From Nymphaea colorata (lineage: Eukaryota > Streptophyta > Magnoliopsida > Nymphaeales > Nymphaeaceae), in the NCBI RefSeq assembly GCF_008831285.2, contig NC_045151.1, forward strand, positions 7,827,682 through 7,891,681: 64,000 nucleotides of DNA. Reading direction: 5' to 3'. Shown piece after piece: positions 1 through 64,000 of this stretch. The translations under genes and the position numbers were made by a program. The notes below the pieces were generated by a model. That model was not told the DNA's origin. It did no database searches and saw nothing but the letters and a program-made list of their open reading frames with translations. The first letter of the stretch is position 1; every line of letters starts with the position of its first letter.

Positions 1-2084
1 GGTGCTCCTTTGGAAAAGGATGGTACCTAGTTGTGATCTTCCTTTGTACTGAAACTAGTAAACGGGCGGTAGCCACATCTCAAAGGAAACTAAATCCCTC
101 CCCCTGTCACAAGGTCCAGGGCTGTTTTGGGACCTTTGTGAACATATGGTGATTCCCTTCAACTTGAGAGTAGAATCTACCATCATTTACATGATTCCAC
201 TATTCTAGAACTTTCTTTTGCCTAGTTACACTATATTCATTCATATATTTGGGTCCAGATTCTAGAAACCCTTCAAGGAATCATCATCTCTACCTCTTGT
301 CATGACAGTGCACTGGTTATATGATTTGCAGGACTATGCATTTCCCGGGTGATGAGTCTTGCATGGAAAAGTTGATTAACAAGAGAAATCGAACTATATC
401 CACCACTAAGTGGTTAAACTTATGGGGCAGCCCACATTTTTATCCTTCCTTGAAATCTATTACATGTGACTTTCAAGTCCAACTTTAACAATTGTCATAC
501 TCTTTATTTAAGGAGGGCAGCCCACATGGAGTTTTAATTTCTTCTCAGAGAGTAGAATCTAGGTTGTGTTTTTTTCTAACTTTATGTTGAATTGGAGTAA
601 AATTATGGAAGGGACAAAAGAATATATATGTGGTGCTAGTAAATTTTGATTTTTCAAGTGGTAAAGCAAGAGTGTTTGTAGGGTAGGATCCGTTTAATGT
701 GTGTGAAGGCATTGATTACTGAGATCTTCTTGACGTGTTTTTCCATAGATGAAGGGATTCAAGTTGTTTTGGGCAGTATCCACTTACCCCTAGATTTTTA
801 TTCTCGAGATCAGTTGATGGATGAAGTTCCAATTCAAGGGTTTGGAGTGTCATGCATCTTGAGACCTAATGTTCAACATTGTTGTAGTTTTAAAAGGTTG
901 CTACCTATTAGTGGGCTAGAGATTAAAGGTGTTAGAAGATCCATGAGAAGATCCAAGCATAAAGGTGTTATAATTTGCACAGTTAAATATTGTAGTTTTG
1001 ACAATTTATTTCTATCTAGTAATTTACTTTCAAACATTCCTGTTATACTTTTGTAACTTTTTGTTTGATATTGTATGCTCATTCTGGTAGGTTTCATATT
1101 GCAAGAGCAGCTAAAAGCGAAATGATATCTCTGATATCTCCGAGCAGCATTGGAGGCTGGGTTGAGTATGTCTTCTCGACAATTCAGGTCATGTAGTATG
1201 GGTGAAAAAGTTGGTCCATAAATCAATCATACTTTTATTGTTGGGTTGTGTCGTTGAAGGAGAAACAACCTAAGGTGATTTGTTTTCCTGAAGACGAGCA
1301 GAGCTTAAGGAGAATGCACTAGCTGAAACAGAAGTTAAATTCATGGCATGTGGTAGGCTTTCAAGCTTCTGTGTTCTCCACCTTGAAATGGTTTAATGTT
1401 ACATAATAGGTACTTGCTGGTTGTTTGTTTCTTTCTCTTTCTATTATTTTACTAGCAGTTGCAAAGAAGTATTTATAATCTCAGTAGCTTTTCAAGAGTT
1501 GAAAATGCTTAAGGTGCGTAACAGACTGGTTGCCTAGAAATGTATATGTTTATCATAGTAGGAAAGGTTGGTCCTTTTAGTACTTCAATGAAAATTTTGA
1601 TTTTGTTAAGAGTTGTACACAGTTCTAAACTGACAGCATGACACATTCTAGGACTTGTTCTGCTGGTTTTTTTAGTACGTCAGCCAAGGAACTTTTGAAC
1701 ACTACAAGTTAATATAGATCATTTGAAAGCTCTGGCATAGTCAATGTTTGTAATACAATAACTGTTGCAAATACACATTATGTAGTAGCAAAATATGTTA
1801 AATAGTAGTTGGCAAAAATGATCAAGACCCATGGTTTTTGTGAAGAGATCAATCAACTCAGTTATTGAAAATTCAAGAAGCTCTCTATGCCTTGGGAGTA
1901 GAACACTAATGGTAGATGGGTGGAGACAGAACAGTTCTTCTTAGTCTACTCTCCCTCAGAATTTCTCCTAAAAGCTGATGTATTTGTCACAGATGAAAGG
2001 ATAATAATGTGATTAATTTTGTAAATTATGTAAATTAATTGTATATGATCAATTAAAAATTTTCATGATTCGTGTTTTAAGGAT
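1..2084. other. Intergenic DNA, no supported gene
   Basis: The stretch is AT-rich with short open frames on both strands (for example 697-1056 + and 873-1226 -). None has a recognisable domain, splice pattern or conserved motif. A run at about 1318-1356 reads like a weak copia RNase H echo, but it is too short to claim. I see no tRNA, rRNA or clear transposon end. Confidence 0.5.
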
Positions 2085-2088
2085 TCTT

Positions 2089-2127
2089 CTGTCTCTCTCT
2101 CTCTTCATATATATATATATATATATA
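2089..2127. repeat. Compound (TC)n-(TA)n microsatellite
   Basis: A TC run is followed by a TA run of about 11 units. It lies just upstream of the foldback MITE at 2161. Confidence 0.9.
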
Positions 2128-2160
2128 GCAGAAATAGAAACAATGTAGATAGTGGAAAGT

Positions 2161-2333
2161 CACTACAAAAAAAAAAAAAAAAGTGCCGAGATGTTTTAGC
2201 TATAGAGCTAATAGCCAAGGTTTATGATATTTTTAGCAATAGTTTTCAACCATTGCTAAAACCTATTAGCTATGGTTTTTAATGTTTTTAAGAATGGCTT
2301 TAGCCGTAGCTAAACCAATTTTTTCTTGTCGTG
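2161..2333. mobile_element. CACTA-type foldback MITE, 173 bp
   Basis: The left end is CACTACAAAAAAA and the right end is TTTTTTCTTGTCGTG, whose reverse complement begins CACGACAAGAAAA. These match the CACTACAAGAAA type of end known from plant CACTA (En/Spm) elements. The interior can fold back: TTTTAGCAATAG at about 2231 pairs with CCATTGCTAAAA at about 2252. The 3-bp flanks are AGT and ACT, so a target duplication would need one mutation. There is no coding capacity, so it would depend on a transposase made elsewhere. Confidence 0.7.
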
Positions 2334-2337
2334 ACTC

Positions 2338-2718
2338 GTGATAAACATTGTCCCAACTCAGTTTCAGCTTATGTTATTGGGTTGATCTCAAATTCGCCCC
2401 AAACCCCTAAAAACATGAGATAGAAAGTACTCATATGAACTCAAACCGGTATAAATGAACTCAAACTAAACTAAAAGAAACTTGATTTATACACGATGAA
2501 CATGATCCTAACTCGGTTTTAACTCATTTTTCCAGGTTGAGCTCAAATTCCTGAAAACTAGATAGAAAAAGCCCTCAAAATTGAATTGAACTCAAACCAA
2601 ACTAAGAGAATCTTGATTTATAAGTTATGAACATCGTCCTATTTCGGTTTTCACTAACTCTATCAAATTGTGCTTAAATTCAGCTCAAACAACTAAAAAC
2701 AGGAAAGAGAAAGACCTA
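2338..2718. repeat. Degenerate tandem repeat, about 2.7 units of 95-157 bp
   Basis: Three successive blocks (about 2338-2494, 2495-2624, 2625-2718) share the order GTGATAAACAT/GATGAACAT, TCGGTTTT, GGTTGAGCTCAAATTC, AACTCAAACTAAACTAA and CTTGATTTATA. The copies have diverged and the last is truncated. It lies immediately right of the CACTA MITE. No protein reading is evident. Confidence 0.65.
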
Positions 2719-3959
2719 GTAGCAATCTAGAAATTAGTATATGACTAAAAGTTGGGCTGGTGACACAAAGTAAGTGAAATAAACTTCATCTCCATTAAAG
2801 TAAACTTGTTTTGATGTGGTTGAGCTAAAGATCACAATGATTTGAGCCATAGGGGAGTTGGCTTGAGAATGGGAGAACACTAGTGAGCTCACTCAGACAA
2901 CTCTTGATGTCATGTAAAGTTGAGAAATTGACTAATTGCCCAAATGTTGGGCAATTATCAAAAAATTTGGTAAAAAAACCCCTACTTTCATGTAAAGATG
3001 CCATGATGCATGGGCAAAATGGTAATTTTCAGCTTGGCCGACCTAAGTGGTCTGGGTTTAGGTGTTCAATGCTGGTGTAAATAGTGCTTATGTGGCTTAG
3101 AAATGACCCTTTGTTCTTGAAATTTATTCTTCAAAAATCTATTTCGATATCTCATGGTGAAGGGTAAAATTGTCATTTGAACTTGTGAAAATTTTGGATT
3201 CACAATGTGCTGCCATAACCAATAGGCTACCATCTAGGCCGTATTAATTTCTTGAAAAATGAATAGAAAGTGGCATATTTCAATTTATCATATATTCCTA
3301 AAGCATTTAACTTGTAACCTTGCAATTACCATGTTGCACTGTGCCTTCCTTTTAGAGATCTAAGTGATTAATTTTCCCTCAAAGTATCATCAGCTGAATG
3401 TGGTGAAGGATGTTAAGTGTTCATCGGTGAACGAAGAAGCAAACTTCATTCATTTTTACTTATTGTGCAAAGATGCAAGCCCTGAAATTATTTTTCTGAA
3501 TGGCTCACTCTATTTTGTTCAGGTAAACATGATCCATGACCCTTTGATGTTATTTTTTCCATCTCTTTGTCTCTTGAAATTGAAAACGTTCCTATATATG
3601 ATATGCTTTAAATTAATGCCCGTGTAATAAATTTTCATTATTATAGTTTTGTCTTTCTTACAGTTACATGAAAATTTTGAATTAATTTGAGATTTACGTG
3701 CATTCTGTTTTTCACATCTATTGGTATGCAAAGTATGCTGTATAGGGTGCTCATCATATATTACAGGATTAGCAAGGAACCTACAGCTGCGGAAAAATGA
3801 TTAGTTCCTAAAAGCATATACCGGTGAAACGAATCTTTGCTAGTAGTCTTTCACAACGGCCTGTACATTAGCGAATAAGTATTTGAGCCGTGCCCGAAAG
3901 GTTTTTCACAGTGGTTCTTGTCTTGCCCAATTATTTTTGGTACAAGACCTATGGCTAGG
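2719..3959. other. Intergenic DNA, no supported gene
   Basis: Only short shadow frames are present. The frame at 3364-3627 crosses a GT at 3520 after a plausible short coding-like run, but it has no identifiable domain or partner exon, so I do not call it. Confidence 0.45.
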
Positions 3960-4071
3960 GCAATAATTAGCATTCGGTATGTTGTGGGCCGTTGCCAAAA
4001 AACGTCTTTGGCAACAGCAAACTGATCATTGGCTATGGCAAGAGCCTTAGCTAATGCTATTTGTTGTAGTG
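3960..4071. mobile_element. Right-end fragment of a CACTA-type element
   Basis: The stretch ends with GCTATTTGTTGTAGTG, the reverse complement of a CACTACAACAAA end. It contains internal words such as GGCTATGGCAAGAGCC and TTAGCTAATGC that echo the style of the 2161-2333 MITE. I could not find a matching left end, so the left boundary is arbitrary. Confidence 0.4.
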
Positions 4072-6775
4072 CGATGTTCTTACTTATTTGTCTTTATCCG
4101 ACCTGGAGTTGTCATTTGTAAATGATCTGGATTCAGGTTATCCAAGCCCGTATGTTGTGTATATATTACAACATCAATGACTTGAATGCGAGGCCCATAG
4201 TTTCCAAATTGCCTTTGCTTGCCTTCGTTCTTCACAACCTTCACTACTGCTCCCATCATCCTTGCTGTCTCCTTTACGTTTATTTGTCACCACTTTTTTT
4301 CTATGCGTTTTTTTATGAGAAAATCTGTCACCATTTATACTAGCCTCCTTTTCTTAGCACCATAACCACTAGCATTGTCCCCACCACCGTGGCATGATTA
4401 ACGAGAAAACTTAGGAAGATTAACAACTCAATTAGAATAATAAGAATGAGTTTATTCACACTATGTTCTATATATATATATATATATATATATATCTTAT
4501 TATTCTATACATATATAGAACATATATGTATGTAGTATACAGACACAAAACTGCGTCGCTTCCAAAAATATGGCCAGTTTTTCCTTTCATAGAACCGGGG
4601 ATATCTTAATTAGGCGAGGAGCGTAGTAATCATAAGAATTGTCTCAAATAAATATAATGCATCATCTATTGGAGTTTGATCATATGTTGGAAGAACGGAG
4701 AGCTAGCAGAAGAAAACGTTGCCTGCACATAGTTTTGATCACGATGAGGGGACAAAAGCTGAACAGCGATCAAATTAATCTTTTTGAGCATAAGCCTTGT
4801 TGCATTAAATACAAAAATCTTGGTTCTTGATGTTACTGAACTAAAGGACGCTCGTCTAATTAAGAGCCATGGGCGTAATGGGGACAAGGAAAAACAATGG
4901 AAGGAAGCTGAATCAGTTAACATCAAGGCAATAATCTGTATATATTATTAATGAGTGTGACATAACTTGGCAGCTAATATGTAGCTTATTAAGCCCATAA
5001 CTTGACACCCTTTTTAGCTCTTGCGTCAACATCCATGCACAAACCTTGGTATTACCGTGCTATTGTGCGTTAGCCAAATTTGTAGATCTCATGTATTTCC
5101 TTCAGTGAGATCAAAAGTTTGAGTGTACTGTTTCTTTTCTCAATCAAGTTATTATTATATGTACTTGATAAATTAATGAATTTGTATGTTACGAATTCCA
5201 CATTAAAACTTCAGATTTACTTGAATCCGGTATGAACATTAATTCTCGAGCTTGTCGACCACGGGAGGCAGATGGAGCTGAAAATATTTAATTATACGAG
5301 AAAACATGGCTTTCCATTCAGTATTACGTCGATATGGGGACCCTGCAGGTTTACCTAATTCCATTAAAACAATCAACTATGTATAAACAGTGGTGCGACA
5401 ATATTTTATCTTTCAGGTTTGACTGCAGAAAGCCGGCAGTGAGTGTGCACGAATTGTTTGTACTACACTAAAATATTCCTTATGGTAGTCTGTAGCTGGG
5501 GTAAAAAATGCATTGTTTTCGAGAGAGCCCACACCTCTGCTTGGGGAAAATAGAAAATACTGGCTGAAGTAAAGGATTGTCTGTTCCACATTCTCTTTCA
5601 ATTTTTTTTTATGCCTCTGCTTAAATCTTTATTCGAAACATCGTATTCCTCTTATTTCTCTTTCTAGTGTATCCATTCGGGTTAATGAAAAAAGTATATA
5701 CTGCTAATTAATATATTATTAGCCCCTTGTCCTGTTACAAACTGAAAAGAAGTTGGGTTGTTAAAAGAATCCACAGCGTGATCAAGCACCCTGGTGCTCA
5801 AACATGCGGAGAAAAGGCTTTGTCTCTTTGGCCCACAAACTAAGCTAAAAAGATACAGGAGTTTCTTTATATTAAAAGGAGAGAACTCGAAGATGTGTAA
5901 GACTAATATGTTGTACCATTCTGCAAAGGGACTAAGATGCCAATGAAAGCTGAATTAATTAAAACAGATATCTATGTTTGATGTGATATAATGACCACTC
6001 AAGGACCAAGAGAAAGAGAGAATCAGAGGTCAATGGAAGAGTATACTTGTTACAGATGGACTAAACATGCCTTGTATCAATAATTGCCAAACAGATTAAA
6101 CGCTCGGGCTCCTTCAATGGGACAAATGTCCAAAATGCCCTTGAACTGAAAGAAAGGAAAAAGCGATTCCCTTCCAAAAAGTTACTTTCTATAAAAAGCA
6201 AAGACACCCTTGAAAAAAGAAAAAGAAAAGAAATACCTCGCAAATAGCCATGTGGTAGCCATGTGAGGGATCGACCATTAAACAAAATTTTTGTCTAGAG
6301 CATTGGTGGGTGGCGCTCTATTGTCTTTGACCTGGCTGTTTTCTTTGCATTTTCTTTCTTACTCTTCCTCCATAAAACATCTACTACAGGTTAGCCCCCT
6401 CCTTTTATTGCCGAAAAATTGTAGATTCAGAGATTATCAAGACCATTAAGGCTTATTAAATGGCCGCACGGAAAGAAATCCATGGATAGAAATCTATGGG
6501 CAAAAAATGAAAATTCATGTAAAATCTATTCCCTGAATTTATCACCAGTGTCTAAAACCCATGGAATAAAATTTGTTGTTTGATGGAAGCTGTGAACAAA
6601 AATACATGGACAAAAAAAATAACCATTGCAAGGTTGAACGTTGAGGACAATGCAATATGAGGTTGCCTGGCAGGCACGAAGATGACATAGACTACACAAT
6701 ATGACAGCCTTGTGTTAAATTTGCTGCTTTTCAGTAACCTAGTAAACAAGGACAGAGGCTTTGTTTTTCAGTGAG
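4072..6775. other. Intergenic DNA, no supported gene
   Basis: This is AT-rich sequence with a long (TA)n tract at about 4471-4495. Frames on both strands are short and have no recognisable motif. I see nothing that identifies a gene or a complete transposon. Confidence 0.5.
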
Positions 6776-7085
6776 GCACTAAATATGTAGTTAACAAATA
6801 TTCAATGATCTTAGGAAAGTGACATGAGTTTTTTTTTACTAGTGTACTAAATATATAGTTAACAAATTTTCAATAGTCACAAAATATATAGTTAACAAAT
6901 GTTCAATGATCTTAAGGCAGTCACATGGGCTTTTTTTTAGATAGTGCACTAAACATATAGTTAACAAATTTTTAATAGGCACTAAATATATAGTTATCAA
7001 ATGTTCAACGATCTTAGGGCAGTGATGTGAGCTTCTTTTTACGTAGTGCACTATAGTTAACAAATTTTCAATTGGTCTTAGAGGA
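6776..7085. repeat. Tandem repeat, 3 units of about 102 bp
   Basis: Three units start near 6776, 6876 and 6979. Each has GCACTAAATATATAGTTAAC, then AAATGTTCAATGATCTTA, a T-rich tract, and a second TAGTTAACAAATTTTCAAT. Each unit is therefore itself two related half-units. The array ends about 25 bp before the GC-rich hAT-like insertion at 7110. Confidence 0.85.
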
Positions 7086-7109
7086 GTGGTCCCACAAAGC
7101 ACTCATCCA

Positions 7110-7971
7110 TAGGCCTGGGCATCGGGCCGGGCCGGTCCGGCCCGGCCCGCTAAGATCCAGCCCGGGTCGGCCCATCGGGCCTGAAGTCCGGGCCCGGGCC
7201 CGGCCCGATGAACTTGCCGGGCCGGGCCGGATACCAGGCCTGGCCACCAAAAGTTAGGCCCGGCCCGGCCCGCCGCGAAGAGGGAGTCAGGGAGACGAGC
7301 AGAGGCGGAGCCGAGAGGGAGAGCGCCAGAGCGGAGAGGGAGGAGAGGGAGACCGGGAGGCGGACGGAGGCAGAGGGGAGCGAGCGGGCGGAGGCAGAGA
7401 GGGAGGGGAGCGAGCGGGCCAGCGGCAGACGGAGGCGTGTGGGTTGAAGCGGCGGGTGACAGGTTGGGCTGGAGGGAGAGGGAAAAGGGAGATGGAGCAG
7501 AGGGAGAGGGAGAGGGAGACGGGAAGGGAGAGGGAGAGGCCGTGTGGGTTGAAGCGGCGGGCGACAGGTTGGGAAGCGAGCGGGCCAGCGGCGGACAGAG
7601 GCAGACGGAGGCGGAGAGGGAGGGGAGCGAGCGGGCCAGCAGCGGGCGACAGGTTGGGATGGAGGGAGAGGGAAAAGGGAGAGGGAGCAGAGAGGGAAAG
7701 GGGAGAGGGAGAGGGAGACGGGAAGGGAGAGGGAGAGGGGAAGCGAGCGCAGGAGGGAGAGGGAGCAGAGCTGCAGAGAGGGAGAGGGGAGCGAGCGCAG
7801 CCGGCCGCCCCGCCCGACCGCCGAGGGCGGGAGTCGGGCCGGACGGGCCGCCGCCGGGCCGCCCTATTGGGCACGGGCCCGGCCCGAGAGGGTTATCGGG
7901 CCGGGTTATCGGGCCTGGGCCTGGCCCAACCGGGCCGGCCCGGCTGCGGCCCAGCCCGATGCCCAGGCCTA
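7110..7971. mobile_element. GC-rich non-autonomous hAT-like element, 862 bp
   Basis: The ends are perfect inverted repeats: TAGGCCTGGGCATCGGGC at 7110 and its reverse complement ending at 7971. The flanks carry an 8-bp duplication, CTCATCCA, at 7102-7109 and 7972-7979. A TAGG start with an 8-bp duplication fits the hAT superfamily. Subterminal DNA on both sides is packed with GGCCCGGCCCG-type words. The middle (about 7270-7800) is a purine-rich GAGAGGGA field with internal duplications near 7437, 7543 and 7638, each around GACAGGTTGGG. Long open frames inside come from base bias and low complexity and show no transposase motif. Known: hAT MITEs move with a transposase from another copy. Inferred: this one does too. 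Confidence 0.88.
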
Positions 7972-8258
7972 CTCATCCATCTCCACCCGTGCTAGTAAAC
8001 CATCCTAAAAATACTAAGTCAAGGAGGGCAGCTAGTGGAACAATGGAAAGAAAAATAAAATAAAATAATAAAAACAACAAAAATCATTAATTAAGTGGAT
8101 TGTGCATCAATATCCATCCCACTGGCCTCTTTTAGCACCAGTCATATGTCACTATCTGTTATTGTTAGCAATTTGTTACCTACTAAACAATAAATGCTAT
8201 TATTTTCTACGTACCACGATAAGAATATAGCCAAAAACTAATTAAGTCTAGTTCATTT

Positions 8259-8730
8259 TGTAAGATCATTTGGTGGGCCAGCATATGTCTATGAGGAATT
8301 TCAGACATTATGGCTGTTTTAAGGTAAATATCCACTTAAGTGATTGTGTTTTGGGATATTACGTCATTTTAGATGGTATGGGGTAATTTTGAAATGTATA
8401 GATACTTGTACGCAATTACGGACTCTTTGATGGGTTGAATCCGTAATTGCCCTTAATATAAAATGGTAGTGGTCCTTGTGGTCGTGCAATGGTTTCTTGA
8501 AACGTTGGTTTCTAGGGTTGTCTCTTCCCCATCTGAGAGAGACCTCACGTGCGCCGCAAAGATCCTGGAAGATCCTACCGTGATCTACCGTCCAGTTCTT
8601 CAGATGGATTCAGGTACGCTTCAGCTACGGTTAAGTTTATTTTGCTTAATTTAATAATTTAGCATGAACATGATCCTGTTTAGGGTATATACGTTTGGTT
8701 TTGTATATGCATGAGGGAGAAATCCCAACA
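8259..8730 (+). repeat. 5' LTR of the copia element
   Basis: The LTR is 472 bp, begins TG and ends CA, and matches 13951-14421 with about 30 differences. It holds a TATA-like box at 8457-8463 and, downstream of it, a G-box CACGTG at 8546-8551. U3 would therefore be about 230 bp, with R and U5 the rest. Confidence 0.95.
8457..8463 (+). promoter_or_regulatory. Probable LTR TATA box
   Basis: TATAAAA lies within the 5' LTR about 200 bp from its start and is conserved at the same place in the 3' LTR (near 14148). This is the expected position of a U3 core promoter. Activity is inferred only. Confidence 0.6.
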
Positions 8731-8732
8731 AT

Positions 8733-8744
8733 TGGTATCAGAGC
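8733..8744 (+). other. Primer binding site (initiator Met tRNA)
   Basis: TGGTATCAGAGC begins two bases after the 5' LTR. It matches the usual copia primer site complementary to the 3' end of plant initiator methionine tRNA. Confidence 0.93.
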
Positions 8745-8859
8745 CTATGTTCATTGTTGAATCGTTGATTTTTGGATGAATTTTTGTGCGTTCTTCCCGT
8801 TCAGATGTTCCCTGATTCTTCGACTGCAAGTTTTTTCAAAAAAAAAAAAATTAGTATAG

Positions 8860-9530
8860 GGCATGCGACGGAAGGCGTCGGGCTTCCGTTGCAGCCATCT
8901 GAGGACTCATGAGGATCGAAGAAGGAGACGGATGGATCGGCGGGCGTCGGTCGCCGTTGGGCAACGGCGGGCCTCCGGCACATCCCTGCCTGCGGCCACC
9001 CACGTCGTTGGGTGGTCTGTTAGTGCCATCTGCGCCTCTGTCGCAACCGCAGAAACAGTCAAAAAGGGAAACAAGGAAGGCGAGGTCATGACTCATTCTT
9101 ATTGAAAGGTCAGGACGGCAGGGAGGGGCGACTATTTTCCCTCCGTCAAGCAGGCATCGGCCGGCCATTAGGCGACGGCCGGACCTCCACGTCCTGGCGG
9201 CACCCGCCGGCAGCCACCACGCTGTTGGGTGGCCTACTAGAGGCTTTCTAGCTGCCGTTTTCAGCGCCCAAAACCAGAAGGGGGCAGAAATCAAAAAAAG
9301 GGTAGAAAACAGACCGATTCCGGCCGTTTTTTCAGTGGGCAACGACCGGCCATCGCGGCGGGCGATGGCCGGCCGTCCTGGCAGCACCCGCCGGCGGCCA
9401 CCCACAGAGTTAGGTGGCCTGCCGGTGGATGACCACCGCCGGCCTGCGGTTCGGCAGGCGAGCGGGCGGGTCGAACCGGGTCGGGTCTTGACAGACTCGA
9501 TCCGGATCCATCAGTTTTTTTAAAAAAAAA
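8860..9530. repeat. GC-rich repeated module in the copia leader
   Basis: Between the primer site and gag lies a block far richer in GC than the rest of the element. It contains three related stretches, near 8950-9020, 9165-9240 and 9340-9425. Each has a GGCGACGGCCGG-like start, CCGGC(A/G)GCCACC, and a TTGGGTGGCCT or TTAGGTGGCCT end. Open frames exist on both strands but show no recognisable domain. It could be a captured and duplicated host fragment or an element-specific leader. Confidence 0.65.
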
Positions 9531-9544
9531 AATGCTGCTCGCTT

Positions 9545-9985
9545 CCACGCGCATTAAGTTTTTCGGACCGGGTCAGGTCCGATAGGACCCGACCCGTACC
9601 CATACGGTTTGTTTTGAAACAGAACCGGTTCATTAAGTTTAGAACTGATTCCGTTTGATTTAGAACCGGTTTGCACCTTTTCTGAACCGATTCAGACCGG
9701 TTCAGTTGTTTTCAGACCGATTCAACCCGATTCAGTACCGGTTCGGACATTTTAGAACCGATTCGGACCCTTTTCAGACCGATTCAGGGCTTTTCAGACC
9801 GGTTCATCCAGTTTTAGAACCGATACGGCCGATTTTTGATCGGTTCGTCCAATTTTTAACCGGTTCAGCCCTATTTAGGGCCTTGTGGGTGCTTTTGTTG
9901 TGGTTTAAGAACGATACAGGCCATTTTAAGGCCGATTCAGTGGTTTTTGACCCACTTAAACACGATTATGGTACCGGTTTATAAA
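9545..9985. repeat. ACCGGTTC / ACCGATTC motif array in the copia leader
   Basis: The words AACCGGTTC, ACCGATTC and close variants recur roughly every 15-35 bp, on both strands because AACCGGTT is palindromic. The spacers are rich in TTTT and CAG. The array sits between the GC-rich block and the gag remnant. An open frame (9706-9984) runs through it only because of the repeat. It may be a protein-binding or RNA-structure array; no function is shown. Confidence 0.75.
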
Positions 9986-10428
9986 ATTTTGGACTCTTTT
10001 GGGCCCATATCATTGAATCATTGGTCTTGGATTCAATGTAGAGATAATGTTGTATGTAAATTTTAATATATGTATCATGTATTGCATGTTATTAAAATTA
10101 TGGGTGTACTATAGATGAATACTTGGATTATGAATTTGATCTTTGGCCATGTCTGTTGTTTGAAATGAGTAAGTTTGTACTTTATGTGGCCAAAGTGACC
10201 TCTGTTGTACGAATTTGTCTGTTTTAAACATTAGATGATAGTATACTTAAACCATGCGGGTAATGATCAACCCAAAGGAGGATTGTTGCTTGGTCAGGTT
10301 TAAGTATACAGGGCAATGAATATGTGATAATTTTTCAGGTTTTCTTGTGAATAGTGAGTCAATCCAAAGATAGGCTCGTTGTTTGACAGGGTTAATTATC
10401 TATATTCATTGTTGACCAATAATACCAC

Positions 10429-10803
10429 TTGCAGTTAATATTTCAATCCAAAGATTGGATATTAACGTTGCATCGGTACCTTGTGATGGGATTTTGGGCC
10501 ATTATATTTAAATTCATTTATATTTGTTATTTCATCTTTGTACATGTTTTGATTGTGAGCATGTTTGGTATTTTTGTTCTTTGTACAGTGAGTTCTGCCT
10601 CTATGATACTTGCAAATTTGAGTACTATTCTTGAGTTAAATGATTCGATTTTTATAAGTAAGAAAAGAAAGATTGTTAAGGAAGTTGCAGTTAACCAATC
10701 ATCCGTTAAGAAACAGAATAAGCATAAGGAAGGTCGATCATGCTGCTTTTTTTATAACGGTGAAGGTCATATAAAGAAGGATTGTACTAAGTTTCACGCA
10801 TGA
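10429..10803 (+). pseudogene. Copia gag remnant with damaged zinc knuckle
   Basis: The last 20 residues of the 124-aa frame hold a CCHC-type knuckle (C-x2-C-x4-H-x4-C). The second cysteine is tyrosine (Y109), while C106, H114 and C119 remain. Basic residues precede it, as in copia nucleocapsid. The N-terminal part is hydrophobic and unlike a normal gag, and the usual long gag frame upstream is absent, so most of gag has been lost or scrambled. It would normally coat the element's RNA in virus-like particles; here it is surely non-functional. Confidence 0.7.
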
Positions 10804-10854
10804 CGTGAAAAGAAAGGTACACTTCTCACTTTGGTTTGTTTTGAGGTTAATTTA

Positions 10855-11465
10855 ACTTGAGTACCCAGAAACACTTGGTGGGTAGATTCAGGTGCTACTA
10901 CTCACATAAGTGTCTTTATCCAAGGTTGCCTAAATTGTCAAACACCAAATGATGCTGGAAGATTCATTTATGTGGGCGATGGCAAAAAGGCGAAAGTTGA
11001 AGCCATAGCATATTTTCAGTTATTGTTAAAGACTGGTTGTTATTTGAATTTGACAGAAACTTATGTGGTGCCGTCTTTTAGATGGAATTTGTTTTCTATT
11101 TCCTCATTGAACAAATTTGGTTATTATTGTTCATTTGGAGGAAGTAAATTTAAGTTGTTTCTGCACTCAAATTTGATAGTCATTGGTTCTTTATCTGGTA
11201 GCGATAACATTTATTTGCTTGATACGATTGCTTCATATCATGAAACCTTGCATGCTACATTTAGTGGAACTAAAAGAAAATTAGCCAATGAGAATTCTGC
11301 TATATTGTGGCATAGTCGCTTAGGACATATCTCTGAAAAGTGAATAAAAAGGCTTATGTCGAATGGAATTCTTGAGTCCCTTGATTTTGCAGACTTTAAT
11401 GTTTGTATTGAAAGTATAAAGGAAAAACGAACAAACATTAAGGGGTTATAAGTTTTATAATCCAA
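10855..11465 (+). pseudogene. Copia protease and GAG-pre-integrase remnant
   Basis: The aspartic protease signature D-S-G-A is encoded at 10885-10896, after a WWV-type lead. The frame from 10972 continues into a GAG-pre-integrase zinc region with LWHSRLGH (about 11305-11330). A stop follows at 11341-11343, then a short in-frame continuation to about 11450. The HHCC zinc region is only partly present. Immediately afterwards the sequence jumps to the region that normally follows integrase, so the catalytic core of integrase is missing. Confidence 0.85.
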
Positions 11466-12619
11466 CCCGTAAGTCTTTCTTTAAAACGGGAAATGCCCAT
11501 TTCTTTGAGGATATTGAGTTTGGGGGAGTTGATTAGGTTAAACATATTGTCTTTGAAGAGAGACGTGAGTCTACTCATACAGATGTTGAAATCAATAGTC
11601 AGGTCTTTGTTTCTGCCAATGTTCCATCAACATATTCAGAAGAAGACAATGATGTCGATCTCCTTACTGAAGAACAAACTCAACAACCTCAAGAAAATCA
11701 AGTAGAGGTGCCACTGAGGAGATCCACTAGAGAGAGGAGAAATACAATTTCAAATGATTTTGTCTATTTCCAAGAACATGATGTTGATATGGGCTTAATG
11801 GAAGATGATTCTATCAACTTCCAGCAAGCAATAAAGAGTTCTAAATCTTATAAGTGGATAGATGCCATGAATGAAGAAATAAAGTCCATGATGGACAATG
11901 ACGTATGAGATATTGTTCCCTTACCTGAAGGTGTGAAACCCATTGGTTGTAAATGGATATTTAAAACCAAGAGGGATTCATTAGGTAACATCGAAAGGTA
12001 TAAGGCACGTCTTGTCACAAAAGGCTTTACTCAAAAGGAAGGCATTGATTATACAGAGACTTTCTCTCCAGTTTCGTTGAAAGACTCTTTCAGGACTATA
12101 ATGGCACTTGTGGCTCATTTTGACTTAGAGCTGCATTAGATGGATGTAAAGATAACGTTTCTAAATGGAGACATTGATGAAACGATATATATGGTGCAAC
12201 CAGACAACTTTATTTTAGAAGATGCAAAGAAAATGGTCTGCAAACTTAAGAAATTCATCTATGGGTTAAAGCAAGCTTCCTGTCAGTGGTATTACAAATT
12301 TCATTAAATTATAGTTTCATTTGGTTTCGAGACTAATATGGTTAATGAATGAGTATACCAAAACTTTGGTGGGGCAAATTTATCTTTCTAGTTTTATATG
12401 TAGATTATATATTGTTGGCAAGTAATGATGTGGGCATATTGCATGAAACTAAGAAATTTTGTCAACAAAGTTTGACATTAAGGATCTTTGTTGTGCATCC
12501 TTTGTATTGGGGATCCAAATATTTTGAGATCGTTCTCGGGGTATTCTTGGATTATCACAAGAGGCTTACATTGATAAGGTGCTTCCGCGATATGGCATGA
12601 AGGATTCTAAACCAGGAGA
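11440..12619 (+). pseudogene. Copia post-integrase and reverse transcriptase remnant
   Basis: After the integrase gap the sequence gives the typical proline- and serine-rich linker and LRRSTRERR-like motif (about 11710-11740), then the reverse transcriptase start (KWIFKTKRD near 11950, RLVTKGFTQ near 12008). In-frame stops lie at 11906-11908 and 12137-12139, and another follows near 12304. The catalytic YVDD motif at 12397-12408 reads YVDY, so one metal-binding aspartate is lost. The frame then drifts until the nested MITE at 12620. The enzyme is dead. Confidence 0.9.
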
Positions 12620-12881
12620 CAATGTTGTAAAAAGCGTATCCTAAGCCGTATCGGTTTGGCTTTAAGATACGTTGTATCGTAAAATATCGTAACCGTATCG
12701 TTTTTTTTAATAAATCAGAAAAAATAGAAAAAAGTTCAAAAAATTCATAAAAATCAGTAAAAAACAAGAATAATATGTTTTTTTTATAAAAAACACATAG
12801 ATTTATAAGTCATAAGGTCCATAAGTCTGAGATACCATATCGTACGTATCGGTCTCGTATCGTACGTATCGTACAACACTA
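12620..12881. mobile_element. hAT-like MITE nested in the copia, 262 bp
   Basis: The left end is CAATGTTGTA and the right end is TACAACACTA; the inverted arms match at 8 of 10 positions. It is flanked by the exact 8-bp duplication CCAGGAGA (12612-12619 and 12882-12889). Subterminal DNA on both sides is full of GTATCG/CGATAC words, with CGTACGTATC repeated near the right end, and the centre is A-rich. It has no coding capacity. Its position inside the reverse transcriptase shows it arrived after the copia. Confidence 0.88.
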
Positions 12882-13556
12882 CCAGGAGATACTCCAGTTG
12901 CTAAAGGAGACAAGTTTAGTCTTAAACAGTGCCCTAAAAGTGAAATCAAATCTAAGGAAATGGAAATGATTCCCTATTCGTCTGTTGTGGGAAGCCTTAT
13001 GTATGTTCAGGTTTGTACTCGTCCGGATATTGCATTTATCGTTGGAATGTTAGGCAGATACTTAAGTGATCCTGGTATGGATCATTGTAAAGCAGCCAAA
13101 AGAGTTTTGAGGTACTTACAAAGAACAAAAGATTTTATGCTCACATACAGGAAGTCAGATCAGTTGGAGATCATTGGGTATTCAGATTCTGACTTTGTAG
13201 GGTGCCAAGACAGTAGCATAGCATGTTACGAGGCATCCAATCATGCTTTGTAATTGCTGAATTTTGTCACGGGGCTACGCATTATGAATAGTATAAAAAG
13301 ACCACTAAGGTTATTGTGTGACAATAATTCAGCAATCATGTACTCTAATAACAGCCGCAGTTTGTCAAAGTCGAAGTACATCGACATTAAGTTTTGGGCT
13401 GTTAAAGAGAGAATACAGAATGGTCAAGTGTCTTTAGAGCATATTGGGACAAACTCTATGATTGCGGATCTGCTTACTAAGGGTTTAACACATAAGGTCT
13501 TTCACGAACATGTTGTTCGTATGAGGGTGTTATCCTTGGATGATGTGTTGGTTTAG
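12882..13556 (+). pseudogene. Copia reverse transcriptase tail and RNase H remnant
   Basis: Reading resumes after the MITE with the motif order of the copia RT/RNase H junction: PYSSVVGSLMY, TRPDIAF, RVLRYL and IGYSDSDF (12960-13200). The next part is shortened: the stretch between the SDSDF motif and the LLCDNNSA motif (about 13310) is partly deleted and a stop lies at 13251-13253. The C-terminal IKFWAVKERI...ADLLTKGL block follows and ends at 13556, about 390 bp before the 3' LTR. Confidence 0.9.
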
Positions 13557-13939
13557 TGAGAATTTGTATTTTGTTTGCTCTTATGTATAGACACATATTC
13601 AGTTTTCTGCAGAATAAATTTTAAAGTTCTTTGGTTCCATTCTGTGTTTATGTTTTGATCTCCATAAGGTTTTAAAGTTGGACCAGTTGAGAATAGGCAT
13701 GTTGTAATCACATTACACGTAATTCTTATGTTATACATCCATATCAGATCTATGTCATTGGTTATGTTAACATTTGTGACCATTGAAGATTTAGCTAATT
13801 TTAATATAGCGAAAGCCGTTTTTGTTCTGTGTTGATATGATCAAGGACGAGATTGGTGAAAATGACGTTTAATAAGATAGCAGTTATGAGATCCTAAGGT
13901 TTTGTGTAATGTCTGAATGTATAAAGACATATTTGGCCC

Positions 13940-13949
13940 AAGTGGGAGA
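13940..13949 (+). other. Polypurine tract
   Basis: AAGTGGGAGA lies one base before the 3' LTR, the expected plus-strand priming site. Confidence 0.85.
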
Positions 13950-13950
13950 T

Positions 13951-14421
13951 TGTAAGATCATTTGGTGGGCCGGCATATGTCTATGAGGAATTTCAGACAT
14001 TATGGCTGTCTTAAGGTAAATATCCGCTTAAGTGATTGTGTTTTGGGATATTACGTCATTTTAGATTGTATGGGGTAATTTTGAAATGTACAGATACCTG
14101 TACGCAATTACGACTCTTTGATGGGTTGAATCCATAATTGCCCTTAATATAAAATGGTAGTGGTCCCTGGGGTCGTACAATGGTTACTTGAAACGTTGGT
14201 TTTTAAGATTGTCTCTTCTCCATCTGAGAGAGACCTCACGTGCGCCGCAAAGACCCTGAAAGATCCTACTGCGATCTACCGTCCAGTTCTTCAAATGGAT
14301 TCAGGTACGCTTCCACTACAGTTAAGTTTATTTTGTTTAATTCAATGATTTAGCATGAACATGATCCTGTTTAGGATATATATGTTTGGTTTTGTATATG
14401 CATGAAGGAGAAATCCCAACA
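13951..14421 (+). repeat. 3' LTR of the copia element
   Basis: The LTR is 471 bp and pairs with the 5' LTR. The differences are mostly transitions, as expected for methylated plant transposon DNA. The G-box CACGTG is kept at 14237-14242. It ends at the CATTT duplication. Confidence 0.95.
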
Positions 14422-14757
14422 CATTTAGGTTAGTTCTCCATGGCTGCCAGCCTGCCAATAACCCTTAAGGGCGAATAGACCGTCCACCCAATGCTGCTAT
14501 CCGCTTCTACTATGGCTGGGCTTAATCACAGTAGGAGACTTGGTGGCAACAACTGGAATGAAATATCATTTAATCGAGCCAGCTTTGGAAATGGCTGGAG
14601 CTTCACAAGAATTGTGCGCACCAAGGTTGAAGATCTTGATCAAGTTTGTCTGTGCGACTTTGGTTTTTAGATTTTCAGTGTGATTTTTTTTTTTTGGTGA
14701 AACTTGATAGTGAAATGTGACCCAAAAATTTTGTTTCCAAATAGTTCCTCGTAAAAG
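14422..14757. other. Host DNA between copia and hAT insertions
   Basis: About 336 bp with no gene that I can see. It is the only host sequence left between the two insertions and was probably part of the upstream region of the PIF gene. Confidence 0.6.
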
Positions 14758-14992
14758 CTACATCACACAGACTCGCCTAAATAGGTCGAGTACCCGTGTC
14801 AACTCGCCGACACGGCGATTCCGACACAGGACTCGGCTGGACACCTCTTGGATCAGTTTTGGGTCATATCCGATCCAAAGTCCCAATTCAAACCCAACGT
14901 CTTAACTTGACGCCGAAAACCCTCGTCAGTCGTCCCTCGACTTCTCTCCACTTCGCTTCACCGGCGTGCTGCAGCAGAGGACTTGGGTGACA

Positions 14993-17775
14993 ATGGCAGG
15001 CGACGGCGTCCGGCGATCCACGGCGACGTCTGGTGGTGTCCGACGGCCGCCGCCGGCGGTGACAGAGAGGTAAGTGGTTTTTATTTTGATTTTTTCCGAT
15101 AGTAGAACTTAGGTTTGTCGATTTGGAGTTTATTACAGTTTTGGATTTGTCGATTTGGGGGTTTTTTTCGTCGTTCTTCATCCTAATCTCTTCTTCTATG
15201 CCCTATGGACATTTTTTGATTTGGGGGTTTCTGACGATTTGGGGGTTTTTGCCGATTTGGGGGTTTCTGTCGATTTGGGGGTTTTTTCCGTCGTTCTTCA
15301 TCTTAATCTCTTCTTCTATGCCCTATGGACATTTTTTGATTTGGGGGTTTTTGCCGATTTGGGGGTTTTTGTCGATTTGGGGGTTTCTTGTTGGTTGTGC
15401 TACTGTTTTTGTTGCTTTTGCCGATTTGAGTGTGTTTGTTGTATACTTGTATTGTTTTATTCCTTTACATTTACGTTCATTATATGTTTTTTGCATCTTT
15501 TTTTTATTTTTAATGTAGCAGAGGGAACAATTGGAATGGAGTCTCTATATGTACTCCTACAAGTTCAAGTCATGCATCTGGTTCACTTTCACAAGAGCAA
15601 GAAGACCGACCACCATTATGGTCATACGTGCAAATGAAAGGGAAACTTCCTGGCAGTGGTGGAAATGTTAATTTTGTTTGTTCTTTCTGTGGGATAGAGT
15701 TCATTGGATCATATACAAGAGTGAAAGCGCATCTGTTAAAAATCAGTAGACAAGGAATTCAAGGATGTAAGAAAATCAGTAAGGAGAGTTTGAATCAGTT
15801 GAAGAAAGAACAAGAAGCCTTTGAAAAAAAGAAAGGCACGACATCATCTGATTATATTGACATTGCTTCAATTATAAATGATGATGTTAAGGATAGTCTA
15901 AAGAAAAGAAAAGTTTACGTGAATCAAAAATCAATTGAGGAGTCATTCAGTTTACAAGGACGGCGAGAATTAGATCTAAAAGTGGCACAATTTTTTTATG
16001 CTAACTGCATACCATTTAATGTAGCTAGAAGTCCATATTGGAGAGATTTAGTTACATGTATTGCAAATAGTAACTTGTCTGGGTATGTTCCTCCTAGTTC
16101 TGAACGGCTTCGCACTGTACTACTAGAACAACAAAAGACTCGAGTGAACAAACTGTTAGAGTATCAACTCACAACTTGGGAGCAACATGGAGTTTCTATT
16201 GTTTCTGATGGCTGGACAGATTTGCAAAGGTGCCCTCTTATTAATTTCATTGCAACTTCTGCAGATGGACCAATTTTCTTAAAAGCAGTATATGCATTTG
16301 GTGAATACAAAAGTGCTGAATATTTGAAAGGATTGTTTATAGAAGTAATTGAAGAAGTGGGGAAAGAAAATGTTGTTCAAATAATTACAGACAATGCACC
16401 TGTATGCAGAGCAGCTGGAATTGCGGTAGAACAAGATTACCCTCATATCTTTTGGACTCCTTGTGCAGTCCATAGCTTAAATTTGGCTTTAAAGAGTACA
16501 TGCAATCCACCAAGTGAAGAGCAAGATCCTCATGCTTATGAATTATGTTCATGGATTCAAGACTTGGAAAAAGATGTTAGGCGCATCAGAAATTTCATAG
16601 TAAATCATCAACATGCACTTCACATTTATAACAAGCATTCTGATCTGAAATTGCTAAGAGTTGCAGAGACACGTTTTGCATCTTTAATTGTTATGATCAA
16701 AAGGATAAAAAGGGTTAAAAGTGCATTGATCAGTATGGTGACTGATGATGAATGAAATTTCTATCGTGCTGATGATGATGACAAAGCTCAGGCAATCAAA
16801 AAATTGATTCTTGAAGACAAGTGGTGGGATAAAATCTTTTATTTTCTTGCATTCACAGAGCCGATTTGGGAGATGTTGAGAGTTCTTGATTGTGATAATG
16901 CAATGTTGCACTGTGTTTATGAGATGTGGGATATGATTGAAAAAATTCAAGAGGTCATTTTTAGGCACGAGAAAAAAAATTTTGCACTTGAAGATTCAGC
17001 ATTTTTTTATCATGCGCATAAAATTTTGATTGCAAGATGGGATAAAAGTAGCAATCCTCTTCAATGCATGGCACATTCATTGAATCCTAAATATTATGGT
17101 AAGAAGTGGCTTGCAGCAGGTATTGGAAGAACCCCACCACATAAGGATTCACAATTATAAAAAAACAGGGTGGCATGTGTTAATAAAATCTTTATTGATG
17201 AACATCAAAATCAAAGAGCAAATGAAGAGTTTGCAAGGTTTTCTACTGGGATTGGAGAAGATGCAAGTGCAACTGTAGATAAAATGAATATCCACCTCTA
17301 GCTTGGTGGATTAAACATGGACATTTTTATCCTACTCTTCAATACCTTGCTTTGAGATTGTTAGTTCAACCTGCTACATCTTCATGCTGTGAGAGAAATT
17401 GGAGTACATATTCACAAATCCACACCATAAAACGAAATAATCTCACAAGCAAACGTGCAGAAGATCTGGTTTATGTGCATTCTAACCTTCGACTTCTATC
17501 AAGAATGAAAAAAGAATATAGGTAAATAAGTATATTATTTATTCATTTAGATGTTTCTCCTCTTATTACCTAATATCATAATAATTACAATTTGTTTTGT
17601 CTTGTAGGGAAGGAGAAACCAAAATTGGGATGTGAATGTTGAGGACTTCAACTTAGAAGAAGACAATGAACTTGAAGCTGTTAATTCAAGTTTTGAAAAA
17701 CCTTCTATTCCAGCATCCTCTATTGTGCAAGAAGAACAAGAAGAAGAAAACGATTTGTCATTTGAGCATTCATAA
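14993..17775 (+). pseudogene. hAT transposase (BED finger, DUF659, hAT dimer), broken
   Basis: Exon 1 runs 14993-15069 with donor GTAAGT. Exon 2 starts at 15519 and joins it in frame to the long frame through 15628-16752. Near the start is a BED-type zinc finger (FVCSFCG, then a His and Cys about 25 residues on). The catalytic region shows VSDGWTD, ITDNAPVCRAAG and WTPCAVHSLNL, typical of plant hAT transposases. Lesions: an in-frame TGA at 16753-16755, TAA at 17158-17160, a frameshift near 17285 before the AWWIKHG and ATSSCCERNWS dimerisation part, and a second shift after an apparent intron (about 17524-17608). The gene once cut and pasted the element; it is now inactive. Confidence 0.9.
15151..15390 (+). 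repeat. G-run minisatellite in the hAT intron
   Basis: CGATTTGGGGGTTTTTG-like units of about 18 bp recur eight times. They are arranged in two blocks because a segment of about 120 bp (CGTCGTTCTTCAT through the G-runs) is itself duplicated. The array lies wholly inside intron 1 of the transposase gene. Confidence 0.9.
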
Positions 17776-18045
17776 TGTGTAGAATGATGATAAACAATGT
17801 TTTGTGATTCACAATCTTTTGTTTGTGATGGACAAGGTGTCAAGGACAATGTTTTGTGATGGACAAGGACAATGTTTTGTTTGAGATTATATTAGTGAAC
17901 TATTTTTCTTTTTTTTTAATTTTATTTATTTTTTAGAATATTTAATTTAGCCGTGTCAGCGTATCCAAAAATTTTGAAAATTACCGTACCCGTACCCGCA
18001 TCCCCATATCCGCACCCGTATCACATTCGCATTCGTGTGACATAG

Positions 18046-19191
18046 CGTAAAAGGCTTGCGCCTGTTGACTTGTGCAAGCAACCTCACGAATGGAATAGTG
18101 TAATTTCGTCTAAAAGGGTTCAGCTACTCAAACTTATCCCTCGCTATTTTCTTTTTTGGACATTGAGGATCCTTTCGCTCTGAAGATAGATTTTCACTTT
18201 CTGTGAGGCTTCCCCCCTCATTAATTCTGTGCAAGAGTCTGTGTTTCAGAAGGACGTGAATCACGAATTAACCACGGTTAACACTTGGTTGAGTTGTGCG
18301 TGTACTCGCGGGTTCTAATATTTCTTCTGTTCGAAGGTGCGGTGACAAACCCATGATTGATATCCTCCATACTCGGTGCCGAGACGGCGGAGAGTGCAGC
18401 GAGACATCACTGTACCAGGTCTGCCTCTATAGTTTAATACCACTGCAGCTTCGGCCCCCCTCACAAAATAATGATGGTACCACGAGAACAATGCCTTACG
18501 GGTAGGTTGGTGTGTAGTCTTCTTCTCCTTTGTTTTCATGACGATGGTTCTGAGTGGTTCGAAGTTTCGCAGAAAACAGTGCAGGGATTGCATGGTTTGT
18601 GATGTTATCTTTGTTTTGAACTGTTCTGGGTTATGAAAAGGGTTCGTGAATTATTAGTTTCTTGAGAGTTACGATCAATTTTCCGTTTTCTTTTGGTATG
18701 CAAGATTGTGGTGGACACCTTTCTGCTTTGGTTATCAGCTGCCTGTTACTTCATGCGTTACTTATGTTGATCTTTAACTTTCGATATGTCTTTTTGGGTT
18801 ATTGGTGTGACGTTTTGCTAATTAACTATCCATATCAGGTTGGTTTCGGCTGGAATATCTTTACCCATTTCTCCCTTCTTGTTTTCCTTCTGATAGTAAA
18901 AATGATCCTTTTTCGAGAGAAATTTTTTCCTGTTCTGAAGTCTGTTGTGCCATTGGACATCTTAATGAGGATCTGCCGGCCGTTGCTGTTTTCCTATTTT
19001 TCTCGCTTCTTTTTCTTCCTCCTCAATTCAGTTAAAATTTGTATTGGCCATGATCATTGCTGTTCTTCTAAATTTTGTTTCGGTAGGTTCTGCTCTGATT
19101 TCTTGTCTCTGTTCTAGTGACTGTTCTATTCTGTTTGGATTTCGAAATTAAGTACGTCTGCTTAAAGTACCTTTATGGAATATCATTTCAG
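18046..19191 (+). promoter_or_regulatory. Upstream region and probable 5' UTR intron of the PIF gene
   Basis: This covers the remaining upstream DNA between the hAT element and the leader exon. Possible untranslated exon ends are at about 18418 (CCAG followed by GTCTGC) and 18501 (CGG followed by GTAGGT). The T-rich DNA from 18510 to 19191 looks like an intron ending TTTCAG at 19186-19191. PIF genes often have leader introns, but the transcription start is not visible. I see no clear TATA box. Confidence 0.4.
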
Positions 19192-19324
19192 TGAGAAGGA
19201 GGAGTCTGTTGTGAAGGGATGAATAAATGCCTTCAGGACGGGGTTATCGAGTAGACAAGAAAATAATTACCTGGTTTTTCTCAACATCCGACGAGTGATA
19301 GGATTTCTGGACAAGAACAGAAAC
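19192..19324 (+). promoter_or_regulatory. 5' leader exon with two uORFs
   Basis: The exon is entered at the TTTCAG acceptor and leads to the start codon at 19325. It contains two overlapping upstream reading frames: ATG 19219 to TAG 19252-19254 (11 codons) and ATG 19227 to TGA 19296-19298 (23 codons). The second stops 26 bases before the main start. Such uORFs often lower translation of the main frame; that effect here is inferred. Confidence 0.5.
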
Positions 19325-20588
19325 ATGGGGTAAGTGCCGAGTCAAATTTGTCTCCTTTTATATAGTTTAGCTTTTTTGGCTGCTTTCCTTAAAACAGATT
19401 CCTGTATCAAAATTTTAATATGCGCTATCAATTTCAAATTTGCGTGTTCGTGATCCGGACACTGTTGTTGCATAACAGACAGCAGCAAGAGCTTGTGGAA
19501 TTGCTTTGGAGAAATGGTCACGTTGTCCAGCAGGCCCAAAATCACAAGAAACAGTTGGGTGGTTGTAAAGAATCGCAGTATAATATGAGAACAGAGGAGA
19601 AGAACGAGCGTGCAAGCCTGGAGAAGAATGAAATTGGATGGACCCACCAAAGTTTCAATCCGGGGGGTGAAACTGCACCGTGGCTACGTTCCTTTCCTGA
19701 TGATCCGTTTGATGAACTGTGCTCAAATTTTTTTGACGAGATACCAAGTGTTGTTGCAGCTGAGCCTGCGAGGACAAGAAACGAAGCCCCAGGAAGGGAG
19801 AAAACAGTAAAACAATGTATTTCTGACGCTGTAACCAAGGTTCAAGATTGCAAAGCTGGTAACTTGCCCAAGAACATGGATGAATCAAAGTTCGTTTTTT
19901 CATCATTATCCCATTCAAGTTATGAGGGCAACTCTTCTGGAAACCATGTTGCACCTGTGATGCTGCCCCCTAAAGGACATCTAACTGTTGACACAAAGCC
20001 ATCAACATTGCATCAGGATGCTGCAAAGCTTGTGAATTTCTCACATTTTTCTCTGTCCGCATTGATTTCTATGGCTAATACCGACCCAACTTGTGAAGCT
20101 CTTGGATACAAGCCGAAGAATCCAGTTGCGAAGTCTATAGGCGACCCATTAGTCACTGCAAATGGATCAAACAATTATGCGATAGATCAGAATCAAATGC
20201 AGTTGGATCCACCTTTCCTCTCTACTCAATCTGCTGATAATGTTTTATCTTTGGAAAATGACGTTCCAAGAGGGCTATTAACCACTGGTGACAAAGGACA
20301 ACAACTTGCAGGCGATGTGCTTGAAGGAACCTCATCTTCAGGTGCATCTGGCTGCAGTACTGGGAAGTTTGGCGAGCAAACTACTGGCAAGAATAGCCAG
20401 AAAAGAAAGGCCAGGGATGTCGAAGAGTCTGACTGCCGTAGTGAGGTTAGTGACTCACAGATTTCGATGACTTAATCCTTGAGAAATGGATCTGAGATTT
20501 GCAATTGGATGGATGAAATATTTACTGTTCTCAAAAATATCCTTCAGTATAGCTTTCCTATTTCACAAATATTTATTTCTAGTGTCCT

Positions 20589-20621
<33 letters not shown>

Positions 20622-22727
20622 ATCTCTTTCTCTGTTTTCTCTTCTTCGAATCATTTTTCTTTCACGCCCTCTAATCCTAAACGGGCCTGCATTTTTTTAG
20701 CAGGAGATTCTGAAATTACTTCACTTTTTCTACAGATATTTTATTTAGTGATTTATTTTGTCACTGGTATGAATATATCCTGTGAAAAGAGAGATAGGGC
20801 TTCTTTTCATCCTGATGGAGATCTTTACACCAAATTAATATACAGAACACTTTGCCTCTTGCTACTTGTATCCATCCTCTCGTCTCTTCAGCTTTTGTAA
20901 GAAAGAAGAAACAGAAGTTTTGTTCCCTGGAAGACATTGCTGTGTTTTTTTTGCTTGGTGTCCTTTGTAAGTATCAGTTTGCCAAAAGAACAGAAAATGG
21001 TTGGTTTAGTCTAGCTCAGCAGGAAAATTTCTTTCAGAGACTGACACACAAGCCTTCAATGCTTAAATTTACTTCTTTTTACATTTTTTTTTTCTAATGA
21101 CCCTTTCCTGTTCCAGCATTTCTATCTTTCCAGTTTATTCAAAGCTTGTATCCTTCTCTTCTCTCTATCTATGTGGTTCTTCTCTTTTTCTTTCCTCTGT
21201 TTTTCCCTTTTTATTTCATGTGTGCGTGTCTATCTTTGGCATTGGCCCTGGATTTGTTTACCTTTTTCTCTTTATTATGATAGGAAACAAAAATAAGTAT
21301 TTATTTAGTTGTTTATTATAAGTATTTTTTACCTTTTTATTTGTTCTGCTTTCTCAAGTTTCTCTTGTTAGCCGCATGTTCCATTTAAATTAAGAATCCT
21401 TTGCATTAACCACTTCCTCAATCCTTAGTCCTTCTAGGAGAAGGATAAGACAGTTTAACTGACAGCGTATCCACAACTCTTGGCCTATGTGGTTATCTTC
21501 CTTTTTGCTTTTTTTTTTTTTCTCTTTGAGATACAGTAATTGCTTATGTAATAAACATACAGGGTATCGGATACGAATCTGTTGAAGCTAAGCGACCATT
21601 TTCAAAATCTGCTTCATCTCGCAGAAGTCGAGCTGCTGAAGTCCATAATCTGTCAGAGAGGGTAAGCCATAGCAATGCTATCTCAAGCCTGTATTTAGGT
21701 TGTTGTGTTGCTTATGCATTGTCTCTATACAGAGACGTCGAGATCGAATCAATGAGAAGATGAAAGCATTGCAAGAGCTTATACCCCATTGTAACAAGGT
21801 GAAATTTTCTTTCCTTTCACCTATATCCTAGTTAGTGGAATTTGATTTTTTTCTTCTCATTGTTTTAGATATTGTCACATATTGCTTGGAATGTTTAGTT
21901 CTTTCTGTGAGTGTTAGGGATGTTATATAATAACATATATAGTGATTTCCTTTTTCTTATTTTAATGCATATCTTGGATTAGAGTTGTTGTAACCTTCTT
22001 GTTTTGCTAATTGCTTAAAGAGTTTCTGGTCCGTTTCTTATTATTCAGTCAGACAAGGCTTCAATGTTGGATGAGGCGATTGAGTACTTAAAATCTCTTC
22101 AGTTGCAAGTGCAGGCATGTGACTGTATCCAAATTTTTTTTGCTGGTACTCTCTTTGTAATTAGTTTGTTAAGATTTGTCGTTTTCTTTTTTCAGATAAT
22201 GTGGATGGGTGGAGGAATGACACCATATATATTTCCTGGTATTCAACACTATTTGTCACCATTGGCTGTGGCTCATGCATCTCGGCCTTCCTTACATGGT
22301 TCCATGCCGTTGCCAGAGATCCCACTGGTGGACCAATCTAGAACCACTGTCGCTGGTTCAGATCAGTTAACACAAAGGTCACCCATCCAATCTTCTGATA
22401 TGAACATCCAGGAATATTACGCCCGCCAACTTAGTATTCAGCAAATGCACATAGCATCACAGGTTAAGTCATGGCGGCTTTTTCTATCATTTACTTGACA
22501 GCATCAATGGTCAGCTGTTTCTATCTAACTCATTGTGTTTTTTGTACCTTCAAAAGATGATGCCGCAGAATCAGAGAACCCTTGAAACTCTGGGCAGTAG
22601 CAGTGTCATTCGTGATTCTGGGACCCGATGTGAAAATTTCCAGTTTTGCAAATCTGGTAATAGTGATATTTCTTCCTCATTACTATGTACTATGAAAGCC
22701 GAAGCGGGTGACAATCCTTCATATTGA
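19325..22727 (+). CDS. PIF-type bHLH transcription factor (phytochrome interacting factor)
   Basis: Coding exons as read: 19325-19329, 19479-20445, 21563-21661, 21733-21798, 22049-22114, 22196-22462, 22557-22727, about 546 aa. Residues 6-15 ([10 protein letters not shown]) are the APB motif that binds active phytochrome B, here followed by His where Gln is usual. The [16 protein letters not shown] block (about 75-90) is also PIF-like. The bHLH spans about residues 343-400: the basic region [13 protein letters not shown] keeps the His-Glu-Arg triad for G-box DNA, helix 1 is [13 protein letters not shown], helix 2 is [23 protein letters not shown] follows, as in PIF3/4/5-type proteins. Family role: nuclear repressors of light responses, degraded after phytochrome binding. 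All introns are GT-AG except 22115-22195 (GC-AG). The tiny start exon is inferred from frame and splice sites; retention of that intron would offer ATG 19420 instead. The exact paralogue is not resolved. Confidence 0.9.
20588..20630. repeat. (TC)n microsatellite in a PIF intron
   Basis: A long CT run lies in the intron after coding exon 2, about 140 bp past its donor. Confidence 0.9.
22115..22195 (+). other. GC-AG intron of 81 nt in the bHLH region
   Basis: The exon ends CAAGTGCAG at 22114, the intron begins GCATGT and ends TTTTTTCAG at 22195, and the next codon begins ATAATGTGG. Only this junction gives the [11 protein letters not shown] sequence expected of PIF proteins. The intron is 27 codons long and has no in-frame stop, so retaining it would insert 27 mostly hydrophobic residues directly after helix 2. 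Confidence 0.8.
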
Positions 22728-23307
22728 TCTTCAGACCAACCTACTACGGCTGTCATGAAGTACATGTGATGCACTTGGTCTGTCTTGATAAGGCATCAAT
22801 ATTATTGCATCATTTTGTATTTCCCTCACAAAAACTAAAAATGCAGTTAAATTTTCTTGCATAAATCTTGGCGACCAACCACTCTGGTTTTCTAACATGG
22901 ATGTATATAGTGATTTGGGTGCTTATGTTTCATGCGCTGGTTTTTTGGCCAAAACTATTCAAATGGATTTTACCTTTCACTCATGGCTTACCCCTTGCAA
23001 TTATTTGAAAGTAACCATGACAATCTCTTGGTTTAGCAGATTAAAAAGATTCTTCGGCTTGCAAGCGTTCAGATATTTGTATTTCATGTTTAATGAATGC
23101 ACTTCAGCCACCGGCGAACCTGCAGCAGATAACAGCTAATGATTGCTGCCAGCTCAACTAATATGGTCCCCAGAGAAACAATGAGTTGGTAATTTGTACG
23201 TCAGCTGAAACCTTCAATTAAATCCTTTTGGAATATAGTTGGAGCTGTAAACGTGGTTGTATTTATACTAGTCTCTGACATACCATATGTTGCATTGAAT
23301 GTTGAGC
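22728..23307 (+). other. PIF 3' flank / probable 3' UTR
   Basis: DNA following the TGA at 22725-22727. Short frames occur, for example 22897-23139, without homology that I recognise. The first strong AATAAA I see is at 23437-23442, beyond the inverted copy. The poly(A) site itself cannot be placed. Confidence 0.4.
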
Positions 23308-23404
23308 CAGTCACATGCCTGCACTTGCAACTGAAGAGATTTTAAGTACTCAATCGCCTCATCCAACATTGAAGCCTTGTCTGACTGAATAATAAGAAAC
23401 GGAC
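23308..23404 (-). repeat. Perfect inverted copy of the PIF bHLH helix-2 exon
   Basis: These 97 bases are the exact reverse complement of 22029-22125. The match covers 20 bases of the preceding intron with its CAG acceptor, the whole 66-bp exon (SDKASMLDE...QLQVQ), and 11 bases of the following intron with its GC donor. Intron edges show a DNA-level copy, not a retrocopy. Full identity implies a recent origin or continuing gene conversion. The spacer is 1182 bp. No terminal repeats or target duplication mark a transposon. Confidence 0.97.
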
Positions 23405-23424
23405 TAAGTAAATGTAGCTGTACT

Positions 23425-23690
23425 GGTTCATGAAATAATAAATGATGTAATATTGCCTTTCATCTCTTGTTGTTCTGCCTGCAGTCCTCAAGCTTTATTT
23501 CTGCATTTGGGAAAATGTATAAAGCAATGTTGTTTAGACGGTGTTTCCATTATTTCTGCAGAAAATGGGTGCTTCATAAAATAATAAATGATGTAATATT
23601 TTCATCTCATGGTGCTATTCTATCATGAGAGATATATAAAGCAATGTTGGTTAAATGATGTGTTTTCAAATATTTCAGCAAAAAAGAGTT
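23425..23690. repeat. Tandem duplication, period about 146 bp
   Basis: Two copies begin at GGTTCATGAAATAATAAATG (23425) and GCTTCATAAAATAATAAATG (23571). They share AAATGATGTAATATT, CATCTC, TATAAAGCAATGTTG and a TTTC(T/A)GCA end. The duplication adjoins the inverted PIF exon copy, so this 3' flank has been rearranged more than once. Confidence 0.85.
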
Positions 23691-24154
23691 TCTGGTGTAT
23701 GGAAGAAAATGCTGCATGAATATTTTCATGTCAAACATGCTTTATACAGCAGTTTTTATCTGGGACTCACAATTTTGGCAATTACAGTTGTGGAGTTCAG
23801 GAGTCATCTTAAGCAATGTCCTTTTTCCCTTTTGGGTAAAACTAGTCCAAGTTTCAAAAGTCCTGTTCTAGTGGAAGAATTTTTACTAATGGATCATATG
23901 GTTTGGCTGTGTGAAGATGCAAAAAGAGAGATTTGAGAAAGAGGAATTAGCTCTGGCTAGCTATTGGTCCTGAAGGAGAGGATATTGGTCCTGCAAGTTG
24001 ATCAGCCAGATGCCGGATGTTACTGAAAGGTTAAAATTTAAAATGTGTTTCTAAATAATGATAAATTAACTTTAACATTGGTGACGGTTTATAGTGCGAT
24101 GATGATTTATGGTGGTTTAATGATGATTGGTGGTCCATTAAGTGATAACTTTTT
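23691..24154. other. Intergenic DNA, no supported gene
   Basis: Nothing recognisable apart from short shadow frames. Confidence 0.5.
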
Positions 24155-24425
24155 AAAGTCAAAACATCGAGCAGCCATTTGACATCATTGACTTTTCCGT
24201 ATATGTAAGGCGATTCAATTCCGCTAAATGCTGGATTTTGTGGGATAGATAAAATTTTAAAAATTTGTCGTTATAAGAAAAAAATTGAAGTTAAAACCGT
24301 CGAGCAACCATCCCACATCTAACATCGTTGACTTTTTCCATATATGTAGAACAATTCAATCCTTCTAGATGCTGGATTTTGTCGGATAGACAAAATTTTA
24401 AAATTTGTCAATTAAAAAAAAATCA
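24155..24425. repeat. Tandem duplication, period about 135 bp
   Basis: Two diverged units (24155-24291 and 24292-24425) share the order ATCGAGCA(A/G)CCAT, TTGACTTTT, ATATGTA, ATTCAAT, TGCTGGATTTTGT and AAAATTTTAAAA. A weaker echo (CATCCGGCATCGGATAG, TATATATGTTGGA) follows to about 24610. Confidence 0.8.
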
Positions 24426-27027
24426 GTACATTGTATTAGTGATGGTTTGTGGTGCAACGACAGTTGTCAGAAGCTTTAACGATAATTAGTGATTCTTTTA
24501 GCAATTTTTCTTTTATTTTAGTTATCTGGTAACATCCGGCATCGGATAGCATTGAGACTTTTCTATATATATGTTGGACATTGGATGTTGTCATGTTGCT
24601 AGAATTTAAAAGGTTTATATCATATAGCAACAGTTTTTACTCGAACAACAGTTTATGAAAGCTTTAGAAATTATTTGCATAGAACAATGGTAAACTGGAC
24701 AACCATTTACATGGAATTGCTGTTAATGGTCAAGACTGAACAACATGATTGTTTTAATGTAATTGAACTTGAACAGACTTGGAAAGGAAAAGGATGAGCA
24801 CTCCCAAGTTTCTGCGTCTTTTTACCGCCTTATCATTTTGAAATTTTCCGAAGGCGACATGAGTGCAAGGTGCCTGTGATTGTAAACCCCAACTGTCGTA
24901 GTTTTCTCGAGTAATGTGTAGGCCTAGGCATTCGCAGGCTTGAACCATGACAAGCCTAGTGCCTGGCAGGGCAAAAGCGTTTGCCGGCAGCCTAACACAT
25001 ATGTATGTACGAGAGAGAGAAAGAGAGCTTCATGTGCCGTGTCCAGTGGGCACTGGTCAATTCTTTCATGTGATATAATTCCCCACTTGATAGTCTAAAC
25101 AAATGCAGGTCAAGCTTAATAAAAGCATAATTTTATAGAATATTTGCAAATTCCTTGGATAAGCTCGATCTCTCTCCCCTTCTTTCTCTCTATTTTCTAC
25201 GTACTAGGATCATCACTGTAAGGGAAGCAATAAGAGAAAAGAAGAGAAAATCAGGTATGCGCACACCACTTAAACTAAAGCATTAATGCCGCGTAAAAGA
25301 ACAAGAGGCCCACGCGTCGCGAACTTCACTTCAAGTGTAAATGCATCTTATATTATTATCTCAAGGCTAGGCATCATCCCTCAGGGAAACAATAATACGA
25401 CTGTCATGCAGGTCTATCCCAATGGGTGAAAGACACCCACGGGCAGCAGCTAGCCATTCAATTATTGTTTCACATGCATGCCTTCTGCGGCTCGACCATG
25501 AATGTCTCATCATGTTGTCACGTACTTGTGTCGCATGTGTTCTCTGTAACATTAATGCAGTTTTCTGTTAATTTGCTTAAAAATTAAAGCAGATTTATGA
25601 AATATATTGTGTTTTAACGTTTCATGAATCAATCACAATCTTTCCAACAGATTTATCAAATACCTCCATAAGCTACACATGACTAGTGCTTCTATAACTT
25701 AGGTACTATGTTATTAGTGTCTCCATCCAGCAAATCCCCCAAAACATAATCCATTCTCATCACCCTGCGTAATTATTTCACACTAGGCACACGTGCTTCT
25801 CTTCAATTAATACAGTTTCTTTTCCATTGACGGAGGGCAGATTGAAGCCCTCACCAAGAAAATTGGCTTCTTCTCCTATTCTTTGAGCTATTTATTCCTG
25901 ATAGTGAGACATCATATCATCTGCTACACATTTGAGTTGTTGGCGGGATAGTTGGTATCATTGACGAGAGAGAGAGAGAAAGAGAGACAGTCCAGTCCAT
26001 ATATAAACACGAAAGCAGTGACGACCATTCATGTGGACTGCTGCAGCGGAACGTGCTTTTTTTTTTTTATTTTTAAATAATTTTTTCTAGTTTTACTGAA
26101 GGTGGTTGATGTCAGAGCCGGCTCCAGTTGAACATGCCTACCATTGAAGTCCTGATTTCTCATTAGGCTGTAGCTACGTGCCTCTTTTGGATTTTCAGAT
26201 AATTAGAATATTGTCGGTGGAAATTGGACGTTCTTCATTAATGTATTGAAGACTAATTTCAGATAAGGCAAGTTGGCGATCCTTTACAAAAGCAAACCAG
26301 TTGCCGGCTTTTCTATGATGGGACGACTAAAACAGTGTCCAACGGCTTTACAAGGCCGATATCAGCGAGACAAGTTCTCTTTCGTTTATATCATCTTTTG
26401 ATAAAAGAGAAAAAGCCGAGGTACAAGGAAGCTGCGTGGTGTGGGCAATTGCCCACACCAGCCCACTTACGGTATCTAATAGGCATTTCATTATTTACAT
26501 TTAACATAATTTACAACATAAATTTCTTAGACGGAAATTTTTTGGCTCCGTCACTGAAGAGAAAAGAATACCTCGTTTTGTGTTTGGAAGTTTAATTTTG
26601 AAAAGAAACAAAAATTAAAAAGTTATATTTGGATAGTAGAGAAACGAAATGACATGGAAGAAACTCAACACTTTTTTCCTTTCCACATTCTTGTGTCCTT
26701 TCCTTTCCCTCCGTTCAAATATAAAGTGCAGTTAACTTGTTTAAAATCATGCTTCTCTTCATGATCATTTTATTCTAACAAGGTTTTGTTCATTGCGAGT
26801 CACTGATTTTGTGTCCTAACTTTTCTTATTTTACATAAAATATGACGCGAATGCCATTTTTGTTATTTATGAGATAAACAATGTAAATCACATCCATTAA
26901 AATTTTCTAGTTAAATGGTCTTGAGATGGGGAACACTATTCATGCGCACACACAGACACATACACACACACACACCTGTACTCATCTACAAGTTTTGGTT
27001 CATAAAGTTTTGGTTCATATAGTTTTG
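24426..27027. other. Intergenic DNA, no supported gene
   Basis: The stretch contains GA-rich microsatellites (about 25010-25027, 25966-25987) and a CA-rich stretch at about 26944-26977. I find no gene with a recognisable domain. Confidence 0.5.
26437..26460. repeat. 24-bp perfect palindrome
   Basis: The half-site TGGTGTGGGCAA is followed directly by its reverse complement. The following text (CCAGCCCACTTA, later GGCTCCGTCACTG) resembles a widespread plant repeat tail, so it may be part of a decayed transposon. A weaker echo, CTACACCAGCCCACATA, lies at 28744-28760. Confidence 0.85.
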
Positions 27028-27480
27028 GAGTAAATATGATTGTCTCGATCATATCTTGGAAAATCAGGACATAGTTTGCTCATTTTATAGACATGGCAAA
27101 ACATTTTTTATGTTTAAAGGGCATGATTAGAACATTATCTTTTTAAAAATAAATCATATTTGAATGTTACATGCTTGACATGTGTATGACTTCAATGATA
27201 TAACTTTATAACCTTACAAGTGTAGGGGACTCATCAGAATTATATAAAAATATGAGTAAATATGATTGTCTTGATCATATCTTGGAAAATCAGTAGGACA
27301 TACTTTGCTCATTTTTTAGACATGGCAAAACATTTTTTATGTTTAAAAGGCATGATTAGAACGTTATTTTTTAAAAATAAATTATATTTGAATGTTATAA
27401 GCTTGACATATGTATGACTTCAATGATATAACTTTATAACCTTACAAGTATAGGGGACTCATCAGAATTATATATATATA
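27028..27480. repeat. Tandem duplication, period 226 bp
   Basis: Two near-identical copies start GAGTAAATATGATTGTC at 27028 and 27254. Both end GGGGACTCATCAGAATTATA. They differ at only a few sites, so the duplication is recent. Confidence 0.95.
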
Positions 27481-27569
27481 TATATTCAATTTCACTCTAA
27501 GACTGTTGGAAAAGGATTGAAACGCCAATGGCGTTTTGATATTTTTTTTTCGCACACATAGACAATCTA

Positions 27570-27572
<3 letters not shown>

Positions 27573-27630
<58 letters not shown>
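27573..27630. repeat. Compound (AC)n-(AT)n microsatellite
   Basis: About 14 AC units are followed directly by about 15 AT units. GA-rich sequence follows. Confidence 0.97.
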
Positions 27631-27632
<2 letters not shown>

Positions 27633-28305
27633 AAAGAGAGAGAGAGACGGAGATCTAACTTAAAAAGTTGAAACCGTGTAAGCTCCCATCGAAGAATTTT
27701 TTTGAACAATCCTTTGTGTGCCATTTTTTCCTCCATGCTAATAAAGAATGTTTTGGCTTTAAGAATGAGTCATAAGATCGCCGTGACATGGCCATGTGTT
27801 TTGGGAAGACATGTTATATATATATATAACACTCTCCTTGCATATGGGCCAATCTGCTTAGATATTGATGAGCACCTAACATGCAGACATACTGATATGT
27901 CGTGGTCGTTCTTCAACTTGGCACACTTGGATCAACTTGGCACCAACTCTATTGGTTGAGATCGCTCTTCAGAACCAATTCCAACTGGGTATCATTTTCC
28001 TTTCTGAACAATATGAAGCAAAAGAACAAATAAAATAATACAAATCGTAATCAATTATCTGGGTTGCAGGATCTGGCCTACTGCTATACCCTAATTATGT
28101 GAAAGGTCAATGCCAGGCATCCTATCATTTATTATATAATATCATACAGCAATGTCACCTACAATGGCAGACAGAGCATTATTTTATCAAAGAATCTGAA
28201 TAAAATACTAGGATCAGCAAATTGCTTAGGACCCTTTTATTCTCTTCCCATTTTTCTTTCAAAATTTTTTTACTCATTGTAACACAAGCCGAACACAATT
28301 GCTCC
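27631..28305. other. Intergenic DNA, no supported gene
   Basis: Only short frames; nothing recognisable. Confidence 0.5.
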
Positions 28306-29549
28306 TCAGTTTGGTTGCCCTCGTCTTTCCTTGGAGGCTGTCTCGATAGGCCCGTCATGTTTCATGGCACCTGAGGTCAGCATTTGCTCTTGCATCGAAT
28401 CACACAATTGATCATGAGTCATGTTGCCGGGGAGCTATCAATCAAGAAATGAAAAGAAAAAAAAAAAAGAAGGCAGACGGTCAACAACAGATATTACTTC
28501 AAGTCTGTAGGCAAACAGGAATTCGAAAGAAGAGAATAGCAAAAAGAAAAAGGAGTACTTTTTTTTTTTTTACATAGATCCATCATTCTACTGATATGTA
28601 TACTTTTTGTTTTTCTGGGGAAGCTATGAGATATAAAGTATCTAATTATGCAGTCATTTTAGAGGTTCGACGTATTATGCGGTTGAGATAGTAATATATG
28701 CTGGTAATTATCTGACAAAATAGAAGGTGGTTATCACAGTTGTCTACACCAGCCCACATAAATTTGTTTATTCTCAAATTAAGACCTCAAAGCTCATTCG
28801 TTTATTTACATATTGGTGAAAGAAGGGGACTTGAGTATTATATAAAAAACTAGTGCGAGATATGATATTTATATATAATCGGATAGAATTTCTGCCAATT
28901 TCAGATTTGGATTCAGAACCAATTGTAAGAGTTCTGCATCCGATTAGTAATCAGATCCAGTTGTCCGTCATATATGTATATCCAAGTTGACAAACTTAAA
29001 TGGCTGAAACGCAAGAACGCCTTTCTCAATTTGTCCATCAATTTTTTAAGAACTATGCAAAACTTTATAAACTAGAACTGCTCTCAAGTTTTATCAAATC
29101 CATGTTCACAAAGTGGCTCAAGGTTAACCGGAAAATAAGAGAAATAAAACCATGTTACATGGGTATCATATTTGTCGCGTGCATGCATTTAAAAATTTTG
29201 AAGAATTAAGACAAATAGATCAAAAGGTAAGAGTAAAATGATATCCGCTTGCGTTCTAAATATTTAACTTAAAGTCCAACTAAATCGATTAATCGAGGCA
29301 AGTACTTAAATATTACCAATTAGTCAAAACTGACATGAAATATCACGCATGAATTCCCCATCCTTCGCAGAATCTCACTCAATAATGACACTCATAGAAG
29401 GAAGGGCAAACCTTTGTGGTGCTTTGTGCTTGGCGATGTAAGGCAGTTCGGCCTTGACGGCAGCTTGTGCGTTCTGTTGTCTCCATAGCCTTCAAGTTCA
29501 AGCTCTCTGAATTCGACATCCTATTGCCCTTCTCCTTTTCTGTTTTGCC
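28306..29549 (-). CDS. Doubtful minus-strand gene, two candidate exons
   Basis: Read on the minus strand, 29549-29412 is preceded by TTCTCACAG and followed by GTTTGCC, and 28434-28306 is preceded by GATTGATAG and ends in a stop at 28308-28306. The lengths are 138 and 129 bases, both divisible by three, and one frame is open through both. That frame reads hydrophilic, with LPGNMTHDQLCDSMQEQMLT at the start of the last exon. I do not recognise the protein. Another acceptor (CAATAG, eleven codons into the first exon) gives a different short reading, so this may be chance. Further upstream exons were not found with any confidence. Confidence 0.22.
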
Positions 29550-30949
29550 CTGTGAGAATTACGTGGGGGCAAATGTAAGCACTAACTGCATATATATATG
29601 AAGAAATTAAAGATAGCACCGGTTTCGCTAGGCCGAATGGGTTCTTGACACGTGTTCCGTTCACCACGACCAACCGGTAGTGAGTGCCGGATGTCCACAT
29701 AAAAATGTTTGTGGGCTAAGTCAAATTCATATTTTACTATTTCACTAGAACTTCCAACATTGTTCCAGCTAATTCTGGCAACCGGTCAAACATTTCATAA
29801 CTACTAAGTGGCGCGCATTGGAAATGAGGATATGTCCTGTAAAGTAGATTGAATATGATGGTCCATTGGATTCAACTCCATCAGCAGGACAAAAAAGCTC
29901 TCTATAGAGTAAACGTGTAAGAGTTCAAAAAGAAAAAACGTTTTTCCTAAATGACAGTTTTACACCTGAAGAAACGAAGAATATCAAAAGTTAAAAAGGT
30001 AACATGCCCCGGGTCTGAACGACGTTTCGCACTATTGCTTGAGAAGGTGACAACAGAATTGCGTCCGTGGCTTCATGAAATGGTCTATGTTATATGGAAC
30101 AACATAGCTGATTGAGAGGCTCATATAAGATGATATTTAAGAAATTGCTTCAAGTACAAACAATGAACTATCAGAATCTAGGACGGTTTTTTGTTAGATT
30201 GCTATCATAATATTGTTTGACCTCACTTATAAAATATTAAACAGGAACTCAATCCTCGTTTTATATATTCTTTCCATTCTTTTGTTCATTATCCCTGACG
30301 CTTCGTTTATTGGGTAAGCTTGGATCATGCATGCAGAGTCCTATGCATCAGATGGTGCCAATTGATGATAATGTAACCAGCTGCCAAAATTCTTGCTCTC
30401 AACTCTTCGTATTGAAGGCCTTAGCATGAAGTACTGCAAAATGTGCCAGGTTAACTATTGCAATTTTCAATCCCCGACAATTCTAGTTTACTTTTGCAAA
30501 AGCACAACTGCGTTCACTAAGTAACGCTTGGATGATGCAGGATTTAATCGTTTACCACGTATAGGTAAATTCATTTTTGTCACTTTAGTTCCAACATTGA
30601 TAATGCATGTTAGTCACCGCCTTTTGGTGATTCCTGTGAATATATATATATATATATATATAGAGGGAGAGAGAGAGAGAGAGAGAGACTTCATTAGTAT
30701 CCCATGCCTTGACTACCAAGAAGCATGTCAAGTACAAGCTATTTCTTTTCTGTTATCACACAATTCGACCGATCTGTGTACGCACTTAAGTATCAAAGAT
30801 CAATTACATACATGGCTATGTTATTTTCTTTCATTTCGCTTGAACAAAGTAATTCAAGAGATAAATGTGTGTGAAAGGCAATTTATATATAAATCAAACC
30901 AAGAATTATACCTGATAAATGATAGGAGATTCGCTTAAAAGGGCAACAG
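29550..30949. other. Intergenic DNA with (TA)n-(GA)n microsatellite
   Basis: A TA run and a GA run occupy about 30639-30689. A minus-strand stretch near 30330-30440 looks faintly exon-like (TTTTGCAG acceptor, open in one frame) but has no recognisable content. Confidence 0.45.
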
Positions 30950-32600
30950 TTCTCACAGAATGGAGAACTGTGTACTTCCACAATCCAATTTGGAAGGAGA
31001 ATCACACATTTGTCTTTCTTCCTCACAGGAATTGATGGAGGAGCGGAGCAGCAAAATCTTTTGGACCTTTGGTCATTATTCTCGTTGTTTGTGTCCAGAG
31101 CCGTAGATCTGTTTTGACCCTATTTAAAGGCGTTTAAGCATCATTTGTAATCAGTTTTTGGAGTGAATGAAAACCCTAACAGCTATTTTGCATTCTCTTT
31201 CCATTTTTCGTTTTTGTTCAACCCTAGATTAGGGGAGCGAATTACTTAACGACTAAATGCTAAAAATTTCAAAAGTTTGAACTTGAAACAGATTTGGATC
31301 TTTCCCATCTTGGGCAAAGCAATACCTAAATTCCAACATTCTCCCACACATACATGGTAAAGAACATGTCTGACTCTATGTGTGCATTCTCATATACATA
31401 CTAGCAAATGTATCTTGTGAACCAATGAGCATGAATGAGTGAAAGAATATAGTATGCCAGTTAAGATCATACAATGCCTTGTACCAAGTTTATTTGAATG
31501 GGGTAATTTATGTTGGTATGGAAATTTAATATGAGGAAACCTCATCTTGAACCTTTTAGGGCAATGTATGATATGATGCTGATATATTTTCAACTTATAG
31601 TTTGATATCTTTGAAAACATGTCTTCTTATCAAACAAGCATTTCAATGGTTTTAACATCTCATCTTATGAAGTGTTTGAGGCAATCAGTTTGTGTGAGAA
31701 CAATCTTAATTTGGTTGCATACTCATATAGATGTGCAACATGCTTTAAAATATAAACACGTCTTAATAAGTCATATCCTGTACAATTAGGTAGACCTTAC
31801 ATGCTTCAAATACAATTTGGCTATTGGTTTTATAATCAGCCACCCTCTCATGAGTAGGTATAAAACTCTAACATGTTTTTTTCCTTTTGATATAATGTCG
31901 CATACATATTTACACCTAGTATCTATCTGTTTAGTTTTACTGTGAACTTTGGGACTCTTTACATATACAATTGTAGCCTAATAATTACAATAGATAGTCA
32001 TAGGCAACTCAGGATAATGAATTATTCCTAGATGCTTACTATGTTTTCCTAGCCAAAAACACCTTCTTATACTGCCATTGAGCAAATTACAAATTTTGTT
32101 TCCATAATATGAATGCTACACATAGTTGTTTCTTGCTATACCAAAATATAGCTCTTCACATCAACAAGAATACATAGCCAAATTTGGATTTGCATTCATC
32201 TAAGTCACCACCCTAATATGCATCTATATATTCCATTGTGCACATATCTCTATCATAGTAACACGATGCAAAATTGATTGTGCCTTTCAGGTCCAATGTC
32301 CATGCCTAGAATTTGATTGATACCCCTAATTATCCCTAACGCATGACATATATCAGGTTAGGTGCAAATCATTAAATAAATTAACCTACCTATAACCTAA
32401 AATGTTAAACATTAGACACAAATTTCATTTCTTCAAGTTTTTTAGGACACAACTAAAGGTTGAGTTTACCACCTTTAGTGATTGGAGTGTCAATGAATCT
32501 GTGACCTCTCATGCCAAAACACTCTAAGATCTTCTTGACATATGATCCTGTGAATAATGCAAGAGTAGGCTGAGAAATCTGTTGGCGAGTCCCAAAAGGC
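30950..32600 (-). mobile_element. Decayed copia 3' half, minus strand
   Basis: On the minus strand the DNA from about 32580 to 31870 keeps copia RT/RNase H order in broken frames: a TYVEKIL-like start, a TPITKGGKL-like block, RPDI, then SKKQLCVA and a VKDPKFHSKTK-like stretch seen as KESQSSQ, with many stops. At about 31355-31346 it gives GTGTGGGAGA, a polypurine tract, followed by TGTTGGAATTTAGG, which looks like an LTR start. Further along the same strand TTTAAATAGGG (near 31120) would suit an LTR TATA box. The far LTR end and the left boundary (30950) are estimates. No gag or integrase is seen. Confidence 0.65.
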
Positions 32601-33290
32601 AACTACTGAAGATCTTATGCTTCTAGAGAGCTTGGAGCTGGCAACCAAACTGTTTGCTTTTGGTTATGTTGGAGCAAATGCATCTTTGGAGGAAGCCCTA
32701 GAAGCGACTTGCAGGAGACAACAATTGATGACACCGTTTGGGATGCGTCTCCAGCTGATCCGAGCTGAAAAGGAGATGTTGTTAAAGACAGGTTGCTGAA
32801 GACGCATGTTGGAAGGAACCTCGTGCTGCACCAAACTGAAGAAAAGCAGCTGTTGGAGAATGCTGTTAAAGATGCTTCTGCTGCACCAGGCTGTAGAGGA
32901 GCAGCTGTTGGGGTGCTCTAAGGAAGAAGCCTTGAGGCAAACTGTTAGGAGGCGCAACTGATATGCTCCAAGGAAGTGAATTCCTGCTGATTCAAGCTGA
33001 AGAGCAGCAGCTATTGATGTTGGTTAGAAGAAGCCTCCTACTGCACCACGCTGAAGAAGGCAAGCTGTAGGAGACAGCAGCTAATGACGCTCCAAGGAAG
33101 TGACTTCCTGCTTGTCCGATCTGAAGAGCAGCAGCTGTTGAATCGGTTGGAGACAGCATGCTGGAGCAGTGGAAGAAGATTGTCTCAAGGAAGAACCCTC
33201 TCCTTGAGCTGTAGCTAAAGTCACAGGTTGAAGCTGCGGCTGAAGAGGTTGCTGCTGGAGACGTCCAAGGTTGAAGCTCCTCTAGAGCTG
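32600..33290. repeat. Degenerate tandem repeat rich in GCAGCTGTTG words
   Basis: Blocks such as GCTGAAGAGCAGCAGCTGTTG, TGCACCA(A/G)(A/G)CTG, GACTTGCAGGAGACAACA and CTCCAAGGAAG(T/A)A recur at irregular spacing of about 50-120 bp. Base composition is richer in GC than the surroundings. Frames are short and broken (32617-32799 on +, 32664-32957 on -). It may be an old coding repeat or part of a transposon; I cannot tell which. Confidence 0.6.
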
Positions 33291-33519
33291 TCCGTTGACC
33301 CTTTTTATAAAGCTTCAGCTAGAAATATTGATAAGGTCCTTGGGGACTTAGTCCCTTCAGCTTGGGAACCAAGTGAGTCGTCGTGGAGATTGATTTAGCG
33401 ATCAAATCCCCCAACTAAAGAGAAGAGGGAGAAGGCTGCACCCAACTGGGCAGCTTCCTTTTTCCTTCAATGATCCATCATGGGATGGATCAACTTAATA
33501 TATTTTTTTTTGTTCTGAA

Positions 33520-34020
33520 AACCAGCGAGCTTAATTAAGTTAGGTTTGGTTTTAGTTAGAATCATTCAATATGATTCTAAAAGATGAAAAAAAAAAGAGC
33601 ATACCAACCTTAACTAAGTTGGTTTTGCTATAAAATGATTTGAAAAGAAGAGAAAGAGAGCATGCCCAAATAAGGCTTCTCTAATTCAATTTTGAAAAAC
33701 ATACCAACTTAATTAAGTTGGTCTGGGACTGAATTTAAATGATTCAAAATGATTTAAAGAAGGATAGAGAGAGTTATACTGAATGGGATGCTCTCGTTTT
33801 AAAAATGTTTTCGGAGATGTACCAACTCAATTGAGTTGGTTCTGGCATCAACTAAAATAATTCAAGGATGTTTCTAGAAGAAGAAAGAGAGAAAGCCACA
33901 TCTAAATGAGGCTCCTCTTTTAAATTATTTTGGCTCTTAATTAGAATTAGTTAATATGATTCTAAAAAAAGAAAAGAGAGAGAGAGAGAGAGAGACGTGC
34001 CCAAATAAGGATCTCTTTTA
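33520..34020. repeat. Degenerate tandem repeat with palindromic CCAACTTAATTAAGTTGG
   Basis: Four to five units of roughly 105-120 bp each contain an AT-centred palindrome or its relic, then AATGATT(T/C)-type sequence, a GAAGAGAAAGAGAG purine run and ATGCCCAAATAAGGCT. Palindromes lie at 33704-33721 (perfect), 33822-33839 (perfect, different bases) and 33604-33622 (imperfect). Confidence 0.75.
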
Positions 34021-36999
34021 AATTGGTTTCATTTTTAGATGAAACCCTATTAGGAAAAAGAAAATTAATTTTAAACTCCTTTTAACCATTTTCTTAGTTG
34101 AAATTTTATCCTACTAAAGAAAATTCTAAATTCCACCTTGGAAAATCTTGAATTGGATGACGTAGCAAAAGAATTATATACTGTTTAGAATTTTGAGATT
34201 TACTGGACCTACCTAGCGCACATGCATGGTCTAGGTATGTCTGGACTTAGTGAATGCCTTGTGGCTTTGACTAGGCTCCAATTTTAGTATTTTTCACTCT
34301 AGATCATAGATTTTATCTAATTCTAGTTGGAATCTCATTTTTGTGTATTTTTACTAATTTTAATCACTCTTTTTGACGAGTGTGCGCCAAATTGATTGTC
34401 TTTTTACCAAGTACAATTCAATTACTCAATAATTCAAGTTCTTTTGACTTGTTTGAGGTAGATCATGCAATCATATACTTTGAATTGCATAAATTGACTT
34501 GTGATAAACTTGAATTAGGCTTCTATGATTTGGAATTGACATGGGAACCTTAGTCTATCATCCCAGTATTGGAGGAATTGACTACTCATGTGGTGTGCAT
34601 TTTTTTTTGTTTGCATTAGGACTTAGCATTGAGAATAATTGGGTATGTTCTCATAGTTCTATGATCAACTATAACTCCTCTCAATTTAGATATGTTTGAA
34701 AACTATGTTTGCTTTTTTAATAGTTTAAATCTCATTCTTAAGATCCGCATTAAATCCCTTAATTTGTGGATGTGCTCATGATTTTAAACTTTCCCTGAAC
34801 CTATACAAACCCTAGTCATCATGTCACAAGATTTTCCTTGTTAGATAATAGCTCCAGGGGATTCAATAGCTGGACCAACCTACTAAAGTGTCTTGGCCCT
34901 CCTTTTACCATGTACTGAGACAATAGTCTCATATGTTAATCAGGTCCAAGGAGAATTTTATAAAACCCAAGAATGAGTCTATGCCATGCAAATTGGATTT
35001 TATCCAAGTATATAGATATAACTTGATATGGAACTATTGCTGATTATAAACCTCAGGGCATCCGGCCCAAGAGTCCAAGCCATTGTCGAATGAGCATGTG
35101 AGAAAATTGTTTGTTAGGGTATGTTATGTGTCTATCTCTATTGGCCTCATTTCATATATCTTTGTTTCATAATTTTTTTCCAAAACTGAACTTTTAAAAG
35201 AAGTCGTCCAACTTTCCTCATCAAAACTGACCAAGTATCATATCTAGTTCAGTTATAGATGATCAACCTTTTAGGATATCTCTTTTTACCTATTCTGGGT
35301 TGAACATGTCCATCATATTGGTAGTCTTTCCTCTATCGGGTAAAGCCAGTTAGGCACAATATATTCACAAAGTTAGGCCATCTTCCATTTTGTTTGATCA
35401 CATTGTCCTGGCCCTATTATGACATATTTCAAAACTATGTCCATTTGATAGGAACCAAGTAATAACAAAACACTATACCCATAAACACTAGATCATGAAA
35501 GAATGTTGAGGTAGAGGAAGAAGAGATAACCTAAAGTACAATGAAGGGTCCAACAGCCCTAAGGATGAACAACTTGAAATAGAAAAAGGTGATACAAAGA
35601 TCGACCCAAAGGCTTTCACCTAATTTCAGAAAATGTTTGAAAAGCTGATGAAGAGCTTTCCATGTGAATGGGACATATGCAAGATTACGAAATTTTGGAT
35701 GTAAACAAGGAAACACCATCACCACCCATTATCTTTGCCATCCACCGGTGGTAATCCACCTCTCTCTCTCTCTCTCTCTCTCTCTCATGCTGGTCCATAG
35801 AAGCTACTACATTCAACACCCAAGTTGTTGTAGTGATTTAAAAATACATTTGAAATTTAATGAAATTAATGACATCATATGTTTAAAAGTTGATTTACGA
35901 GAATTGCCAACTTTTGAAATTCAGTTAATTTTAAGATAAATTTACTTAAACTTTTTAAATCCAATCAATTTGAAATATGATGAAATTTGTTTGAAAATCC
36001 AATTATCTCAATGAAATTGATATGAAAATAACTTAAAGGTCTAGTTCTAAAGTTGACTTGAAAATTATTGTACACTCATTAAATTTGATTTTAAATAATT
36101 GAAATTGATTTAAAAATCTTTTAAATTTGAGTTGTAAATTTATTGGAATTAACCGAAAGTCATTTGAAAAATTCATGAAAATTTATTTGAAAATCTTAAA
36201 AAATTCGTTGAACTTGATCCAAATTGTTAAGATCGATTTTGAAATGAGATTAAAATCATAATGAAGCTAAATCATCAGGCATGCCACACAAACAAAATTT
36301 GAGTTCATCTTCTTCTCTCCTATTTTCAAGGGTTTGACTTGAATTTAAGCAACCTAATAGAGTGAACTGAAACCGGGTTGGAATTATGTTTGTCATGTAT
36401 AAATCAATACTCCCTTGGTTCGGGTTAAGTTTATTCCTCTCGGTTTGAGTTCAATTTAGTTTCAAAGGCAAGTAGCTCATTCCTAGTACTTACTATACCA
36501 TGTAAACTTTTATCGAGCTTAGTTTTGCAAAATTAAAGTGAATTTTTAAATCTTTTAGCTTGCCCTTATAGGTAAGTAGCTTTTTTAAAGCATCCTCAGC
36601 TCCACTTATGAAAATTCAAATAAAAATCAGATTTTTGTTGCCTTTCTCGATTTCCCTTTCTAAATGTTGCATATGGTTTGGTAAAAATTTGTTTTTGATT
36701 TTTGGAGCAATCTAAGAGGATTTTTCAGCAAAACTTTAACCAAAACCTATTTAGGAGTTTGGCCACAATCTAGTTCAGTCAAATCAAGAAAATTCATCCA
36801 GAATTCTAGAAACACACATGGGAAAATGGTTTTTTCCTTTTTGGGTCATATTCTTCTACATAAACATAGGGTATATCTCACATATTCCTTAATTTATGAT
36901 TTTTTTATTCTAGAACCTTAGTTAAAGCTAATCCCCTTATTTGAACCCATTTCAACTCAAATCACACACTAGGATATTTTGGTCATTTGTCATCTTGTA
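34021..36999. other. AT-rich DNA, no supported gene
   Basis: The stretch holds a (TC)n run at 35761-35786 and, at about 35840-36240, monotonous words of the GAAATTGATTTGAAAATC kind. It is probably old transposon debris. I see no intact frame or transposon end. Confidence 0.45.
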
Positions 37000-39880
37000 C
37001 AAATATTTAATAAGCCTAACTTAGAAGCTACCTATACCTAAGTTAACTTTTCATATACATTTCATTGATTTAGTAGGCCTGAGCCTAGTGAATCTATGCC
37101 ATCTAGGTCAAAACCCTTTTCTAGCCTACATCCAATCCATGTTCGGCAGCTTAATCCCACCAAGCCTAGCTCAAGCTAGGTCTAGGTCCATACTATTTTT
37201 AGATCTTTATTTCATATTTCTGATCCAAGTCTTATTTCCACTTCTAGATCTCATATCCAAGCCTTTGATCTAAGATCTATCTTTATAGATCTAAATCCAT
37301 TTTTCTAATTTCAAATATCGGATATCAAATCATGATCCAAGTTTTCATATTATGTCTAGATCCATCTTCTAGAATTTTTGTTGAGTCTAAACCCCGATCT
37401 AGGAGTTAGTATTAAACTCACATCTAGGATCCACATGCGAGCTTGATGCACATTATTTCTCAAAAATGAATCATGATTTTCTCACTCCCCCACTAAATGT
37501 CAATTTGCATGTAAGCACTTGAAATGTTCAAAATTGTTTGCAAAGTGCTCCAACACAGATGAGATCAAACTAGGTGTATGTATGTGCTGGAACAAACATT
37601 CTTCTTATTTATATTAGGTTTTAGAATAAGGTTAAAATGTTTTCCCTTCTTCATATTCTCGTGTCATTCGTCCATGCTCAATGGCAATCTGAATATTTTA
37701 TCAAGGATCGAACAACACTTCTCTGTGCACTCATGGCTTTTCGCAGAATTAAAATCAAAGTCTGGACGATAGCACAGAGAGCAAAATTCAGTTGACAGCA
37801 TTTTTTTAGTTTATGGTTTTTGAGTTTTGAAATGAGATAGAAAGACAAAAAATTTAGTCACGCATCAAAAAATCTCAAAGGGGTTGGCCCCTTCTCTCTC
37901 CTATAAATAGGGCCCTCCTCCTCCTCTTTCAACATACAATTTAAGAGCTAGCTACCTTGAGAGCCCTAAAATTCTGGAAAATTTTGGGTACTTACAAAAT
38001 GGTTTAAGATCAAACAAGTTAAATTTTAGAGTCTTGAACTAAGTCTTGGTTCGAAACGGCTTAGCATTCAACTTAGACCCAACCAAGCTCAGTGTAGAGG
38101 TCATGAGAGTAGGCTCAGCCGGGGCGCCAGCTTTAGGTAATTTCTTCTTTTTTTTATTTTCAATTTGGTGCTTTTCTTAATGCAAGTTCAGCTTACTTTT
38201 GTTTTCGCTTTTAACATGTTTAGTTTAGTTTTCATTTTTGCTTTTAGCATGTCTAACTTAATTTATTTTTCTTAGTTGCTTTAATGATGTTACAGTTTAG
38301 TGTGTTTATATTTTCTAGATTAGATTTATTTTAGTGTCTTTAGGGTATGCATAGAGGTAAGCTATGACCTCTCTTCCTTGTCTCTTTCTTTTAATTTTTT
38401 TGCTTTTGTTTACTTAGTTTTACTTATAGCATGCATATAAAATTTAGTTTCCCTTTATGATTTATTTAATCATGCATTGCACAACTATTTTAATATGCAC
38501 TGTATCACCTTGCACCATGTGCACCTTTGTCTGAAACCAAACCAGGTCAGCATAGTAGCATACCCTAAGGCATTAGCTCAAGTATGTGAAGACCTGAATC
38601 TAGTTTGGCTTTTATAAATGAACCATTGCAAAATCATAGTTTTCCAAAATATTTTCAGAAACAAACTTTGCTAAATGATTTTGAAAACCCTAGGTCATGT
38701 AGGCATGGAGTCCAAACCTATCTCAATTCTTTAAGACCAAGTTTAGACCAATCTTAGAGTCTACTACATATGAACCTAGTCCTATAATTCTTGATCAAAT
38801 TTCAAAACAAATGAGCATTTGATCATAAACCTGGGATCAATTCCATCAAATTCAGGCCCAAATACAAGATGTTAAACCATAAGATTTAGATCTATTCGCT
38901 CGAAATTTAGATTTCGGAAGATCAAATTACATGAATACAAAATCAAATTTACTGGATTTCTTACCTTGGATTTTGGATCATGAATCCAAATAACATGACG
39001 TGGCATCTTGGACTTATATAACATCTCGTATTTCAAATTTAAAACAAGGATTATATAAAATTTCTCTAATCATGGATATAAGTCTCGGATTCAAATCTAG
39101 TTTTCCCCAATAGGTCTATGTCCTACACCCCAATCCTAGCAGAGACGGGATTCCAGGTCGATATGACCTAGCTTTTGCATGCATCATATTATGTTTAGGA
39201 TATCGATTTACATTGATCTATGATGATCTGGATATGAACATCTTCAGATTAATTTCTTCTTGTTCATCAGTCCATTTTTGAGATATTTTTAGATTTCAAA
39301 AGATGCATAGTTCTTGTTCATTATCTTTTGGATGACATTTAGATCTAAAAATTGGAATCTTAGTCTAGTCATTGACCTTATTACCCTTAGTTAAGGCACC
39401 AAGAAAGGCTAGACCTTGTACCGATAGGTCAGATCACATCTCTCGAAGTCCCACACAAGGAATGGAGGCGAGTATAGGTAAGGATATCTCATTTATTATG
39501 GTTTGCATGTATGATTGAAAATTTTACATGTATATAAGTAGCTTTTTGAAGGCATTGGAACTCCTTAGTCATTAGTGGCACCTCAATCTCCTCCAAGATG
39601 TGCAGCCGTCAATCTCCCTATCATTTACCCACTTCCCTCCAGAGCGGTTTGTGAATTGCGTAAGAGTATTTAGATGCACAACACATTAGGAAGCAAAATG
39701 ACAACTATATTGTTGCATGTGCACAAAAAAAAAAGAGACAATCTTGTGTGTTCTTATGTGACTAAATCTGGATTGATTGCTAAGATAAAATATCAAACAA
39801 TCATTAGTGTCTTTAGTAAAAAATTGTCTATGACTTTATTAATGCTGGCTAACTCAAATTGAAACTAGTTCTCAAATTTT
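37000..39880 (+). repeat. Long promoter-like repeat, copy A
   Basis: Aligns by eye with 53100-56350 in the same order and direction. Shared landmarks: a GATCTAGATCC-rich upstream part, a TATAAATAG box (37902, 53930) followed by a pyrimidine tract, a CTCAG(C/T)C(A/G)GG word, a long T-rich stretch, GTCTTTAGGGTA(T/G)GCAT, AAACCAGG(T/C)(C/T)AG with GC(A/C)TACCCTAAGG-like text, and a final CCTCAATCTCC ... AACACATTAG(G/A)A block. Overall similarity is low, perhaps 60-65%, so the copies are old. No coding capacity is seen. It could be an LTR or another repeat class. Confidence 0.6.
37902..37910 (+). promoter_or_regulatory. TATA-like box in repeat copy A
   Basis: TATAAATAG is followed by GGGCCCTCCTCCTCCTC, a plant core-promoter-like arrangement. 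The matching box in copy B is at 53930-53938. Confidence 0.5.
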
Positions 39881-42539
39881 CTCTTGCGTGAACACAAAAA
39901 TATGCAACCTACTATGATAGGTTGTTAAATTCCCCAATGTGTCTGTCTAATGAACTAAAAATTAAAACTTGATATGTCTATCTATAAGCAACATGACAAA
40001 CAAGAAAAGACATCAAATAATCACACTAAAAAAGGAAGTCTGGAAGAAGATGCAGACTTATGTATGGCAGTTTGGTCCTCTACAATATAACTTTGGGTAA
40101 GACTACTAAAAAATCAGCAATATATGAATTAATTATATTCTAAACTATCTACTAAATGCATGAAATAAGCAATCCACATACAAGATCTAGTGTAATCTAT
40201 AAGTTACTACTGCATCTATAGAAACTTTAACAAACTAAAGCACACCCTACTATAAAATGGAAAAGATTATGTGAATTTATGCTAATAACTACACTCAAAA
40301 ATAGTAACAACAAATAAAGCACCCAATACAACTAATTCTTACAATAAATAACACTATAAATAGTAAATTTCACAATGTCATAATCTGAAGTACCAAACTG
40401 CAATGAGAAATGTGCTAAAGGGCAAGCATTCAAGTAGGACATATACTTTCTCCCTTTAGAACATAGAATGCAGTATAGGACAGTTCATACTTAAGAACTA
40501 AATATGTTTATTAATTACTAACTAATTTTCATTTAAAAATTATTTTTAAACAAAAGATAACTATTTTTCTACTAAACTATGCTATAAATGACATAAAATC
40601 CAATGAAAACAAAGACATAAAAATATAGTGCAAACTTTCTATTTCTAGAACATGAAAAACAATGAGTAGTTGTGTGCATGTTAGTTTAGCTAAAATTAAT
40701 TAGTAAGAACTAATTTTTGTCTAAAAATACTACAAACAAAAGATAACTATTAATTCTACTAATTACAACAAAAATTACAGTAAAAATGCAACAAGAAACA
40801 TGCCAATATGCTTATACGCAAATCCAAAGCTAGAAATTGCAGAACAAAATAGTCCAAGAATCCAGAAGTGCTATTTAAGTGAAAATCATTCTAAATGAAG
40901 GATAAGTATTAAATACAATGAGGAAAACAAAATTTAAACTAGAAAACTACAAATGACTACTTTAAACTAAATTTACACTAACTGGCAGACCAATATAATG
41001 CCTAATGAACAGTATGAATACTTAGATTAGGTACAAAATATGCCTAAATGGTCAATTGATAAGCACAACACATCAATCAACTAAATAGTTATTAAATCTA
41101 CCTTTAAAAAACAATTCCTAACACTAAACTCACCAGCCAATGGCAGCTGGCTGTGACATAGAACTAGCCAATAACCTACTGTACCACCAGTAGACCTGCA
41201 CTTATTTTATACTACATTAACACATTAAGTAATCATGATCTTACATACAAACCTCAACGTGCTCAAGAAAATATCTAAAGTAGACTGCTATAACAGAAAA
41301 CATAATAAAACTTGACGAAGATTTGAGTTAAAAGAAAATAAGGAAACATAAACTCATGCCTCTAACTATCTCTCTTACTGTCCAAACTCTAGAATCAACA
41401 ACGAAACAAGACTGCAACCAGAAATCCTACCCTAACTAACTGAATAGCAACATAAACACTCATTTCAGGTTGCCTACATCAGAATACACTCAAAATCTGT
41501 TAACTAGCTATTGGGTGTGACCAAATGGAGAAGCTGGTTGGTTTTCTTTACTGCAACCTACTGAAAAAGGCAAAATCCTTAATTTAAACCAACTAAAATA
41601 CCAAGTAATCAATTAAAATCATTCATTAGCAATCTAATATTAACAAATTAATATGACAAGCGCTTCAAATAAAGATTGAGTTGCATGAAATTAAAAGAAA
41701 CAAAAGGGAAATTGAAGGTAGACACACCCATCAATTACCTACCTGCTGAAAATCATGAACTACCTAATTATAACAACCGAATTACAACTTAATTAGCAAA
41801 ATATGGTTAAGAACAGCATAGTCTATACTAAAACACATTGAAACTCGTTAAATTAATGCTATAAATGTGACACATCAACCAAAAAAGGGGAAAACTTGTC
41901 AACGTAATCCTCACTTTTAAAAGCCTATTCACTAAGTAATTAACAACCTACAAGAAAAAGAACCTAAACTTTGTTACTGCTCCCTAAAACATGAAGGAGT
42001 ATAGTACAAATTACAAGAAATTAAATATAAATCAAAGAGAAAAGCAGCTGGATGCTTCAGCAACCTCTTCAGTCAGCTATGACTCATTGATCACAAAATC
42101 TCTCGTTACAACTAACTAATTACTATCCAATTGATGAAATTGACCCTATAACAACCTAATCTTCAGAAATAGACAATAAAACACTAAAAATTACCCAAAA
42201 TACTCAAAATAAAAAATATGGAGATTAAGATGTTGGATGCCACCAAACCCGCCAGCTGTCTAGTGGATTGCTGGTGAGTTTCCAAATCCTGGTTCCTACC
42301 ATCCATGAGGTAGGGAAATGACAAGGATTTCTGAAAATCTTCAAAATCACAAGTTATGCACGTGATTTTAACAAGCTACACCTAGATTTGATGGAAAAGC
42401 AACTAAAACGGAGCTACAGAAGAGGTTTGAGTAATTAAATAAAAAAGTTGTCTACAATGGCAATAATAGTTTTATAAACTGATCTTTAGAGACATTGGTT
42501 GGAGGAGGGGTCTGATGACTGAAGAAGAAAAAGTTGACA
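39881..42539. other. AT-rich DNA, no supported gene
   Basis: Very A-rich on the + strand, with many CTAACTA and AAACTAA words and almost no open frames over 60 codons. I see nothing identifiable. Confidence 0.5.
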
Positions 42540-43595
42540 TAGTCGAAAAGATGTAATATGTAAATTTTCCAACATTGTACTCTTGATCTACATCAACTTG
42601 AACAAAATAATTCCCACTAAGTTGATTCATAAATTCTTCATCAACATCTTCAATAATACTAGCATCTAGATCGACACCAATGAGATATTATGTAGTATAC
42701 AACATGCTAAGACAACTTCTATATGTGTATTACATGAATATATTGGCTTTATCAACTAACATATAATTGGGATCTTTTTTCAATATGCTAAATGATTTTT
42801 CAATGACATTGTATAGAGAAATATGTCAAAGATTAAACCACTCTTTTACATTTTATGGTTACACTTGAAGTATTCTTTCAAGTTATATCTCGCACCTCTA
42901 AAAGTTGTAATAAGTCTACCTTTTAGTAGAAAGTCAGCATGGACAAGATAATATTTACCTAAAATAGTGAACATAAGTCACATTGTTAAGTTCATATTTT
43001 ACAAAATTACTAAATTATACAAGTTTTTAACTGTAATTACCTTTCTTGTCAATGTTTTTTTTTTATTCTTAAATGAGAAGCAGTTCTCTCTTAGTTGAGT
43101 AATAAATAGGTTTTTTCCATATCAAAAGAATATGTTGCCAATATATTTTGAGTCGTTCAGTCTTTCCTACTATAGTATCTCAATGCATCTTGTAGAGATA
43201 ATTTAACACAAACATTTGTTCCATGAATTGCACCAATACAATTTTGAAATGCTAGTTAATACCAATGCAATATTGGTATAACAAAAAATAAGTTAATTGT
43301 TGTATTATTTGAAAGTACAAAATTGGGCTCATTTGACGTAATTGATTTTTGTCATGTTTCTGAATGAATTTGTCTTCTAGATTGATTGAACTCAATACTT
43401 TGTGAAAATATCAAGGAATTGTCAATTTGAATGATGAAACTAAAACTTAACAAATTGATGTTTATATGTGTGAGATAACATCATGAGCAAGAAAATATTA
43501 CAATAACTTGTACCATGTAAACCATCACAACTCTAAGAATGTCATATAACCCTTTGAAAGCTAATGTCTCAATGCATGTTATATTGGAGCATTGT
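42540..43595 (-). pseudogene. Decayed PIF/Harbinger transposase (DDE superfamily 4)
   Basis: The minus strand shows, in order and across shifting frames: an RCSN.T...AF..LYDILR-like start (about 43590), an MLSHTYKHQFVKF-like block (about 43470), FQNCIGAIHGTNVCVK (about 43245) where the first catalytic Asp is His, a TQNILATYSFDM block (about 43150), GKYYLVHADF...RGARYNLKEYF (about 42960-42875), a NVIEKSFSILKK block, and ACCILHN (about 42705). This is the domain order of plant PIF/Harbinger nucleases. Stops and frameshifts are frequent, the second catalytic region reads HAD where DAG/DAD is usual, and no element ends were found. It has no activity. 'PIF' here is the transposon family, unrelated to the bHLH gene. 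Confidence 0.75.
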
Positions 43596-46500
43596 ACAAA
43601 ATAATAAAAAATATAACATAAAAACACAACAACAACTAGTCATTTTCTCATCTATATCTTAAAAAATTCCTTTGTTGTGATGATAAGACATATTGCAATT
43701 AAAAATTTAAGAAATCAAATTGCAAGGGATGGTAAAAAAAACATCTATATATTAAACAATGTGAATGAAAATCATTAAAGAAAATTAATCTATATTTGTA
43801 TAACATTAATATGAGATGAGGTGAACAAATAAGTTGGTCCATTCAAATGCATCATAAATGAGTGCACCAAAAACAAGTTTCTAACTACACCAGGGACAAA
43901 TAAGTTTCTTTGCTTGATCTTTCTAACGATCTATTAATAAGGTCAATAACTTATAAACTAGAAATAGAAAAAAAGCCTATGTGACCAATTGGGTTTCTAG
44001 TCATTGAACTTGATCATTGAGAAACAAAGATTAACAATCTTAATTCTTCATTATTTTTATGCTCAAATTATTTCAACTGTGAGGAGCTCTTTTGATGTCA
44101 TTTAATTGCTCAAGGATTTTAGATTTCAGCTCAGCAGCTTCACACTATTTCTTGTGTGTGGGCAATTGTCATGGCATGCATTTTTAAGCACCAATTTTAG
44201 CCATCAATATGTGTGCTTGGTTTGTTGTATTACATTCTAACCATGCGGTCACTGCATGGCTCAGAATAAGAATTCCTTTCCCTGATGCAAAAGGTGATGC
44301 CTAAGAATCTTTTTGCAAGAAATTTTATCTAAAAGTTTATGTTGTTGATTCCTATACTTTAACAAATTTGGTGTTGGCACCATTTCTGCAACTTGTTCCA
44401 CGTCCAATGTCATGTTTTACTTGTTGTCTCGTTTGTAGATGTGTAGTAGGATATTGTTCTTTTTATTAAAACTGATCTCTTTAAACCATTCAGTGAATGT
44501 CATAGTATTGTTGCACTATAATGTATCCAAAATAGACTAAAAGGAGCAAATACATGTCTTTTCTTTTTTTAGTTGAAGTTCTTATAGAATTGGCAATGCA
44601 ATGTGTGCATACAAATGCAATAGGCAAACAATCATGGTCTTGCTTGTTGCTTTTTGCATATGATAATTGATTGAAAAGCAATAACAAGAAACAAGTGGTT
44701 GAGAAGATTCATGATCTTCTATTTTGATTAATTTGCTGGTCATAGAACTAGTAGTCTGGCAAAAAATAAATGGGCAAGTGATTTACTTTTTAATATTATA
44801 TTTTGTATACAATGTTTCTACTATTGGAAACTTTGTAGGATTTATAGTTTTTGTTTTCACTATTGGTGTCTTTGTGTCTGCTAGACTATGAGGGTCTCCA
44901 TTGTTGCACATCATTTTTCCAGCTTTAGTTTTTATTTTTCTCTTTATTATCACAATGAAAGAAGCCTTATGTTCAGGTGGTAAAATCAAGAGGGGCTCAT
45001 TACTTACAATATGGCCTACACGGTAGTTGCTTCCTGATCTTAAGACAAAAAACAAATGAAATAAAAACATAAGAAATATTTATATTTATTTAAAAGCAAA
45101 TTAACCAAGAAAAAAAATAAAAAAATAAAAAGGGTCTACCATCGCCAAAGCGGACTACCATTGCCATCATTTGCTACCGACAACAGCCCTCTCCTCCTTT
45201 GCCATCGGTCCTTCCCTATCATCATTGATAGAGGAACGGGTTTGACCCTCATACATGCTCTGTCATTGCCCTAGATGACCGCAAATACTCTAATCTTTTG
45301 TTCACAATGTTTGTGATCATCTGGTGCCAATGCTGGAGTTGGGGGAAGGGCTGGACCCTTTCAAGATAGGAGTGAGAGGGTGAGGCCCTCCTTTGTCAAT
45401 AGAAATAGAGGGAAGGGGCCGACCCTTCGTCATCTTTTACCTTTGGCAGAACAGGAAGAGGGTCAGGCCCTATCCTGTGGATGGTTTTAGAAAGAGAGAT
45501 AGAAAGAGAATAGCATACCTTTGTGTAGAAGGTTGTGCAGAGAGACAATGTTGCACTATTGAGAGGTAGGAATGATGAAGTACACATAAGTGTTTACTTG
45601 TAAAATTTTCATTCTGCATATAGACCATATAAATAGGATTATTTTCTTATACTCACTTAGATTTTCCATATGTGATAATCCAAGAGATGGGACCTGACTT
45701 GTGGTACGAGATCTATTCATTCTTGGTGCCTTTACCAAGTGTAGTCAGAACAAGGACTAGACTAAGTGTTAGAATCATTTATGAGAACTGCAATGATAGA
45801 TCTTGGCAAAATGCCGAGTAGTTACAATGAACCATGTTTGCTTCTTAGTGATTTTAAATGCATATTAGATCCAAGGTGAAAACTAGGAGGAAGCTGAGCT
45901 TTCCTTCATGCACAAATTTTCTAGCAAATTGTAGGTTTTTTCTTGTGTAGGATCCTAGGACCCATGATTCAAATTAGATCGAGAACAAAGATAAAATAAG
46001 TGGAAAGGTACCCAAAATAGTGACATTTGGCTAGGGGTAAAATCATCTTTTTCTATCCAAAAAATCCCAATCTTTTTTGTTGAACCAAGACCCAAGCACA
46101 TAGCCAGCACATGAGTCTAGGTCAGGTTTCATGTTTTACTGTGATGTATTTAAATTTAAACAAACAACAATGTGAATTAAGTAAAAATAAGATGACCTAA
46201 ATAGGAACAGAAAATGGTGGTATAGAGTTCCTTTGAACATCAGGCATTATGTGGGATTTTTTCTGAAAAAAAATGAGCTAGTAGAAACCTAATTCGTGGG
46301 GATAAGGGGAGCCCAACCAGCTTTGTTTCTCTCTCATCCTTCCTTTATGATGCCTTGGAGACGAGGAGCAGCTGGTCAAGCTAAGGTGTGCTCCTATTGG
46401 TGCCTTTCTTCTTGGATTTATTTCTCATATCGTCACTTTCTCAATCTCTAAAACTCCAAGTCAAGCTGAGAGAAGAGAAGGAGCTGAAGGAGGATTCTAG

Positions 46501-48599
46501 CAGTAGTTCATCAAATCTAGGGATTCAAGGGGATCAATTCCTCATTTTATGTACGTTATCTTGCTTTTGTTCATGTCATAGGGTAAATTTGGTTGATTTC
46601 ATGATTTTCTATAATTTAGTTTAAGTTTTCCAAGTTTTGTTTGTTGTAAATCTTGGTTTTTGGGAATTTTCTCTCAAATCCAAGTGTAGTTTCATAAAAA
46701 TGTGTGAAAATGTTTTCTTTTTTAAGAGTTTCCATGAGTATTGTTGGTATCCTAGCTGGTTGTTAGTAGAAATCAAAGTAGGGACTCACTTGCGACTTCC
46801 TTGATTGTCCAGTGAACCGTGGCTATTACGAATACCTTTTCTCTCCTTATTTTATGTTAGTTTCAAAGCAGGTATAAACAACCCAAATTTACAACCCAAA
46901 TTTTGCATACTGCCATATCACTATTTTACCCCTACCCCTTTCTTTTATCATTATTTTTGGACGGATTGCCAACCCGTATGATCTATGACCTTACCACTGA
47001 GTGAGACTGTCCTAAGTTAACACTATAGATCTTTCCCTACTTGAACCTACAAAGTTCCTAGATAACACTAGGTCAGTTTACCCTTTTGCCCCTAAACCCT
47101 AGGAAAACCCTAGAAATGAGGTTGCTAGACAAAATTGAACTCAACCAACCCTTTTCAGTTCTTAGAATAGGTCACACTACCTCTATTTCCAACTCTGCTT
47201 GGCTTTGCCATGCTCATTTTTTCTAAAAACAGCTCAATCGAGCTTGGCGGGACCATTTCCACCCAAAATAGTACGTTCTCAACCCTATTTTCCCATATCT
47301 GCCTAAAATTGAGCTTAGGACATGTTAATGAAAGTAATACAGCTCTAGCTCAACTTCAATTAATTCATCCCAGATTTAGTTTAAATGAGTTTAGCAGTTA
47401 GGAGCTCACTTCCCCATAATGACAATCACTTCATTGTCTATGTCAAGCTCAAGTTTACTTTAATTCTATCATGTTAGCTTCTGCCAAGCTGAGGATATCT
47501 TCCTCATGAGTGGGTTTAACTTTTCCCAACTCAATTTCAGATACATCATCTATGGTGAAGTATAATTTCAATTATACAAGTTTACTTGCCCTATCCAGTT
47601 CGCTTCACTCAGTCACTTCACTATATTTTCATGTCTAGAGCTTGTTTTACTTGGTTTTCATCAGAATTCCGTAATGTCTTGATCAATCATAGTTTGGGAG
47701 TCGTTGATGTCGTTCCCTCAGCTCCACTTGCTAGAAGTCCACGCAGAACCTGGAGAACTAACCTCTCTTCCCATTTTGACCTTAGTCTCGTTGTCCTATT
47801 TTAGTTTTGAAGATGTTGATTTGGGGAAATCTAACAAATCTTACTTAGTTTTGTTTTCATTTTCATCTGAACCAAGCTAGGAACTAGGTTGGGGGCACCT
47901 AAATCTGCCAACTGTAAGGACTAAATCCCACAAGCTGCTATTCTAGGCATATCTCGCCAAATTTGGATGCTATTGTAGGGATATCTCACCAAATTTGGCA
48001 TTCATAGAGCCACCGTACTTCAACTTGCCCATAATTGACCTTGCTGGGCCCACATATTCTAAGATCTCGAAAACTACCAAAAATAGCAGCTATGGGCCCC
48101 ATAAAGCCAAGTATTTAGGATCCTTCCTCAAATAGAGTCAATCAAGCCCTAGAACATTGTTATATCTAGAACTACTAAATATGTTCAACAAACCCACTAG
48201 TCCTATCTGCCAAGACTGCCTAATTGAAACCTAATAGGACCTACAAAACTCAGTTTCCTAGGATATGCCTAAAATAATCTCAACAAGCCTTGGAAGTTGC
48301 AATTGTTTAAAACTTGCCAAATATAGCTTCAGAGAGGTCTACGAACCTCAAATTCTCAGGAACCTGTCTCACTTAGTCTAGTCAAAATTTACAATCCACG
48401 TGTTTTGAAAACTGCCTAGAATCACTTCTGAGTAATTGTAGGTCTTGAATATGTTGAAACCTACCAAGTTTAGACTTATGAGTCCCACCCAGCTCTGTTT
48501 CTCATAGTTTGTGACCTTGATGTAGTCAAATTCCAACCCAAGTGATTTTGACTTGCCTAAAATAAAACAACCTAGAACGAGCCCAGGTCTCACCCTGAC
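43596..48599. other. AT-rich intergenic DNA, no supported gene
   Basis: Mostly structureless AT-rich DNA. A more GC-rich patch at about 45130-45480 repeats words around AGGGTCAGGCCCT and GACCCTT. From about 46850 the text becomes rich in CTTGCC, CAAACC and AGCTCAA words, like the repeat families to the right. A minus-strand Myb/SANT-like partner of the Harbinger transposase was looked for at 44000-44500 and not established. Confidence 0.45.
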
Positions 48600-49250
48600 T
48601 CCAAAACTCGTCCAACTTCTAACTTAGTATGCCCTCGCGCACTAAATACTATATCCCATACCACTCTTAGCTTGACTAAGCTTAGACAACTAGACTCAAT
48701 TCTACTCAAACTAATTTAAGTTTGATCGAGCTCAAGCAAACTAAATCCAGTCATCCAAATCAAATCTAGCTTGACCTGACTCGCCCTAGCTTAGTCAACC
48801 ATATCCAAATTTATATTTCATACCATGATCCAAACCATTAATCCATCATTAGGTATCCAAATCTTCTTTTTAAATCTATATCTCATATCACATCCATATT
48901 TGGATCTATGTATCATGATCCAAATCAATGAGATTTTGCCAAGTGTCTTCAAGATTGAATCTTGACCACAGATCTCAGGGTTTTCTTATTATGTCTTTTT
49001 CTAACAATATTAGATTCAAAATATGGAAAGGTCTGGCACCCACCCATCCACCTCCCTCCCCCACTCCCCCCCCCCCCCCCCCCCCCAAAATATTTTTCTT
49101 TCAGGAATGCCATTCAATACCATTATAAAAGGAGAGAAAGGAGGGATGTCCCTCACTGTCTCTCTTTTTCTCTCTATGGTATGTTCTCTCCTCCCTCTTA
49201 CTTATTTCTTCCAATTGAATTTTTCTTGACTAATCTCATTTATCTATAAG
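48600..49250 (+). repeat. Partial member of the promoter-like repeat family, with poly-C
   Basis: A TCCAAATCTAGC / GGATCTATGTATCATGATCC-rich stretch leads to a 21-base C run (49066-49086) and then an ATTATAAAAGG box near 49120 and a CTCTCTTTTTCTCTC tract. The same kinds of parts occur in copies at 37000 and 53100, though the order of poly-C and TATA differs. Similarity beyond the TATA region is not convincing. Confidence 0.4.
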
Positions 49251-51495
49251 GTTGCCACCCCCTAGGAGGAACACTTTGGATGTCAAACAAAGGAGAAGCA
49301 AGAAAGAAAAAGGAGATGAAGAGGAAGACAAAGAAGAAAAGAGGAAGACGGAGGAAGGAGGTAGGCCATCCAACCTTCTCCTTCCTCTCTCTATCTATTT
49401 CTATCACTCTCTTCTTTTTTCTCTCTATCCACCCTTCTTTATCTCTTTTTCTTTTTATATTCCAGCCACTTGTGTGTGTGAGAGAGAAATAACTCATTTT
49501 TGTCATGGTGCTTTCATGGCTAAGGATAAATAACTCATTTTTGTAGATGTGTTCTCCTAAAGGGTGTAAAATTTACACATTTTGTTGTAAAATCATAATG
49601 GTAGTAGAGAGGCTGAGGCTGCCTATATGAACGATAGCTCTTTGTTGAAACATTTGATTCATGGCACGTGTTTTAAAGTTTATACTTCACATTTAGTACA
49701 TATGCTTGATTCAGCCATTAAGCGAAGGATCTATATATGGTTCTTACTCTTGGCCAACATATATTTGTTTTGTTTTCTTCATCGAATATCATATTTACAT
49801 TGGATTTCCTTGAATTTACAAGTTGTGGCATTGAACAATTAGTTTGATTCATGAAAAGCCCACTCATTATGTTGTTTCTTTTGTTATCTATGTTATCATT
49901 CATAGCTCTTAACTCTTAACATGCATACATGTGTTATTTTGGTTGTTTTTTGTGCATGATAGCATTAGGCATGTTAGCATTTATGGTTGCAAGTGTTCCT
50001 TGTGGTCTCTTATGACACTTAATGTGATCCATATTTAGAGACATGGATTCTTTAGTTCAAATAGTATTCTATTTGTTGAAGCAACCATATTTCCACTAAA
50101 CTTTGGAAAGCCATATCTCTTAATCTATAAGTCATGTTGATGAACTATAAAAGCCACTAGTTTCTTAATTCCCACCAAGTTTCATCAGAATCTAAATTGT
50201 TTTCATCCCTTTCCTGTACGATTTTCTAGAACCTGTTTTTTGCAATTCTCGGGATACAGAAAATCAGTCTTGAAAATTTTGTCAAATTTGGAATTCAATA
50301 AGTCAAGTTTTGTGACTCTGCTTCTCATTCTATAAAAGTTGTAGGTCACTCTTATGTGTTAGTTTGTCTTCACCAATTGTCAGCTCAATCCAAGTTAATT
50401 TGCTAGGTCATTGAACTGGAAAACTTGGAATAGGTTTCTATAATTTCCTATCAAAACATTCATCAATTTAGTTGTATCATAACCTCCAGCCTAAGCATAG
50501 TTTCTTGTATTTGAAATTGAAATCTGCCAATTCTTCAAGATTCTATGACCAAAATTTTAAGTCAAAAAGGATTTGTTTATGTGGCTAAATTTCATGTCAA
50601 AGTTGGCTGGTTGAACATAGTTTCTTGTTATTTTTTAGTAATCATACTTTTGCTTTCTGTTGGGCATGCAATAATTTTTCACCTAGACCATGTTTTTTAA
50701 GCTCGTTAAATAAGTTTGATTGTATGTTCTACTAAGAGTCTCCTCCCCAAATGTCAAACAAACCAAAGTTGTTTGACATGGTTTTGATCATCAAAAAGTA
50801 GGTTGTTTTACCCACCAACTACATTATGTTTTTATAGCAACTTATGGTTTTTTTCATGGTTTCAAGTGTTGCACAGGTTCCATGTACAGAGAGTGTTCAT
50901 GCCAAATTTAAACTGAAACCAACTCTATTCCTATGTTTTTAAGTTGTCCAAAGGTATCATTTGAGTCATTTTCTTCTTCACAATTTTGTATAAATAAGTT
51001 CTACTTTCTCGATTCGTTATCTAATTTTTTTTTTTTTATGAACATGTGCCATCACATGCATGGTCAATTTTTGTCTAGATATCTAGAATGCTATACTCAA
51101 GTCTCATGGCTGTTAGGCCTAATCTTAGGTCGTACTCTTCATGCAATGTTGGAAACACCCCAAATTTGCACAAGTGAAAGTGGCCATTTTATCCTTTACA
51201 TGGATATTTCGAAACTTGGTTTTTGAGAAACCAGATTTCAAAAGTAAGGGCTGTTTATCGAATCATGTTAGAGCATTTCACTTAGGCATTGAACATCTAG
51301 GCCATGATCACTTATTGCCTAAAGTTGACCATTTTGCCCCTATGACATGTCACCCTAACCCTAAAACTAGGAATTTTACCAAAACTCTGAGAATTTCCTA
51401 AAAAATTGATTAATTGTGATAGTTTTCACCTTTATAAGACCTCAAGAGTCTTCAGAGTCATCATGATAGTGTTTCTTCTAACATGAATAGCTCAT
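49251..51495. other. AT-rich intergenic DNA, no supported gene
   Basis: A purine-rich stretch (49290-49370) is followed by a T/C-rich stretch (49370-49460). These give overlapping low-complexity frames on both strands. I recognise nothing else. Confidence 0.45.
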
Positions 51496-53083
51496 TGAAA
51501 TCATTCACCTACCATTTCTTTGTCACCAAAACCATGTCAAACCTGACCAAGCTCAACATATACTCTCTTTAGTGCCTACAAAGTATTGTTTGACTTATGC
51601 TTAGTTTTGGGATTCAAATTTGAGCTATGGAACAGTTGTCCTAAAATTAGATTGACACTATCTCACCACTTTAATAGGTCTATGCTAAAATTTTCTCAAT
51701 CCTGAATGTTAGCTTACTCCAAGCTGTGATTATATTCTTTAGTGCTCATAACTTCAATTTCTATCTAATCATTTAGATTTGAGTTCATTTTCTATTCTAG
51801 AAATTTACTAAGGGTTGTCAAGTTCATGACATCTCGTTTTAGCGTTATTCACTGTTTTGAGCTGAATTTTGATCAATTCGAGAATCAATTTCTCAATTTC
51901 TTTGCACTATTGCAATTAAATACTCTTTGGCAGAGTATTTTTAACTTTGGATCAGATTAATGTGCCCCAACTTAACCGTTTCTGCTTTACCCTTGCACAT
52001 CACTCAAAATGGTCATTTAGCTATCTATAAATTTTGAAAATTTTAATTTGGGGGCAACAAATGGAGTCATTTTTCAGTCAAATTTTGTAGGTATTCTCTT
52101 TGTAACCTTGTGTACCTTCCTATGTGGCAAGCCTACCCACATGATCAACCAAGCTCAGCTTTTATGCCAACAGCATTTTACTATTGTGCCAATATGTGTA
52201 TATTTCTTCACAAACCTACCTTATGAGTCACATGAATCCAAGTTAGCAATGTAATACAAGTTCACATGAACTCAGTAGGCTGATGCGCTGAAATCATTCA
52301 CTGCCATTTCTAGATCTCTAAAACTGTGTCCCCGACCAAGCTCAACATATTCTCTCTTTAGTGTCCACAGAATATTGCTTGAGTTACTTTTAGTTTTGGG
52401 ATTCAAATTCGAGTTTTGGAACAGTTATCCTAAAATTAGAATACACTATCTCACCCATTTTAATTGGTCTGATTTAAAATTTTCTTAATCCCTATTGTGT
52501 TTTTTTGCTCCAAGCTAGGATTATATTCTTCAGTGGTCAATCTAATTGGTCAATCTAATTTCTGACTTCAATTTCAAATGATTAATATTTGAGTTCATTT
52601 TCTATTCTATAACTTTACTAAGGGTTGTCCAATTCATGACATCTCATTTCAGTGTTGCTCATTCTTCCAAACAGAATTTTGATCAACTCATGAATCAGTT
52701 TCTCAATTTCTTTGCATTGTTGCCATCGGATACTCTTTGGCAGGGTATTTTCAACTTCAGAATGGACTAATGTGCCCCAACTTAAAAGTTCTTACTTTAC
52801 CCTTGCACATCACTCAAAATGGTCATTTTACTATCCATAAATTAAAAAAAAAATAGTGGCCCAAATGGAGTCATTTTTCAATCAAATTTTGTAGGTAGTC
52901 TCTTTGTTACCTTATGCACTTTACTATGTGAACAGCCTGCCCACATAATCCATCAAGCTCAGCTTTTATGCCAAGGGCATTTTACTATTGTGCCAATATG
53001 TGCATATTTCTTCATAAACTATCTTAGGAGACAAATGAATCCAAGTTAGCAACATAATACAAGTTCACATGAACTCAGTAGCT
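51496..53083. repeat. Tandem duplication, period about 794 bp
   Basis: Copy 1 begins GAAATCATTCACCTACCATT (51496) and copy 2 GAAATCATTCACTGCCATTT (52290). Shared landmarks in order: ACCAAGCTCAACATAT, AGTTTTGGGATTCAAAT, ACTAAGGGTTGTC, ATCAATTTCTCAATTTCTTTG, TGTGCCCCAACTTAA, TCACTCAAAATGGTCATTT, TGTGCCAATATGTG, and AAGTTCACATGAACTCAGTA at the end. Similarity is high, roughly 85-90% by eye. Confidence 0.92.
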
Positions 53084-53099
53084 CATGCACACCCTGAGG

Positions 53100-56000
53100 C
53101 CACTTCAGAGCCACCTGAACCTAGTTTCCTAAAATAGAAACCAATTTGAGCCAGCTAAACCCTACACCTAGCCTAGGTCCAAATTTTGTTCAAACTGAAC
53201 TCAACCTAGGTCTAGCACAAGCTGCCTAAGTATGCACCCACTAAGGCCTGAATGAGCCAGGTCCAGTTCACACCAATCTAGATAACTTATCAATTCCTAT
53301 CTATGATCTACTCATGCAGATCTAGACTTGTCTTTCTAGATCTCATATCTCCATATCAAATCACAATCCAAATTTTCACTTCGTATCCAAACCTGCACTC
53401 TAGAATCTTCCTCAGATTCAGATCTAGATTCTACTAACAAATCTAGATCCAAGATCTGCTTACAAGCACTTATGCACATTATATTCAATTAATGCATCAT
53501 TAATTTCTGACTTTATGCCTAATGTCAATTCATATAGAAGGGCATGAACTATACGATATTCTTAGCTGCAGAAGATGGTGCAGGCGAAATCTAAATCAAT
53601 ATTTGTATGGAGTCAGAACAAATATTTTTCTGTTGAATACTAGTTTTGACATATGGTTTTAATGTGTGTTGTCTCCACTCTATGTTCATGCACCGCTCGT
53701 GTTCCATGCTACATGTAAATCTGAATCATTTACCATGAACTGATCAGCACTTTTTTGAGCATGTGCTGTTTTTCGTAGAATCAAATTTAGATCAAAATTG
53801 TGCACACAACTAAGGAATTGGCATTGAAACTATCGTTAACCTATGTTTTGTGTTTCTCTGGCTAAAGAACCCCACCCAAAGTTTAGTATCGTATTGATCT
53901 TGGAAGAGAAATTTTCTCTCCCAATCCATTATAAATAGATGTCCCCCTCCCCCCCCCCCCCCCCCCCCCCTCTCCTTTGGCACGAATTTTTGAGCTACCC
54001 ATTGAGCCCATAAAGTTTGTTAAAATTCCAAACAATGCTCAATTTGGCTTAGTTCAAACCAATTGAAATGTTTTGGAGTCATAGTAAGGTCTTGAGTTCA
54101 AGCTACAATAGCACTCAGCCAAAATCCTATCTAGACTCATAGGAGGGGTAGTGGAAGCAAGCTCAGTCAGGCCTTCAAGGGGTTCAAGTAATTTATTTTT
54201 CCTTCCCTTTTCTTTTCTTATTTGTAGTTTAGTGCTTTCTTTTCTTTTTTTTAAGAGCATGTTTAGTTTTTCCTTTTTTGGTCTCTACTTGCTTAGGCTA
54301 GTTTCTTTTCTTACTTTAGCTCCTATGTTTGCTTTATTTTAGATGTGTTGTTATTTAGTTTATTTTATAGCATTTAATTTATGTCTTTAGGGTAGGCATG
54401 AGGCCTGGTATGCCTTTCTATCCCTATCTTTTTTTAATTTATGTGTTCTTTCAATTTCTAATTTTTGTATTGGAGACATGCATCAAGCATGTAGATTCAA
54501 TTTTGTCATCTAGAATTAAATAAGTATGTCATGAATCGTTGAAACATGCACATGAATCACATCTTATGCACATCAAGCCTTTGCTTAAGGCTAAACCAGG
54601 CTAGTCTAGTTGCATGCCCTAAGGTAGTAACCCTGACATGTGTACCTCTAAACCTAGTTTAGAATCTATGCAGATACACTTTCAAAAAAATTGTGATTTC
54701 ATAACTATGCTCTCTTAATTATCTTCTAAAAGACTAGATCATGCTTACTCAAAGTCCAACCCTAGGTCAATCCAAGTTTGGTTATCTAAAACCTAGCTCA
54801 ATTAATATCCCTAAATCTTGGAATCAGGTTCTTGGTCGGTCGTCAAAAAGTTTACTTCTACACCCAATCAAGACCAAGTATGAAAGCCATCAACTTGCAT
54901 TCATTATAAACTTCAGTTAAAATCACTAAAACATGGCTATTTGTAGCTAGGATTTACCCTAAACCAGAATTGGTATTGTCAAGCTATGTCTCCAAGTCAA
55001 ACCCTTTACCTGATCTACTTGAACCCATTCAGAGTTTGGATCTCAAGTATTGGATTTTGCATCAATAACTTATCAAATAGATCAAATACTAGATTTGGAT
55101 TTAATATAATCAAGTTTGGATCTAAAATAATTACATCATGGATGAAGAATCTGACTATTGGATCTTAGATTTTGAACCGTGGATTATGAATCTAACTATC
55201 AAGTTCATATCAAGATATTTTGGATCTTTCTAGTCATTCATTTCAAACTTAGAATCAAATTCTCATGTTAAATATGAAGGTTTGTATTAAGTCTTTTGGA
55301 TCAAGATTAATTATTTGGAATTGAATCCTGCACCCCAATTTTAGGGTCACATAACTCACTTCAAACCCAATAGAGACCAGATCATTTCGAGTTTATCTGA
55401 TCTAGTTTACATGCATCCTTTTAGACTTAGGCTTCACTTTACATGAATCTATGATGAACAAATCAAAGGTTAATATCTCTTTGTTCATTTGTTTCGTTTT
55501 GTAGACCCAATTAGATTTCAAAATCTGTATTATTTCAAATTCAAGCCATGCTTACCTTCGTAGGTTTGTACATCTTCTAAATCTAGAAATAAAATACTTA
55601 GTCTTCCCCTTGGTATGATTACCCCTGCTACGGGCACTAGGAATAGTCAAACCCTATACTAACTAGTGCAGTTTTGGATATAAACATAAATTGTAATCCA
55701 TTTCAAATCCATGTTCACATATATAATCAAATATTCTATTGCAATACAAAGTCAAACCATGCACTAGTTACCTTTAGCAGATTTCATGAATAGGGAGTTA
55801 GGGTCAAAAACTCGGGATAATTGTTTGACTATTAGTATATATATATAACCAAAATATGGCAAATCATAGTAAAATGAAGGAATTTTAGTACTCAAAAAAA
55901 ATATTTCAATTTCTAAAATTAGATCTACACAATTTCAACATGGCTAATGATGTTGCATAGATGCTTAAAGCACCAACAAATAAAAGAAGAGAAAAGCCTA

Positions 56001-56350
56001 AATCTAAATGTGGTGGCCTTCCAGTGAAGACACTAGAACTACTTGATCTTCAATGGTTCCCCGATCTTCTCCAATGTGTGTGGCCTTCAATCTCCTTGTT
56101 GTCACTCCACTTTCCTCTCAAGTGAGTTATGAATTGTCAAAGAAAGAATATTCAGCCACATAACACATTAGAAAACAAAAAGGAAACTATACAATTTTGT
56201 TTGTGCACAAAAATGGGACACTTTTTATGTAAGTTTGTGTACGTGTGTGCTAGCTGATTGGTAATATGAAATACGAACTGGTTATTAATGTCTTATGTGG
56301 CAAAAGCATTTAAGCTTGGTTAATGCTAGCTAACCCAAGTGTTAACACCT
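53100..56350 (+). repeat. Long promoter-like repeat, copy B
   Basis: Partner of 37000-39880, about 16.0-16.5 kb to the right, in the same orientation (landmarks under copy A). It starts right after the 794-bp tandem duplication. Its TATAAATAG box (53930-53938) is followed by a C tract (53949-53970). If A and B were LTRs of one element, the 13 kb between them should hold retrotransposon genes, and none is seen. Separate insertions of one family are more likely. Confidence 0.6.
53949..53970 (+). repeat. Poly-C tract, 22 bases
   Basis: An uninterrupted C run 10 bases downstream of the TATA-like box of repeat copy B. Similar runs lie at 49066-49086 (21) and 57506-57519 (14). Confidence 0.95.
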
Positions 56351-57683
56351 CAAATTTTTTCAATCAGTCGCTAAAGGCAATTCCAAAATGTATGCGAGGA
56401 ATTTCACACAAATGATTGTAAAAGTGCTCAATTTCAAACTCAAATCTCAATTCAGGTTTGAATCATGAATTTAACCCATAGCACAAATCCCAATGCAGAA
56501 TTATGAGTCCAAATCACATTCTAGTGTACAAAACTAGATTCAAATTAGGGTTTGCAACCCAAATCCATTTACAATTATCATTTCGAATCTAAATATGGAT
56601 TACAAATCTAAAACTAGATCCAATGGAAATCCAACACATCATGCGCGACCCACATCGAGGGTCCACATAGCCTGTGTGGCTGAGGCTCACCCAAAGGTGG
56701 CCCCAAACCTAGTAGGCTTACTCAAACTTAAACCCATTGAGCCCAATCAAGACATGTCAAACTAGTTAATCAATCTGATCAAGGACCAAAATATTCCTCG
56801 ACTAAACCCTAAATAGCTTTGACTAAGCTCAGTTGAAGCACAATTCAAATTGAACTTAGCAAAAACATAATTCAATATTATCTAAGTGTCGAAATCATCA
56901 AAATTTGTAGAATCAGTCGAAGTTAGAGAATGAATTGGACGTTGACCATGGTCAAGCCGTCTAGTCTATTCAATTTTAGGAAAGGATTTTTAGGAAAAAA
57001 TTGTCCTTCTCAATCAAGCTCAATTTATAGACCCTAATTTAAGGTTTTGAACAAATCAATTATGCATTTGAACATGTAAACCGTACGAGTCAAATATACA
57101 ATTGTACAATCTCAATCAGGGTTTTTCTTCAATCCAACTTTGGATGAAAATGTTCTTTACAATTCAATTTAACACCATGAATTTAAAATTGAATTGAATC
57201 ACTGAATTTATAGATAGGAAAGTCTATAATTCAATGCAATTTAAATTTAGGTCACTAGGTCTAATAGACCCAAGTCAAACTTGAACACACCCAAGAGAGT
57301 GTATTTGAAGTCAATGTCAAATGCTTTTCTCATCAAAGTTTGAATTATAATTTGAAACTATGTTTTAAAACCCAAAGTTTTAAATCAAAATTACAATTGG
57401 GCTTGGTCAAAGTCATGTTGGACTTGACCTAGCCAAAACCCACTTAGCTCATGGGTGTGGGCTAGGTGAGCCCATTCTTGAGATAAAAAATAATAGTCTT
57501 TCTTGCCCCCCCCCCCCCCTTCTAGATTTGTTAAGCTAAGGTACTTCATTGGACTCTTGCTTAGGATTTCTAGTACAAGTAAAAGCATCTCTATTCCATA
57601 ATTTTCAGTAAGAAGACTCTATTCTTCTAGCCTTGATAAGCTCGAATCCAAAATTGGATTCTTGCATATGATTTCTTGATTAA
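56351..57683. other. AT-rich DNA before the satellite, no supported gene
   Basis: Rich in CAAATC / AATTTGA words; a 14-base C run lies at 57506-57519. I find no frame with a recognisable domain. Confidence 0.5.
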
Positions 57684-60600
57684 GATAATATGAAAAGAGA
57701 AGCTCCAAACACCATGGCGGACCATAAGGTAGGGCAATTCTAGGTTGTACTTCATTTATTTTGCTTCTTACTATTTAATTTTAAGTCCAATATCTGTGGG
57801 AGGCTTTCATTTTCATTCATATTCATAGCTGAGAATAATATCCAGCTAGGATGAGCTATGATCGAATGTACATTTTAATGCATTCTTCATGCATGAATCA
57901 AATTTTCTAAAGCAAAACCCATGTATCTATCATTTAAAAGGGTGCCAAGGCCATGCCTGTTTCAAAAAAAGCTTGCCTAAACCTATTTTCGACTTCCCAC
58001 CATGAGAGGGTTCCACAATGAGAAAGTGAGAGAGTGTTTGCGTGATAAGAGGTCTCTTATCAAATTTTCTATTTTAAGATAGAAAACACACATATATACG
58101 TAGATATTATGATGTATATGTATGTGCAACCTCTTATTAAAACTTAGTTTTTCCTTTCAAAATCAGGTTGGAACATGTTTCCAAATTGGTTTTAAAAAAA
58201 AAAAACCTTCACTTTGGTCTTCGTAGTTCAAAACTACAATATTATTTAATATTTCATTTCAAAATTTTGTCTATTTCAGCAATACATGTGTAAAAATGCA
58301 TGCGCATTGCTGAACTCAGACCTTGATCTCATGAAATCTAGCTTAAAGTTTCAAAGTTTAAAGCTAATAAGAAAAGAGAAGCTCCAAACACCATGGCAGA
58401 CCATAAGGTAGGGCAATTCTAGGTTGTTCTTCATTTATTTTGCTTCTTACTATTTATTTTTAAGTCCAATATCTGTGGGAGGGTTTCATTTTCATTCGTA
58501 TTCATAGCTGAGAATAATATCCAGCGAGGATGACCTATGATCAAATGTACATTTTAATGCCTTCTTCATGCATGAATCAAATTTTCTAAAGCAAAACCCA
58601 TGAATCTATCGTTTAAAAGGGTGCCAAGGCCATGCATGTATCAAAAATAGCTTGCCAAAACATATTTTCGACTTCCCATCATGAGAGGGTTCCACAATGA
58701 GAAAGTGAGAGAGTGACTTATATTTGCTGTAATATATAATATAACTGTCTATTAGGGACAGATGCATTCTCACGAATGTGATCTACCCTTACATGGCAAA
58801 AGTCATAATGAAATATGTATGAACATCCACTTAATTTCTTTCATCTAGAGTCATTTTGCTTCATACATTCATGATATAATCGATTAAGGGTGGTGGTAAA
58901 AACCCAGCCATCGACCATCATGGTTTGCATGATAAGAGGTCTCTTATCAAATTTTCTATTTTAAGATACAAAACACACATCTATACGTAGATATTATGAT
59001 TTATATGTATGTGAAACCTCTTATTAAAACTTAGTTTTTCTCTTCAAAATCAGGTTGGAACATGTTTCCAAATTGGTTTAAAAAAAAAAACCATCACTTT
59101 GGTCTTCGTAGTTCAAAACTACAATATTATTTAATATTTCATTTCAAAACTTTGTCTATTTCAGCAATACATGTATAAAAATGCATGCGCATTGCTGAAC
59201 TCAGACCTTGATCTCATGAAATCTAGCTTAAAGTTTCAAAGTTTAAAGCTAATAAGAAAAGAGAAGCTCCAAACACCATGGCGGTCCATAAGGTAGGGCA
59301 ATTCTAGGTTGTTCTTCATTTATTTTGCTTCTTACTATTTATTTTTAAGTCCAATATCTGTGGGAGGGTTTCATTTTCATTCGTATTCATAGCTGAGAAT
59401 AATATCCAGCGAGGATGAGCTATGATCAAATGTACATTTTAATGCCTTCTTCATGCATGAATCAAATTTTCTAAAGCAAAACCCATGAATCTATCGTTTA
59501 AAAGGGTGCCAAGGCCATGCATGTATCAAAAATAGCTTGCCAAAACCTATTTTCGACTTCCCACCATGAGAGGGTTCCACAATGAGAAAGTGAGAGAGTG
59601 ACTTATATTTGCTGTAATATATAATATAACTGTCTATTAGGGACAGATGCATTCTCACGAATGTGATCTACCCTTACATGGCAAAAATCATAATAAAATA
59701 TGTATGAACATCCACTTAATTTCTTTCATCTAGAGTCATTTTGATTCATACATTCATGATATAATCGATTAAGGGTGGTGGTAAAAACCCAGCCATCGAC
59801 CATCATGGTTTGCGTGATAAGAGGTCTCTTATCAAATTTTCTATTTTAAGATACAAAACACACATATATACGTAGATATTATGATGTATATGCATGTGAA
59901 ACCTGTTATTAAAACTTAGTTTTTCTCTTCAAAATCAGGTTGTAACATGCTTCCAAATTGGTTTAAAAACAAAAACCTTCACTTTGGTCCTTGTAGTTGA
60001 AAACTACAATATTATTTAATATTTCATTTCAAAACTTTGTCCATTTCAGCAATATATGCGTAAAAATGCGTGCGCATTTTTCTGGGTTTAAAGCTAATAA
60101 GAAAAGAGAAGCTCCAAACACCATGGCGGACCATAAGGTAGGGCAATTCTAGGTCGTTCTTCATTTATTTTGCTTCTTACTATTTATTTTTAAGTCCAAT
60201 ATCTGTGGGAGGGTTTCATTTTCATTCGTATTCATAGCTGAGAATAATATCCAGCGAAGATGAGCTATGATCAAATGTACATTTTAATGCCTTCTTCATG
60301 CATGAATCAAATTTTCTAAAGCAAAACCCATGAATCTATCGTTTAAAAGGGTGCCAAGGTCATGCATGTATCAAAAATAGCTTGCCAAAACCTATTTTCA
60401 ACTTCCCATCATGAGAGGGTTCCACAATGAGAAAGTGAGAGAGTGACTTATATTTGCTGTAATATATAATATAACTGTCTATTAGGGACAGATGCATTCT
60501 CACGAATGTGATCTACCCTTACATGGCAAAAGTCATAATGAAATATGTATGAACATCCACTTAATTTCTTTCATCTAGAGTCATTTTGCTTCATACATTC

Positions 60601-63600
60601 ATGATATAATCGATTAAGGGTGGTGGTAAAAACCCAGCCATCGACCATCATGGTTTGCATGATAAGAGGTCTCTTATCAAATTTTCTATTTTAAGATACA
60701 AAACACACATCTATACGTAGATATTATGATTTATATGTATGTGAAACCTCTTATTAAAACTTAGTTTTTCCCTTCAAAATCAGGTTGGAACATGTTTCCA
60801 AATTGGTTTAAAAAAAAAAAAACCTTCACTTTGGTCTTCGTAGTTCAAAACTACAATATTATTTAATATTTCATTTCAAAACTTTGTCTATTTCAGCAAT
60901 ACATGCGTAAAAATGCGTGCGCATTTTTCTGGATTTAAAGCTAATAAGAAAAGAGAAGCTCCAAACACCATGGCGGACCATAAGGTAGGGCAATTCTAGG
61001 TCGTTCTTCATTTATTTTGCTTCTTACTATTTATTTTTAAGTCCAATATCTGTGGGAGGGTTTCATTTTCATTCGTATTCATAGCTTAGAATAATATCCA
61101 GCGAAGATGAGCTATGATCAAATGTACATTTTAATGCCTTCTTCATGCATGAATCAAATTTTCTAAAGCAAAACCCATGAATCTATCGTTTAAAAGGGTG
61201 CCAAGGTCATGCATGTATCAAAAATAGCTTGCCAAAACCTATTTTCAACTTCCCATCATGAGAGGGTTCCACAATGAGAAAGTGAGAGAGTGACTTATAT
61301 TTGCTGTAATATATAATATAACTGTCTATTAGGGACAGATGCATTCTCACGAATGTGATCTACCCTTACATGGCAAAAGTCATAATGAAATATGTATGAA
61401 CATCCACTTAATTTCTTTCATCTAGAGTCATTTTGCTTCATACATTCATGATATAATCGATTAAGGGTGGTGGTAAAAACCCAGCCATCGACCATCATGG
61501 TTTGCATGATAAGAGGTCTCTTATCAAATTTTCTATTTTAAGATACAAAACACACATCTATACGTAGATATTATGATTTATATGTATGTGAAACCTCTTA
61601 TTAAAACTTAGTTTTTCTCTTCAAAATCAGGTTGGAACATGTTTCCAAATTGGTTTAAAAAAAAAAACCTTCACTTTGGTCTTCGTAGTTCAAAACTACA
61701 ATATTATTTAATATTTCATTTCAAAACTTTGTCTATTTCAGCAATACATGCGTAAGAATGCGTGCGCATTGCTGAACTCAGACCTTGATCTCATGAAATC
61801 TGGCTTAAAGTTTCTAGGTTTAAAGCTAATAAGAAAAGAGAAGCTCCAAACACAATGGCGGACCATAAGGTAGGGCAATTCTAGGTTGTTCTTCATTTAT
61901 TTTGCTTCTTACTATTTATTTTTAAGTCCAATATCTGTGGGAGGGTTTCATTTTCATTCGTATTCATAGCTGAGAATAATATCCAGCGAAGATGAGCTAT
62001 GATCAAATGTACATTTTAATGCCTTCTTCATGCATGAATCAAATTTTCTAAAGCAAAACCCATGAATCTATCGTTTAAAAGGGTGCCAAGGCCATGCATG
62101 TATCAAAAATAGCTTGCCAAAACCTATTTTCAACTTCCCATCATGAGAGGGTTCCACAATGAGAAAGTGAGAGAGTGACTTATATTTGCTGTAATATATA
62201 ATATAACTGTCTATTAGGGACAGATGCATTCTCACGAATGTGATCTACCCTTACATGGCAAAAGTCATAATGAAATATGTATGAACATCCACTTAATTTC
62301 TTTCATCTAGAGTCATTTTGCTTCATACATTCATGATATAATCGATTAAGGGTGGTGGTAAAATCCCAGCCATCGACCATCATGGTTTGCATGATAAGAG
62401 GTCTCTTATCAAATTTTCTATTTTAAGATACAAAACACACATCTATACGTAGATATTATGATTTATATGTATGTGAAACCTCTTATTAAAACTTAGTTTT
62501 TCTCTTCAAAATCAGGTTGGAACATGTTTCCAAATTGGTTTAAAAAAAAAAAACCTTCACTTTGGTCTTCGTAGTTCAAAACTACAATATTATTTAATAT
62601 TTCATTTCAAAACTTTGTCTATTTCAGCAATACATGCGTAAGAATGTGTGCGCATTGCTGAACTCAGACCTTGATCTCATGAAATCTGGCTTAAAGTTTC
62701 TAGGTTTAAAGCTAATAAGAAAAGAGAAGCTCCAAACACAATGGCGGACCATAAGGTAGGGCAATTCTAGGTTGTTCTTCATTTATTTTGCTTCTTACTA
62801 TTTATTTTTAAGTCCAATATCTGTGGGAGGGTTTCATTTTCATTCGTATTCATAGCTGAGAATAATATCCAGCGAGGATGAGCTATGATCAAATGTACAT
62901 TTTAATGCCTTCTTCATGCATGAATCAAATTTTCTAAAGCAAAACCCATGAATCTATCGTTTAAAAGGGTGCCAAGGCCATGCATGTATCAAAAATAGCT
63001 TGCCAAAACCTATTTTCGACTTCCCACCATGAGAGGGTTCCACAATGAGAAAGTGAGAGAGTGACTTATATTTGCTGTAATATATAATATAACTGTCTAT
63101 TAGGGACAGATGCATTCTCACGAATGTGATCTACCCTTACATGGCAAAAGTCGTAATGAAATATGTATGAACATCCACTTAATTTCTTTCATCTAGAGTC
63201 ATTTTGCTTCATACATTCATGATATAATCGATTAAGGGTGGTGGTAAAAACCCAGCCATCGACCATCATGGTTTGCATGATAAGAGGTCTCTTATCAAAT
63301 TTTCTATTTTAAGATACAAAACACACATCTATACGTAGATATTATGATGTATATGTATGTGAAACCTCTTATTAAAACTTAGTTTTTCTCTTCAAAATCA
63401 GGTTGGAACATGTTTCCAAATTGGTTTTAAAAAAAAAAACCTTCACTTTGGTCTTCGTAGTTCAAAACTACAATATTATTTAATATTTCATTTCAAAACT
63501 TTGTCTATTTCAGCAATACATGCGTAAAAATGCGTGCGCATTGCTGAACTCAGATCTTGATCTCATGAAATCTGGCTTAAAGTTTCTAGGTTTAAAGCTA

Positions 63601-64000
63601 ATAAGAAAAGAGAAGCTCCAAACACAATGGCGGACCATAAGGTAGGGCAATTCTAGGTTGTTCTTCATTTATTTTGCTTCTTACTATTTATTTTTAAGTC
63701 CAATATCTATGGGAGGGTTTCATTTTCATTCGTATTCATAGCTGAGAATAATATCCAACGAGGATGAGCTATGATCAAATGTACATTTTAATGCCTTCTT
63801 CATGCATGAATCAAATTTTCTAAAGCAAAACCCATGAATCTATCGTTTAAAAGGGTGCCAAGGCCATGCATGTATCAAAAATAGCTTGCCAAAACCTATT
63901 TTCGACTTCCCATCATGAGAGGGTTCCACAATGAGAAAGTGAGAGAGTGACTTATATTTGCTGTAATATATAATATAACTGTCTATTAGGGACAGATGTA
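57684..64000. repeat. Satellite array, unit about 885 bp, runs off the right edge
   Basis: Head-to-tail units are anchored on AGCTCCAAACAC at 57701, 58380, 59265, 60110, 60957, 61842, 62728 and 63614. The spacings are 679, 885, 845, 847, 885, 886 and 886 bp. Adjacent units look about 95-99% identical. Units have no long open frames. Each contains a poly-A run inside TTTAAAAAAAAAACC, the stem GATAAGAG-GT-CTCTTATC, and an AATACATGCGTAAAAATGCG stretch. The last unit is cut by the window, so the full array length is unknown. Whether it is pericentromeric, subtelomeric or a local array cannot be told. Confidence 0.97.
58716..58923. repeat. 208-bp block present in inner satellite units, absent in the edge unit
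   Basis: In unit 2 the text GAGAGAGTG is followed by this block and then TTTGCATGATAAGAGG. In unit 1 GAGAGAGTG (ending 58036) joins TTTGCGTGATAAGAGG directly. The block has no inverted ends or flanking duplication, so it does not look like a transposon insertion. A deletion in the edge unit is the simpler reading. Confidence 0.85.

Follow-up and report, generated by a model that had tools for sequence, protein, structure and literature searches.

A perfect inverted copy of the helix-2 exon in the 3' flank of a PIF-like bHLH gene of Nymphaea colorata is probably a recent templated repair insertion

The 3' flank of a PIF-like bHLH gene of Nymphaea colorata carries a perfect inverted copy, 97 bp long, of the gene's own helix-2 exon and of both adjoining intron edges, which we read as a recent insertion templated during the repair of a break (probability of roughly 75%). 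The copy lies in a window (the whole stretch of 64,000 nucleotides analyzed here) on contig C14 of an assembly comprising 407.8 Mb in 783 contigs. Positions 23308 to 23404 (minus strand) form the perfect reverse complement of positions 22029 to 22125 (plus strand) over 97 of 97 bases, and the identity stops at both ends (Table 1). The original prediction had claimed such an exact reverse complement in the PIF 3' flank, made up of the helix-2 exon (22049 to 22114) and both intron edges, with a CAG acceptor and a GC donor; this was confirmed, the intron edges measuring 20 and 11 nt, and the inverted copy is real. The two arms are spaced 1182 nt apart, and by their coordinates the copy starts at the 581st base past the stop codon of the gene and ends 677 nt beyond it. 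This pair was the sole inverted exact match of at least 40 nt in positions 1 to 57000 of the window, and 30 sequences of 57.6 kb drawn from a first-order Markov model had longest inverted exact matches of 16 to 20 nt; on these two results, a chance origin of the pair is excluded. In a repeat search the pair grew to 107 nt (96% identity), since on one side 6 of the 10 adjoining bases match as well.

Table 1. Positions of the PIF-like gene, the two arms and the flanks of the copy within the window
Feature	Position	Strand	Description	Basis or remark
PIF-like bHLH gene	19480..22727	+	exons 19480-20445, 21563-21661, 21733-21798, 22049-22114, 22196-22462, 22557-22727 (stop)	splice-site reading
PIF-like helix-2 exon	22049..22114	+	66 nt, 22 residues, phase 0/0, CAG acceptor, GC donor	frame stays open if exon skipped
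Source arm	22029..22125	+	last 20 nt of the preceding intron, the 66-nt exon, first 11 nt of the following intron (GC donor)	exact match and splice context
Inverted copy	23308..23404	-	97 bp, 100% identical to source arm	only other 100% place found in assembly
Possible 3' UTR or spacer ahead of copy	22728..23307	+		22730-23307: one place in assembly (itself)
Flank past copy	23405..23720	+	first perfect AATAAA at 23437; diverged tandem duplication	23405-24050 matched only itself

The exon ends of the PIF-like gene were taken from splice-site reading, not from transcripts, with six coding exons resolved downstream of the first coding exon. The joined six-exon translation is open through to the stop and was matched by the Pfam HLH model (E 2.8e-14), indicating a bHLH domain, and no PIF-specific model was among the Pfam matches of this translation. 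In a search of solved structures, the best match of the protein was MYC2 (7.1e-08). We take the gene to be a putative PIF with likeness to PIF4/5-type proteins, an assignment made from characteristic motifs.

Other repeats and mobile-element remains were also observed in the window. Upstream of the PIF-like gene, the remains of a hAT-type transposase occupy 15514 to 17522, with matches to DUF659 (1.5e-44) and Dimer_Tnp_hAT (5.7e-15) in two of the three frames scanned. A Copia-type element at 8258 to 14425 has direct repeats (8258 to 8733 and 13950 to 14425) that are 93.5% identical, between which Pol_BBD and RVT_2 matches were found, again in two of three frames scanned. Tandem duplications are present at 27028 to 27481 (229 bp, 93%) and 15148 to 15388 (121 bp, 95.9%). 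Moreover, a tandem array at 57670 to 64000, which reaches the window end, consists of units that are mostly 97 to 99% alike (the first, 91 to 95%) at spacings of mostly 845 to 886 bp (one of 679 bp); a tandem repeat finder run at 57 to 64 kb with a longest period of 500 misses this array.

The content of the copy points to the kind of template that was used. Because intron sequence is retained on both sides of the exon within the copy, the template was genomic DNA and not mRNA, and an mRNA retrocopy is ruled out by the same intron edges of 20 and 11 nt. A templated insertion is further indicated by the complete identity (97/97) to a genomic source only 1.2 kb away. A double-strand break about 580 bp beyond the PIF stop would have been mended with 97 bp of new DNA, templated in reverse orientation by the helix-2 exon approximately 1.2 kb upstream. 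By a fold-back route, the 3' end on the left side of the break may have folded back onto its own strand close to 22126, been extended by copying from 22125 back to 22029 and, once released, been ligated to the right-hand end; joining of the polymerase-theta or NHEJ type would be compatible as well, and replication template switching would leave a scar of identical appearance. The strand geometry of the pair is that expected from fold-back copying. The break and the enzymes that acted on it are inferred, as are the age of the copy and any function it has.

The junctions of the copy were also inspected. No target-site duplication of 4 to 11 nt directly abuts the copy on either flank, the nearest flank repeat being the 5-mer AATGT, which lies 5 nt away from the copy in the left flank and 6 nt away in the right, and no terminal repeats were seen at the copy ends on inspection by eye. 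On these grounds, and given that no third 100% place for the copied stretch was found in the 407.8-Mb assembly, a transposon or MITE insertion was rejected. At the left junction, 6 of the 10 outer bases match the source flank (P of ~0.028 relative to random local pairs, before any correction for the two junctions), which would lend weak support to fold-back copying, and at the right junction 2 of 10 do. A patchwork filler built from TAAGTA, which stands just to the right of the copy and also inside it, was likewise rejected; the motif carries no evidence value, since it occurs in 19000 to 26000 at six plus-strand places (including 23343, the one within the copy) and at one minus-strand place, which lies in the source. 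In addition, a diverged, older tandem duplication lies shortly past the copy (23424 to 23565 versus 23570 to 23685) and bears an AATAAA in each unit (23437 and 23583); examination of 23424 to 23685 found no connection to the inverted copy.

Insertions of a similar kind have been described in other organisms. In the available passages of one study, repaired breaks of Arabidopsis carry templated insertions, and a figure legend on filler DNA at T-DNA junctions codes both forward and reverse-complement fillers (PMC10923293). In yeast, fold-back inversions of 2 to ~150 bp, mostly of <14 bp, and a 41-nt loop are given in excerpts of another study (PMC11724301). Like filler DNA and fold-back inversions, the present copy is short, exact, locally templated, reversed and devoid of an abutting target-site duplication, whereas in comparison with most of the yeast events as excerpted it is longer (97 bp) and has a longer loop (1182 nt versus 41 nt).

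Results of the assembly search, which skips simple repeats and very common words, revealed four places matching 22000 to 22150, namely, both copies on C14 (100%), a weaker PIF-like relative on C1 (76%) and another on C12 (86%). An empty site was sought with 22730 to 23307 and 23405 to 24050, and each matched itself alone. The C1 relative (C1:41840178-41840306, 76%) is an incomplete PIF-like copy that still contains intron sequence and whose bHLH region is interrupted by a stop. BLAST of positions 17001 to 27000 of the window aligned this relative over 21564 to 22268 at 81.6%, the remaining matches being to the inverted copy and, in a distinct inverted alignment at 73%, to 17846 to 18026. When twelve 200-bp pieces of 22201 to 24050 were compared with it, the first piece took the gene match to 22268, and the remaining pieces scored 36 to 59 versus 31 to 54 for shuffled sequences (one shuffle each), with no empty site readable. 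No second place was found for the flanks, and the C1 relative shows no clear match 3' of the gene, so the assembly offers no empty site against which to read junction microhomology. A protein search of the assembly returned 29 matches with E values of up to 0.001, many resembling other bHLH genes; helix-2-containing pieces among them lie on C12, C3, C10, C4 and C8, in addition to the inverted copy itself. Exact-pattern scans of viral_contigs and genome_contigs gave 0 matches and a distant plasmid search gave none, these virus, prokaryote and plasmid collections being uninformative on plant relatives.

The frequency of such copies was estimated from 23 stretches (230 kb) of other DNA of the Nymphaea colorata genome, comprising 20 stretches of 10 kb each, placed at round positions along C1, C12 and C14, together with neighborhood stretches of 15, 10 and 5 kb on C1, C12 and C14, each self-compared by BLAST. 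Inverted pairs of at least 40 nt at ≥90% identity were absent from this 230-kb sample, and nine direct local pairs of at least 40 nt at ≥95% were present (for instance, one of 50 bp at 100% and one of 106 bp at 99%), a number of which may belong to transposons. The 230 kb held no comparable inverted copy and so give no sign that events of this kind are usual in this genome; the sample, which is small and drawn from three contigs, indicates that inverted copies of this type are not very common on those contigs. Regarding age, 0 differences in 97 bp correspond under neutrality to a 95% upper bound that depends on the rate of change per site per year: ~2.2 million years at 7e-9, 6.2 million years at 2.5e-9 and 15 million years at 1e-9. 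The exon is likely constrained, and the real age bound is therefore looser than these neutral figures.

Any effect of the copy through RNA would require transcripts of the gene to extend as far as 23308 to 23404. The stop codon ends at 22727, and the original prediction had pointed to the AATAAA at 23437, past the copy, as a sign of such read-through. This hexamer is indeed the first perfect one downstream of the stop, but the argument built on it is weak, because AAUAAA is present in just 10% of Arabidopsis and rice transcripts, according to the available part of a review (PMC7457121), and because hexamers with one mismatch to AATAAA are present from 22834 onward, i.e., ahead of the copy.

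Several other explanations were weighed against a templated repair insertion. The copy may be an assembly artefact, produced by a misplaced read or a gap fill of about read length, considering that a perfect 97 bp is close to short-read length and that scaffold gaps exist in the assembly (one 100-N run in a sampled stretch); we regard this as very unlikely, given that the window is without any N, that the 230 kb of other stretches held no similar inverted copy and that the arms are 1182 nt apart, unlike the adjacent palindromes that fold-back read artefacts normally yield. Moreover, the array at 57.6 to 64 kb was resolved by the assembly even though its units are mostly 97 to 99% alike, which suggests that the assembly was made from long reads. 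The remaining explanations concern RNA, and a templated insertion, which speaks to the source of the copy and not to its effect, is compatible with them and does not exclude them; unless it is co-transcribed with the gene, the copy probably has no effect on fitness. A working self-hairpin, in which PIF transcripts cross 23404 and the duplex of copy and exon is diced to siRNAs that damp the gene and possibly its C12 relative, as in an early MIRNA-like locus, is unlikely in our view. Its geometry, as originally predicted, was borne out in silico: RNAfold paired 97/97 positions in the 1376-nt stretch 22029 to 23404 and 66/66 in the spliced stretch from the exon at 22049 to 23404, and the latter folded at -389.4 kcal/mol versus -279.6 kcal/mol when cut ahead of the copy, which makes it 97 nt shorter; the folded RNAs are partial transcripts whose 3' end lies exactly at the copy. 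The C12 relative may be a secondary target, as 6 of the 46 exon 21-mers match it with a single mismatch and 15 of the 46 do so when up to two are allowed, and a 3-kb control stretch gave no exon 21-mer match under six mismatches; for the C1 relative, 0/46 exon 21-mers and 5/77 21-mers of the whole 97 bp match with ≤2 mismatches. The arms are self-complementary and derive from a protein-coding gene, as in a young MIRNA/siRNA locus, and the prior claim that inverted duplications of parent genes can give rise to new microRNAs agrees with the passages available from PMC1790633, in which they are documented as a recognized start of young MIRNA/siRNA loci. MIR163-type loci share with the present one a self-complementary copy of protein-coding sequence and the potential to fold back, whereas here the copy lies in the parent gene's own 3' flank, includes one exon and is at most a putative source of a transcript and small RNAs. 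No Rfam family attains its gathering score in the window. Against a working hairpin, transcription as far as 23308 to 23404 is a prediction, and the perfection of the arms needs no selection for a hairpin, since the recent origin of a repair scar suffices. Overall, the earlier interpretation is partly supported.

Least probable among the explanations weighed is an effect on splicing, which the original prediction raised last: by base-pairing, the copy would mask the acceptor and the GC donor, and the 66-nt exon would be skipped to give an in-frame PIF without helix 2. The copy spans both splice sites of this exon, whose length of 66 nt and phase of 0/0 leave the exon-less frame open to the normal stop; such skipping would again depend on predicted transcription past 23404. 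The copy is transcribed ~1.2 kb after the exon, and with this delay co-transcriptional splicing may already be complete before the copy is synthesized, which counts against skipping. Exon skipping is also minor in plants, accounting for 8% of plant alternative splicing in the consulted part of a review. In-frame skipping of the helix-2 exon would be the most specific testable consequence of the copy, more specific than dicing. The predicted skipped product is, like Arabidopsis PIF6-beta, a PIF without part of the helix-loop-helix, although here the missing part would be helix 2, the frame would be kept and the form is a predicted one; the PIF6-beta passages available do not tie that form to an inverted repeat. 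Both RNA effects can be joined in a broader scheme, which we consider a long shot, whereby one recent repair event gave the PIF gene a cis-encoded antisense copy of its own dimerization exon, so that long-3'-end transcripts would either lose helix 2 by skipping or be diced, those with a short 3' end would be normal, and the choice of poly(A) site would switch between full-length and helix-2-less or silenced forms. In a literature search, no title among the matches listed named a cis-antisense exon in a PIF gene, which is not proof of absence.

A templated insertion at a repaired break thus remains the best reading, and the simplest account is that the inverted copy is a repair scar of an already known kind. 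The locus is also a clean example of a possible first step in the inverted-duplication model, namely, a perfect fold-back beside a gene before drift has set in. If the copy is silent, it would be a tidy plant case of a templated repair scar. If it is diced, the parent gene could be silenced, and perhaps the C12 relative too. If it is expressed, the locus would offer a direct test of the effect of a newborn hairpin on its parent, whether on splicing, through dicing or none at all.
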